From Pectobacterium fontis (lineage in GTDB: Bacteria > Pseudomonadota > Gammaproteobacteria > Enterobacterales > Enterobacteriaceae): 47,338 nucleotides of DNA. The notes under the pieces are model-generated. The model did no database searches. It saw only the letters and a list, made by a program, of their open reading frames with translations, and was not told the DNA's origin. Below, piece by piece: positions 1 through 47,338 of this stretch. Location of the stretch: the NCBI RefSeq assembly GCF_000803215.1, contig NZ_JSXC01000064.1, forward strand, positions 1 through 47,338, in the 5' to 3' direction. The position numbers and the translations under genes were made by a program. How positions within the stretch are numbered: the stretch's first letter is position 1; each line of letters opens with the position of its first letter.

Positions 1-591
1 CCGCCAGTGGCGGGTCAGCAGCGTATTGAGTTGCCGGGCAATATCACGGATGCATTGTCGCAACAGCAAGGGCCTGTGAGTGAGTTCTCTCAAGGGGCGA
101 CAGGAAACTCGACGTTGCCGACTGCGCCTGCGACGGTGGCGGCAACGGGAAAAACGCCTGCGACTTCATCAGCGAAAAATACGCATAATACGACGCCTGC
201 TCATGCGGGTAACAACGCGAAGCCTGCTGCGAATAGCACGCAGAAAACGCCAGTCGTCGGCAACAAGCCTGCGACTAACACCAAGGTTGCTCCTGCGGCT
301 GCCGGACAGAACGTTTCCGTACAGAATGCGCCAGCGAGTCACTTTACGCTGCAACTGAGCAGTGCTTCACGCGCCGACACGCTGAAAGCTTACGCGAAAC
401 AGAACAATCTCACCCATGCGTGGGTGTATGAAACCAAACGAGACGGAAAATCCTGGTATGTGTTAGTGACCGGGGTCTATGCTTCTTCTGCGGAGGCGAA
501 ACAGGCAATTGCTGGATTGCCCGCAGAAGTCCAAGCGAAAAAACCATGGGTTAAGCCGATCCGTCAGGTGAAGCAGGACTTGAATAAGTAA
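1..591 (+). CDS. damX: DamX, C-terminal part (cell-division SPOR protein), truncated by window edge
   Basis: The reading frame is open from the first base, so the true start lies upstream and only the last ~196 codons are present. The visible N-terminal half is a low-complexity linker rich in Ala, Thr, Pro and Asn. The last ~75 residues form a SPOR-like domain (from FTLQLSSAS to PWVKPIRQVKQDL). SPOR domains bind denuded septal peptidoglycan, and DamX is an inner-membrane division protein with a cytoplasmic N-terminus and a periplasmic SPOR domain. The identity rests on this architecture plus position directly upstream of dam, the conserved enterobacterial order. The membrane segment is not in the window. 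Confidence 0.88.
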   Translation, partial: PPVAGQQRIELPGNITDALSQQQGPVSEFSQGATGNSTLPTAPATVAATGKTPATSSAKNTHNTTPAHAGNNAKPAANSTQKTPVVGNKPATNTKVAPAAAGQNVSVQNAPASHFTLQLSSASRADTLKAYAKQNNLTHAWVYETKRDGKSWYVLVTGVYASSAEAKQAIAGLPAEVQAKKPWVKPIRQVKQDLNK

Positions 592-670
592 CACCAATTT
601 TAGCCCTGATGTGCTGTCTGACACAGAGTACAATCCGCGGCTCTGAAACGTATGAGTAACTAACGACGGC

Positions 671-1483
671 ATGAAGAAGAACCGCGCTTTTTTAAAATGG
701 GCTGGTGGTAAATATCCGCTGGTAGAAGAAATTCGTCGCTATTTACCCGCAGGAGACTGTCTTATCGAGCCATTTGTCGGCGCGGGTTCCGTGTTTCTGA
801 ATACGGAATACGAACGCTACATACTGGCTGATATTAATAGCGACCTGATTAACCTGTACAATATCGTCAAATCGAATGCCGATGAGTTTGTTCTCGATGC
901 CCGTAAACTTTTTACGGAAGAGGTGAATACGTCTGAGGCGTTTTATCTGTTGCGTGACGAGTTTAACCTTTGCGGCGATGCCTATCGGCGGGCGCTGCTG
1001 TTTCTCTATTTGAATCGCCACTGTTATAACGGCCTGTGCCGCTACAACATGCGCGGTGAATTCAATGTACCTTTTGGGCGCTATAAGAAGCCCTATTTCC
1101 CTGAAGAAGAGATTCGCTGGTTCGCCTTTAAAGCGCAGAATGCCACCTTCGTCTGTGAACATTATCAGGACACGCTGGAAAAAGCAGAGAAGGGGGCGGT
1201 TATTTATTGCGATCCGCCTTATGCGCCGCTATCTGCTACCGCGAATTTTACGGCCTATCACACGAATAATTTCAGCCATGCTGACCAGCAAAGTTTGGCG
1301 CAATTGGCGCACCGTTTGTCCGTAGAAAGCCAGATCCCCGTGCTGATTTCCAATCATGACACCTTGCTGACTCGTGAATGGTATCAGGAAGCGGTGCTTT
1401 ATGTGGTTAAAGCGCGCAGAACGATTAGCCGTAATATTTTAGGGCGTAGTAAAGTAAACGAGTTATTAGCCCTCTATCGGTGA
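671..1483 (+). CDS. dam: DNA adenine methyltransferase (GATC)
   Basis: Dam transfers a methyl group from S-adenosylmethionine to N6 of adenine in GATC, marking the old strand for mismatch repair and timing replication initiation. The 270-residue product has the usual length. The SAM-binding motif FVGAGS is at about residues 35-40 and the catalytic DPPY motif at 181-184. The N-terminus (KKNRAFLKWAGGK) is the typical family start. It lies 79 bp after damX and upstream of rpe, the standard enterobacterial order. The ribosome binding site before the ATG is weak, in keeping with a protein needed in low amounts. Confidence 0.97.
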   Translation: MKKNRAFLKWAGGKYPLVEEIRRYLPAGDCLIEPFVGAGSVFLNTEYERYILADINSDLINLYNIVKSNADEFVLDARKLFTEEVNTSEAFYLLRDEFNLCGDAYRRALLFLYLNRHCYNGLCRYNMRGEFNVPFGRYKKPYFPEEEIRWFAFKAQNATFVCEHYQDTLEKAEKGAVIYCDPPYAPLSATANFTAYHTNNFSHADQQSLAQLAHRLSVESQIPVLISNHDTLLTREWYQEAVLYVVKARRTISRNILGRSKVNELLALYR

Positions 1484-1514
1484 ATCCGTGTGGGGCAAAC
1501 AGAGCGCGGTGAAT

Positions 1515-1547
1515 CGGCTAATGTCGTCTGAGTGGCGTCATTAGCCG
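1515..1547 (+). other. Intercistronic inverted repeat between dam and rpe
   Basis: CGGCTAATG (1515-1523) pairs perfectly with CATTAGCCG (1539-1547) around a 15-base loop. No T-run follows, so this is more likely an mRNA-processing or stability hairpin than an intrinsic terminator. dam and rpe are usually cotranscribed in enterobacteria. Confidence 0.45.
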
Positions 1548-1595
1548 GGAGGAGGTTACCCGCAGGCATTCAAACTTGATCGTTTGGAGAAATGA

Positions 1596-2273
1596 ATGAA
1601 ACCGTTTTTAATCGCACCGTCCATTTTGTCGGCTGATTTTGCCCGTCTTGGTGAAGATACGGCTAACGTATTGGCTGCCGGGGCGGATGTGGTCCATTTT
1701 GATGTCATGGATAACCACTATGTGCCAAATTTGACGATTGGCCCGTTGGTACTGAAATCCCTGCGCGATTACGGTATTACCGCACCCATTGACGTTCATC
1801 TGATGGTGAAACCGGTCGATCGTATCATTCCCGATTTCGCCAATGCGGGGGCCAGTTTCATCACCTTCCATCCTGAAGCCACGGATCATCTCGATCGTTC
1901 ACTGCAACTGATCAAAGATCATGGCTGCAAAGCGGGTCTGGTGTTTAACCCTGCGACGCCGCTAAGTTACCTCGATTACGTCATGGATAAGCTGGATATC
2001 ATTTTGCTGATGTCGGTGAATCCTGGGTTTGGCGGCCAGTCTTTTATTCCCAGTACGCTGGATAAGCTGCGTCAGGTTCGCCGTTTGATCGACGACAGCG
2101 GTTACGACATTCGGCTGGAAGTTGATGGTGGCGTGAAAGTGGAGAATATCGGTGCGATTGCAGAAGCAGGTGCCGATATGTTTGTGGCGGGTTCGGCTAT
2201 TTTTGGTCACCCAGATTACCGTACCGTCATTGATCAAATGCGTAATGAAATATCAAGGACGACACATGATTGA
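1596..2273 (+). CDS. rpe: Ribulose-phosphate 3-epimerase
   Basis: Rpe interconverts D-ribulose 5-phosphate and D-xylulose 5-phosphate in the pentose phosphate pathway. The 225-residue product is a TIM barrel of normal family length. It starts with the typical [12 protein letters not shown] strand, carries the metal-site segments [14 protein letters not shown] and DVHLMV, and the phosphate-binding loops NPGFGGQSF and VDGGV. A clear Shine-Dalgarno (TGGAGA) precedes the ATG. The stop overlaps the gph start by 8 bp, which suggests translational coupling. Confidence 0.97.
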
Positions 2274-2970
2274 CTTAAGCACAATTCGCGGCTTGGCTTT
2301 TGATTTGGACGGCACGTTGGTTCACAGTGTTCCGGGTCTGGCGGCGGCGATTGATCGGGCGTTGGTAGCGGAGTCATTACCTGCTGCGGGTGAAGCCAAT
2401 GTCGCTACCTGGATTGGTAACGGTGCGGATGTCATGGTGGAACGTGCGCTGCGCTGGGCTGGCGTGGAGCCAACGGCCGCACGTTTGCAGGAAACCCGCG
2501 CACGGTTTGATCACTATTATGCGCAAACGGTAGATAGCGGGAGCACGCTGTTTCCACAGGTCAAAGAGACGCTGGCACAACTGGCACAGCAAGGGGTTCC
2601 GATGGCGGTGGTGACCAATAAACCCTCGCCGTTTGTTGCGCCGTTGCTGGCTGGATTAGGGATCGCTGACTATTTCTCGCTGATCATCGGTGGCGATGAC
2701 GTCATTGTGAAAAAGCCTCACCCCGCGCCGCTCTATCTGGTGCTCGGTAAGCTGGGGCTGCGTGCCAGCGAACTGTTGTTCGTCGGCGATTCCCGCAATG
2801 ATATTCAGGCGGCACGGGCGGCGGATTGTCGTAGTGTCGGTATGACGTATGGTTATAACTATGGTGAAGCGATCGCGCTGAGTCAGCCGGACGTTGTTCT
2901 GGATCGTTTTGCCGATATTTTGCCCCTGATCGGGCATTCTTCTTCACACAATCAGGAACCCTTAGTATGA
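2266..2970 (+). CDS. gph: Phosphoglycolate phosphatase (HAD family)
   Basis: Gph dephosphorylates 2-phosphoglycolate, a by-product of repair of 3'-phosphoglycolate DNA ends. The start is placed at the ATG at 2266 ([17 protein letters not shown]). An in-frame upstream extension would lie wholly inside rpe, and AAGGAC sits just before the chosen ATG. HAD motif I DLDGT has the nucleophile at Asp13. Motif II is the VTNK segment and motif IV is [10 protein letters not shown]. The 234-residue length is normal. It overlaps rpe at its start and trpS at its end (ATGA, 4 bp), so the three genes form one operon. Confidence 0.95.
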
Positions 2971-3971
2971 GCAAGCCCATTGTATTTAGCGGTGCGCAGC
3001 CGTCTGGTGAATTGACCATTGGTAACTACATGGGGGCGTTACGTCAGTGGGTCAACATGCAGGACGACTACGATTGCATCTATTGCATCGTGGATTTGCA
3101 TGCCATCACGGTACGTCAGGATCCGCAGGCGCTGAGAAAAGCGACGCTGGATACGCTGGCGCTTTATCTGGCCTGTGGCATCGATCCGAAAAAGAGCACC
3201 ATTTTTGTTCAGTCCCATGTGCCTGAGCATAGTCAACTGAGCTGGATACTGAACTGCTATGCCTATTTCGGCGAACTGAGCCGCATGACGCAGTTCAAGG
3301 ATAAATCCGCACGTTATGAAGAGAACATCAACGCGGGTCTGTTCGATTATCCGGTGCTGATGGCGGCGGATATCCTGCTGTATCAAACGAATCAGGTGCC
3401 GGTGGGCGAAGATCAGAAGCAACATCTGGAACTGAGCCGTGATATTGGTCAGCGCTTTAACAGCCTGTATGGCGACATTTTCAAAGTGCCTGAGCCGTTC
3501 ATTCCTAAATCGGGCGCGCGCGTGATGTCACTGCTGGAGCCGACCAAGAAAATGTCCAAGTCTGACGATAACCGCAACAACGTTATCGGGCTGCTGGAAG
3601 ATCCGAAAGCGGTGGTGAAAAAGATCAAGCGCGCGGTAACCGATTCCGACGAGCCGCCAGTCGTTCGCTACGACGTGGTGAATAAAGCCGGGGTATCGAA
3701 TCTGCTGGATATTCTGTCTGGCGTGACGGGAAAATCGATTCCTGAGTTGGAGCAAGCGTTTGACGGCCAGATGTATGGTCACCTGAAAGGCGCAGTAGCG
3801 GATGCCGTATCCGGTATGTTGTCTGAACTGCAAGAACGCTATCACCGTTTCCGTAACGATGAGGCTTTCCTGCAACAGGTGATGCGTGAAGGGGCTGAAA
3901 AAGCCAGCGCCCGTGCGCAGGAAACGCTGAAGAAAGTTTACGACGCCGTTGGCTTTGTTTCTCGTCCGTAA
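2967..3971 (+). CDS. trpS: Tryptophanyl-tRNA synthetase
   Basis: TrpS is a class I aminoacyl-tRNA synthetase that charges tRNA-Trp. The 334-residue product has the normal bacterial length. The HIGH-equivalent TIGN is at residues 17-20 and KMSKS at 195-199, so both ATP-binding signatures are intact. It is the last gene of the dam-rpe-gph-trpS block and overlaps gph by 4 bp. It is followed after ~120 bp by a strong hairpin. Confidence 0.98.
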
Positions 3972-4093
3972 GCCTTAATCGCGCCGCCCGTTACGGTCTT
4001 CATCATCGAAACAGTGATGTTGTGTAAGAGAAGATACGTTAAGAATGGCGAATTATTATGCTATTTGATAATGATGCGCACTGAAATCGGGCG

Positions 4094-4124
4094 TTCCCGC
4101 TATCCGGCAGGTGGATAGCGGGAA
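4094..4124. terminator. Strong hairpin between convergent trpS and cysG
   Basis: TTCCCGCTATCC (4094-4105) and GGATAGCGGGAA (4113-4124) form a perfect 12-bp stem with a 7-base loop between two convergent operons. There is no clear T-run on either side, so it is a candidate bidirectional terminator or 3'-end stabiliser rather than a textbook intrinsic terminator. Confidence 0.55.
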
Positions 4125-4145
4125 TCTAAGGGAAATGGCAGAGAT

Positions 4146-5525
4146 TTATGCTGTCTGGTCAGAGAACCAGTTCAATTTTTCCCGTAGGCCGACGACGTTG
4201 CCGATAATGATCAAACTCGGGCTGCTGGCCTGTTGCGCTAATTCACTCAGTTGGGAAAGCTGACCACTCAGGACACGCTGTTTGGTTGAGGTGCCGTTTT
4301 CGATAATGGCGACAGGCACGGTTTCCGGTAACTGCTGCTCGATGAGCTGATTTTGAATGTACTCGGCCTGCTGAAGCCCCATATAAAATACCAGCGTCTG
4401 CTTTTCTGCGGCGAGGCTGGACCAGTCCAGATCGGTATCGTGTTTAACGTGTCCGGTAATCAACCTGACGCCCTGTGAGTGATCGCGGTGGGTGAGCGGG
4501 ATACCGCTGTAGGCGGAGCAACCTGACGCGGCGGTAATTCCGGGTACGACAGAGAAAGGCACGCCCGCCTGCTGCAAATGTTCTAGCTCTTCAGCGCCAC
4601 GGCCAAAGATAAAGGGGTCACCGCCTTTGAGCCTGACAACACGATGGCCAGCCCGCGCTTTTTCTTCTAATAGCTGATTGATTTGATCCTGAGGAACGCT
4701 GTGATAACCCGATGTTTTGCCGACGAAGATACGCTCGGCGTCACGGCGTGACAGGTTGAGGATCTCTTTCGATACCAGCCGATCGTAAACGACGGTGTCG
4801 GCCTGCTGTAGATGCTGTAGACCTTTCAACGTCAGTAACCCTGCATCCCCCGGCCCTGCACCAACCAGCGTTACTTCACCCCGATCGTCCAGCGGAGCGG
4901 AGAACAGCAGTTCCGTCAGTTGTTGAACGCGCTGCGTGTCTTCACTTGCCAGCGCCTGCGCCAGCCGATCGTGTACGAAAAGTTTTTCCCAGAAGCGACG
5001 GCGTGCGCTCATCTTGCAGAAGCGCTGTTTTACCCGGCTGCGCAATTCGCCCGCGTAAGTTGCCAGCTTACCGAGGTTTTGCGGCAGAATACTTTCCAGC
5101 TTTTCCCGCAGTAACCGAGCCAAAACGGGTGCGGAACCGCCAGAGGATACCGCGACCATCAGCGGAGATCGGTCAATGATCGACGGCATAATGAAGCTGG
5201 CGCGTTCGGGGGAATCGACCACGTTACAGAAAATCCGGCGCGCGCTGGCACTGGCGTAAACATGATTGTTGACGACCTCATCGTCTGTGGCGGCAATCAC
5301 CAGCCACACCTCGTCCAGCAGCGCGGGATCGAAGGTGCCATGTACCAGCGTTAGTTGAGCATCTTGCTCCCACGCCTGAAATTGATCGTTAAAATCGAGC
5401 GCATTGACGGTAATCACTGCGCCAGCGTCCAATAACAGTCGGGCTTTGCGCTCGGCGATTTCACCGCCTCCTACCAACAGACAAGGTTTATCGTGTAGCT
5501 GACAGAATATTGGCAGGTAATCCAT
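4146..5525 (-). CDS. cysG: Siroheme synthase (fused precorrin-2 dehydrogenase/ferrochelatase and uroporphyrinogen III methyltransferase)
   Basis: CysG makes siroheme, the cofactor of the NirB nitrite reductase encoded just upstream and of sulfite reductase. The 459-residue protein has the two expected modules. An N-terminal Rossmann domain ([17 protein letters not shown] near residue 16) carries out NAD-dependent dehydrogenation and Fe insertion. A C-terminal SUMT methyltransferase begins near residue 215 with [18 protein letters not shown] and includes [13 protein letters not shown]. It lies 67 bp after nirD on the same strand, so cofactor synthesis is probably co-regulated with the reductase. 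nirC, often found between nirD and cysG, is absent. Confidence 0.97.
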
Positions 5526-5555
5526 GTAACGCCTCTTGAAAACTCAGATTGTGGA

Positions 5556-5594
5556 GTGTCCTGCGTGGTACACAGGACACAGCCCATGCGGGCT
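5556..5594 (-). other. Two adjacent hairpins between nirD and cysG
   Basis: GTGTCCTG (5556-5563) pairs with CAGGACAC (5573-5580). Immediately next to it AGCCC (5581-5585) pairs with GGGCT (5590-5594). They fall where nirC would sit in E. coli and could modulate how much transcript continues into cysG. No T-run is present. Confidence 0.4.
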
Positions 5595-5961
5595 AGGGTA
5601 ATGGTTGGCTATTATCAACCGCTACGTTACTGTCTGCGATAGATATTTGCACATTACCGTTGGTAACCTGAGTATCATAAGCGGCAACAGAATAGGCTTC
5701 ATCCTCCAGACAGAAACCATCATAAAGGCGGAAATGCTGCTTTTTCAATGGACTTGCGACCCAAAGCTCATCCTGATGTTCGGCCACTATCCCACGGCTT
5801 AATACGCTAGCCTGTGCAAACGGATCGATATTACTGATGGCGTAAACCTGTTCGTCGTTACGGGGGCGGAACACGGCGATCTGCTGCTGTGCAACCAGTG
5901 CGCAAACACCGGTGCCGGGCAGGATGTCGTCTAACTTACATACGGTCGTCCACTGGCTCAT
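5593..5961 (-). CDS. nirD: NADH-dependent nitrite reductase, small subunit
   Basis: NirD partners NirB in the cytoplasmic NADH-dependent reduction of nitrite to ammonium. The 122-residue product has a Rieske-like fold signature (WTTVCKLDDILPGTGVCALV..., then ...AISNIDPFAQASVL...). It lacks the paired Cys-x-His ligands that would hold a 2Fe-2S cluster, as is usual for NirD. Its start overlaps the end of nirB by 4 bp, indicating translational coupling. Confidence 0.93.
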   Translation of the reverse strand: MSQWTTVCKLDDILPGTGVCALVAQQQIAVFRPRNDEQVYAISNIDPFAQASVLSRGIVAEHQDELWVASPLKKQHFRLYDGFCLEDEAYSVAAYDTQVTNGNVQISIADSNVAVDNSQPLP

Positions 5962-8510
5962 ACGCTTTCCCCCTCTGGTTCAATCTGTTTCATCGGAATG
6001 CGTTCGGCAGGGCGCGCCGGACGGTGTTGCTGACGTTCCGCCACCATTTGCACGTTTGGATCACGTTCTGGGCTGTTAATGAAGTGGGCAAAGCGTTTCT
6101 GTGCTTCTGTGGATTCCAACGTCGCCTGCCATTCACAGATATAGCCCTCACGCAGCCGTGCGATATCGGCTTCAAGCTGATCGTTAATGCCCAGTTTGTC
6201 TTTCACAATCACATTGCGCAGATAGTTGATGCCGCCTTCAAGGTTATCCAGCCAAACGGACGTACGCTGGAGCTTATCGGCGGTGCGGATGTAGAACATC
6301 ATGAAACGGTCCAGATAGCGGATTACCGTTTCGCGATCTAAGTCGGCTGCCAGCAGGTCGGCGTGGCGTGGTTTCATCCCGCCGTTACCACATACATAGA
6401 GGTTCCAACCCTTTTCGGTAGCGATAATCCCCACGTCTTTACCCTGTGCTTCCGCACATTCCCGCGTACAGCCGGAGACGCCGAATTTCATTTTATGCGG
6501 GGTACGGATGCCCTTGTAGCGGTTTTCCAGCTCGACGCCAAAGCCGACGCTGTCGCCGACGCCAAAGCGACACCAGGTGCTGCCGACGCAGGTTTTTGCC
6601 ATACGCAGCGCCTTGGCGTAAGCATGACCCGTTTCAAACCCGGCTTCGATGAGCTGCGCCCACACATCAGGCAGGTCGTCTTTCTGTACGCCAAAGAGCG
6701 CCATGCGCTGAGAACCAGTCATTTTGGTATACAGGTTATATTGCTTCGCGATGCGGCCAATGGCGATCAAGCCATCCGGGGTGATTTCCCCGCCAGCGGA
6801 GCGCGGGATTACGGAGTAAGTGCCATCTTTTTGAATATTGCCGAGGAAATTATCGTTGGAATCTTGCAACGGCGTGTGTTGCGGTTTGAGTACATATTCA
6901 TTCCAGCAGGACGCCAGCAGGGATGCGACGGTGGGTTTACAGATTTCACAGCCGTAGCCTGAGCCGTGTTTCTCCAGCAGTTGATCGAACGTTTTGATCT
7001 TCTCGATTTGAATCAGGTGGTACAACTCCTGACGCGAATAGGCAAAGTGTTCGCACAGGTGATGGTTGACTTCAATCCCCTGCTTGCTGAGTTCCGCATT
7101 TAACACCTGCGTGAGCAGCGGAATACAACCGCCGCAGCCGGTGCCGGCCTTGGTGGTTTCCTTTAGCGCCGCAACGGTATGACAGCCGCCGTTAATCGCC
7201 TTGATAATGTCGCCTTTGGAGACATCAAAACAGGAGCAGATTTGCGCACTTTCCGGCAGCGCATCAACACCCAACGTTGGCTTCGCACTGCCAGCCGTCG
7301 CAGGAAGAATCAAGGCTTCAGGGGAGTCCGGCAGGGGGATTTTGTTCAGCATGAATTGCAGCAGGTTGCCGTAATCCCGCGTGTCGCCGACCAGCACGGC
7401 ACCGAGCAGCGTTTTATTATCGGCGCTGACGATCAGACGTTTGTAGGTTTCTTTGTTTTCATCCAGCCACATGTAGCTGCGAGAACCCGGCGTACGGCCG
7501 TGTGCGTCGCCAATCCCGCCGACATCCACGCCCATTAACTTGAGCTTGGCGCTCATGTCGGCGCCCTGAAAGCGGTTTTCATGCCCTAACAGGTGGTCGA
7601 CGGCAACCTGCGCCATTTTGTAGCCAGGCGCGACCAGACCAAACGGCCTGCCCTGCCAGGCGGCACATTCGCCGATGGCGTAGATATCCGGATCGGAGGT
7701 TTGGCACCAGTCGTTAATCGAGATACCACCGCGCGGGCCGATCTCCAGCGCACACTGGCGTGCCAGCTTGTCCTGTGCGCGAATACCAGTAGAGAACACG
7801 ATAAAGTCGACTTCCAGCGTGCTGCCGTCGGCAAACACCATCGTCTTGCGATTTTCTAAACCGGAATGCTGAATAGCCTGCGTGTTCTTACTGGTATGCA
7901 CGCGCACACCCATGTTTTCAATCTTGCGCTGTAGCAGGGTGCCGCCCTGCGCATCCAACTGTTCCGCCATCAGCACCGGGGCGAACTCAATGACGTGCGT
8001 TTCTACGCCAAGCTGCTTTAACGCACCCGCCGCTTCCAGCCCTAACAGCCCGCCGCCGATGACCGCGCCACGCTTGCTGCGGCGGGCGCAATTTTCGATA
8101 GCATTCAGATCTTCAATGGTGCGGTAGACAAAACAGTCTTGCCCGTTTGAGCCTTTGATTGCAGGGATCCAAGGGTAGGATCCGGTTGCCATGATGAGCT
8201 TGTCGTAATACACGGTACGACCGGAATTGGAGTGGATGGCTTTTTCGCTGCGGTTGATGGTGATAGCGCGTTCACCTAGCAGCACGTTAACGCCATTTTT
8301 TTCGTAATAGCCTTCGCGTACTAAGGAAAGCTCTTCTACGGTGTGGTGAGCGAAGTAGGAAGAAAGATGTACACGGTCATAGGCGACACGGGGTTCTTCA
8401 CAAAAAACGGTAATCTCGTAGGTGGATGTCGGGGCCTTATCCAGCAACTCTTCGATAAAACGGTGGCCAACCATCCCGTTACCGATAATAGCGAGTCTGA
8501 CTTTGCTCAT
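5958..8510 (-). CDS. nirB: NADH-dependent nitrite reductase, large subunit
   Basis: NirB reduces nitrite to ammonium with NADH, using FAD, iron-sulfur clusters and siroheme. The 850-residue product has an N-terminal FAD/NADH oxidoreductase part (IGNGMVGHRF near residue 9; AVIGGGLLGLEAAGAL near 148). This is followed by BFD-like 2Fe-2S segments (CSCFDVSKGDI, then TGCGGCIPL). The C-terminal nitrite/sulfite reductase ferredoxin-like and siroheme/4Fe-4S part contains CTRECAEAQGKD and VCGNGG. Length and domain order are normal. It is the first gene of nirBD-cysG, downstream of an FNR and NarL/NarP-type promoter. Confidence 0.97.
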   Translation of the reverse strand: MSKVRLAIIGNGMVGHRFIEELLDKAPTSTYEITVFCEEPRVAYDRVHLSSYFAHHTVEELSLVREGYYEKNGVNVLLGERAITINRSEKAIHSNSGRTVYYDKLIMATGSYPWIPAIKGSNGQDCFVYRTIEDLNAIENCARRSKRGAVIGGGLLGLEAAGALKQLGVETHVIEFAPVLMAEQLDAQGGTLLQRKIENMGVRVHTSKNTQAIQHSGLENRKTMVFADGSTLEVDFIVFSTGIRAQDKLARQCALEIGPRGGISINDWCQTSDPDIYAIGECAAWQGRPFGLVAPGYKMAQVAVDHLLGHENRFQGADMSAKLKLMGVDVGGIGDAHGRTPGSRSYMWLDENKETYKRLIVSADNKTLLGAVLVGDTRDYGNLLQFMLNKIPLPDSPEALILPATAGSAKPTLGVDALPESAQICSCFDVSKGDIIKAINGGCHTVAALKETTKAGTGCGGCIPLLTQVLNAELSKQGIEVNHHLCEHFAYSRQELYHLIQIEKIKTFDQLLEKHGSGYGCEICKPTVASLLASCWNEYVLKPQHTPLQDSNDNFLGNIQKDGTYSVIPRSAGGEITPDGLIAIGRIAKQYNLYTKMTGSQRMALFGVQKDDLPDVWAQLIEAGFETGHAYAKALRMAKTCVGSTWCRFGVGDSVGFGVELENRYKGIRTPHKMKFGVSGCTRECAEAQGKDVGIIATEKGWNLYVCGNGGMKPRHADLLAADLDRETVIRYLDRFMMFYIRTADKLQRTSVWLDNLEGGINYLRNVIVKDKLGINDQLEADIARLREGYICEWQATLESTEAQKRFAHFINSPERDPNVQMVAERQQHRPARPAERIPMKQIEPEGESV

Positions 8511-8540
8511 TTTTGCCTCAAAATTGCTTCTTCTGAGGTT

Positions 8541-8546
8541 ACCTTA
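8541..8546 (-). promoter_or_regulatory. Candidate -10 element of the nirB promoter
   Basis: Read on the minus strand this is TAAGGT. Its distance from the FNR site is what is expected if that site is centred near -41.5. The placement is inferred from this geometry. Confidence 0.5.
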
Positions 8547-8567
8547 GCGTTCCACCGAGGGCGCTTA

Positions 8568-8581
8568 TTGATGTACATCAA
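8568..8581 (-). promoter_or_regulatory. FNR binding site upstream of nirB
   Basis: TTGATGTACATCAA is a perfect palindromic match to the FNR consensus TTGAT-N4-ATCAA. It is centred at 8574.5, 64 bp from the nirB start codon. It implies anaerobic activation of the nitrite reductase operon. Confidence 0.92.
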
Positions 8582-8594
8582 AGAGTTCTTTGCA

Positions 8595-8610
8595 TACTAC
8601 TTTATAGGTA
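8595..8610 (-). promoter_or_regulatory. NarL/NarP 7-2-7 site upstream of nirB
   Basis: TACTACT-TT-ATAGGTA is an inverted pair of NarL/NarP heptamers in the 7-2-7 arrangement. The half reading TACCTAT on the minus strand is a perfect TACYYMT match and the other has one mismatch. Its centre (8602.5) is exactly 28 bp upstream of the FNR centre. That matches the -69.5/-41.5 architecture known for E. coli nirB, so nitrate/nitrite induction is likely. Confidence 0.82.
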
Positions 8611-8885
8611 TGTTGATGATTTTACTTATTTTTTATTAAGTCATGGTTTTTATTGGGGTTTTAGTCTCTGGCAAAAATGAGACCTATAGCACGCTTTTGG
8701 TTAGATTGCTGGTACTGCTGTGATCATACCTCTGCGCTGGCCTATTAGAGACGGCGTGAATATCCGGTATCAGTATTCCTGATACCGGAATAAAAACTCA
8801 CGAATAGTTATTCCGCATCCCTTATGAAAATATAAATACACAATGTCTACGATGTATTTCTGAATATAAAATGAAGGTGGCTGAC
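8611..8885. other. Intergenic region between nirB and the EamA transporter
   Basis: No gene is seen here. The only strong structure is a perfect 11-bp inverted repeat with a 5-base loop, TCCGGTATCAG (8763-8773) and CTGATACCGGA (8779-8789), about 97 bp before the transporter start. It has no T-run and could be an operator or a transcript-end hairpin. The promoter of the transporter must lie in this stretch but cannot be placed with confidence. Confidence 0.5.
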
Positions 8886-9842
8886 ATGAATGTTTATCTG
8901 AAAGGGTTGCTTTGTTGTTTGATGGCGACCGTGTCATGGGGAGCCATGTTTCCCATTATGACGCAGGCCCTGCTTCAGATCGATCCGTTTAATTTTACGA
9001 CGCTCCGTTATGGTATTGCGGGCATTGCCTTCGCGCTGTTGCTGTTGTTCTGGGAAGGCCCCGCCGCTTTCCGACTTAAGGGAGAACGGTGGGGGCTGGC
9101 CTGGTTGTTCGGAACCTTAGGGTTTGCTGGATTCGGTTTCCTGGTGTTTCTCGGTCAGCATCTTGCAGGCCCTGGCGGTGCGCTTACCGCGTCCATCATG
9201 ATGGCAACCATGCCGATGCTGGGGCTTCTTACCCTCTGGGCATTGAAAAAGGTTCGCCCGAAAGCCAGCACTTTTGTATTTATCCTATTATCTTTCAGTG
9301 GAGTCGTACTCGTTATCACCGATGGTGATGTCGCTGCGGTTCTTCACTCTCCGGTTAGTTTGACTGCCAACTTATTATTGATTGCAGGCGCACTTTGCTG
9401 GGTGCTGTACACCATTGGCGTAAGCTATTTCCCTGACTGGAGTCCGGTGCGTTATACCACGTTGACCACGTTGCTGGGTATGGTAAGCGTGGTCGCTACG
9501 GATTTACTGCTGATGGTCACGGGCACCATTACCGTACCGGGTATTACCGCGATCACATCGGTGATCCCACATCTGCTTTATATGGCGTTGGTTGCGGGGC
9601 TGATGGCGGTACTGTGCTGGAACATCGGTAACCGTATCATTACACCTAATAATGGCGTGCTATTTATGGACATTGTGCCTGTGACTGCGTTTGTTGTTTC
9701 GGCACTGAATGGCGTAGTACCGACACACGTACAGATCGTTGGTGCTACGATTACTGCGGCGGCGTTAGTGCTAAATAATCTCTGCCAGCGTAAACTTTCC
9801 CTACAGACCGCTGCGCTAAAAATCTCAGCAGCCCGTCGGTAA
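8886..9842 (+). CDS. EamA/DMT-family inner-membrane transporter
   Basis: The 318-residue product is highly hydrophobic, with about ten predicted membrane segments in two EamA-like repeats (first from LLCCLMATVSWGAMFPIM, second from LLLIAGALCWVLYTIGV). That fits the drug/metabolite transporter superfamily, whose members export amino acids, sugars or drugs. The start is placed at the ATG at 8886 because AAGGTGG precedes it at a suitable distance, whereas the ATG 15 bp upstream lacks a good site. The substrate cannot be told from sequence. The LysR gene just downstream is convergent and may or may not regulate it. Confidence 0.85.
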   Translation: MNVYLKGLLCCLMATVSWGAMFPIMTQALLQIDPFNFTTLRYGIAGIAFALLLLFWEGPAAFRLKGERWGLAWLFGTLGFAGFGFLVFLGQHLAGPGGALTASIMMATMPMLGLLTLWALKKVRPKASTFVFILLSFSGVVLVITDGDVAAVLHSPVSLTANLLLIAGALCWVLYTIGVSYFPDWSPVRYTTLTTLLGMVSVVATDLLLMVTGTITVPGITAITSVIPHLLYMALVAGLMAVLCWNIGNRIITPNNGVLFMDIVPVTAFVVSALNGVVPTHVQIVGATITAAALVLNNLCQRKLSLQTAALKISAARR

Positions 9843-9876
9843 AGGACATCTCCAGCTCTACCCTGATGGGTAGAGC

Positions 9877-10755
9877 TTAAACAGGTATCTGCCAGATATC
9901 CCTCACCGTATTGATTAGCGCTGCGACAACGGGCGATGTTTCTTTCTCACGATCCCACATAAAGCAGAGCTGGCTTACTGTTTTATCTCCAGGCCAAATA
10001 TACAGTTCTTCGTTATCCTGAAGGATCAAGGCAATATCCTCGCGCATCAGTGTGATCCCTGCTTCCATACCAACCAGTTCCGCGAGTGTTTTTTCCTGAT
10101 CGGCGACGATGGCTGGCAGTGCACTCACTCCATTTCTCCCCAGAAAATCTTTCGCAATCGTGTTGAAAGAACATTTTTCTGGCGTGGCAATCCAGGGTAA
10201 TTCTTGGATCTGTCGCCATCCAGCCGTCTTAAGCTGAGTTTTCCAAGCCCAGGGGCCGACGAGGCACAGGGTGATTGGTGAGATGGCGATCATACCCAGT
10301 CGAGCTTCATTCACTTCTCCGATAACGAAGCCGGCATCTAGTTCACCTGCGAGCAGGGCGTCAACGATATGGCCGGAAATGTCCTGCCTAAGTGTCAGAC
10401 TGATGTTTTGGTGTTGCTGACGCAACTGAGAAAGTACCCGTGGGAGGTTGAGGATCAAGGGCACGGATATAGTACCAAGCGCACAAGTTCCAGATGTGTG
10501 CAGCGAGCGAGCTTTACTCACGAATTTGCTGGCGGCATCAAGCGCAAGCTGGGCTTCATCCCGCATGATTATACCGGACGCAGTCAGCTCCATACCTCGT
10601 GGGGTACGTCTGAAAAGCCTGACATTAAATTCCGTCTCGAGCGACTTGATATGAGCGCTCACGGCTGGCTGACTCAGAAACAGAAGACTGGCTGCTCGAG
10701 TCAGACTCGCTGTTTCCGCCACGGTCACAAAGGTTCTGAGCTGGTTTAGATCCAT
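9877..10755 (-). CDS. LysR-family transcriptional regulator
   Basis: The 292-residue product has the standard LysR layout. An N-terminal winged helix-turn-helix (MDLNQLRTFVTVAETASLTRAASLLFLSQPAVSAHIKSLE, given here as residues 1-40 in outline) is followed by a periplasmic-binding-like effector domain from about residue 90. It lies 35 bp from the convergent EamA gene and is divergent from the enolase-superfamily/ABC transporter operon across a ~525-bp gap. LysR proteins often control the divergent operon, so that operon is a reasonable target, but this is inference. The effector is unknown. Confidence 0.88.
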   Translation of the reverse strand: MDLNQLRTFVTVAETASLTRAASLLFLSQPAVSAHIKSLETEFNVRLFRRTPRGMELTASGIIMRDEAQLALDAASKFVSKARSLHTSGTCALGTISVPLILNLPRVLSQLRQQHQNISLTLRQDISGHIVDALLAGELDAGFVIGEVNEARLGMIAISPITLCLVGPWAWKTQLKTAGWRQIQELPWIATPEKCSFNTIAKDFLGRNGVSALPAIVADQEKTLAELVGMEAGITLMREDIALILQDNEELYIWPGDKTVSQLCFMWDREKETSPVVAALINTVRDIWQIPV

Positions 10756-11280
10756 TAAATTTCCTGCTTAATCCGGTTAAGAAGCTATATGACCCGTTTT
10801 ACCACGCGTGCCTTACATTAATATTTATTTTTTTACATATCTATACGCTCAGTGTGAATCCGTCATGTCATCGATGAATCACAACACACTTCACCATCAG
10901 TGCCCTCTGTCGCTCAAAAATAAAACGAAAAATTATCCATTCATTTAATAAGGCTATGAAATCTTCTGGTGATAATGCTCACAGCCTTATGGGCATTTGC
11001 ACAGTTATCCACGGCATAATTTCTTCATATGAAAGAAATTGCCTAATGACTAACGGCGTAACAACCTTAATAATTGAAAATAAAACACCATTTTTTTTTA
11101 ATTAGCACGTTATTTCCTTTCTGTGACATTGATCGACTTATCAGGTCGTACCAGAAGAATAGTGGTGCTTTTTATCTATCCATCCCAACACGTTAGCGAA
11201 GTTTATTCTTTAATGATTAATGTGGCTGACATTCGTCATCGTGTACATGAGTTGTGTTAAACATCAAGGCAGGTAACAAC
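10756..11280. other. Divergent intergenic region, LysR gene / enolase-superfamily operon
   Basis: This ~525-bp A+T-rich stretch has no convincing gene. It must hold the promoters of both divergent transcription units. The most visible symmetry is AATTTCTTCATATGAAAGAAATT near 11018-11040 in outline, an inverted repeat with one unpaired base centred on CATATG, a candidate operator. A sequence resembling a DnaA box (TTATCCACG, 10996-11004) is present but has a mismatch and no companions. Confidence 0.45.
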
Positions 11281-12435
11281 GTGAAAATAGAGTCAATTGA
11301 TGTCACCGTTTTTACTTATCCCACGCGTCGGGTTTCCGACAGTGCGGGTCATTCACATCCGGGAGCCGAGAATCAGGCCAAGATGGCGCTATTAACCATC
11401 ACGGCGGATGACGGTCAAAAAGGTTACGCTTTCGCTCCGCCGGAAGTGATTCGTCCTCATATCGTTAATGCTTTCTTCCGTAAGGTACTGATTGGTCAGA
11501 ACCCGTTCGATCGTGAGCGCCTATGGCAAGATTTGGTGCACTGGCAGCGTGGTAGCGCTAACCAATTGACCGATCGCGCGTTGTCGATTGTGGAATCCGC
11601 ATTGTGGGATCTGCAAGGTCGCGTGTTGAACATGCCCGTGCATAAACTGCTTGGCGGCTATCGTGAAAAGGTTCCCGCCTACGGCAGTACCATGTGTGGC
11701 GATGAGCTGGAAGGCGGTTTATCGACGCCAGAGGAATATGGCCAGTTTGCTGAAAAGCTGGTGCAGCGCGGTTATAAGGCGATCAAGCTGCATACCTGGA
11801 TGCCGCCAGTCTCGTTCGCGCCTAGCCCAAAAATGGATGTGAAAGCCTGTGCGGCGGTGCGTGAAGCCGTTGGCCCGGATATCTGCCTGATGCTGGATGG
11901 CTACCACTGGTACAGCCGCAGCGATGCACTGTACATCGGCCGTGAATTGCAAAAGCTTGATTTCACCTGGTTTGAAGAACCGATGGAAGAGCAGAGCATG
12001 GCATCTTATAGCTGGCTGACCAAGAGCCTGGATATCGATGTTATCGGGCCGGAAAGCCTGTCAGGTAAATACTTCAGCCGTGCTGATTGGGTTAAAGAAG
12101 GCGCCTGTGACATTTTACGTGCGGGTGTGCAAGGTGTAGGTGGCCTCTGGCCGTGTATGAAAGTCGCGAGCCTGGCGGAATCTTTCGGAATGGACTGTGA
12201 AGTTCACGGCAACGGCGCACCAAACCTCAACGTTGTGGGGGCGATCAAAAACTGCCGCTGGTATGAGCGCGGTCTGCTGCACCCTTTCCTCGATTACGAC
12301 GAACCCGCTGCGTATCTGAACGCGATTGTCGATCCGATGGATGACGACGGTTTTGTGCATCTGCCGCAACGTCCGGGACTGGGCGAAGATATCAATTTTG
12401 ACTGGATTGAGGAGCACACCCTAAGTAAAGAATAG
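11281..12435 (+). CDS. Enolase-superfamily (mandelate racemase/muconate lactonizing) enzyme
   Basis: Members abstract a proton alpha to a carboxylate in an acid-sugar or amino-acid derivative, with Mg2+ stabilising the enolate. The 384-residue product has the capping domain followed by the barrel. Expected metal ligands are Asp206 (LMLDGYHW), Glu232 (WFEEP) and Glu258 (IGPES). Candidate acid/base residues are Lys169-x-His171 (AIKLHTW) and His309 (EVHGNG). The GTG at 11281 is chosen as start because AAGGCAGG precedes it; another GTG lies 9 codons upstream. It heads an operon with an oligopeptide-type ABC importer, so the imported solute is probably its substrate or precursor. The exact reaction is unknown; an acid-sugar dehydratase is one possibility. 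Confidence 0.85.
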   Translation: MKIESIDVTVFTYPTRRVSDSAGHSHPGAENQAKMALLTITADDGQKGYAFAPPEVIRPHIVNAFFRKVLIGQNPFDRERLWQDLVHWQRGSANQLTDRALSIVESALWDLQGRVLNMPVHKLLGGYREKVPAYGSTMCGDELEGGLSTPEEYGQFAEKLVQRGYKAIKLHTWMPPVSFAPSPKMDVKACAAVREAVGPDICLMLDGYHWYSRSDALYIGRELQKLDFTWFEEPMEEQSMASYSWLTKSLDIDVIGPESLSGKYFSRADWVKEGACDILRAGVQGVGGLWPCMKVASLAESFGMDCEVHGNGAPNLNVVGAIKNCRWYERGLLHPFLDYDEPAAYLNAIVDPMDDDGFVHLPQRPGLGEDINFDWIEEHTLSKE

Positions 12436-12535
12436 CGTTTTGTTGTATATGAAGCGTTTTTTGTTCGATCTGAAAGATAGCCTTACCTAAAAAATAAAAA
12501 GTTGTCGTCTTCCATGCTCCCACACCTGGAGAATA

Positions 12536-14149
12536 ATGATGAAAGCACGAGCAATACTCCGTACCCTGCTGTTAGGTTCACTCTGTATGGCCGCCACGCC
12601 GGCCATTCTATCGGCAAAAACCCCTGACGATCAGTTGATTGTTGGGATGAACATGAACAACATGCTCTCACTCGATCCGGCTGCCATGACCGGTAACGAA
12701 GTGGTGGGCATTATCGTTAACCTCTATGACTCGCTGGTGGTGCTGGATCCCGCCAATCTGAGTAACGTCCTGCCTTCTCTGGCGAAAAGCTGGAGCGTGA
12801 GTGATGACGGTAAGATCATCACGTTTAATCTGGTGGATAACGCCAAATTCCACTCCGGCAACCCCGTGACGGCGCAAGACTTTGCCTGGTCGATGAAACG
12901 TCTGCTTAGCCTCAACATGGCACAGGCCACGACGTGGAAATCCTACGGCTTCACTGCGGAAAACGTGGAGAAAATGATCCGCGCCAAAGATGCTCACACC
13001 GTTGAAATCGAACTGCCGAAGCCAAACGACCCCAAACTGGTGATCTATTCGCTGGCGACGTTGGGGAGCGGTTCGGTGCTGGATAGCAAAACCGTCATGC
13101 AGCACGATAAAAATGGTGACTGGGGTAACGGCTGGCTGACCACTAATGAAGCCGGTTCGGGTCCGTTTAAGCTGGACGTGTGGCAGGCGAAAGACGTGCT
13201 GCGCATTAGCAAAGTGGAGAACAACTGGCAGGGCGACGCAAAAATGCGGCGCGTGATTTTCCGTCATATGACCGAATCACAGGCGCTGCGTCTGATGATT
13301 GAAAAAGGCGATATTGACGTGGCCTCTGGCATGTCGGTGCCGGATATCAACGCGTTGAAACAAGATAAAGACGTTGTGGTTGATGAGGTGAAAAAAGGCA
13401 CGCTGTACTACGTGGCAATGAGTCTGAAAAATGAATACTTCGCGAAACCGAAAGTGCGTGAAGCCGTGCGTTACCTGATTGATTACGATGGCGTCAATAA
13501 GACGGTGATGCCCGGCTACGGTTTCTATCATCAGCGTCCCATCCAGAAAGGGATGGATGTGACGTTGCCGGATCCTGGCTACAAACTGGATGTACCGCGC
13601 GCCAAGGCATTGTTGGCCGAAGCGGGTTACCCCAATGGATTTGAAACCACGCTGCGCGTCCTGTCCGATCAGCCGTTCCTGAATCTGGCGACGTCGGTAC
13701 AGTCCACGCTGGCACAGGCCGGTATCAAAGCCAAAATCATCTCCGGCACCGGTAATCAGGTTTACGGTGCGATGCGCGATCGTAACTTCGATATGCTGGT
13801 GGGCCGCGGCGGCGGCGGCGTTGACCCGCATCCTCACTCCAGCCTGCGTTCTGTGGTCTATAACCCGGATAACAGCGATGCAGCCAAACTGACCAACTTC
13901 CAGGGCTGGCGCACCTCTTTCTATGACAAGCCGCTGAACGACATGATCGATCAGGCGCTGTTGGAGAAAGATCCTCAGAAACAAAAGCAGATGTATATCG
14001 ATGTACAGAATCGCTATGAAGAACTGTTCCCGGCCATTATTCCGGTATCGCAGATGATCGATTCTGTGGTGTTGCGTAAGGACGTGAAAGGCTATGTGCC
14101 GCATCCGTCTTCTACGACGCATCTGCGCGAGGTGTATAAACAGCGCTAG
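12536..14149 (+). CDS. ABC transporter periplasmic substrate-binding protein (family 5, oligopeptide/dipeptide type)
   Basis: The 537-residue product begins with a typical signal peptide (positive n-region MMKARAILR, hydrophobic core, cleavage near AILSA-KTPDD), so it is periplasmic. The mature part matches the DppA/OppA class: an N-terminal segment with VGMNMNNMLSLDPAAM, then ...LAKSWSVSDDGKIITFNL..., then the FHSGNPVTAQDFAWS signature. Such proteins bind peptides, opines, nickel or other solutes. It follows the enolase-superfamily gene by 100 bp and precedes two permeases and two ATPases. Either of two adjacent ATGs (12536, 12539) could be used; TGGAGA lies just upstream. Confidence 0.9.
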   Translation: MMKARAILRTLLLGSLCMAATPAILSAKTPDDQLIVGMNMNNMLSLDPAAMTGNEVVGIIVNLYDSLVVLDPANLSNVLPSLAKSWSVSDDGKIITFNLVDNAKFHSGNPVTAQDFAWSMKRLLSLNMAQATTWKSYGFTAENVEKMIRAKDAHTVEIELPKPNDPKLVIYSLATLGSGSVLDSKTVMQHDKNGDWGNGWLTTNEAGSGPFKLDVWQAKDVLRISKVENNWQGDAKMRRVIFRHMTESQALRLMIEKGDIDVASGMSVPDINALKQDKDVVVDEVKKGTLYYVAMSLKNEYFAKPKVREAVRYLIDYDGVNKTVMPGYGFYHQRPIQKGMDVTLPDPGYKLDVPRAKALLAEAGYPNGFETTLRVLSDQPFLNLATSVQSTLAQAGIKAKIISGTGNQVYGAMRDRNFDMLVGRGGGGVDPHPHSSLRSVVYNPDNSDAAKLTNFQGWRTSFYDKPLNDMIDQALLEKDPQKQKQMYIDVQNRYEELFPAIIPVSQMIDSVVLRKDVKGYVPHPSSTTHLREVYKQR

Positions 14150-14166
14150 TTTCCACACGTTCAACC

Positions 14167-14201
14167 GGATGAGTAGCCGATACGTTCTCGGCTACCCATC
14201 C
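14167..14201 (+). other. Long stem-loop after the substrate-binding protein gene
   Basis: A 14-bp stem with one mismatch, 14167-14180 against 14188-14201, has a core of GTAGCCGA paired with TCGGCTAC and a 7-base loop. It has no T-run. Hairpins here commonly protect the upstream transcript, so that binding protein is made in excess over the membrane parts. Confidence 0.6.
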
Positions 14202-14280
14202 CGATCAGATACGTTAAAAGAGATAACCGCGTGAGTGGTGAGTTGCTGTCGCCGCTAAGCGGAATATCAGGAGAAAGAAC

Positions 14281-15321
14281 ATGGTTTTCTCTGATTGGAT
14301 CAAGCCGGGTGGGGTACTGCGTCGTTTGGCAAAACGTCTGTTTCAGGTGGTCGTCACGCTGTTCGGATTATTAATCCTGACCTTCGTGATCGGCCGCGTG
14401 ATGCCCATCGATCCCGTTCTGGCGATTGTCGGACAGGATGCCGACCAAAGTACCTATCAACAGGTTTACCAACAACTGGGGTTGGATAAGCCGCTGTATG
14501 TGCAGTTCTTTATTTACTTCAACTCGCTGATACATGGGGATCTGGGCAATGCGCTCCTGACCGGACGACCAGTGATGGATGACATTATCCGTGTTTTCCC
14601 CGCGACCGTTGAACTGGCGACGATGGCGATTATTGTCGGTGCCGGTCTGGGCGTGCCGCTAGGCGTGCTGGCTGCGGCACGACGCGGCAAGTGGGCGGAT
14701 TATGTGGTGCGTTTTATCAGCCTTGCCGGTTACTCCACGCCGATATTCTGGGTCGGGATGATGGGACTGCTGGTGTTTTATGCCTGGTTGAACTGGGTCG
14801 GTGGTGCCGGACGGGTGGATATGGCCTACGACGGGTTGGTGGAGAACCGTACCGGTCTGCTACTGCTGGATGCATTGCTGGCGGGCGAATGGGAGGTGTT
14901 TCGCAGCGCACTGAACCATCTGGTGTTGCCAGCCACGATTCTGGGTTTCCATTCACTGGCTTATATCAGCCGTATGACGCGCAGCTTCATGCTGGCGCAG
15001 CTTTCACAGGAATACATTATTACCGCGCGCGTGAAAGGGCTGTCTGAATTCCGCGTTGTCTGGGCGCACGCGTTTCGCAATATTCTGGTTCAGCTTCTGA
15101 CGGTGGTGGCGCTGGCGTATGGCTCGCTGCTGGAAGGCGCGGTGCTGATCGAAACGGTCTTCTCATGGCCGGGCTTTGGTTCCTATCTGACAGGCAGTTT
15201 GCTGCTGGGAGATATGAACGCGGTGATGGGATGTGTGCTGCTGGTCGGGTTGATCTTCGTGACGCTTAACCTGCTGTCGGACATGTTGTATCAAATCTTT
15301 GATCCGAGGACGAACGCATGA
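14281..15321 (+). CDS. ABC transporter permease (DppB/OppB type)
   Basis: The 346-residue product begins with a membrane segment after a basic stretch (RRLAKRLFQVVVTLFGLLILTFVIGRVMPIDPV), the usual start of DppB-type permeases. The cytoplasmic EAA-like loop lies near EYIITARVKGLSEFRVVWAH in outline. About six membrane segments are visible. GGAGAAAGAAC precedes the ATG. It pairs with the next permease to form the channel of the importer and overlaps it by 4 bp. Confidence 0.92.
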   Translation: MVFSDWIKPGGVLRRLAKRLFQVVVTLFGLLILTFVIGRVMPIDPVLAIVGQDADQSTYQQVYQQLGLDKPLYVQFFIYFNSLIHGDLGNALLTGRPVMDDIIRVFPATVELATMAIIVGAGLGVPLGVLAAARRGKWADYVVRFISLAGYSTPIFWVGMMGLLVFYAWLNWVGGAGRVDMAYDGLVENRTGLLLLDALLAGEWEVFRSALNHLVLPATILGFHSLAYISRMTRSFMLAQLSQEYIITARVKGLSEFRVVWAHAFRNILVQLLTVVALAYGSLLEGAVLIETVFSWPGFGSYLTGSLLLGDMNAVMGCVLLVGLIFVTLNLLSDMLYQIFDPRTNA

Positions 15322-16241
15322 ATATTTCCTCTGAGCCGTCAGTCCGTCGTGAGTCGCTAGTACGGACATCGCCGGAAAAACGCACGAGCCGTCTGCGGTT
15401 ACGCGGGGCGCGAATCGGCGGGTTTTTATTGACGATGTTGCGCAATCCGCTCACCGCGATTGGTTCTGCGATTGTGCTGATGTTGATGCTAGTTGCCATC
15501 TTTGCGCCGTGGATCGCGACACATGATCCGCTGGCACAAGATTTAGCCAACGCGTTACAGGCGCCAAGTGCGGCGCACTATTTTGGCACCGATGAGTTTG
15601 GGCGCGATGTATTTAGCCGCCTGGTCTATGGCTCGCGTATTACGCTGTATATCGTGGCGTTGGTGTCCGTCACCGTCGGGCCTATCGGGCTGGCGCTGGG
15701 CGTGATAGCGGGGTATTACGGCGGTATCGTCGATACCATCCTGATGCGTATCACCGATATCTTCATCTCTTTCCCCAGTCTGGTGTTGGCACTGGCGTTC
15801 GTGGCGGCACTTGGCCCCGGTCTGGAGCATGTGGTGATCGCCATTACCTTGACGGCCTGGCCGCCGATTGCTCGTCTGGCAAGGGCGGAGACGCTGTCGC
15901 TGCGTCACGCAGACTTTGTTTCCGCCGTGAAGCTGCAAGGGGCATCGTCTATCCGCATCCTGCTGCATCACATTGTGCCGCTGTGTCTGCCATCGGTGAT
16001 TATCCGTATCACCATGAATATGGCGGGCATCATTCTGACGGCCGCGGGTCTGGGTTTTCTGGGATTGGGGGCGCAGCCGCCCGATCCTGAATGGGGCGCG
16101 ATGATCTCTGCGGGTCGTCGTTACATGATGGAGTGCTGGTGGTTAGTAACTATTCCGGGGCTGGCGATTTTGATTAACAGCCTGGCGTTCAACTTCCTTG
16201 GAGACGGCCTACGTGACATCCTCGATCCCAGAACTGAATAA
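15318..16241 (+). CDS. ABC transporter permease (DppC/OppC type)
   Basis: The 307-residue product has a basic cytoplasmic N-terminus of about 40 residues, a membrane segment (NPLTAIGSAIVLMLMLVAIF), and the DppC hallmark GTDEFGRDVFSRLVYGSR near residue 90. The EAA loop includes LRHADFVSAVKLQGAS. It overlaps the upstream permease by 4 bp and its 3' end overlaps the next ATPase gene, so all three are translationally coupled. Confidence 0.92.
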   Translation: MNISSEPSVRRESLVRTSPEKRTSRLRLRGARIGGFLLTMLRNPLTAIGSAIVLMLMLVAIFAPWIATHDPLAQDLANALQAPSAAHYFGTDEFGRDVFSRLVYGSRITLYIVALVSVTVGPIGLALGVIAGYYGGIVDTILMRITDIFISFPSLVLALAFVAALGPGLEHVVIAITLTAWPPIARLARAETLSLRHADFVSAVKLQGASSIRILLHHIVPLCLPSVIIRITMNMAGIILTAAGLGFLGLGAQPPDPEWGAMISAGRRYMMECWWLVTIPGLAILINSLAFNFLGDGLRDILDPRTE

Positions 16242-17100
16242 GTCTTCTCAACGTGTAGCGGGAAGCTCGCCCCTGATGGAAGTGGAAAATCTGCGGGTAA
16301 GCTTTGTGAACCGCGGGGCCGTGACCGATGCCGTGCGCGGCGTGTCGTTCACGCTTGGCTGCGAAAAGCTGGCGATTGTCGGTGAATCCGGCTCCGGCAA
16401 ATCGACGGTTGGCCGTGCGCTGTTGCAATTGCATCCGCACAGCGCGCGGATTACGGCGGATAAACTGCGTTTCGGCGATACCGATCTGCTGAAAGCGGAT
16501 GAAGCGCGGATGCGTCAGATTCGCGGCAAGCGCATCTCCATGATTATGCAGGATCCAAAATATTCGTTGAATCCGGTGGTGTGCGTCGGCGACCAGATTG
16601 CCGAAGCCTATCTGGCGCACCATAAAGTGTCGCACCGTGAGGCGAAGGAAAAGGTCATGGCGATGCTGGACGTGGTACGTATTCGTCAGCCAGAGCGCGT
16701 ATACCATCTGTATCCTCATGAAATCTCGGGCGGGCAGGGGCAGCGCATCATGATTGCGATGATGTTGATTACTGAACCTGAAATCGTGATTGCCGATGAG
16801 CCGACCTCGGCGCTGGATGTGTCCGTGCGCTTGCAGGTGCTGGCGATGCTGGACGATCTGGTGAGTGAGCGCGGTCTGGGGCTGATTTTCATCAGCCACG
16901 ATATTAATCTGGTGCGCAGCTTTTGCGATCGGGTGCTGGTGATGTACGCCGGGCGCGTTGTGGAATCGATCGCCGCCGCCGATCTGGATAATGCCCAGCA
17001 TCCGTATACGCGTGGATTGCTGAATTCGCTGCCGGATATTGACCATCGACGTCCACGCTTGCCGGTGATGAATCGCGATCCAGCCTGGATCAATGGATAA
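16213..17100 (+). CDS. ABC transporter ATP-binding protein (DppD/OppD type)
   Basis: The ~295-residue protein carries Walker A GESGSGKST, the ABC signature region SGGQGQR, Walker B IVIADEPTSALD and the H-loop FISHD. The GTG at 16213 is chosen because TTGGAG lies nine bases before it; a TTG 15 bp upstream is the alternative. The start lies inside the end of the upstream permease gene. The C-terminal DppD-type segment includes HPYTRGLLNSLPDI. Together with the next gene it powers import of the unknown solute. Confidence 0.91.
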   Translation: MTSSIPELNKSSQRVAGSSPLMEVENLRVSFVNRGAVTDAVRGVSFTLGCEKLAIVGESGSGKSTVGRALLQLHPHSARITADKLRFGDTDLLKADEARMRQIRGKRISMIMQDPKYSLNPVVCVGDQIAEAYLAHHKVSHREAKEKVMAMLDVVRIRQPERVYHLYPHEISGGQGQRIMIAMMLITEPEIVIADEPTSALDVSVRLQVLAMLDDLVSERGLGLIFISHDINLVRSFCDRVLVMYAGRVVESIAAADLDNAQHPYTRGLLNSLPDIDHRRPRLPVMNRDPAWING

Positions 17101-17111
17101 AGGGGATAATC

Positions 17112-17921
17112 ATGGCAACGGAAACAATGAACCAGCGTACGCCGATGATCGAAGTGAATAACCTGAATCTCTCTTTTGGGCTGGGGAGTGCGAAGAATCA
17201 GGTGCTGTACGATGTGAACCTGACCGTCAACAATGGCGATATCTTTGGTTTGGTGGGGGAGTCCGGCTCCGGTAAAACCACGGTGCTGAAGTGTCTGGCC
17301 GGACTATTCAATCATTGGGAAGGTACGTTGCTGATCGACGGGCAGAAATTGGCACATCGGATCGATCAGGCGCGCTGCCGTCAGGTGCAGATGGTGTTTC
17401 AGGATCCGTATGGATCGCTGCATCCTCGTCATACGGTGGAATCGATTCTGGAGGAGCCGCTGTCGATCCACCGCTTTGATGATCGTGACGATCGTATCGA
17501 TACCTTGCTGGAGAAGGTGGGATTGGGGACGTCATTCCGCCGCCGCTATCCGCATCAGCTTTCTGGGGGGCAGCGTCAGCGTGTGGCAATTGCCCGGGCG
17601 CTGATTCTTGAGCCGAGGGTGCTGCTGCTGGATGAGCCGACGTCGGCGCTGGATGTGTCGGTGCAGGCGGAAATTCTCAATCTGTTGATGGAGTTGCAGC
17701 AGCAAGAAAAACTAACTTATCTGATGGTGACACATGATTTGGGCGTCATTTCCCATCTGTGTCATAAAGTGGCGGTGATGCAATACGGCAAGATACTGGA
17801 AACGCTGGAAACCGACGACCTGACCAGTGATGTGCCGAAGGATGACTACACCTCAATGCTGGTGGACGCCAGCCGTCAGTACAGCCGCGATCTGGCGATA
17901 CGTTCAGAGCGCATGGGGTAG
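17112..17921 (+). CDS. ABC transporter ATP-binding protein (DppF/OppF type)
   Basis: The 269-residue product has Walker A GESGSGKTT, Q-loop MVFQDPYGSLHPRHTV, signature LSGGQRQR, Walker B LLLDEPTSALD and H-loop VTHD. The QDPYGSLHPR segment is typical of the second ATPase in dipeptide-type importers. It follows the first ATPase by 11 bp with an AAGGGGATAATC ribosome-binding region. It is the last gene of the operon and is followed by a terminator. Confidence 0.92.
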   Translation: MATETMNQRTPMIEVNNLNLSFGLGSAKNQVLYDVNLTVNNGDIFGLVGESGSGKTTVLKCLAGLFNHWEGTLLIDGQKLAHRIDQARCRQVQMVFQDPYGSLHPRHTVESILEEPLSIHRFDDRDDRIDTLLEKVGLGTSFRRRYPHQLSGGQRQRVAIARALILEPRVLLLDEPTSALDVSVQAEILNLLMELQQQEKLTYLMVTHDLGVISHLCHKVAVMQYGKILETLETDDLTSDVPKDDYTSMLVDASRQYSRDLAIRSERMG

Positions 17922-17949
17922 GTCGATACGTTTTGCGATACTCATCATG

Positions 17950-17974
17950 AGGGCCGAGCAATCGGCTCTTTTTT
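17950..17974 (+). terminator. Intrinsic terminator of the ABC importer operon
   Basis: AGGGCCGA (17950-17957), loop GCAA, TCGGCTCT (17962-17969), then a run of six T. This is a standard rho-independent terminator about 30 bp after the last ATPase gene. Confidence 0.88.
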
Positions 17975-18115
17975 ATTTTTGATACAGGTTGTGGCTCACA
18001 TTTAGTTACGAACAAACTTTTATTCGTAAAAAAAGGTAAATGGGTAGCGTTGAAGAGTGTGGATACTTACAATCATTACGCTTTCTGTAGTTAGCCTCTT
18101 CAAAAAGGAATCCTC

Positions 18116-18685
18116 ATGTTCAAACGTACTCTGGTTGCTGCGGCGGCCCTTATTTCACTGACGGCATTTTCTCCTGCCTTTGCGGCTTCCGGCACAACGC
18201 ATGTGCTGTTGACCACCTCCGCAGGCAATATCGAATTGTCTTTAGATAACCAAAAGGCGCCGATTTCGGTAAAAAATTTCGTCGAGTACGTTAACAACGG
18301 CTTTTACAACGGGACGACATTTCACCGTGTGATCCCCGGTTTTATGGTTCAGGGTGGCGGTTTTTCTGGCGAAATGAACCAAAAAGCGACGAATGCGCCG
18401 ATCAAGAACGAAGCCGATAACGGCCTGCGCAACCAGCGTGGCACAATCGCCATGGCGCGTACGTCTGACAAAGACAGTGCGACCAGCCAGTTCTTTATCA
18501 ACGTTGCCGACAACGCCTTCCTCGATCATGGTCAGCGTGATTTTGGCTATGCAGTGTTCGGTAAAGTGGTAAAGGGCATGGAGGTCGTTGATAAGATTTC
18601 TCAGGTACAAACCAAGAACGTCGGGCCTTACCAGAATGTGCCGACAACGCCAGTTGTGATTCAGTCAGCAAAAGTGCTGCCCTGA
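18116..18685 (+). CDS. ppiA: Periplasmic peptidyl-prolyl cis-trans isomerase A (cyclophilin)
   Basis: PpiA catalyses proline isomerisation in periplasmic proteins. The 189-residue precursor has a signal peptide ([23 protein letters not shown], cleavage after residue 23) and a cyclophilin domain. Recognisable parts are the active-site segment [14 protein letters not shown] and the loop [29 protein letters not shown] precedes the ATG. It stands alone between two terminators. Confidence 0.96.
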
Positions 18686-18715
18686 TTGGTAAGAGAGAAA
18701 AGCGCTGAGAATATG

Positions 18716-18739
18716 AAAAGGCCACAGATGTGGCCTTTT
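18716..18739. terminator. Bidirectional terminator between ppiA and the pelZ-like gene
   Basis: AAAAGGCCAC (18716-18725), loop AGAT, GTGGCCTTTT (18730-18739). The stem is flanked by A-run and T-run, so it can terminate both the plus-strand ppiA and the minus-strand pectate lyase gene. Confidence 0.87.
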
Positions 18740-18765
18740 GCGATCTTAACGCCCTGGCGGCTGCG

Positions 18766-20043
18766 TTATTCCAGCGCTTTTGCCATCTGCTGTAGCCAGG
18801 CATCCACGCCAGTGCTCGGCACGTTCAGTTGCCGGTAGGTTGCTGTTGCCACGGGATAGCCGCCAACCTCTTCCTGACTGTTCAGGAAGCTGCCTTTGCG
18901 CTGTTTGAAATTCTCCACGATACGCTTATCGACAGCATCACGATCTTTAGGGCGTGCGCCTGCGCTTTGCAATACCTGATTGGTGACCGCACTGGCAGGT
19001 GATGCCGTTAAACCTGTTGGCCAAATAGGGGACACCTTGAGTAAATTAATCCCACTGCCTGAGGTTTGCGGCGCGGCTTTGCCCTTGGCATCATAGGCGA
19101 GGTTATCCGACATCCAGACATCGCCAGAGCTGTTGCTGCCTACCAGCCCTAAACCTGCTTTGGTATTTGCGCCATAGTGCATCACGTTACCTGCCACGGA
19201 AACGCGTGGGCTGGCAGGCATGGTTTTCCCTTCCCACTCTCCTGCGACTCCCCCAACGCGAACGCCCCAAATGCCGGGGTTGTAGATCAGATTATTGACC
19301 ATGACGCCCGTTGAGCCGGCCTTGAACCAGGCGTTGCGCTCATTATTGTGAGCATACAGGTTGCCCACAATCGCCACATCGGTCACGTTATCGTGAACCA
19401 GCGTGCCCATCGAGTGGATACCTTTGGTGTGGGCGGAGTCGTATAAGCCTTCTGCAACGATATTATTGGAGAGCGTGATGCGGTGCGCGGTGCCTTGTGG
19501 CCCGTCGTAGCGGGGGCCGGAAATAGACAGGTTTTCGTCTGTCCCCCACGCGAAACTGGAGTGGTCGATCACGACGTTGTAGGCATCTTTACCGTTGATG
19601 GAAACATCGCGTTCAAAGCCGCTTTTTTTACCCGTCCCGGCATCGCCGATGCGAAAACGAATATGCTGCATGAGCACATCATGCGTGCTAATCCCCATGC
19701 CGCCACGAATAATCGTGATGCCGGGAGAGGGAGCGGTCTGACCGGCGATAGTGACAAACGGCTCGCTTAATCTAAGGTCACTTTTATTCAGGTCGATAAT
19801 GCCGCCAACCTCAAAAACGATAATACGTGGCCCTTTGGCGGCGAGCGCTTCCCTGAGTGAACCTGCGCCGGAAGACGCCAGCGTTGTGACGCGAATAATG
19901 CGTCCACCGCTGCCTGCGACGGTATCCGTTCCGAATCCTTTCAACTCTGGTGCTGCCGGTGTGGCGGCGCTAGCCATCGGTATACCGACACTGAATGCTG
20001 CGCCAACGCTGAACAGTGCGGCGAACAGAAGAGAATGTTTCAT
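18766..20043 (-). CDS. pelZ: Secreted pectate lyase, PelZ-like
   Basis: The 425-residue precursor has a signal peptide (MKHSLLFAALFSVGAAFSVGIPMASA, about 26 residues in outline). The rest is a polysaccharide lyase family 1-type parallel beta-helix with repeated Asn-rich rungs (VVIDHSSFAWGTDENLSI, ITLSNNIVAEGLYDS, VAIVGNLYAHNNERN). Pectate lyases cleave polygalacturonate of plant cell walls by beta-elimination with Ca2+. Assignment to PelZ rests on length (Dickeya PelZ is about 420 residues) and location directly downstream of a PelB/C-type gene. A related pectate trisaccharide-lyase is the alternative. It has its own 170-bp upstream gap with a terminator before it. Confidence 0.75.
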   Translation of the reverse strand: MKHSLLFAALFSVGAAFSVGIPMASAATPAAPELKGFGTDTVAGSGGRIIRVTTLASSGAGSLREALAAKGPRIIVFEVGGIIDLNKSDLRLSEPFVTIAGQTAPSPGITIIRGGMGISTHDVLMQHIRFRIGDAGTGKKSGFERDVSINGKDAYNVVIDHSSFAWGTDENLSISGPRYDGPQGTAHRITLSNNIVAEGLYDSAHTKGIHSMGTLVHDNVTDVAIVGNLYAHNNERNAWFKAGSTGVMVNNLIYNPGIWGVRVGGVAGEWEGKTMPASPRVSVAGNVMHYGANTKAGLGLVGSNSSGDVWMSDNLAYDAKGKAAPQTSGSGINLLKVSPIWPTGLTASPASAVTNQVLQSAGARPKDRDAVDKRIVENFKQRKGSFLNSQEEVGGYPVATATYRQLNVPSTGVDAWLQQMAKALE

Positions 20044-20067
20044 TTCATTTCCTTGAATAGTAACGAT

Positions 20068-20097
20068 AAAAATGAGCGAGCCGTGATGGCTCGCTCA
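20068..20097 (-). terminator. Intrinsic terminator after pelB
   Basis: On the minus strand a 10-bp stem (TGAGCGAGCC / GGCTCGCTCA on the plus strand, 20073-20082 and 20088-20097, loop GTGAT) is followed by TTTTTAT. It separates pelB from the pelZ-like gene, so the latter needs its own promoter or read-through. Confidence 0.85.
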
Positions 20098-20216
20098 AGT
20101 GTAACCCGAACGATAAACCGACGGGGGTTAAGCTGGGTTGCTGGCGCCTGTTAGCACAGGGTAATGAGGATGGGAGCTGCAACTCGCTTATTTACCCTGC
20201 GCGCTTTACATCGTGA

Positions 20217-21341
20217 TTAGTTACAACTTGCTGCGGTCAGCACGGCAAGGTTTTTGTTCACACCTGCGTAATTCGCCAGCTTATCTTTCACGCACTGTGC
20301 GGAAACGGGAGAGTAACTATAAGAAACGGATGGGAATGTGCCTGTACTCTTCCAGTCTTCCGCATTCACGTAGGGCTTGGAATCGACATCCCAGGTGATG
20401 TTGTATTTAGCGAAGTCGGCTGGACTCATGACGTTGTTATTACGCAGATCCCACGTACCGAAGTTGGAACCATCATAACGTGAAGTGACCGGATTTTTCG
20501 CATTCTCGAACCAGTTACGCTCAATCAGCGCAATCCCGTTCTGGCGCACGTTCAGGCCAGAACTGGTGATGCCGGTATACAGGTTATTGTAAGCGTGAAC
20601 CTTGCCACCACGTTGCAGCGGCAGACGAGCATTAACGTCGTCGTAGATATTGTGATGATAAGTCAGGTCACGGCCTGTATCGCTGCTGCTGAAGCCGCTC
20701 AAACCCACTTTTTTGATGCCGTGAATGTAGTTGTACGATACCGTGACGTTGGTCGAGGCTTTCTTGATATCAATCGCTGATTCGAATGTGGTATCACCGT
20801 CTTTTGTACCTGCGCATTCAAAGTTTTTTGCGAAGATCTCGTTGTGGTCAATCCAGACGTTCGGCGTGTTATCGATACGGATCGCGTCGCCGTCTTGTGC
20901 CCCACCCGGCATGTAACCAAAACGCATATTACGGATGACGATATCGGATGATTTTGTCATCCAGATGCCGAAGTTAGCGGAAGAACCATTGGTTCCGATG
21001 AGGGTAATCCCTTTCGTGAACTCTTTGATTTCCACACCGCGTGCGTCTTTTTTCCACTGGCCGCAGATATCATTCTCTGCGGCTTTGATCAGCGCATCTT
21101 CATTACCGTCATAGGTGATGACGAGCGGATAAGCGCCCCCTTTGACTTTCTTACCGTTGGAATCCAGCTTTGCGGCTTCGATGATATCAATGATGTCTTG
21201 CATGGAATGTGCCGTTTTTTTCACAGTACCGGCAACGTCACCACCGTCAGTGGTGGCATAACCCCCCGTATTTGCTGCCATTGTCGGTTGAGCCGCGAGT
21301 AATAACAGCCCAGCGGCTGCAGAAGGCAGTAGGTATTTCAT
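20217..21341 (-). CDS. pelB: Secreted endo-pectate lyase, PelB/PelC type
   Basis: This is a main soft-rot virulence enzyme that cleaves polygalacturonate by beta-elimination. The 374-residue precursor starts with MKYLLPSAAAGLLLLAAQPT then MA, which differs at only two positions from the PelB leader. The mature PL1 beta-helix shows the Ca2+-binding/active-site segments DGDAIRIDNTPNVWIDHNE and DVNARLPLQRGGKVH, the latter containing the catalytic-region arginine. Cysteines for the expected disulfides are present. It is exported by Sec and expected to leave by the type II system. Whether to call it PelB, PelC or Pel1-3 depends on strain nomenclature. Confidence 0.92.
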   Translation of the reverse strand: MKYLLPSAAAGLLLLAAQPTMAANTGGYATTDGGDVAGTVKKTAHSMQDIIDIIEAAKLDSNGKKVKGGAYPLVITYDGNEDALIKAAENDICGQWKKDARGVEIKEFTKGITLIGTNGSSANFGIWMTKSSDIVIRNMRFGYMPGGAQDGDAIRIDNTPNVWIDHNEIFAKNFECAGTKDGDTTFESAIDIKKASTNVTVSYNYIHGIKKVGLSGFSSSDTGRDLTYHHNIYDDVNARLPLQRGGKVHAYNNLYTGITSSGLNVRQNGIALIERNWFENAKNPVTSRYDGSNFGTWDLRNNNVMSPADFAKYNITWDVDSKPYVNAEDWKSTGTFPSVSYSYSPVSAQCVKDKLANYAGVNKNLAVLTAASCN

Positions 21342-21973
21342 TAGGGTACTCTCCTTGGAATAGAATTTTTTGTTTGGGTTTTTATACCTGTCATAACGTC
21401 AAGTTACAGAGGCGTTGGGTGGCCAAATTTGCTCTCGATGAATTTGTCCTCCGCTGGCCGCATTACGATGCGCGTAGCTGAGCATCGCCCTAAAGGGCTA
21501 ACGTTTCACGTTATTCAAAACGAGTTCGTTGTATTCTGAAACTTGAATTATTTAGGGTGTATATGATCCACATAAATAAAATTACATGATCTATCGTTTC
21601 AATAAAAATGAAATCAGGGTTTATTGAATCCCCAATTAAGTGTTACCATAAAAACAAAATAATTCAATGTTCAGATGATAAATATATTACATGAGTGTCA
21701 TGTAAAACATTTAAGCATTAACAATGTATTGGTGTTTTATAAGGCTAACCATTTTTTGGTTTCTATGAGAAATTGAATTTTTTTAAATAAGTGTCTTAAT
21801 AATTGTGACTTCCGTCAGGAAATAAGGAAACTTTAAGAATTGGCAGGATGATAAAAATAGTGATCCAGGATTGAGTGATTAATAAGTTCGTCTAACTTCA
21901 CGTTAGATATGCGCTGGCTCGGTACGCTTGCGTGTACTCTGTCTCGTTGGGCGTGCTGTAAGCCGTTTTTACG
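21342..21973 (-). promoter_or_regulatory. Long upstream region of pelB
   Basis: About 630 bp without a gene. The half nearest pelB would encode a leader with potential stems (for example CGATGC 21466-21471 with GCATCG 21482-21487). Further out the DNA is strongly A+T-rich. A stretch resembling a CRP site lies at about 21558-21574 (minus strand TGTGGATCATATACA), and GAAAC/GTTTC half-sites of the KdgR type occur near 21540 and 21597. None is a full consensus match, so these are candidates only. Confidence 0.4.
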
Positions 21974-22003
21974 AAAAAACCCAAGGCGGTTAACCTTGGG
22001 TTT
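21974..22003 (-). terminator. Intrinsic terminator of aspA
   Basis: On the minus strand a perfect 10-bp stem (plus-strand AAACCCAAGG at 21977-21986 and CCTTGGGTTT at 21994-22003) is followed by a T-run. It lies 15 bp beyond the aspA stop. Confidence 0.9.
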
Positions 22004-22018
22004 GAAGGTAAGGATAAA

Positions 22019-23458
22019 TTAAACGGCTTCGTTTTCGTCAGTGTAACGTTTTGCTTTATAAGCCGGGTGCATCAGATTCTGGATGGAGAAAATGTCGTCT
22101 AGCTGTTCTTCGGTGAGCAAGCCGCGCTCCAGCACGACTTCACGCACGCTCTTACCGGTTTCTGCACAGATTTTTCCAACGATATCGCCGTTGTGGTGGC
22201 CGATGAATGGGTTCAGGTAAGTCACAATACCGATAGAGTTGAAAACGTAAGCTTCGCACACGTCTTTGTTGGCAGTGATGCCGTTGACGCATTTCTCCAG
22301 CAAGTTGTAGCAAGCGCTGGACAGAATTTGGATGGATTCAAACATTGCCTGTCCGATAACGGGTTCCATCACGTTCAACTGCAACTGACCCGCTTCTGCT
22401 GCCATTGTGACGCAGGTGTCGTTACCGATGACTTTGAAGCACACCTGATTCACCACTTCTGGTACAACCGGGTTAACTTTGGCTGGCATGATGGATGAAC
22501 CTGCCTGCAATTCTGGCAGGTTGATCTCGTTCAGGCCTGTACGCGGGCCGGAAGACAGCAGGCGCAGGTCATTACAGATCTTCGACAGTTTCACTGCCAC
22601 GCGTTTCAGGGCGCTGTGCACCATCACGTAAGCACCGCAGTCTGAGGTGGCTTCGATCAGATCTTCCGCTGGTACGCAAGGCAGGCCGCTGACTTTTGCC
22701 AGATGCTGAACCGCCAGTTTCTGGTATTCATCCGGCGTGTTCAGACGTGTACCGATGGCGGTGGCGCCCAGATTCACTTCCAGCAGCAGTTCGGCGGTGC
22801 GCAGCAGGTTACGGTTTTCTTCTTTCAACAGCACATTGAACGCATGGAATTCCTGACCGAGCGTCATCGGCACGGCATCTTGCAACTGGGTACGACCCAT
22901 TTTCAGGATGTTTTCAAACTCTTTGGCTTTGCGCTCAAATCCTTCACTCAATTGGGTAATTGCTTCGATTAGCTTCAGGATGGAAGTGTAGACCGCGAGA
23001 CGGAAGCCGGTCGGGTAAGCATCGTTGGTGGACTGGCATTTGTTCAGGTGGTCGTTTGGATTCAGGTATTGATATTCCCCTTTCTGGTGACCCATCAACT
23101 CCAGACCGATATTCGCCAACACCTCGTTAGTGTTCATGTTGACTGACGTACCCGCGCCCCCCTGATAGACATCAATAGGGAATTGATCCAGACATTTGCC
23201 GTTATTCAGTACCTCATCACAGGCTTGAAGAATAGTATCGGCAATTTTACGTGGAATAGTTTGCAATTCTTTATTTGCCAGCGCTGCCGCTTTCTTTACC
23301 ATGACCATGGCACGAACAAATTCTGGAATGTCGCTGATGGTACTATTGCTGATATAAAAATTTTCAATGGCACGTAATGTATGGATACCATAATAGGCAT
23401 CGGCAGGGACTTCACGGGTGCCTAACAGGTCTTCTTCAATACGGATATTGTTTGACAT
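22019..23458 (-). CDS. aspA: Aspartate ammonia-lyase (aspartase)
   Basis: AspA converts L-aspartate to fumarate and ammonium, feeding anaerobic fumarate respiration and nitrogen metabolism. The start is set at the ATG at 23458 ([18 protein letters not shown]), preceded by AGGAAGAGAACCC. A 30-codon in-frame extension upstream lacks family similarity. The resulting 479 residues match the family length. The superfamily signature [11 protein letters not shown] carries the catalytic serine loop, and TSNDAYPT-like and [10 protein letters not shown] segments are intact. It is a monocistronic unit with its own terminator. Confidence 0.97.
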
Positions 23459-23707
23459 GGGTTCTCTTCCTTTTCTTGTTCGACGTATGTGGCATGCTTT
23501 TAATATTAACGTTTGATTTGTAAGGTTTATTGTTTCCTGAGCTAGCATTGTTCAGGCAATAAAAACCCCGCACGATTTTGATAAAATCATGACTAAAAAA
23601 GTTCTCGGGCAGACGAACGTTGAATACGCATCGTTAAACGGCTAAGGGGGGATATATTCCTCCATTTTCGTCTTGTCTCCCAATCGTTAATAGTTATACC
23701 TAATCGG

Positions 23708-24703
23708 TTATTCCGTATTATCCGGGTTAATCTCAACCAGTTTTTCTATTCCGCGGTTCAGCGTTTTCAGTTTTGGAATAAATACGGTTTTAATAATGTC
23801 ATGTGTAACATCGCACGCTTCTTCAAAGAACGCGCTGTATTCATCGCGGTGCCCGACAATATACAGCGACCGCTTGATGTTTAACTGTTCCGGCATATGC
23901 GTCAGCACTTCGCGGGAGTGCGCAACGGATTGCAGAAAACTGAGCGGGGTGGTCACCGCCCAACCGATACCTGCCGCTACCATCGACGTTAAGGTATCCG
24001 CATTATCAAATTCGAGCATGTTTGGTACGCGGATATCAATGCGGCGCAGATAACGCTCAATCTGCATGCCAATCTGCGAGTTCCGGTTAAAACGTACCAG
24101 CGGCAGCGTGGTGGAAAGCTCGCGGATGTCCTCAACCGTTTTGAGGCGTTTGCGGTAATCCGGCGGCGTGATGATGAAATAGCCTTCGGAAAACAACTGA
24201 TGGCGTACCACGCTATCGCTGTCGATCATCGGGTCACTGGTGACGATCAAATCCAGTTCGCGACGCATTAACGCTTCACCTTGCTGTGGGCTGAGTCCGG
24301 TACGAATCAGTAACTGTGATGAACTCTTCATCAAACTTTTGGTAAACACGGAACCGCAGGTGATGGCAAATGAATCGACCAGGCCGATACGTAAGTCTGG
24401 CTTAATGCCTTTTCCTGCTTCCAGTACTTGTGCCTTGAGGTTCGCGATCTCTTCCGTCAGGATTTCTCCACGGTTTTTCAGAGCAATACCATAGGGAGTC
24501 AGGACAAAAGGACGCCGCGCCCGGTTAACCAACTTAACGCCAAAATCCTCTTCCAATAACCGAATCGTCTGCGAAATGGCAGAGGGGGTCAGGCCTAACC
24601 GTGTGGCGGCGGCAGTCATACTTCCTGCTTCTGCCATCGTGACAAACACATAGACGGCGTACATATCGATCGATTTATTGGCGGACACTGTGCGTTTAAC
24701 CAT
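23708..24703 (-). CDS. LysR-family transcriptional regulator
   Basis: The ~331-residue product has a LysR helix-turn-helix near residues 15-60 (MYAVYVFVTMAEAGSMTAAATRLGLTPSAIS in outline, followed by QTIRLLEEDFGVKLVNR). A C-terminal effector domain begins near residue 95 (PDLRIGLVDSFAITCGSVFTK). The start is placed at the ATG at 24703; a TTG 36 bp upstream is less likely. It lies 250 bp upstream of aspA on the same strand. Its target and ligand are unknown. Confidence 0.85.
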   Translation of the reverse strand: MVKRTVSANKSIDMYAVYVFVTMAEAGSMTAAATRLGLTPSAISQTIRLLEEDFGVKLVNRARRPFVLTPYGIALKNRGEILTEEIANLKAQVLEAGKGIKPDLRIGLVDSFAITCGSVFTKSLMKSSSQLLIRTGLSPQQGEALMRRELDLIVTSDPMIDSDSVVRHQLFSEGYFIITPPDYRKRLKTVEDIRELSTTLPLVRFNRNSQIGMQIERYLRRIDIRVPNMLEFDNADTLTSMVAAGIGWAVTTPLSFLQSVAHSREVLTHMPEQLNIKRSLYIVGHRDEYSAFFEEACDVTHDIIKTVFIPKLKTLNRGIEKLVEINPDNTE

Positions 24704-25072
24704 GTAAGTTTGCCTACGCTGCAAGGTGAATGTCGTCAAAATATGAAGCGTTAGTCTACCTCATCTCGCTGACAACGACCCTGCTAACTGATGTAAGAAT
24801 AGTCGGCTAACTTCAGAAAAAATACAGGTTGCATCACTGATTAATTTTTTCTTATTTTTAGCTTTAGCGGATCTGAAGGTGAAATGAATTACACGGAGTG
24901 ACTGTGCTAGGGCATCGGTTTTATTTTCATTGCGGATGCTTGGCGCTCCCCTTTGTGGCTGCTTTTTAGTCATATTTTTATGCAGTCTGAGAGACGTTTT
25001 CGTGCGCGATAACGCCTTAGTGTTCATGTTATCTCGTAGCACGCGCCCGACTCGGGACGGCTCAAACGCCGT
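24704..25072. other. Intergenic region between LysR gene and small ORF
   Basis: No convincing gene. A 93-codon minus-strand frame (24761-25042) is open here, but its basic, low-complexity product, rich in Lys, Ser and Arg, has no recognisable domain, and no good ribosome binding site was identified. I see no clear terminator. Confidence 0.5.
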
Positions 25073-25390
25073 TCAAAAACGTCTCTGACATTTTTGTCCG
25101 ACGTGACGTTCCGCCTGTTCACACATTTCCAGTAGTGCCGGAATCAGGTGTGCGGTGGCGTTGAGGCAGGCACCGAGCTGGCTGAGGCTTTCCTGCGGCA
25201 GTTCTACGTCATTTTGCAATGTGTCGCCGAGGTAATTCAGGCCGAGGCACAGACCTTCAACCGATTCGGCGGCAATCGCGCCGAGGTCGCAGAGCTGGAC
25301 ATCATCTAACTGTGCAAAAGGCAGGCTGGCGACCAAATCGCGGAAAAGGGTAATGGTGCTGTCAGCGGGTGTGGCGTGAGTGTCCGTCAT
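25073..25390 (-). CDS. Small acidic protein of unknown function, accessory-module type
   Basis: The ~105-residue product is acidic in its central part (LRDLVASLPFAQLDDVQL...GAIAAESVEGLCLGLNYLGDT...) and appears all-helical, with a short basic, Cys/His-containing tail (HVGQKCQRRF). I do not recognise a family with confidence. Its size and pattern recall small DUF3077-like proteins of enterobacterial prophages, but that is a weak resemblance. The start is placed at 25390 because GGAAGA lies seven bases before this ATG; another in-frame ATG at 25405 lacks one. The structured leader just upstream suggests RNA-level control. Confidence 0.55.
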   Translation of the reverse strand: MTDTHATPADSTITLFRDLVASLPFAQLDDVQLCDLGAIAAESVEGLCLGLNYLGDTLQNDVELPQESLSQLGACLNATAHLIPALLEMCEQAERHVGQKCQRRF

Positions 25391-25415
25391 GATTAAATCT
25401 TCCATAGCTAGATAA

Positions 25416-25616
25416 TTATTTCATCACGCCTTCAGGTTCCAAACTAAAGATGTGGCTCAGACTGGGTTGGAACACCGGATCTAGCGACCGGCCAACTTTG
25501 CGGTTGCCCTGCCTGAGCCACGGATTAGAGTGTGCTCGTAGCCCCTGAAAAAACAAAGCGTTTTCAGTTCTAGATAGTCGGGGTTCCAAGCCCGGCTGCG
25601 GATGTTGGCGCAGCAC
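25416..25616 (-). CDS. Possible 66-residue leader ORF inside the structured region
   Basis: A short open frame spans the hairpin region and ends 25 bp before the next start. Its product is basic with no recognisable domain (starts MLRQHPQPGLEPRLSR, ends SLEPEGVMK). In phage C4-type loci a short ORF is translated through the target region, which would fit this arrangement, but the frame may also be open by chance. Confidence 0.3.
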   Translation of the reverse strand: MLRQHPQPGLEPRLSRTENALFFQGLRAHSNPWLRQGNRKVGRSLDPVFQPSLSHIFSLEPEGVMK

Positions 25617-25620
25617 AGAG
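25431..25620 (-). ncRNA. Structured RNA leader, possible C4-like antisense switch
   Basis: Nested stems are visible. GTGGCTCAG (25452-25460) pairs with CTGAGCCAC (25513-25521). Inside it GTTGG (25466-25470) pairs with CCAAC (25492-25496) and CCGG (25475-25478) with CCGG (25488-25491). A separate hairpin CTGAAAA/TTTTCAG sits at 25545-25567. GTTCCAA occurs at 25436-25442 and 25583-25589, and its complement TTGGAAC at 25467-25473 inside the nested stem, so two mutually exclusive pairings are possible. This resembles phage C4 antisense RNAs in logic; identity with that family is not established. Confidence 0.5.
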
Positions 25621-25907
25621 ACTCTATGCCAACGGAGAAAAACGTGAAATAGGGTGGATGGATTTACAGTGGAATTACAGCACGTTTTGGAACGGTTCCC
25701 GCAAAAATGAGATGGGTTCTGAGAAAGTCGTTATTCAGTGGACTTCATTTATTCAAAAATCGGCTATTTAAAGATAATAAAATCATTTGCTTTGCCGATC
25801 GGCAAAGCACACTATCAAATTCATATTCTAATTAATTAGATCTATTCCATAGATTACGAACTTTTTATTATATCTATTGTAATGCTGTTTTTAAGAGGTA
25901 GAACACC
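25621..25907 (+). promoter_or_regulatory. Upstream region of the sulfur/encapsulin operon
   Basis: No gene is seen. The region is A+T-rich and carries a 22-bp perfect palindrome (25788-25809) and a 14-bp palindrome TCTAATTAATTAGA (25827-25840). The promoter of the sulfur operon should lie between these and the first start codon at 25908, which has AAGAGG upstream. No precise -10/-35 pair stands out. Confidence 0.5.
25788..25809. promoter_or_regulatory. 22-bp perfect palindrome, candidate operator
   Basis: The left arm TGCTTTGCCGA is followed directly by its exact reverse complement TCGGCAAAGCA with no spacer, centred 109 bp before the first gene of the sulfur operon. It is not followed by a T-run. 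The form suits a dimeric repressor or activator binding site. Confidence 0.6.
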
Positions 25908-26873
25908 ATGCCACAATTGAGTGAAATTTTTTATCCTTCACAGGAAAATATCAACTGGCATTTAGACAGCATTGTTGATGGATTAAAAGACGTTCGTCAG
26001 CAATGGCGTGATAAATACCTACAGAGTGATTATCGTAATAAGCGTCTTTTCCCTTCGAAAGAGAATATTAGTAGTATTGTCGATACGTTATTTAAAATTT
26101 TGTACCCCATGCGTTTAGGTGCCACCGATCTCAAAAAAGAGAGTGAGGATTATTACGTGGGGTATCTATTGGGTAACGTACTGGATCGGCTGGCTGAAGA
26201 GGCATTATTGGAACAGCGTTATAACGCTGGAGAATCATCTCATCGGGGTAATACGGCGACTGGCGACAGAGATGTTATTAGTCGAGTTAAGCAGTTCGCT
26301 GCGCAGTTACCTGAAATACGCAAACTGCTCGACAGTGATATTCTGGCAGCCTATCAGGGAGATCCCTCTGCGCGCAGCATTGATGAAGTGCTGTTGTGTT
26401 ACCCGGGTATTCACGCCGTCATTCACTACCGTTTAGCCCATGTGCTTTACCAACTGGATTTCCCGCTACTGGCGCGGATAATCACGGAGAAAGCTCACAG
26501 CCAGACGGGTATCGATATTCATCCCGGCGCGCAGATTGATGAGGCTTTTTTTATCGATCACGGCACAGGTGTGGTGATTGGTGAAACGGCGGTGATTGGA
26601 AAACGAGTACGTATCTATCAGGCTGTCACGCTGGGTGCCAAGAACTTCATTACCGATAGCAATGGTAATTTGAAAAAACGTTATCCTCGCCATCCGATTA
26701 TCGAAAATGATGTGGTGATCTACGCGGGCGCGACATTGTTGGGGCGTATTACTATCGGTGCACGTTCGAGTATTGGCGGTAACGTGTGGTTAACTCGTGA
26801 CACGCCGCCGGACAGCAATATTCGACAAGCCAGCCTATTACAAAGCCAATATAAAGATGGCGATGGGATTTGA
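25908..26873 (+). CDS. epsC: Serine O-acetyltransferase (long EpsC-type)
   Basis: This enzyme makes O-acetylserine from serine and acetyl-CoA, the acceptor for sulfur in cysteine synthesis. The 321-residue product has an extended N-terminal helical region and a C-terminal left-handed beta-helix with hexapeptide repeats (GIDIHPGAQIDEAFFIDHGTG, in part, then VVIGETAVIGKRVRIYQAVTLGAKNF). Active-site histidine segments IHPGA and DHGTG are intact. It is the long form seen outside the classical CysE group. It heads the sulfur operon; serine acetyltransferases of this type are known neighbours of family 2A encapsulins. Confidence 0.92.
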   Translation: MPQLSEIFYPSQENINWHLDSIVDGLKDVRQQWRDKYLQSDYRNKRLFPSKENISSIVDTLFKILYPMRLGATDLKKESEDYYVGYLLGNVLDRLAEEALLEQRYNAGESSHRGNTATGDRDVISRVKQFAAQLPEIRKLLDSDILAAYQGDPSARSIDEVLLCYPGIHAVIHYRLAHVLYQLDFPLLARIITEKAHSQTGIDIHPGAQIDEAFFIDHGTGVVIGETAVIGKRVRIYQAVTLGAKNFITDSNGNLKKRYPRHPIIENDVVIYAGATLLGRITIGARSSIGGNVWLTRDTPPDSNIRQASLLQSQYKDGDGI

Positions 26874-27051
26874 TTTTTTAATTTATCTTTATGGTTATTT
26901 GGCCGGAATATAATATCACTGGCGTTTTTTTTGTCGCAAAGTGATAATTAATAATCTTTTATTATGATTATCTCTACTTTTTAAAATAGACGGATTTATG
27001 TTTTCTTTAATTCAAAATAAAGAATAAATCGCCCTGCTTACGGAAATAAGT

Positions 27052-27951
27052 ATGAGTATTCTTAATCTTGTCGGAAATACGCCATTGTTAGCACTGCCGT
27101 ATTTTTCTGAAAAAACGCCGGGTGTTTCTCTGTTGGCAAAAGCGGAGTTTATGAATCCCAGCGGCTCAGTAAAAGATCGGGCAGCAAAAGCTATGGTGCT
27201 TGACGGTATTGCTCAGGGGAAGCTCGTGCATGGAAAGACAATCATTGACGCCACCAGCGGCAATACGGGCATCGCCTACGCGATGATCGGCGCGGCACTT
27301 GGGTATGACGTCATGCTCTATATGCCGCAGAACACCAGCAATGAGCGTAAACAGATTATTCGCCACTACGGCGCGACGATCGTAGAAACCGATCCGCTAG
27401 AAGGTTCCGATGGTGCTTATCTGGCGGTAAGAATGCAGGTGGAACAAGACCCCGAACGTTATTTTTATCCCGATCAATACAATAACCCCGTTAACTCCCA
27501 TACACATTTTGCCACGACCGGTTGGGAAATTTGGCAGCAAACGCACAAGCGTATTACGCACTTCATCACCAGCATGGGCACCTCTGGCAGCTTTGTCGGC
27601 AGTGCGCGGCGGTTAAAGCAGGAAAACCCTCTTATTCAAACGTTTGCGGTACAGCCTGCGTCTCCTCTACATGGTATTGAGGGCACCAAGCATATGGCTA
27701 GCAGCATCAAACCTGGCATTTTGGATGAAACGTTGCAGGACGGCGTGGTGACGGTAACGACGGAAGAAGCCTATACCGCCACTCGTCATCTGGCGAAGTG
27801 TGAAGGTATTTTTACTGGCATCTCTTCGGGTGCCAATGTGGCAGCGGCCTTGAAGTTAGCTCAGACGTTGCCGAGTGGGTCGGTGGTCGTGACGCTGCTT
27901 TGTGATACCGGTTCGCGCTATCTGGCAGATCCTTTTTGGAATGAAAGCTAA
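27052..27951 (+). CDS. cysM: Cysteine synthase (CysM-like, PLP-dependent)
   Basis: The 299-residue product is a fold-type II PLP enzyme. The PLP lysine is Lys41 in NPSGSVKDRAAK, and SGNTG and the phosphate-binding GTSGS loop are intact. Family members replace the acetyl or phosphate group of activated serine with a sulfur donor. The neighbours (JAMM protease and ubiquitin-like carrier) suggest, as in mycobacterial CysM-CysO-Mec, that the donor is a thiocarboxylated carrier protein rather than free sulfide. The acceptor is probably O-acetylserine because the acetyltransferase is the preceding gene. Its stop overlaps the next start (TAATG). Confidence 0.92.
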   Translation: MSILNLVGNTPLLALPYFSEKTPGVSLLAKAEFMNPSGSVKDRAAKAMVLDGIAQGKLVHGKTIIDATSGNTGIAYAMIGAALGYDVMLYMPQNTSNERKQIIRHYGATIVETDPLEGSDGAYLAVRMQVEQDPERYFYPDQYNNPVNSHTHFATTGWEIWQQTHKRITHFITSMGTSGSFVGSARRLKQENPLIQTFAVQPASPLHGIEGTKHMASSIKPGILDETLQDGVVTVTTEEAYTATRHLAKCEGIFTGISSGANVAAALKLAQTLPSGSVVVTLLCDTGSRYLADPFWNES

Positions 27952-28379
27952 TGATTCGATTAACCGCAGAAACGGAGCGCCTGATCCGGGTAGAGGGCGA
28001 AAAGACGTACCCCAATGAGTGCTGTGGTGCGCTGTTGGGGAGTTTTGACAAAAACGGTGATGCACAAGTGACGGCGCTGCTGCCCATCGTCAACGCGCGC
28101 GAGGCGCAGGAGCAATATCACCGTTTTATCATCACGGCAGATGACTACCTACTGGCAGAACGTACGGCGCGAGCGCAGGACATTGACGTGGTGGGTTTCT
28201 ACCATTCGCACCCGGATCATCCAGCCATTCCGTCTGAGTATGACCGTGAGCATGCCCTGCCGTTTTACGCCTATATCATCGTTGCTGTTGCCAAGGGGCA
28301 ATCTACCGATCTCACCAGTTGGCGGTTGACGCAGGATCGACAGCGTTTTGAACAGGAAGTGGTCGAGATTGCGCAGTGA
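27951..28379 (+). CDS. JAMM/M67-family metalloprotease (Mec/QbsD-like)
   Basis: The 142-residue product is a compact Zn2+ isopeptidase. The JAMM motif is perfect: HSHPDHPAIPSEYD fits H-x-H-x7-S-x2-D, with an upstream acidic residue in the NECCGALLG region. Bacterial members either release cysteine from a carrier-cysteine adduct (Mec of Mycobacterium) or trim a carrier's C-terminus to expose Gly-Gly (QbsD of Pseudomonas). The sulfur carrier in this operon ends five residues beyond its Gly-Gly, so both activities would make sense here. Cytoplasmic; no signal peptide. Confidence 0.92.
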   Translation: MIRLTAETERLIRVEGEKTYPNECCGALLGSFDKNGDAQVTALLPIVNAREAQEQYHRFIITADDYLLAERTARAQDIDVVGFYHSHPDHPAIPSEYDREHALPFYAYIIVAVAKGQSTDLTSWRLTQDRQRFEQEVVEIAQ

Positions 28380-28454
28380 TCGGCAGTGATAAGCAGTAAC
28401 AAAGTGATAGGGACGATGTGCCCTGATGTTGAACATGGTAGAGAGAGCATAACG

Positions 28455-28745
28455 ATGGCAGTGACATTATTGATTCCGACCGCATTACGCGCTTTTACTG
28501 ACGGTCAGGGGAAAGTGAGTCTGGAAGGTGAAACGGTTGGGCAACTGGTGGCGGCATTAGCTGCTAGTTATCCCGATATCCATCAGCATCTCTATGAAGA
28601 GAATGGCTCGCTGCGCGCTTTTATCAATTTATACGTAGGTGAAACCAATATAAGAACCACTGGCGGTTTAGATACGCCAGTTAAAAGTGGCGACGAGGTC
28701 CTTCTGGTGCCTGCCATTGCGGGTGGTGCCGGAGAGCGGGCATGA
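28455..28745 (+). CDS. Ubiquitin-like sulfur carrier protein (MoaD/ThiS/CysO family)
   Basis: The 96-residue product has the beta-grasp pattern of MoaD/CysO (VTLLIPTALRAFTDGQGKV... to ...SGDEVLLVPAIAGG). The start is the ATG at 28455, preceded by GAGAGA; an in-frame upstream extension lacks family similarity. Unusually, the terminal Gly-Gly is followed by AGERA, so the carrier must be trimmed before it can be adenylated. The JAMM protease two genes away in order is the obvious candidate. It overlaps the E1 gene by 4 bp (ATGA). Expected role: carry sulfur as a C-terminal thiocarboxylate. Confidence 0.9.
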   Translation: MAVTLLIPTALRAFTDGQGKVSLEGETVGQLVAALAASYPDIHQHLYEENGSLRAFINLYVGETNIRTTGGLDTPVKSGDEVLLVPAIAGGAGERA

Positions 28746-29917
28746 GTATTCCAAGCATTATTTCCGACGACCGTCTAACGGAACTGTCCCACGCAGAGAT
28801 TGCGCGTTACAGCCGCCATCTGCTGCTGGCGGAAGTCGGGCTGGAAGGGCAGCAACGCCTGAAAAGTGCACGCGTATTGCTGATTGGTACGGGTGGGCTG
28901 GGTGCACCGGTCGCACTGTATTTGGCCGCCGCAGGCGTAGGAACCATCGGCATCGTGGATTTCGATTTTGTCGACGTATCCAACCTGCAACGGCAGATCA
29001 TCCACAGCACCAAGGATATCGATCGCCCCAAGGTGGCCTCCGCCAAAGATAAAATTCGCGCCATTAATCCAGATATTGAGGTCGTGACCTACAACACGCA
29101 GCTCAGTAGTAAAAACGCGTTGGATATCATCCGCGATTACGACCTCGTTGTTGATGGCACCGACAACTATCCTACCCGTTATCTCATCAACGATGCCTGC
29201 GTACTGCTCGGTAAACCTAATGTGTACGGCTCTATTTTTCAGTTTGAAGGTCAGGCGAGTGTGTTCTATGCCAAAGCAGGCCCGTGCTATCGCTGCCTCT
29301 ACCCGACGCCTCCTCCTCCTGGGCTGGTGCCTTCTTGTGCTGAAGGCGGCGTAGTCGGTGTGTTGCCAGGAATTATTGGCACCATTCAGGCAGCAGAGGC
29401 CATCAAATTGATCGTCGGTGGCAGTGAGAGTCTGGTCGGGCGTCTGCTGTTATTCGACGTCTGGGAGATGAAGCAACGCGAGCTAAAGCTGGAAAAGGAC
29501 GCCAACTGCCCAGTCTGTGGTGAGCACCCGACAATTCATGCGCTGATCGACTACGAGGAGTTCTGTGGCTTAAAACCTAACGAAGCAGAGGCGCCTATCG
29601 AAAGCGTCACGGCTCGTGAGTTGAAAGCGTGGCTGGATGCGGAGAAACCGCTACAGCTGATCGATATTCGTGAGCCACACGAGCGGGCGATCGTGAAGTT
29701 CCCTGATGCCAAGGTGATTCCGCTCGGGCAGATCGTGCGTCGTATCGACGAGTTCGATCCCGCTGTAGATGTTGTGTTCCTCTGCAAGATCGGGCAGCGC
29801 AGTCTGTTTGCGATACGTGCCTTGCAGCGGGCGGGCTATACCGGTCGGGTATTAAATTTGAAAGATGGCATTAACGCGTGGGCGCAGGATGTGGATACCC
29901 GCCTGCCGCAGTACTGA
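28742..29917 (+). CDS. E1-like sulfur-carrier adenylyltransferase/sulfurtransferase (ThiF/MoeB-rhodanese fusion)
   Basis: The 391-residue product combines two domains. Residues ~15-255 are a ThiF/MoeB E1 domain with ATP-binding GTGGLGAPVALYLAAAGVG, Zn2+-ligand cysteines (CYRCLYP and CPVCGEH) and a conserved Cys in SCAEGGVVGVLPG. Residues ~285-388 are a rhodanese domain with active-site loop CKIGQRS. It should adenylate the trimmed carrier C-terminus, then pass a persulfide sulfur from the rhodanese cysteine to form the thiocarboxylate. The cysteine desulfurase encoded two genes downstream is the probable sulfur source. Confidence 0.94.
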   Translation: MSIPSIISDDRLTELSHAEIARYSRHLLLAEVGLEGQQRLKSARVLLIGTGGLGAPVALYLAAAGVGTIGIVDFDFVDVSNLQRQIIHSTKDIDRPKVASAKDKIRAINPDIEVVTYNTQLSSKNALDIIRDYDLVVDGTDNYPTRYLINDACVLLGKPNVYGSIFQFEGQASVFYAKAGPCYRCLYPTPPPPGLVPSCAEGGVVGVLPGIIGTIQAAEAIKLIVGGSESLVGRLLLFDVWEMKQRELKLEKDANCPVCGEHPTIHALIDYEEFCGLKPNEAEAPIESVTARELKAWLDAEKPLQLIDIREPHERAIVKFPDAKVIPLGQIVRRIDEFDPAVDVVFLCKIGQRSLFAIRALQRAGYTGRVLNLKDGINAWAQDVDTRLPQY

Positions 29918-29973
29918 AAACGCAAGGCAGTGTAAAAATCACTTATTGAAAGTAAAACCTAAGGGAAAACATC

Positions 29974-30918
29974 ATGACAGATAAAAACGTTCTGAACGCT
30001 CTGGGACGCGACGCCGCGTATCAACTCGCCAACGTGACCAAAACAGCACCGCAGTTTGGGGCAATTACCCCGCGCTGGGTCAGCAATTTTCTGGATTACA
30101 AGGGATTAGAAGCCGGGATCTATCGCGTTAACAAAGTGGTGGAAGGCGATACGCCGCTGGATGCGCTGTGCAGCCAGGATCCAACCCAGACTGAAATCCC
30201 TAAAGGGTATATCGAATACCAAACGCAGCCGCGTGAATATCAGTTGGATTCTCTCGCGACGATTATTAATGTCGATACCAAAATCGCGGATATCTACAGT
30301 TCACCGTTCGATCAGGCTTCCGAACAAATTGCGTTGGCGATTGAAAGCCTGCGCGAACGTCAGGAAAGCCAGCTAATTAATAACGATGATTATGGCCTGC
30401 TCAAGAATATTGCTGATTCTCAGCGGATCCAGACGCGCAATGGACGGCCGACGCCGGATGATTTGGATGAGCTGATTTCTAAAGTATGGAAAGAGCCGTC
30501 ATTTTTCCTGGCTCACCCGCGTGCTATTGCTGCATTTACCCGTGAAGCGACTCGCCGCGGTGTTCCGCCCGTTACGACCAACCTGCACGGCGGAACGTTT
30601 ATTCTATGGCGCGGTATCCCTGTGATCCCGTCGGACAAGCTGTTCGTTGACGGTTTGAAGAACCCGAAAGGTAAGGGCGGTAAAACCAACATTCTGCTGA
30701 TTCGCTCTGGTGAAGCCAAGCGCGGCGTGCTGGGTTTGTATCAGTCAGGGTTGCCAAATGAACAATCTCGCGGTTTATCTGTACGTTTCCGTGGCATTGA
30801 TGACAATGGCATTGCTTCTTACCTGCTTTCACTCTATTGCTCCGCTGCCATTCTGGCCGATGATGCTATCGCCGTATTGGAAGATGTTGAAGTAGGTGAA
30901 TATTATGACTACGAATAA
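29974..30918 (+). CDS. Family 2A encapsulin shell protein (SrpI-type nanocompartment)
   Basis: The 314-residue product matches my recollection of SrpI-type shell proteins: N-terminus MTDKNVLNALGRDAAYQLAN then VTKTAPQFGAITPRWVSNFL, and a C-terminal part with NILLIRSGEAKRGVLGLYQS and SYLLSLYCSAAILADDAIAVLEDVEVG. These have the HK97 phage-capsid fold and assemble into a ~60-mer icosahedral shell. No cyclic-nucleotide-binding insertion is seen, which points to family 2A rather than 2B. Known family 2A shells enclose a cysteine desulfurase; the next gene encodes exactly that, overlapping by 14 bp. No membrane segment or signal peptide. Recognition is by memory, without a database search. Confidence 0.88.
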   Translation: MTDKNVLNALGRDAAYQLANVTKTAPQFGAITPRWVSNFLDYKGLEAGIYRVNKVVEGDTPLDALCSQDPTQTEIPKGYIEYQTQPREYQLDSLATIINVDTKIADIYSSPFDQASEQIALAIESLRERQESQLINNDDYGLLKNIADSQRIQTRNGRPTPDDLDELISKVWKEPSFFLAHPRAIAAFTREATRRGVPPVTTNLHGGTFILWRGIPVIPSDKLFVDGLKNPKGKGGKTNILLIRSGEAKRGVLGLYQSGLPNEQSRGLSVRFRGIDDNGIASYLLSLYCSAAILADDAIAVLEDVEVGEYYDYE

Positions 30919-32389
30919 TCTTTCTCTGCCGGGTATCCCCGGCCCGTGGCCAGGCAGTGGTGAGCGCCCGCTGTCAGCCCGGGATTACGGCCTGCCGGAC
31001 GAGCGCGATTTGCTTGCATTACTGGGGAACAGAAGCCGTCCACAGGGTACGCCGGATCCGGCCTATGCGCCGAAAGTGGTTCCCTACGGTCAGGATATCA
31101 TTGTGCCCTCGGGCGCGACGGTACAACGATTGGGCGCAGCGTCTTCATCCGTGCCTGCACCGCTGGCGCGTGTTGGGCATGTTCCCGTGGAACAGATCCG
31201 CGCCGATTTCCCGATCCTGTCTGAACAGGTTGATGGCAAGCCGCTAGTCTGGTTGGACAATGCGGCGACCACTCAACGGCCAAAACAGGTTATTGATCGT
31301 ATCAGCCATTTTTACCTGCACGAAAACTCAAATATTCACCGTGCGGCGCATACGCTGGCTGCGCGCTCGACCGATGCTTACGAGGCTGCACGGGATAAAG
31401 TGGCTCGTTTTATCGGGGCAGGCAGTTCGGACAATATTGTGTTTGTACGCGGCACGACAGAAGGGCTGAACTTGATTGCCCAAAGCTATGTCAAACCGTT
31501 GTTACGTCCAGGAGATGAGATCATCCTGACGTTGCTGGAGCACCACGCCAATATTGTGCCGTGGCAATTGGTGGCTCAGGAGACTGGCGCGGTGATCCGT
31601 GTGGCACCAGTGGATGAACACGGGCAGTTGATTATTGAAGAGTATGTTCGCCTGTTCAATGACAAAACGCGTTTTGTTTCGGCTACCCACGTTTCCAATG
31701 CGTTGGGAACTGTGACGCCAATACAGGAGTTGGTGGCAATCGCCCACCGCTTTGGTGTACGCATTGCTATTGATGGTGCCCAGTCAATTTCGCATATCCC
31801 TGTGAATGTGACGACGCTGGACGCCGACTTCTTTGTCTTTTCCGGCCATAAAATCTTCGGGCCTACTGGCATCGGCGTGGTGTATGGCAAAAAGGAGGTG
31901 CTGGAGGAGGCACGCCCGTATCAGGGCGGCGGCAATATGATCGCTGATGTGACCTTTGAACTGACACGCTACCAGCCGGCACCGAACAAATTTGAGGCCG
32001 GAACGGGGAATATTGCTGACGCCGTCGGGCTTGGCGCGGCTATTGACTACGTCACTGCGCTGGGGATTGAGAATATCGCCCAGTATGAGCATGCGCTATT
32101 GGAGTACGGGATTGAGAAATTGTCACGGATTCCAGGGCTTAAACTGATCGGCACCGCCGCCCAGAAGACCAGCGTATTGTCGTTTGTGCTGCAAGGCCAT
32201 GAAAACGAAGCAATAGGGCGTTACCTCAGTCAGGCGGGGATTGCCGTACGCTCTGGACACCACTGTGCTCAGCCTATTTTGCGTCACTTTGGCTATGAAA
32301 GTACGGTGAGGCCTTCTCTCGCTTTCTATAACACGCCACAGGAAATTGATTTTCTGGCAGAAAAGATCTCACAACTGGCAGCACGCTGA
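30905..32389 (+). CDS. Encapsulin cargo cysteine desulfurase (SufS-type) with N-terminal loading extension
   Basis: The ~494-residue product is far longer than SufS (~406). Its first ~95 residues are Pro/Gly/Ala-rich and look disordered (SLPGIPGPWPGSGERPLSAR...), and the catalytic part begins near QIRADFPIL. Such extensions target desulfurases into family 2A encapsulins. The PLP lysine lies in FSGHKIFGPTGIG, and the persulfide-forming cysteine in VRSGHHCAQPILRHFG, the SufS-type (group II) active loop. The ATG at 30905 is chosen because AGGTGA precedes it; a GTG 9 bp upstream is the alternative. The enzyme takes sulfur from cysteine, probably inside the shell. Confidence 0.92.
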   Translation: MTTNNLSLPGIPGPWPGSGERPLSARDYGLPDERDLLALLGNRSRPQGTPDPAYAPKVVPYGQDIIVPSGATVQRLGAASSSVPAPLARVGHVPVEQIRADFPILSEQVDGKPLVWLDNAATTQRPKQVIDRISHFYLHENSNIHRAAHTLAARSTDAYEAARDKVARFIGAGSSDNIVFVRGTTEGLNLIAQSYVKPLLRPGDEIILTLLEHHANIVPWQLVAQETGAVIRVAPVDEHGQLIIEEYVRLFNDKTRFVSATHVSNALGTVTPIQELVAIAHRFGVRIAIDGAQSISHIPVNVTTLDADFFVFSGHKIFGPTGIGVVYGKKEVLEEARPYQGGGNMIADVTFELTRYQPAPNKFEAGTGNIADAVGLGAAIDYVTALGIENIAQYEHALLEYGIEKLSRIPGLKLIGTAAQKTSVLSFVLQGHENEAIGRYLSQAGIAVRSGHHCAQPILRHFGYESTVRPSLAFYNTPQEIDFLAEKISQLAAR

Positions 32390-32399
32390 CGCCTTCCCG

Positions 32400-32436
32400 T
32401 ACCGCTCTGGCTTTTGGCAGGAGCGGTATCTTTTTT
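32400..32436 (+). terminator. Intrinsic terminator of the sulfur/encapsulin operon
   Basis: TACCGCTC (32400-32407) pairs with GAGCGGTA (32421-32428), followed by TCTTTTTT. It lies just after the desulfurase stop and marks the end of the operon. Confidence 0.85.
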
Positions 32437-32494
32437 CGTCGGCGTGTGTCACATCTTGTTGTGTAGAAGGTGAATCGCAGTGAGGAAATGTATT

Positions 32495-34090
32495 TTACGC
32501 CTTCCCCCGCCTCAACCCTTCCCAGCTCAACCCAAAACGTGCCAGGTATTTACGCAGTCGGTCAGCGTCGTTAGGTTTTTGTTTTTGCTGACGTGAGACG
32601 GCGAACAGCCGACGGCCCGCTTCGGAAAGTGAATGAGAAGTGCGGCAGACATCGAGTACGGTTTCAAGCTGGCGCTGCTCGAAGAGGTCGATATTGGTGA
32701 ATTCGGGCGGCAGTTCGGGTGATAGCGTAGCGGGTAGGGCATCACTCTGCCAGTTGGTTTGCAGACGGGTAATTTCTTCTTCCACCAGTGCGGCGGTGAT
32801 GCGACCTTGTTCCGCCAGCGTCGCCATACGGGCGATGGAGGAGCCTAGCTCGCGGAAGTTGCCACGCCATGCGGCCTGCGGCGCACAGGCAAAGGCGAGG
32901 TAGCGCTGACTCGCTTCTTTATCGAAACGGATTTGCATTTGGTTGTCGCGTGCGAAGCGCTGGATTTCATAGTCAATATTAGGCTCGATATCTTCCCGAC
33001 GCTCCGCCAGTCCCGGTAGGGGAAAGGTCCACATGTTGATGCGGGCGTAGAGATCTTCACGAAATTTTCCCTGCGTGATCCACTCGCGCAGGTTGCGGTG
33101 TGTGCCAGCAATCAATTGGAAATCGCTGCTGACCTCTTTATCTGAACCAAACGGTAAAAATCTTTTTTCTTCAATGGCCTTGAGTAGCATTGCTTGTTCA
33201 TCCAATCCTAATTCGGCGATTTCATCCAGAAACAGCATGCCGCCGTCGGCTTCACGCAGCAGCCCGCTTCTTGCTTGTAATGCACCGGTAAAGGCCCCCT
33301 TTACGTGACCGAACAGCGTTGACATGGCGTTATCGCCGCGCAGCGTGGCGCAGTTGACGGCAACAAAGCGACCGTTGACCAGATGGCGTGACTGACGTAG
33401 TTGGTAGATACGCTGTGCCAGAAAGGATTTACCCGCACCGGTCGGGCCGGTCAGGAGCATGGGGGCCGTGGAACGCAGTGCGACGCGTTCAATCTGGTCG
33501 ATCAGGGCGTTGAACGTGGCATTGCGCGTTTCGATACCCGATTTCAGGAACGAAATAGAGCGTTCCTGCTCGTGTTGGAAGCGGCTGGTAAGGGTGGTAT
33601 AGCGACTGAGATCCAGATCGATGATGGAGTAGATACCCTGCGGCGCCGGACGATCCGCTTTTTCACTCGGTGCGGTTTGCAGCAGCTTGGCTGGCAGGTA
33701 GCGGGCTTCCGTCAGCAGGAACCAGCAAATCTGCACGACGTGGGTGCCAGTGGTGATGTGGACGAAATACTCTTCATTCTCGGTGTCGAAGGTATAGCGG
33801 CTCGCGAAGTCGAGAAAGGCGCTGTAGACCTCTTCCAGATTCCACGGATCGCGCAGTTCAACGGCCTGAAGTGCGACCTGTGTGCGCGGCGATACCTCGG
33901 TGATATCGCCTGCCGTTTGTTGCGCCATCCCTTCATCACGCGGCTGGTGCAGTAGTTCCAGCCGGTCGACCGGGAAATCCGGCTGCTGACACAGGCCGAC
34001 AGTCGGTCGCCATTTCGTCCAGCGATTTGCCCGTTTACCCCGTTTATCCAGCGTGGTGCCCAGCACTCCGATGATGACGCGACGCTTCAT
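32495..34090 (-). CDS. rtcR: RtcR, sigma-54-dependent activator of the RNA repair operon
   Basis: The 531-residue product has an N-terminal RtcR sensor domain (to about residue 180; MKRRVIIGVLGTTLDKRGKR). The central AAA+ domain has Walker A GPTGAGKS and the sigma-54-contacting GAFTGA (in GHVKGAFTGAL), with Walker B LFLDEIAEL. A C-terminal segment with a likely helix-turn-helix follows (SLSEAGRRLFAVSRQQK). RtcR activates rtcBA when RNA damage is sensed by its N-terminal domain. It is divergent from rtcB, whose promoter has a matching -24/-12 element. AAGGTATAAC precedes the ATG. Confidence 0.95.
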   Translation of the reverse strand: MKRRVIIGVLGTTLDKRGKRANRWTKWRPTVGLCQQPDFPVDRLELLHQPRDEGMAQQTAGDITEVSPRTQVALQAVELRDPWNLEEVYSAFLDFASRYTFDTENEEYFVHITTGTHVVQICWFLLTEARYLPAKLLQTAPSEKADRPAPQGIYSIIDLDLSRYTTLTSRFQHEQERSISFLKSGIETRNATFNALIDQIERVALRSTAPMLLTGPTGAGKSFLAQRIYQLRQSRHLVNGRFVAVNCATLRGDNAMSTLFGHVKGAFTGALQARSGLLREADGGMLFLDEIAELGLDEQAMLLKAIEEKRFLPFGSDKEVSSDFQLIAGTHRNLREWITQGKFREDLYARINMWTFPLPGLAERREDIEPNIDYEIQRFARDNQMQIRFDKEASQRYLAFACAPQAAWRGNFRELGSSIARMATLAEQGRITAALVEEEITRLQTNWQSDALPATLSPELPPEFTNIDLFEQRQLETVLDVCRTSHSLSEAGRRLFAVSRQQKQKPNDADRLRKYLARFGLSWEGLRRGKA

Positions 34091-34110
34091 GTTATACCTT
34101 TATATAATTG

Positions 34111-34128
34111 TTTATCCTATTGGATAAA
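34111..34128. promoter_or_regulatory. Inverted repeat in rtcR-rtcB intergenic region, candidate RtcR enhancer site
   Basis: TTTATCC-TATT-GGATAAA is a perfect inverted repeat about 100 bp upstream of the sigma-54 promoter of rtcB. The location suits an upstream activating sequence for RtcR, but the sequence is A+T-rich and the assignment is a guess from position. Confidence 0.35.
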
Positions 34129-34224
34129 TTTATCTGTTATTGGGGGTTGGCGCTAGTTGCAGTGATAATTTTTTATTCTTTAATTATCAATATATTATAT
34201 TTTTATTGATCTGAATTATAACGT

Positions 34225-34240
34225 TGGCATGCCTTTCGCA
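34225..34240 (+). promoter_or_regulatory. Sigma-54 (-24/-12) promoter of rtcB
   Basis: TGGCATG-CCTT-TCGCA has the required GG (34226-34227) and GC (34238-34239) separated by exactly 10 bp, close to the consensus TGGCACG-N4-TTGCW. It lies 40 bp upstream of the rtcB start and fits regulation by RtcR. Confidence 0.82.
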
Positions 34241-34279
34241 ATATTCACAACGAACAATGACAAACAAAGAGAATAAAAA

Positions 34280-35515
34280 ATGGAAGAAATGAAAACGTTG
34301 GGTTACGACATGATGTCGCCAGTGAATAGTGCGCCGGTAAAAATGTGGACACAGGGCGTGCCTGTAGAGCCGGAAGCATATGCTCAACTGCTGAATACGG
34401 CTAAAATGCCGTTTATTTTTAAACACTTGGCGGTGATGCCGGATGTGCATCTGGGAAAAGGCTCGACGATTGGTAGCGTGATCCCCACGCGGGGCGCGAT
34501 TATCCCCGCGGCAGTCGGGGTGGATATCGGTTGTGGGATGATTGCCGTGCGTACATCTCTGGTTGCCAGCGACCTGCCGGATAACCTGATGGGGCTGCGT
34601 AGCGCGATTGAACAAGCGGTGCCGCACGGACGTAGCGTAACGCGTTCCAAGCGTGATGTCGGTTCCTGGCAGAACCCGCCGCAGACGGTGGATGCGCACT
34701 GGTCACTGTTGGAACCACGCTTTAAACGTTTGACGGATAAATATCCGCAGTTGCTGAAAACCAACAACTATCAGCATCTGGGAACGTTAGGAACGGGGAA
34801 TCACTTTATCGAAATCTGTCTGGATGAAGTGGATCGCGTCTGGGTGATGTTGCACAGCGGGTCGCGTGGTGTCGGGAATGCAATAGGATCGCTGTTTATC
34901 AAGCTGGCGCAGGAAGATATGCAACAGCACATTGCGAATCTACCGGATCGTAACCTGGCCTACTTCGAGGAAGGCAGCTTGCATTTCGACGATTACATCG
35001 AAGCGGTTGAATGGGCGCAGGATTTTGCCCGTCATAACCGTGAAGTGATGATGTCGCATACGCTGGCGGCGCTGTCTCGTATTGTGACGAAGCCCTTTAC
35101 CACTCAGCAGGAAGGTGTGAACTGCCACCATAACTATGTGCAGCGCGAAACGCACTTTGGCGAATCAGTGCTGATTACGCGTAAAGGTGCGGTGTCGGCG
35201 CAGAAGGGTCAAATGGGGATTATTCCGGGGTCGATGGGGGCGAAGAGCTTCATTGTGCGCGGATTGGGAAACGAAGAGAGCTTCTGTTCCTGTAGCCACG
35301 GCGCGGGGAGAACGATGAGCCGTACTGCGGCGAAAAAGCGTTTTACGGTGGAAGATCAGATCCGGGCGACCGCGCACGTTGAGTGCAGAAAAGACAGCGA
35401 CGTAATCGATGAAATTCCGATGGCGTACAAAGATATCGATAAGGTGATGGCGGCGCAGTCATCGCTGGTGGAAATTGTGCATACGCTGCGTCAGGTGGTG
35501 TGTGTGAAAGGATAA
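34280..35515 (+). CDS. rtcB: RtcB, 3'-phosphate RNA ligase
   Basis: RtcB joins RNA 2',3'-cyclic phosphate or 3'-phosphate ends to 5'-OH ends using GTP and Mn2+. The 411-residue product shows the family metal and guanylate-site segments: MPDVHLGKG, VGVDIGCGM, GTGNHFIE, LHSGSRG, NCHHNY, and the C-terminal CSHGAGRTMSR. The catalytic-His region CSHGAGR is intact. It is expressed from a sigma-54 promoter under RtcR. The gene following it is not rtcA but a nucleotidyltransferase. Confidence 0.96.
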   Translation: MEEMKTLGYDMMSPVNSAPVKMWTQGVPVEPEAYAQLLNTAKMPFIFKHLAVMPDVHLGKGSTIGSVIPTRGAIIPAAVGVDIGCGMIAVRTSLVASDLPDNLMGLRSAIEQAVPHGRSVTRSKRDVGSWQNPPQTVDAHWSLLEPRFKRLTDKYPQLLKTNNYQHLGTLGTGNHFIEICLDEVDRVWVMLHSGSRGVGNAIGSLFIKLAQEDMQQHIANLPDRNLAYFEEGSLHFDDYIEAVEWAQDFARHNREVMMSHTLAALSRIVTKPFTTQQEGVNCHHNYVQRETHFGESVLITRKGAVSAQKGQMGIIPGSMGAKSFIVRGLGNEESFCSCSHGAGRTMSRTAAKKRFTVEDQIRATAHVECRKDSDVIDEIPMAYKDIDKVMAAQSSLVEIVHTLRQVVCVKG

Positions 35516-35519
35516 GATC

Positions 35520-36311
35520 ATGACGGAAAAGGATTATCGCGTCGATGCAGCTATGCGAACGCGGATAAAATTAGTCTTACAGGACATAGAAGAACGTTAT
35601 CAGGTCAAAGTACTTTATGCTTGTGAGTCGGGCAGCCGTGGCTGGGGATTCGCGTCCCCGGATAGTGATTACGACGTGCGCTTTCTCTACGTCCATCGAC
35701 CAGAGTGGTATCTGCGGGTTGAAGCGCAACGCGATGTGATAGAACTGCCCATTGACGATGAGCTGGATGTCTGCGGCTGGGAATGGCGTAAAGCGCTCGG
35801 CCTGCTTAAACGGGCTAACCCGACACTGATCGAGTGGTTGGATTCGCCCGTGGTCTATCAGGAAGAGCGGAAAGTGATGTCCGAATTGCGTGCGGCGGTG
35901 CCAACCTGGTTCTCGCCGTCTAAAGCACGCTGGCACTATCTGTCGATGGCACGTAAAAACTTTCACGGTTATCTGCAAAACGATACGGTACGCCTTAAAA
36001 AGTATTTCTACGTCCTGCGCCCGTTGCTGGTGGTGCGCTGGATAGAGGCGGGAAAAGGGATGCCGCCGATGCGTTTCTCACAGTTGCTTGCGGGAACGGT
36101 GGACGATCCGCGTTTGCTGGCTGAAGTTCATCAACTGTTGGAGGTCAAGCAACGCTCGGGTGAAGCGGAATACGGCCCGCGTCGGGAGGTTATCCACGCG
36201 TTCATCACGCAGATACTGAACGATGCTGATAACCCGGCTATGTTGCCAGACAGTAAGGCTGCTGACGATTCGATGCTGGATGCACTGCTGTATCGGGCGG
36301 TAATGATGTAA
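35520..36311 (+). CDS. RtcB-associated nucleotidyltransferase (RlaP-like)
   Basis: The 263-residue product has a polymerase-beta-type nucleotidyltransferase core: GSRGWGFASPDSDYDVRFLY, with GS and DxD motifs near residues 38-56. A helical C-terminal part contains LKKYFYVLRPLLVVRWIE. Its start lies 4 bp after the rtcB stop, with AAGGATAAG as ribosome binding site, so it is cotranscribed with RtcB. Nucleotidyltransferases of this sort (RlaP) are known companions of RtcB and are thought to act on damaged RNA ends, possibly tRNA. The precise substrate is unknown. The identification as RlaP is by context. Confidence 0.75.
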   Translation: MTEKDYRVDAAMRTRIKLVLQDIEERYQVKVLYACESGSRGWGFASPDSDYDVRFLYVHRPEWYLRVEAQRDVIELPIDDELDVCGWEWRKALGLLKRANPTLIEWLDSPVVYQEERKVMSELRAAVPTWFSPSKARWHYLSMARKNFHGYLQNDTVRLKKYFYVLRPLLVVRWIEAGKGMPPMRFSQLLAGTVDDPRLLAEVHQLLEVKQRSGEAEYGPRREVIHAFITQILNDADNPAMLPDSKAADDSMLDALLYRAVMM

Positions 36312-36873
36312 GGCACTTGTCGGGCGACGAAAAAAAGAGAAAGGAATATAGCATCGTACGATTTATTACTGCACCAGTTGGAAAAGCGAGTGTCCTTGCC
36401 AAACAACGCTTATCTGCCAGCACACGCTGGTTCACTGGATGCAGTATCACCCTGTTCCGCTTCTCGTCATGAGCAAAGGACGGCATTTTCATGGTATCAC
36501 CGACAAAAAAACCAGTAAGTATCATGATTTTTCTTTGTGGAGTTTTCACCTACATGAGGGTTTTATTGTCGAGATAATAATCTGTTAAAATAATTTTTCT
36601 GGTCAATTATATTTAATTTTTTTTATTTATATTGAGGATGAACTTTTTTGGTGATTGCGTTCTGTCTTAAATTTATTTGTTTTCAACAAGATAAGAAGAA
36701 TTAAAAAATAAACGAAAAATATTCAACCCTATTGAAGAGTTTTTTTCAATGAATAGAATCACCCTGTTGGTATATTTAATTTAAATAAATATAAAGCAGT
36801 GTGATCTTTTAATTTTTGCTCTTGGTTTACTAGGGAAATTAACCCTCAATTCTATGGTACATAGGAGATAACC
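36312..36873. other. 560-bp A+T-rich intergenic region upstream of aepX
   Basis: I see no convincing gene. The last ~300 bp is very A+T-rich. A hairpin ATTGAA/TTCAAT with a T-rich loop lies near 36731-36750. The aepX ATG is preceded by AGGAGATAACC. No good Pho box (two CTGTCAT repeats) is found; the nearest is CTGTCTT near 36661, without a partner. A minus-strand frame of ~100 codons running in from the nucleotidyltransferase gene looks spurious. Confidence 0.5.
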
Positions 36874-37806
36874 ATGTCTAGCATTTTATCTAATTATACC
36901 CAAATGGACTCTTATAAGGGGTGCACGCCGGGTTCTCGTCGTAGTGCACTTCGTGAATTATTACAGCAGCAAAAAGGCATTCGCGTGATGGAGGCTCACA
37001 GTCCATTGTCTGCTTTATTAATAGAGCAAGCTGCTTATGAAGATGGTGATGTCCATTATCAATTTGATGCATTTTGGTCGAGTTCACTCACTGATTCTAC
37101 TCTACGGGGAAAACCCGACACAGAATTGGTGGATATGAGTCATCGTTTCCATGCTATTACGGAAATATTTGATGTCACCACCCGTCCATTAATTTTTGAC
37201 GGTGATACCGGAGGGCAAACTGAGCATTTAGCTCATCACATCCGTGCCGCGGAAAATTTGGGTATTTCCGCTATGATTATCGAAGATAAAACGGGTCTGA
37301 AGAAGAACTCTTTATTTGGCAACGAGGTAAAGCAAACGCAGGCTTCCGTAGAGGATTTTTGCGAAAAAATTACCACCGCCAAAAAAGCACAGCTTACGCC
37401 CGAATTTATGCTGATCGCGCGTATTGAGAGCCTGATTCTGGACGCCGGCATGGAAGATGCGATAAATCGTGCCCTGCGTTACGCTGATGCGGGTGCTGAT
37501 GGAATTATGATCCACAGTCGGCAGAAGAACCCCTCTGAGATTTTAGCTTTCGCTAAACAATTCCGCGAACATTATCCGCATTTGCCGTTGGTTTGTGTCC
37601 CGACCAGTTTTAACGATATTACTTTCGATCAACTGATTGATGGTGGATTCAATATCGTTATTTATGCAAACCATATGTTACGAGCAGCTTATCCTGCCAT
37701 GAAGTCTATTTTACCTGAAATTCTCAAACATGGTCGAACGCTGGAGGTCGAGGATAAATGCATGTCGATAAAAGACATCCTGGATCTTATACCCGGTACA
37801 CGATAG
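36874..37806 (+). CDS. aepX: Phosphoenolpyruvate phosphomutase (phosphonate biosynthesis)
   Basis: PEP mutase rearranges phosphoenolpyruvate to phosphonopyruvate, the committed step of nearly all phosphonate biosynthesis. The 310-residue product belongs to the isocitrate-lyase/PEPM barrel family. It carries the Mg2+-site segment FDGDTGGQ and the mutase-specific EDKTGLKKNSL (EDKxxxKxNS), which separates true mutases from phosphonopyruvate hydrolases and lyases. Its A+T-rich codon use differs from the downstream phn genes. A 213-bp gap separates it from aepY. Confidence 0.95.
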   Translation: MSSILSNYTQMDSYKGCTPGSRRSALRELLQQQKGIRVMEAHSPLSALLIEQAAYEDGDVHYQFDAFWSSSLTDSTLRGKPDTELVDMSHRFHAITEIFDVTTRPLIFDGDTGGQTEHLAHHIRAAENLGISAMIIEDKTGLKKNSLFGNEVKQTQASVEDFCEKITTAKKAQLTPEFMLIARIESLILDAGMEDAINRALRYADAGADGIMIHSRQKNPSEILAFAKQFREHYPHLPLVCVPTSFNDITFDQLIDGGFNIVIYANHMLRAAYPAMKSILPEILKHGRTLEVEDKCMSIKDILDLIPGTR

Positions 37807-38019
37807 CGAAATAAATGGTATATCAGTATAATTTTTTTATTACATTGTTGTTTTTTTTCATGAGAATATCTATATAAGATCATTCTCTGCATTTTAATTA
37901 ATCATTGTGATAAATAATTTTATTGATTCTGGTGGTTATTTCCCTAGGTTGTCTAAAAATAATTAAAAATGTCGTCGTTATTATTGTTCAATACAGTGTG
38001 ACGCGACGCGGAGGTTATT
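37807..38019. other. A+T-rich gap between aepX and aepY
   Basis: No gene or terminator is seen. The gap is long enough to contain a promoter for aepY and the genes after it, but no clear element stands out. Confidence 0.4.
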
Positions 38020-39165
38020 GTGACTGATCCGAATAAGCTCATCGAATTTCTTGTTCAGCGCGGGGTGCATTTTTTCAGCGGTGTTCCTGATTCATTATTA
38101 AAAGCATTTTGCCTGGCGATAGGCAGTAATCACGATGGGCTTGCTCACCGTATCGCGAGTAATGAAGGTTGTGCGGTGGGAATGGCGATTGGGCATTATC
38201 TATCGACGGGAACGCTACCCGTGGTCTATATGCAAAACTCGGGGTTGGGCAATGCGATCAACCCTCTCTGCTCTCTGGCTACACCCGATGTGTATGGCAT
38301 TCCGCTGTTACTGGTGATTGGCTGGCGCGGCGAGGTTGATGACGGCGGTAAGCAGCAGCACGATGAGCCGCAGCATGTGATGCAGGGGCGCGTCACATTG
38401 CCTCAACTCAATGTGCTGGCTATTCCACATATTGTGCTGGATAGCCATAACACGCCACCGTGGGATGATATTCAGGCGCTGCTCCAGCGTGCACATGATG
38501 AACACCGCCCTGTCGCACTGGTGGTGAGAAAAAACACGTTTTCTTCGGTAGCTGCGCCTGCCAATCCGGCGGTCGAATCGGCACTGATGCGGCGAGAAGC
38601 CATCGTCGGCGCATGTCTGAACGTGCTGCCCTCTCATCTCCCCATCGTGAGTACCACGGGCATGTTATCCCGTGAACTCTATGAACTGCGTGAACAGCGT
38701 GGGGAAGGGCATCAACGAGATTTTCTGACTGTCGGTGGAATGGGGCTGGCCAGCCAGATCGCACTCGGCCTGTGTGACGCCCAGCCGGAGCGGAAAGTCA
38801 TTTGTCTGGATGGGGATGGTGCGCTGTTGATGCACATGGGCGGGCTGACGAACACGGCTCAGGCGAGCAACCTGATACACATTGTCATCAATAACGGCGC
38901 CCATGACTCGGTGGGGGGGCAGCCCACGGTGGCGGCCCACTTACCGCTGTCGCCTATCGCTGCGGCCAGCGGCTATGGGGAAACCTACTACGTTGAGACA
39001 GAAGAAGCCTTGCGCACTGCGCTGCAACAGGCGTTGCGGGCGCAAAGTAGTCAGTTCATTGAGGTACGATGCCGCGTTGGCCACCGTAGCGATTTGGGGC
39101 GGCCTGCGACGTCTCCCGCTCAAAATCGCGATGCGTTTATGCAATTTCTTACTACATCAGCCTAA
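38020..39165 (+). CDS. aepY: Phosphonopyruvate decarboxylase
   Basis: This TPP enzyme decarboxylates phosphonopyruvate to phosphonoacetaldehyde, pulling the unfavourable PEP mutase reaction forward. The 381-residue product has the N-terminal Pyr domain (FFSGVPDSLLKAF; NEGCAVGMAIGHYLSTG with the catalytic-type Glu). The C-terminal PP domain has the TPP/Mg2+ motif GDGALLMHMGGL...NN. The GTG start at 38020 follows GGAGG by five bases. Length is normal for the family. Confidence 0.94.
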   Translation: MTDPNKLIEFLVQRGVHFFSGVPDSLLKAFCLAIGSNHDGLAHRIASNEGCAVGMAIGHYLSTGTLPVVYMQNSGLGNAINPLCSLATPDVYGIPLLLVIGWRGEVDDGGKQQHDEPQHVMQGRVTLPQLNVLAIPHIVLDSHNTPPWDDIQALLQRAHDEHRPVALVVRKNTFSSVAAPANPAVESALMRREAIVGACLNVLPSHLPIVSTTGMLSRELYELREQRGEGHQRDFLTVGGMGLASQIALGLCDAQPERKVICLDGDGALLMHMGGLTNTAQASNLIHIVINNGAHDSVGGQPTVAAHLPLSPIAAASGYGETYYVETEEALRTALQQALRAQSSQFIEVRCRVGHRSDLGRPATSPAQNRDAFMQFLTTSA

Positions 39166-39179
39166 GCCTCGTGATGCAT

Positions 39180-39200
39180 GGCAATACCCAGAGTATTGCC
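39180..39200 (+). other. Hairpin between aepY and the dehydrogenase gene
   Basis: GGCAATAC (39180-39187), loop CCAGA, GTATTGCC (39193-39200): a perfect 8-bp stem without T-run, 26 bp before the next start. It might affect relative expression of the flanking genes. Confidence 0.4.
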
Positions 39201-39226
39201 CATCCCTAGCGACAAGGATTGCCGAT

Positions 39227-40120
39227 ATGACTCATTCTGTTTCTTTAATTGGTGTTGGTGTATTAGGAAAAGCGATCTCGCTCAGATTACTACAGCGCCA
39301 TTTCACGCTCAGCGTGTTTAACCGGACTAACCGTAAAGCGAACGATATTGCTGCTGAAGGCGCGCAAGCCGTCCCTGAACTGCACCAGTTGTTCACGCAG
39401 GAAAAGCAAGTTGTGCTCATCTGCCTGAAAGATGCAGAGGCGATACGTGAGGTTTTTCAGTCTGAGGAGGTCATACAGAAGCTGACCCGCTATCGTCCTT
39501 TGTTACTTAATATCAGCACGATAGGGCCGGAAGAGAGCCGCTGGATGGAAACCTTTTTTCACCAGCATGGCGCGCATTACGTGGAATGTCCGGTATCGGG
39601 GGGGCCTGAGGGCGCACGCCAGGGCAAGCTTGCCGCCTGGGTCGGGCCTTGCGCGGGTGACTTTGCCGATTCGGTTAACGACGTCATCTCCAGTCTGTCG
39701 GACCATTATGTGCTGATGGAGAGTAACCACAGCGCGCAGACCATGAAGGTGATTAATAATTATTGTGAAGCGGTGCATCTGCTGGTGGCGGCAGAAGCGC
39801 TATTGCTGGCGGAAGCCCACGACATTGCCCCTGATGTGTTAGCAAACGCGCTGACGCTGGGGCGCGGGCGTTCGACCTACATGGAAGTCATGCTGGATCG
39901 CTACCTGAACCCCCGTGAAACGGTGTCAGTCCCGTTATCTATCCGCCTGAAAGATCTCGATCTGGCTAACATGCTTTTCCGTTGTTCGCCGATCCAAAGC
40001 GAGTTCTTTGATACGGCGCGCCAGCTCTATCAAAGCACAACGGAGCTTTCGGCCGAGCCTCAGGATCAAACCGCCTGTTTTGCTTATCTCTCACGTACCT
40101 TGCCGTCGAGGAGGTGCTAG
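39227..40120 (+). CDS. NAD(P)-dependent beta-hydroxyacid dehydrogenase, probable phosphonate-pathway reductase
   Basis: The 297-residue product belongs to the 3-hydroxyisobutyrate/beta-hydroxyacid dehydrogenase family. It has an N-terminal Rossmann motif GVGVLGKAI, substrate-binding CPVSGGPEGARQGKL near residue 120, catalytic-lysine region HSAQTMKVINNYCE, and C-terminal KDLDLAN. The ATG at 39227 is chosen because AAGGA precedes it and the family alignment begins there; a longer frame would overlap aepY. Between aepY and phnG, it might reduce phosphonoacetaldehyde to 2-hydroxyethylphosphonate or phosphonopyruvate to phosphonolactate. This is inference; the substrate is unknown. Confidence 0.82.
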   Translation: MTHSVSLIGVGVLGKAISLRLLQRHFTLSVFNRTNRKANDIAAEGAQAVPELHQLFTQEKQVVLICLKDAEAIREVFQSEEVIQKLTRYRPLLLNISTIGPEESRWMETFFHQHGAHYVECPVSGGPEGARQGKLAAWVGPCAGDFADSVNDVISSLSDHYVLMESNHSAQTMKVINNYCEAVHLLVAAEALLLAEAHDIAPDVLANALTLGRGRSTYMEVMLDRYLNPRETVSVPLSIRLKDLDLANMLFRCSPIQSEFFDTARQLYQSTTELSAEPQDQTACFAYLSRTLPSRRC

Positions 40121-40564
40121 ATGTCAACGTTAACACAGCGACAATATTGGATGTCCATTCTTGCTCACAGCGATCCTGCCGCACTGAAAGAATACTGGAA
40201 CACATTGCATTTTCCGACGCATTACCAGCTACTGCGTCCGACGCAGATAGGCCTTATTCAGTTGCAGGGAAGAATGGAGGTTGATGGCCCGCGCTTTATT
40301 GTGGGGGATATGACGGTGACGCGTGCGGCGGTAGAACTGGAGGATGGAACCTGTGGCTACAGCTACATCGCGGGAAGAAACAAGCCGCATGCCGAGCTTT
40401 GCGCCTGGATCGATGCACTTCTGCAAACTCGCACCTATTTTCATGAAATATGGGAACGAATTATCACGCCATTAGCAGACCAGCAGCTCGCTCATCGGGA
40501 ACGGCAGCAGCGGGAAGTGGCGGCCAGTCGAGTGAATTTCTTTACTTTGGTCAGGGGAGAATGA
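40121..40564 (+). CDS. phnG: C-P lyase core subunit PhnG
   Basis: PhnG is part of the PhnGHIJ core complex that attaches phosphonates to the C1 of ATP-derived ribose and cleaves the C-P bond. The 147-residue product has the expected length and the family pattern RQYWMSILA...GRMEVDGPRFIVGDMTVTRAAV...GYSYIAGRNKPHAEL. It begins directly at the stop of the dehydrogenase gene (no gap), with GAGGAG as ribosome binding site, so the biosynthetic and degradative parts share a transcript. Confidence 0.95.
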   Translation: MSTLTQRQYWMSILAHSDPAALKEYWNTLHFPTHYQLLRPTQIGLIQLQGRMEVDGPRFIVGDMTVTRAAVELEDGTCGYSYIAGRNKPHAELCAWIDALLQTRTYFHEIWERIITPLADQQLAHRERQQREVAASRVNFFTLVRGE

Positions 40565-40570
40565 TTTGTC

Positions 40571-41152
40571 ATGACAACGATGACGGGCTTCGCCCACCCC
40601 GTATTTGGCACACAGCTTTGTTTTCGCAAAATCGTGAAGGCCATGAGCGAGCCGGGTTCTCTGGTTACGGTTCCGAGCGTCTCTGGCCTGGAATCCATGT
40701 CGTCTGCCACGGCTGCCACACTGCTTACGCTGACCAGCCATACCACGCCGTTATTTATCGATCCCCGGATTGGTAACCCGCTGTTACTGCGTACGCTCTG
40801 CCTGCATACGAACGTGCCGATCGCCACAACATTTGAAGATGCCTATTTTGTACTGCTGAGCGGAAATGCTTTTTCGTATGACCTGATGGCGCTCTCTTGC
40901 GGTAGCGAAGCCGAACCCGAAAAATCCACCACCGTTATTTTAGAAGTGGAAGGGATGCATGACGGGCCTTGTTTAAAACTGACCGGGCCGGGTATCAAGA
41001 CACATCGCATTATCTCCCCCCGGTTGCCCGGTAGTGTCAGGAACTATCTTTGCAGTCGCCCTCATACCTTCCCTACCGGATTGGATTTTCTCTTTACCTC
41101 TGGGAAGAAGCTCTTTGCGATCCCCAGAAGTACCCATGTGGAGGAATGCTAA
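40571..41152 (+). CDS. phnH: C-P lyase core subunit PhnH
   Basis: PhnH is a structural and possibly substrate-binding subunit of the C-P lyase core. The 193-residue product shows the family N-terminus (GFAHPVFGTQLCFRKIVKAM, then SEPGSLV) and ends just at phnI, overlapping it by one base (TAATG). Length is normal. Confidence 0.94.
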   Translation: MTTMTGFAHPVFGTQLCFRKIVKAMSEPGSLVTVPSVSGLESMSSATAATLLTLTSHTTPLFIDPRIGNPLLLRTLCLHTNVPIATTFEDAYFVLLSGNAFSYDLMALSCGSEAEPEKSTTVILEVEGMHDGPCLKLTGPGIKTHRIISPRLPGSVRNYLCSRPHTFPTGLDFLFTSGKKLFAIPRSTHVEEC

Positions 41153-42255
41153 TGTACGTTGCCGTCAAAGGTGGGGAAAAGGCCATTGAGGCTGCTCACC
41201 AGCTACAATCCTGTCGCCGCCGCGGGTGTACAGATATACCAGAATTAGACTGTTCCCAAATAGAACAGCAGCTTAATTTAGCCGTTGATCGTGTCATGAC
41301 CGAAGGCAATATTTACGATCGCCAACTCGCTGCACTGGCGATCAAACAGGCCAGTGGCGATCTGGTGGAAAGCATCTTTCTCTTACGCGCCTATCGTTCC
41401 ACGCTGCCACGCTGGGGAATCAGCCAGCCGCTCAACACGCCGACTATGCGTCTTGAACGTCGTATTTCAGCCATTTTCAAAGATTTACCAGGTGGTCAAC
41501 TGCTGGGGCCGACCTATGACTATACCCACCGATTGCTGGATTTCTCTCTGCTGGCCGACGGCGACGAGCCTGCCGCACCACGGCTTGACGCCGCAGAGGA
41601 GAATGACGCGCTTCCTGAACACATTGCTCACGCGTTTCAGTTCCTTTCTCAACAGGGGTTCGCGCCTGAACGAGATCCGAGTGACGATCGCGATCCGCCA
41701 GATATCACGATGGATCCGCCGAGCTATCCCGGTACGCGAGCAGCGCGTCTCCAGCAGTTGTTTCGCGGCGATGAGGGCTTCCTCTTATCTTTGGGGTATT
41801 CCACCCAGCGCGGCTATGGTCGTAACCACCCGTTTGTCGGTGAGATTCGCACGGGCTATATCACCGTCAGCATTGTCGCCGAAGAAGTGGGTTTTGCCAT
41901 CGATATCGGCGAGATCCTGTTGACCGAATGCGAAACCGTGAACGGTTTTGTTAAACCTGTCGACGGCGCGCCACATTTTACCCGTGGCTATGGGCTGGCA
42001 TTCGGCCGTTCAGAACGCAAGGCTATCACGGTGGCATTAGCCGATCGCGCCCTTCAGGCCGCCGATTATCAAGAGGAAATTCGCGGCCCGGCTCAGGATG
42101 AGGAGTTTGTGCTTTCTCATGCCGACAATGTGGAAGCCGCAGGGTTTGTCTCGCATCTCAAGCTACCGCATTACGTCGATTTCCAGTCAGAGTTGGAGCT
42201 ATTAAAACGACTACGTGAGGAATACCTCGCTTCTGCGCCAAGGAGTAAACCGTGA
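41152..42255 (+). CDS. phnI: PhnI, ribose-triphosphonate-forming nucleosidase subunit
   Basis: PhnI, helped by PhnG, PhnH and PhnL, displaces adenine from ATP with a phosphonate. The start is the ATG at 41152 (MYVAVKGGEKAIEAAHQL), preceded by GGAGGAATGCT and overlapping the phnH stop. An open extension upstream lies within phnH. The 367-residue length is normal (E. coli ~354). The MDPPSYPGTRAARLQQLFRG segment is typical of the family. It overlaps phnJ at its end. Confidence 0.95.
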   Translation: MYVAVKGGEKAIEAAHQLQSCRRRGCTDIPELDCSQIEQQLNLAVDRVMTEGNIYDRQLAALAIKQASGDLVESIFLLRAYRSTLPRWGISQPLNTPTMRLERRISAIFKDLPGGQLLGPTYDYTHRLLDFSLLADGDEPAAPRLDAAEENDALPEHIAHAFQFLSQQGFAPERDPSDDRDPPDITMDPPSYPGTRAARLQQLFRGDEGFLLSLGYSTQRGYGRNHPFVGEIRTGYITVSIVAEEVGFAIDIGEILLTECETVNGFVKPVDGAPHFTRGYGLAFGRSERKAITVALADRALQAADYQEEIRGPAQDEEFVLSHADNVEAAGFVSHLKLPHYVDFQSELELLKRLREEYLASAPRSKP

Positions 42256-43139
42256 TGGATCAGACCGCTACCTCCCGCCAGAAAGACAGCAAATCAGAAA
42301 CGGAATACAACTATGCCTATCTGGATGAAAGCACGAAGGGCATGATACGGCGCGCGATCTTGAAAGCAATCGCCATCCCAGGGCATCAGGTGCCGTTCGG
42401 CAGCCGGGAAATGCCCATGCCCTACGGTTGGGGCACTGGCGGCATTCAAATCACCGCCAGTATTATCGGGCCGGACGATACGCTCAAGGTGATTGATCAG
42501 GGTTCGGACGACACCACTAATGCGGTGTCGATCCGCGCCTTTTTCCGTAAGGTGGCCAATGTGCCAACCACAGAAAAAACCAGTGAGGCGACGCTGATTC
42601 AAACTCGCCACCGCATTCCCGAAACGCCGCTTAAGGAAGATCAGATCCTGGTCTTTCAGGTGCCGATCCCTGAGCCGCTGCGCTTTATTGAACCGCGTGA
42701 AACCGAGACGCGCAAAATGCATGCGCTGGAAGAATACGGTGTGATGCAGGTGAAGCTCTACGAGGATATTGCCCGCTTTGGGCACATCGCCACCACCTAT
42801 GCTTATCCGGTGAAGGTAAACCATCGCTATGTCATGGATCCTTCCCCCATCCCGAAATTCGACAACCCGAAGATGGATAGGATGCCCGCGTTGCAACTCT
42901 TTGGCGCGGGACGCGAGAAACGGGTCTATGCCGTTCCGCCGTATACCGTGGTGGAAAGCCTTGATTTTGACGATCACCCTTTCAGCATCCAGCAGTGGGA
43001 CAAGCCGTGTGAGCTATGCGGCGCACGCGACAGTTTCCTCGATGAAGTGGTGATTGATGATGACGGCACCCGTATGTTCGTCTGCTCCGACACCGACTAT
43101 TGTCAGCAGCGTCAGAGCACAGAAGGAAAGCAATCATGA
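42255..43139 (+). CDS. phnJ: PhnJ, radical SAM C-P bond-cleaving enzyme
   Basis: PhnJ cleaves the C-P bond of ribose-phosphonate using a 4Fe-4S cluster and S-adenosylmethionine. The 294-residue product keeps the cysteines CELC and, 21 residues on, C-SDTDY-C, i.e. a C-x2-C-x21-C-x5-C arrangement, so the active site looks intact. Adjacent GTG (42252) and ATG (42255) are both possible starts; AAGGAG suits either. It overlaps phnI by one base and phnK by four. Confidence 0.95.
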   Translation: MDQTATSRQKDSKSETEYNYAYLDESTKGMIRRAILKAIAIPGHQVPFGSREMPMPYGWGTGGIQITASIIGPDDTLKVIDQGSDDTTNAVSIRAFFRKVANVPTTEKTSEATLIQTRHRIPETPLKEDQILVFQVPIPEPLRFIEPRETETRKMHALEEYGVMQVKLYEDIARFGHIATTYAYPVKVNHRYVMDPSPIPKFDNPKMDRMPALQLFGAGREKRVYAVPPYTVVESLDFDDHPFSIQQWDKPCELCGARDSFLDEVVIDDDGTRMFVCSDTDYCQQRQSTEGKQS

Positions 43140-43924
43140 TGACGGAATATCACACGCCCGATGCCCCTCTGCTTGATGTGCAGCACCTTACACACCTATA
43201 TGCGCCGGAAAAAGGCTTCCGCGACGTGTCGTTTCAACTGTGGCCGGGGGAAGTGTTAGGGATTGTCGGCGAATCAGGCTCAGGGAAGACGACGCTGCTG
43301 AATGCGATCTCCGCGCGTCTGGCGCCGCAGGAGGGGGAGGTTATCTATCGTAATGCCGAGCAGCAGGCGCTCTCGATCTATGACATCAGCGAACGGCAGC
43401 GGCGCGCGCTGGTGCGCACCGAATGGGGGATTGTCTGGCAGCATCCGCTGGCAGGGTTGCGTCCCACCGTATCGGCGGGCGGCAATATCGGCGAACGGCT
43501 GATGGCTATCGGCAACCGGCACTATGGTGATATCCGCCGTAAGGCGGCGCAGTGGATGGAAAACGTCGAACTGCCGGAAAACCGTCTGGACGATCTGCCA
43601 ACCACGTTTTCCGGCGGGATGCAGCAACGTCTTCAGATCGCCCGCAATCTGGTGACGGCACCGCGGTTGATATTTATGGATGAACCCACCGGTGGGCTAG
43701 ACGTCTCGGTGCAGGCGCGGTTGCTCGATCTGCTCAGGACGCTGGTGGTGGAGATGCAGCTTTCTGTCGTCATCGTGACGCACGATCTCGGCGTCGCTCG
43801 CCTGCTGTCACATCGCCTGTTGGTGATGCAGCGAGGGAAGGTGGTTGAGCAGGGGTTAACAGACAGGGTGCTTGACGATCCACGCCACCCTTACACCCAA
43901 CTGCTTGTTTCTTCCATTCTGTAA
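43136..43924 (+). CDS. phnK: PhnK, ABC-type ATPase of the C-P lyase complex
   Basis: PhnK binds the PhnGHIJ core and is an ABC ATPase without membrane partners. The ~262-residue product has Walker A GESGSGKTT, signature FSGGMQQR, Walker B LIFMDEPTGGLD and H-loop VTHD. The start is the ATG at 43136, inside the end of phnJ; a second ATG follows immediately. An upstream open extension lies within phnJ. Confidence 0.94.
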   Translation: MMTEYHTPDAPLLDVQHLTHLYAPEKGFRDVSFQLWPGEVLGIVGESGSGKTTLLNAISARLAPQEGEVIYRNAEQQALSIYDISERQRRALVRTEWGIVWQHPLAGLRPTVSAGGNIGERLMAIGNRHYGDIRRKAAQWMENVELPENRLDDLPTTFSGGMQQRLQIARNLVTAPRLIFMDEPTGGLDVSVQARLLDLLRTLVVEMQLSVVIVTHDLGVARLLSHRLLVMQRGKVVEQGLTDRVLDDPRHPYTQLLVSSIL

Positions 43925-43945
43925 ATCCAGCCAAAAGGACGTTTG

Positions 43946-44662
43946 ATGGATACGCAATTACGCATCGAGAACGTTGATAAAACGTTCGTGTTATATAACC
44001 AGCAGGGCACGCGACTACCGGTTTTTCACGATATCAGTCTGTCCGTGAAAGGCGGTGAATGTGTGGCGCTGCACGGGCATTCCGGCAGTGGAAAATCCAC
44101 GCTGCTGCGTTCCCTGTACGGCAACTATCAGCCTGACGGTGGCCATATCTGGGTACGTCATCGTCAACGTTGGGTCGATATCGTCAACGCAGACGCCCGT
44201 CATGTACTGGAGATTCGCCGCGAAACCGTGGGCTGGGTAAGCCAGTTCCTGCGCGTCATCCCGCGTATCAGTACATTAAACGTGGTCATCCAGCCGTTAC
44301 TGGAACGCGGTATGTCGCGTCAGGAAAGTGAACTACGCGCTGGTGAATTGCTGACGCACCTGAATGTCCCTGAACGGCTCTGGTCGCTCGCGCCCGCTAC
44401 CTTTTCTGGTGGTGAGCAGCAGCGCATCAATATCGCCCGTGGGTTTATTGGTGATTACCCCATTTTGTTATTAGATGAACCGACCGCCTCGCTGGATGCC
44501 AAGAACCGACAGGCCGTCATGCAGCTCATCGACAAGGCGAAAGACAAAGGGTGTGCCATCGTCGGTATCTTCCATGATGATGAAGTGCGCCAGCATGTTG
44601 CCGACCACCTTTATACGATGTCGATGACTCCCCGCACTCAGGAGAACGTAAATGATCATTAA
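43946..44662 (+). CDS. phnL: PhnL, ABC-type ATPase of the C-P lyase pathway
   Basis: PhnL is the second ABC ATPase of the system and works with PhnGHI in the first step. The 238-residue product has Walker [10 protein letters not shown], signature FSGGEQQR, Walker [12 protein letters not shown]. The family-typical [20 protein letters not shown] includes the Q-loop. The ATG at 43946 is preferred over a TTG three bases upstream; AAAAGGAC lies upstream. It overlaps phnM by 11 bp. Confidence 0.94.
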
Positions 44663-45788
44663 TAACGTCAATATGGTGCTCTCACAGGAAATCATTCATG
44701 GCTCGGTGGAGGTGCGTAACGGCGTGATCCACCACATCAGTGATAGGCCGAGTTGCCATCCCAGTGCGCTGGATGGGGAACAGGCCTGGCTCCTGCCGGG
44801 GCTTGTCGAGCTACATACGGATAATCTCGATAAATGTTTTACACCGCGCCCCGGTGTTAATTGGCCTTCTGAAGCGGCGATGCGCAATCACGACGCGCTG
44901 ATTATCTCCAGCGGGATCACCACGGTGCTGGATGCCGTTGCGGTAGGGGATGTGCGCGATGGCGGGCATCGGCTTGAGAACCTGCGGCGTATGACGGATG
45001 CGATACAGTACAGCCAGCAGCAGGGCACCAATCGGGCGGATCATCATTTGCACCTGCGCTGTGAGCTGCCGCATCAGGATACGTTGCCTCTCTTTGAGCA
45101 GTTAGCGGATATTCCGCTGGTCGCGCTCGCGTCATTAATGGATCACTCGCCGGGGCAGCGGCAATTTTCTTCCAAAGAGAAATACCATCAGTATTACAAA
45201 GGCAAGTATCACCTGAATGACGAGCAAATGGATGCGTTTGAGGAGGAGCAACGGGCGGGGTCACGCCGCTGGTCACAGCCTAACCGTGAGGCCATCGTTC
45301 GTCTCTGTCACGAGAAAAGCATCACTCTCGCCAGCCACGACGATGCCACGCCGGAACATATCAACGAAGCCCATCAGCATCGTGTGGCCATCGCCGAGTT
45401 TCCCACAACGGAGATCGCGGCGCGGCAGGCAAACAGCGTCGGAATGAACGTGCTGATGGGGGCGCCGAATGTTATCTGCGGCGGCTCGCACTCCGGCAAT
45501 GTGTCGGCACACCATCTGGCGACGCTCGGCGTGCTTCATATTTTGTCTTCGGATTATTATCCCGCCAGCCTGCTGGAGGCGGCGTTCATGATCGCAGAAG
45601 ATGAGCGCAATGATTACGATCTGCCGCGCGCTATCGCGCTGGCCAGCAGCAACCCTGCTCAGGTGCTGAACTTTGACGATCGCGGCTGTATTGAGGAAGG
45701 GCGGCGAGCCGATCTGCTGCTCGTCAAACGGCACGCACCACAAATGACGCTGATGCGCGTGTGGCGTCAGGGCGTCCGGGTATTCTGA
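44652..45788 (+). CDS. phnM: PhnM, ribose-1-phosphonate 5-triphosphate diphosphatase
   Basis: PhnM removes pyrophosphate from alkylphosphonate-ribose triphosphate before C-P cleavage. The 378-residue product is an amidohydrolase-fold enzyme: N-terminal [10 protein letters not shown], metal-site segment [20 protein letters not shown] near residue 50, [10 protein letters not shown] and [11 protein letters not shown] further on, and C-terminal ADLLLVK. Length matches E. coli PhnM. It overlaps both phnL and phnN. Confidence 0.95.
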
Positions 45789-46360
45789 TGATGGCTAAAC
45801 TCATCTACCTGATTGGTCCTTCCGGCGCAGGCAAAGACAGCCTGCTCCGGGCAATCCGCCAACTGTCGCTACCGCACCTGCTGGTGGCGCACCGATACAT
45901 CACCCGTCCCGCTGAAATACAAGGCGAGAACCACATTGCATTGACTCAGGAAGAGTTTACGAACCGTCTGAAACTTGGACTGTTTGCGCTCAATTGGCAG
46001 GCGCACCAGTGCCATTATGGCATCGGGATCGAGATTGATGAGTGGCTACAGCGGGGGAACGACGTCATCGTGAATGGTTCGCGGGCGTATCTGACTCAGG
46101 CGCGTGAACGCTATGGCGATACACTCTTTCCGGTATGCCTGACCGTTTCTGCATCGACGCTGCGACAGCGCCTTCATGACAGAGGGCGAGAAAGTGAACA
46201 GCAAATTGCCACGCGCTTGCAGCGTGCGGAGGAAGAGCAACGCCGCTTACAAAACGACTGTGTGCTATTGAATAACGACGGCGATCTGCAACGCACCTTA
46301 TCCGCCTTTCAGTCGCTGCTGCCGTGTGACAGCGTCGGTGAGACGCACAGCAAACAGTAG
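45788..46360 (+). CDS. phnN: PhnN, ribose 1,5-bisphosphate phosphokinase
   Basis: PhnN phosphorylates ribose 1,5-bisphosphate to PRPP, returning the ribose of the C-P lyase product to metabolism. The ~190-residue product has Walker A GPSGAGKDS near residue 10 and the guanylate-kinase-like pattern (HRYITRPAEIQGENHIALT, VIVNGSRAYL). Two adjacent ATGs (45788, 45791) overlap the phnM stop; an upstream GTG is within phnM. phnO, which follows phnN in E. coli, is absent here. Confidence 0.94.
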   Translation: MMAKLIYLIGPSGAGKDSLLRAIRQLSLPHLLVAHRYITRPAEIQGENHIALTQEEFTNRLKLGLFALNWQAHQCHYGIGIEIDEWLQRGNDVIVNGSRAYLTQARERYGDTLFPVCLTVSASTLRQRLHDRGRESEQQIATRLQRAEEEQRRLQNDCVLLNNDGDLQRTLSAFQSLLPCDSVGETHSKQ

Positions 46361-46398
46361 AGCGAGTGGCAAACGTACCGGAGAACAGGAGAAAACCG

Positions 46399-47172
46399 AT
46401 GGCAGCGAAGCATGACGGGATTGTTTTTCACTTTCTGGGAACTGGTGGCGCACAGCAGGTTCCCGCCTTTGGCTGTGAATGTACGATTTGCCAGCAGGCG
46501 CAACGCGATGAAAAAAAACGGCGGCGTGCCTGCTGTGCGGCAATCACCACACAAAACGGCATCATCCTGATTGATGCGGGATTACCTGAACTAGCGCCTT
46601 ACCTGCTTCCCTATCCGACCCGGCATATTCTGTTGACCCACTATCACATGGATCACGTTCAGGGATTATTTCCCCTGCGCTGGGGCTATGGCGATCCCAT
46701 TCCTGTCTTTGGCCCCCCGGATGACGTAGGTTGCGACGATCTCTTTAAGCACCCGGGAATATTGCATTTTCAACAACCGCTGATGCCTTTCCAGCCCTTC
46801 GAACTGGATGGCATCAGGATCACGCCGGTTCCCTTAATCCATTCCAAATTAACCTACGGCTACCTCATCCAAACGCCGACGCATACATTAGCCTACCTGA
46901 CCGACACCATCGGGCTGCCGCCCGACACTGCCGAGTTTCTTGCATCCCACACGCTGGACTATGCGGTTATCGATTGCAGCCACCCGCCCCAGACGACGCC
47001 ACCGCGCAACCACAATGACATCACGCGCGCGCTGGAGGTTTTCACCCAGCTAAATCCCAAACGCCTATACCTGACCCACATCGGCCACGAACTGGATCGC
47101 TGGCTCCACACGCAAACGCTGCTGCCTGAGAACGTTCATGCTGCTTATGATGGGCTGGTGTTGGGGTTGTAG
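46399..47172 (+). CDS. phnP: PhnP, 5-phosphoribosyl 1,2-cyclic phosphate phosphodiesterase
   Basis: PhnP opens the cyclic phosphate made by C-P lyase to give ribose 1,5-bisphosphate, the PhnN substrate. The 257-residue product is a metallo-beta-lactamase-fold enzyme: FLGTGGAQQVPAFGCECTIC (structural Zn2+ cysteines) and the metal motif THYHMDHVQG (HxHxDH). Further ligands lie in TDTIG and LTHIGHELD. The ATG at 46399 is chosen because AGGAG lies seven bases upstream. It is the last phn gene visible. Confidence 0.95.
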   Translation: MAAKHDGIVFHFLGTGGAQQVPAFGCECTICQQAQRDEKKRRRACCAAITTQNGIILIDAGLPELAPYLLPYPTRHILLTHYHMDHVQGLFPLRWGYGDPIPVFGPPDDVGCDDLFKHPGILHFQQPLMPFQPFELDGIRITPVPLIHSKLTYGYLIQTPTHTLAYLTDTIGLPPDTAEFLASHTLDYAVIDCSHPPQTTPPRNHNDITRALEVFTQLNPKRLYLTHIGHELDRWLHTQTLLPENVHAAYDGLVLGL

Positions 47173-47338
47173 AGAAACTTACAACGCTATCAGGGCATGA
47201 GCACGAAATTATGGGGAAGGTTAGTTTTGAAATGACGTCTATCTCAGCGTGATGGTGGCCCGGAGATTGTGTGAAGCTTTGGAAACCACTTTACCTTTAT
47301 AGGCAATCACGCATCCTACTGTAGTGGCATAGTAAATT
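47173..47338. other. Sequence after phnP to window end
   Basis: No gene, terminator or repeat recognised in these 166 bp. The end of the phn transcript is therefore not defined within the window. Confidence 0.4.

What the first reader, a model, noticed from the sequence alone, without database searches (positions are those of the whole stretch)
25908..32389. Encapsulin nanocompartment operon fused to a carrier-protein (CysO/Mec-like) cysteine pathway
Seen: seven genes in one direction ending in a terminator, namely serine acetyltransferase, cysteine synthase, JAMM protease, ubiquitin-like carrier, E1-rhodanese, SrpI-like shell, extended SufS desulfurase. Known: family 2A encapsulins package cysteine desulfurases and have been linked to sulfur storage; CysM-CysO-Mec makes cysteine from a thiocarboxylated carrier in mycobacteria. 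Inference: one operon both stores sulfur taken from cysteine in a shell and remobilises it through rhodanese, E1 and carrier to O-acetylserine, a closed store-and-release loop. The combination is more elaborate than a plain shell-plus-desulfurase pair.
Basis: partly seen in the sequence, partly recalled or inferred. Interest (0 to 1): 0.92.

Follow-up and report, generated by a model that had tools for sequence, protein, structure and literature searches.

The report
Encapsulin operon with thiocarboxylate sulfur carrier
A seven-gene operon joins a protein-shell compartment, thought to hold a sulfur-removing enzyme, to a ubiquitin-like sulfur carrier pathway that probably makes cysteine; the same pairing recurs in related gut bacteria of many phyla, so shell and carrier very likely work together.

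Summary
In detail: SAT, CysM-type synthase, JAMM protease, CysO-like carrier, E1-rhodanese, family 2A encapsulin shell and SufS-type desulfurase lie on one strand, then a terminator. E1-rhodanese directly precedes the shell in 65 of 67 loci.

(2) The last enzyme is exchanged: CysM or an O-acetylhomoserine sulfhydrylase, so the product is probably cysteine or homocysteine. (3) The genome has separate cysteine-pathway genes, and related genomes hold the operon without matching flanks, so it looks acquired.

Storage and release remain inferred. The cargo-loading motif is only weakly recognisable in the window. The type cyanobacterial locus already has cysteine synthase, SAT and rhodanese; carrier, E1 and JAMM are the new part. 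All rates hold for near relatives of this shell only.

The parts
25788..25809 (.). 11-bp perfect inverted repeat about 100 bp before the operon; possible operator or terminator, function untested
   Evidence: I2; listed as terminator-like on the - strand
25908..26873 (+). serine O-acetyltransferase (EpsC type) with an N-terminal extension of about 130-140 residues; makes O-acetylserine
   Evidence: NF041874 165.9 bits, cut-off 150, matching residues 142-303; active-site motifs present
27052..27951 (+). cysteine synthase, CysM type; predicted to join O-acetylserine with the carrier thiocarboxylate
   Evidence: 44% identical to one of the genome's other cysteine synthases, that of L112
27951..28379 (+). 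JAMM metalloprotease; predicted to trim the carrier tail and to release cysteine from the carrier
   Evidence: E, HxH and D motif present
28455..28745 (+). ThiS/MoaD-type carrier, 96 aa, ending IAGG-AGERA; a pro-carrier whose diglycine is not terminal
   Evidence: best solved relative 3dwg_C, aligned through that chain's last residue
28742..29917 (+). E1-like adenylyltransferase with C-terminal rhodanese domain (MoeZ/Uba4 type)
29974..30918 (+). family 2A encapsulin shell protein (HK97 fold family, SrpI-like)
   Evidence: 486.8 bits, cut-off 380; 8t6r 381.7 bits, SrpI 6x8m 366.8 bits
30905..32389 (+). SufS-type cysteine desulfurase with an N-terminal extension of about 90 residues; predicted cargo of the shell
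   Evidence: (NF041166 796.8 bits, cut-off 800)
30986..31030 (+). partial motif YGLPDERDLLALLGN in the desulfurase N-terminus; many relatives continue with YFPEF, the window does not
32400..32436 (+). intrinsic terminator: 8-bp stem, 13-nt loop, T run

Best explanation
The operon is a two-module sulfur system. Module 1 (shell plus desulfurase, with SAT) takes sulfur off cysteine inside a family 2A encapsulin and holds it, as persulfide or elemental sulfur. Module 2 (JAMM, carrier, E1-rhodanese, CysM) takes sulfane sulfur from that source: the JAMM trims the pro-carrier to expose GG, the E1 adenylates GG, the rhodanese cysteine delivers sulfur to make a carrier thiocarboxylate, CysM joins it to O-acetylserine from SAT, and the JAMM releases cysteine. 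Shown here: the genes, the presence of their catalytic motifs, the GG-plus-tail carrier, co-conservation and correlated divergence across phyla, and the exchange of CysM for an O-acetylhomoserine sulfhydrylase. Inferred: cargo loading, storage, direction of sulfur flow, use of the thiocarboxylate by this CysM, and both JAMM reactions.
For: Profiles over or just under cut-off for most genes. In 50 named loci with enough flank (within 6.5 kb, shell strand): E1 in 43, carrier in 43, both in 42, JAMM in 41, CysM or OAH sulfhydrylase in 34, complete set in 32. E1 ends within -50 to +400 bp of the shell start in 65 of 67, same strand in 67 of 67. Terminal enzyme exchange: 20 CysM, 14 OAH sulfhydrylase, 0 both at the score limits used. 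AGG invariant in 34 of 34 aligned fused carriers although internal, and residues 87-93 around it have pLDDT under 50 in the predicted fusion, so are probably flexible. Sequence distances correlate between E1 and desulfurase (0.65), shell and E1 (0.46), E1 and carrier (0.87), each above all of 300 permutations. Shells with carrier and E1 all fall on one side of a branch with 100% SH-aLRT (72 of 87 rows there; of 16 rows on the other side, 12 can be judged and none has them). Literature: 2A shells load the desulfurase by its N-terminus and raise its activity (PMC8049743, passages); the sulfur system is said to store sulfur (PMC10960027, passage); the sulfur donor of the CysO/MoeZR pathway was unknown in 2011 (PMC3227635, passages).
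Against: No biochemistry. Cysteine to sulfur to cysteine is futile unless separated in time. The window's desulfurase N-terminus does not score for the published loading motifs (LARLANEFFS p = 0.14, AASPYYFLDG p = 0.69 by shuffling). The genome has other cysteine synthase, cysE- and cysH-type genes, so the operon is probably not needed for cysteine synthesis. 6 of 87 shells on the carrier side sit in loci long enough to judge and have neither carrier nor E1, 2 more are partial, so the shell can probably do without the module. SAT is found in only 30 of the 50 loci, and a terminal enzyme in 34. The CysM's closest solved relatives are E. coli-type CysM; no 3dwg chain (the mycobacterial partner, as I recall) is among the 60 of 71 chains shown. 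Shell-carrier distance correlation is only 0.26, and 0.13 for cross-phylum pairs.
Confidence: 0.55

Rival explanations
1. Direct relay without storage. The encapsulated desulfurase simply hands persulfide to the E1-rhodanese, as desulfurases do for MOCS3-type enzymes, and the shell insulates or activates it. With the OAH sulfhydrylase this moves sulfur from cysteine to homocysteine without cystathionine.
For: The E1 gene directly precedes the shell in 65 of 67 loci; E1 and desulfurase distances correlate at 0.65; a co-regulated rhodanese as the sulfur acceptor at the shell was already proposed for 2A operons (PMC8346489, passage); it makes the homocysteine variant non-futile.
Against: It makes the CysM variant, including the window, a futile cysteine cycle; and an enzyme enclosed in a shell would have to pass persulfide to a large protein that, as far as is known, stays outside.
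Confidence: 0.2
2. Parallel assimilation. The carrier pathway builds cysteine or homocysteine from outside sulfide, thiosulfate or persulfide, and is merely co-regulated with the shell under sulfur stress.
For: Carrier, E1-rhodanese, JAMM and cysteine synthase operons, and carrier operons with OAH sulfhydrylase and sulfate uptake genes, were described with no shell mentioned in the passages read (PMC1779556); genes that read, by eye and without a profile search, as sulfate transporter and sulfite reductase-like precede the operon in Fibrobacter L036; some shells on the carrier side lack the module.
Against: Strict adjacency of E1 and shell and correlated divergence over nine named phyla; none of 12 judgeable classical loci has it.
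Confidence: 0.15
3. Protein modification. The carrier is a SAMP/Urm1-like modifier attached by the E1 to shell or desulfurase and removed by the JAMM, regulating the compartment.
For: NCBIfam names among the matches are SAMP1 (55.8 bits, cut-off 60; best for the carrier), desampylase (66.9 bits, cut-off 130; best for the JAMM) and SAMP-activating E1 (338 bits, cut-off 450; not the best for the E1).
Against: All three are below cut-off; a CysM or OAH sulfhydrylase accompanies the set in 34 of 50 loci, as expected for sulfur transfer.
Confidence: 0.06
4. In the window's lineage the desulfurase no longer enters the shell and the operon is partly decaying.
For: Published loading motifs not significant in the window and its three enterobacterial relatives L018, L098, L099; the YFPEF half of the shared motif is missing in all four.
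Against: Reading frames and the catalytic motifs tested are intact in the window; the shell is 91-96% identical to those of three relatives whose loci share no flank with the window, which suggests that selection keeps it; YGLPDERDLLALLGN is retained.
Confidence: 0.04

Closest known systems
Family 2A encapsulin with cysteine desulfurase cargo (SrpI/CyD of Synechococcus elongatus)
   Same: Shell family, desulfurase family, SAT neighbour; the type locus also has cysK and a free rhodanese
   Different: Carrier, E1 and JAMM are added; rhodanese is fused to E1; the cysteine synthase is CysM type; the desulfurase N-terminus is short and lacks the full published motifs
CysO-CysM-Mec-MoeZ cysteine pathway of mycobacteria (PMC3227635, passages)
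   Same: Carrier is closest to 3dwg_C among solved structures (that this chain is CysO is recalled); same enzyme set including an E1 with rhodanese
   Different: Carrier has a 5-residue tail after GG; SAT suggests O-acetylserine rather than O-phosphoserine; an encapsulin and a desulfurase are in the same operon, giving a candidate sulfur source
Operon class ThiS/MoaD + E1-rhodanese + JAB + cysteine synthase (Iyer 2006, PMC1779556, Table 1 row 4c, passages)
   Same: The four-gene cassette
   Different: No shell or desulfurase in the passages read (the term desulfurase does not occur in that text)
Protein thiocarboxylate-dependent methionine pathway of Wolinella succinogenes (reference title seen in PMC5764234; details recalled)
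   Same: Many relatives of the window's operon carry an OAH sulfhydrylase (14 of 50), and 23 of 24 loci with a second E1 also have a ThiS-like small frame (one checked by profile)
   Different: Not in the window's operon; in the relatives it is joined to an encapsulin and a fused carrier-E1-rhodanese

Membership tests
Family 2A encapsulin | Shell protein matches the family 2A profile | tested here: met
   NF041162 486.8 bits, cut-off 380; 2B model 371.2, below cut-off 400; SrpI 6x8m 366.8 bits
Family 2A encapsulin | No cyclic-nucleotide domain (separates 2A from 2B) | tested here: met
   Only PF19307 found in the 314-aa protein at E 0.001
Family 2A encapsulin | Adjacent cysteine desulfurase with N-terminal extension | tested here: met
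   Overlapping gene, NF041166 796.8 bits against cut-off 800, extension of about 90 residues
Family 2A encapsulin | Published loading motifs in the cargo N-terminus | tested here: inconclusive
   LARLANEFFS-like p = 0.14, AASPYYFLDG p = 0.69; related motif YGLPDERDLLALLGN retained in part
Family 2A encapsulin | Assembly into an icosahedral shell that holds cargo and sulfur | not testable with these tools
   needs expression and microscopy
CysO-CysM-Mec pathway | CysO-like carrier | tested here: met
   Best solved relative 3dwg_C, 6e-19
CysO-CysM-Mec pathway | Carrier ends in a free diglycine | tested here: not met
   AGERA follows GG in the window; 28 of 29 free relatives also have a tail
CysO-CysM-Mec pathway | JAMM protease and E1 with rhodanese in the operon | tested here: met
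CysO-CysM-Mec pathway | Cysteine synthase that accepts the carrier thiocarboxylate | not testable with these tools
   Sequence closest to E. coli-type CysM among solved structures shown
Wolinella-type thiocarboxylate homocysteine pathway | OAH sulfhydrylase beside carrier, E1 and JAMM | tested here: not met
   Not among the seven genes of the window operon; OAH sulfhydrylase present in 14 of 50 relatives
SAMP/Urm1 protein modification | Carrier conjugated to lysines of target proteins | not testable with these tools
   needs mass spectrometry

The most novel reading that the evidence does not exclude
A distinct encapsulin type in which the protein shell is the sulfur store for a ubiquitin-like carrier pathway. 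The carrier is a protease-activated pro-protein, the output enzyme is exchangeable (cysteine or homocysteine), and the set has moved, largely as a unit, among gut bacteria of at least nine phyla. The compartment would then be the missing sulfur donor of a CysO-type pathway.
Probability: 0.45. Interest if true: 0.85.

Novelty: new variant of a known kind. Interest (0 to 1): 0.72.

Why it matters
How sulfur leaves a 2A encapsulin after the desulfurase has taken it from cysteine is, as far as I could read, open, and the sulfur source of the CysO/MoeZ pathway was called unknown in 2011. An operon that encodes both, with the link conserved over many phyla, makes both questions directly testable with one set of purified proteins. 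It also suggests that a virus-derived shell is wired to a ubiquitin-like sulfur-transfer system in gut bacteria, with a possible new cysteine-to-methionine route.

Tried and rejected
Chance adjacency: rejected by co-conservation and strict E1-shell order.

A carrier-E1-rhodanese-shell single protein in L051 (7612-9915): not claimed. Its carrier is also split by a frame break and it is one metagenome contig, so a sequencing or frame error is likely.

Plasmid or E. coli carriage of the window's own operon: no near match in 72,556 plasmid records nor in the E. coli genomes; records very near the window's genome may be left out of these collections.

A phage-labelled record with a similar E1 (MT835529.1): the 10.8 kb looked at has no shell by profile and, by eye, transporter-, MoeA- and MoaA-like reading frames, so it looks like a bacterial contig; not relevant.

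Window-type JAMM elsewhere in Pseudomonadota: 120 of 398 genomes pass E 1e-12, but the window scores 241 bits and the next best 114. Of the 30 best loci, one is the window's own (L159) and has the set; of the other 29, only L160 has a CysM and none has carrier or E1 by my profiles (these loci are only about 3.4 kb long).

Extraction of one of the genome's own cysteine synthases (L111) picked a wrong frame; that line was discarded (the L112 comparison was kept).

A first regular expression for the diglycine missed valid sequences and was replaced; one carrier fragment of L051 was skipped there.

Most are metagenome bins, so organism labels may be wrong, but the linkage is on single contigs. For the 50-locus tally, 30 of the 80 were dropped for short flanks; over all 80: E1 68, carrier 66, both 65, JAMM 59, CysM 30, OAH sulfhydrylase 17. 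JAMM counts include weak matches and the second JAMM. The control set is 16 loci, all Pseudomonadota, of which 4 have short flanks, so 12 are judged by the same rule; 5 long 2B-like shells also lack the module. The Fisher value compared 43 of 50 with 0 of 16, so mixed the two rules, and both it and the hypergeometric value ignore relatedness; I do not lean on them. CysM and OAH sulfhydrylase exclusivity uses score limits of 350 and 450 bits, the shell's strand and 6.5 kb; L051 has an OAH sulfhydrylase on the other strand and L031 a weaker cysteine synthase beside its OAH sulfhydrylase. The tree is a quick one without bootstrap. N-terminal stretches came from stop-to-stop frames cut to 260 residues, so some hold residues before the true start; p values there are uncorrected.
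Full report
What is there. The window is contig 68 of a 4.15-Mb genome of 105 contigs. Seven genes at 25908-32389 run in one direction: serine acetyltransferase, CysM-type cysteine synthase, JAMM protease, ThiS/MoaD-type carrier, E1 with rhodanese, family 2A encapsulin shell, SufS-type cysteine desulfurase. From the synthase on, neighbouring genes overlap or lie at most about 75 bp apart, and an intrinsic terminator follows at 32400-32436. The catalytic motifs tested are present in the window for E1 and rhodanese, JAMM, desulfurase, cysteine synthase and SAT.

Identity. The shell scores 486.8 bits against the family 2A encapsulin model (cut-off 380) and 366.8 bits against the solved SrpI. The desulfurase scores 796.8 bits against the 2A cargo model, whose cut-off is 800. 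The carrier's closest solved relative is 3dwg_C, which I recall as mycobacterial CysO; the alignment ends at that chain's last residue, GG, while the window continues with five more residues. The E1 is closest to Uba4, ThiF and MoeB, the JAMM to 2kcq, the synthase to E. coli-type CysM.

Co-conservation. Profiles built from the window's genes and their relatives were used to map the neighbourhoods. Of 50 loci with at least 3.5 kb upstream and 2.5 kb downstream, the desulfurase is present in 50, E1 in 43, carrier in 43, both in 42, JAMM in 41, SAT in 30, CysM in 20, O-acetylhomoserine sulfhydrylase in 14, and the complete set in 32. Of 16 classical proteobacterial 2A loci, 16 have the desulfurase, 15 SAT, and none E1, carrier, JAMM, strong CysM or OAH sulfhydrylase; 12 of the 16 have flanks as long as asked of the 50; five long 2B-like shells have none either. 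In 67 named loci with strong matches to both, E1 and shell are on the same strand, and in 65 E1 ends within -50 to 400 bp of the shell start.

Trees. A quick shell tree of 103 rows puts the carrier-associated shells on one side of a branch with 100% SH-aLRT: 72 with carrier and E1, 6 without, 2 partial, 7 at contig ends; the other side has 12 without and 4 at contig ends. At least 6 changes of the carrier label and 4 changes between CysM and OAH sulfhydrylase are needed. The 65 named loci with both E1 and carrier span nine named phyla. Distances correlate within the shell module (shell-desulfurase 0.82, shell-SAT 0.78), within the carrier module (E1-carrier 0.87, E1-CysM 0.71) and between them (E1-desulfurase 0.65, shell-CysM 0.58, shell-E1 0.46); shell-carrier is only 0.26, and 0.13 across phyla. 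This fits a set that travels largely together, with some exchange of modules.

A pro-carrier. In 29 free carriers the IAGG or VAGG motif is followed by a tail in 28; 18 of these tails are 1-5 residues. In 44 loci the carrier is fused to the N-terminus of E1-rhodanese, and the diglycine is kept in all 44; AGG is invariant in the 34 aligned fusions. A predicted fusion (L059, mean pLDDT 84.9, pTM 0.62) has pLDDT under 50 at residues 87-93, around the diglycine; Foldseek's best match is Uba4. The simplest reading is that a protease, presumably the JAMM of the operon, cuts after GG. I recall similar maturation in QbsE and HcyS; that was not tested.

Exchangeable output. In many rumen and gut Bacillota, in Fibrobacter and others, CysM is replaced by another enzyme; the one from L036 scores 423 bits with the OAH/OAS sulfhydrylase model (cut-off 495). 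No locus of the 50 has strong versions of both on the shell strand. In 23 of 24 loci with a second, rhodanese-free E1, a second ThiS-like small frame ending in GG plus a tail was found by pattern (one of these was checked by profile, 68.9 bits against cut-off 37.45). The sulfhydrylase may use O-acetylserine too, so homocysteine as product is an inference.

An acquired extra. The 2A profile is found in 3 of 149 genomes of the window's family, the window's own included, and in none of the two same-genus genomes listed. The genome has two further strong cysteine synthase matches (452 and 399 bits), a cysE-type (246 bits) and a cysH-type (291 bits) gene. The operon is 83%, 75% and 75% identical over its main aligned stretch in three related genomes, but the flanks do not match at E 1e-10 within the few kb held. 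The shells of these three are 91-96% identical to the window's.

Weak point. Nichols et al. (PMC8049743, passages) describe two motifs in the cargo N-terminus. In the window neither is significant by shuffling. Relatives share a motif of the form YGLPxExELAxLAxxYFPEF; the window and its enterobacterial relatives keep YGLPDERDLLALLGN or close forms and lack YFPEF. LARLANEFFS-like matches reach p 0.05 in 18 of 20 OAH-type, 13 of 29 CysM-type, 16 of 18 carrier loci with neither enzyme seen, and 10 of 17 carrier-less loci; AASPYYFLDG-like matches in 0 of 20, 1 of 29, 1 of 18 and 9 of 17. Loading is therefore likely by family but not shown.

Mechanism. The best reading is two coupled modules. The encapsulated desulfurase takes sulfur from cysteine and the shell holds it; E1-rhodanese, working on a JAMM-matured carrier, takes it up as a thiocarboxylate; CysM, fed by SAT, or an OAH sulfhydrylase in relatives, makes the amino acid on the carrier, and the JAMM releases it. 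Storage rests on literature about another 2A system (PMC10960027 passage; the original report was not held), the rest on anatomy. Direct relay without storage, parallel assimilation and protein modification are rivals.

Known and new. SAT and rhodanese were reported as the most enriched accessories of 2A desulfurase operons (PMC8346489, passages), and the S. elongatus type locus has cysK, SAT, shell, desulfurase and rhodanese. The carrier, E1-rhodanese, JAMM and cysteine synthase cassette was described in 2006 (PMC1779556, passages). In the searches made I saw no paper that joins the two; two of these lists were capped (20 of 1,273 papers listed; 40 of 96), and the words ubiquitin and MoeB do not occur in PMC8346489, nor ubiquitin and rhodanese in PMC8049743. 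The library lacks most subscription papers and the main sulfur-storage paper, and supplementary tables of PMC8049743 and PMC8346489 were not read, since no supplement look-ups were allowed, so a listing there is possible.

Noticed in passing
L190 (S. elongatus pANL): The type 2A locus is cysK, epsC (SAT), srpI, cyd, rhodanese: the same logic without carrier, E1 and JAMM.
   Followed up: partly
L189 (Aliarcobacter cibarius plasmid pACIB) 3025-12351: The same carrier-type operon on a plasmid, with insertion sequences between JAMM and carrier and between the E1 part and the rhodanese part.
   Followed up: partly
L051 7612-9915: One open frame reads through carrier, E1-rhodanese and shell; probably a frame error of a metagenome contig.
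   Followed up: partly
L054 12710-14181 and 22 further loci: A second carrier system (ThiS-like carrier, E1 without rhodanese, JAMM) next to the encapsulin operon.
   Followed up: partly
L099 12643-12757: A 115-bp copy, 86% identical, of the 3' end of the window's SAT gene lies downstream of the operon, possibly a trace of how it was inserted.
   Followed up: no
window 36874-45788: Phosphoenolpyruvate mutase and phosphonopyruvate decarboxylase (phosphonate synthesis) some 5 kb from a PhnM-type gene (phosphonate breakdown).
   Followed up: no
window 18766-20043: Pectate lyase PelZ, 917.8 bits against cut-off 840, which may point to a plant-associated organism.
   Followed up: no
window 32495-35515: An RtcR regulator (Pfam) and an RtcB-like ligase (matches below cut-off) directly after the operon's terminator.
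   Followed up: no
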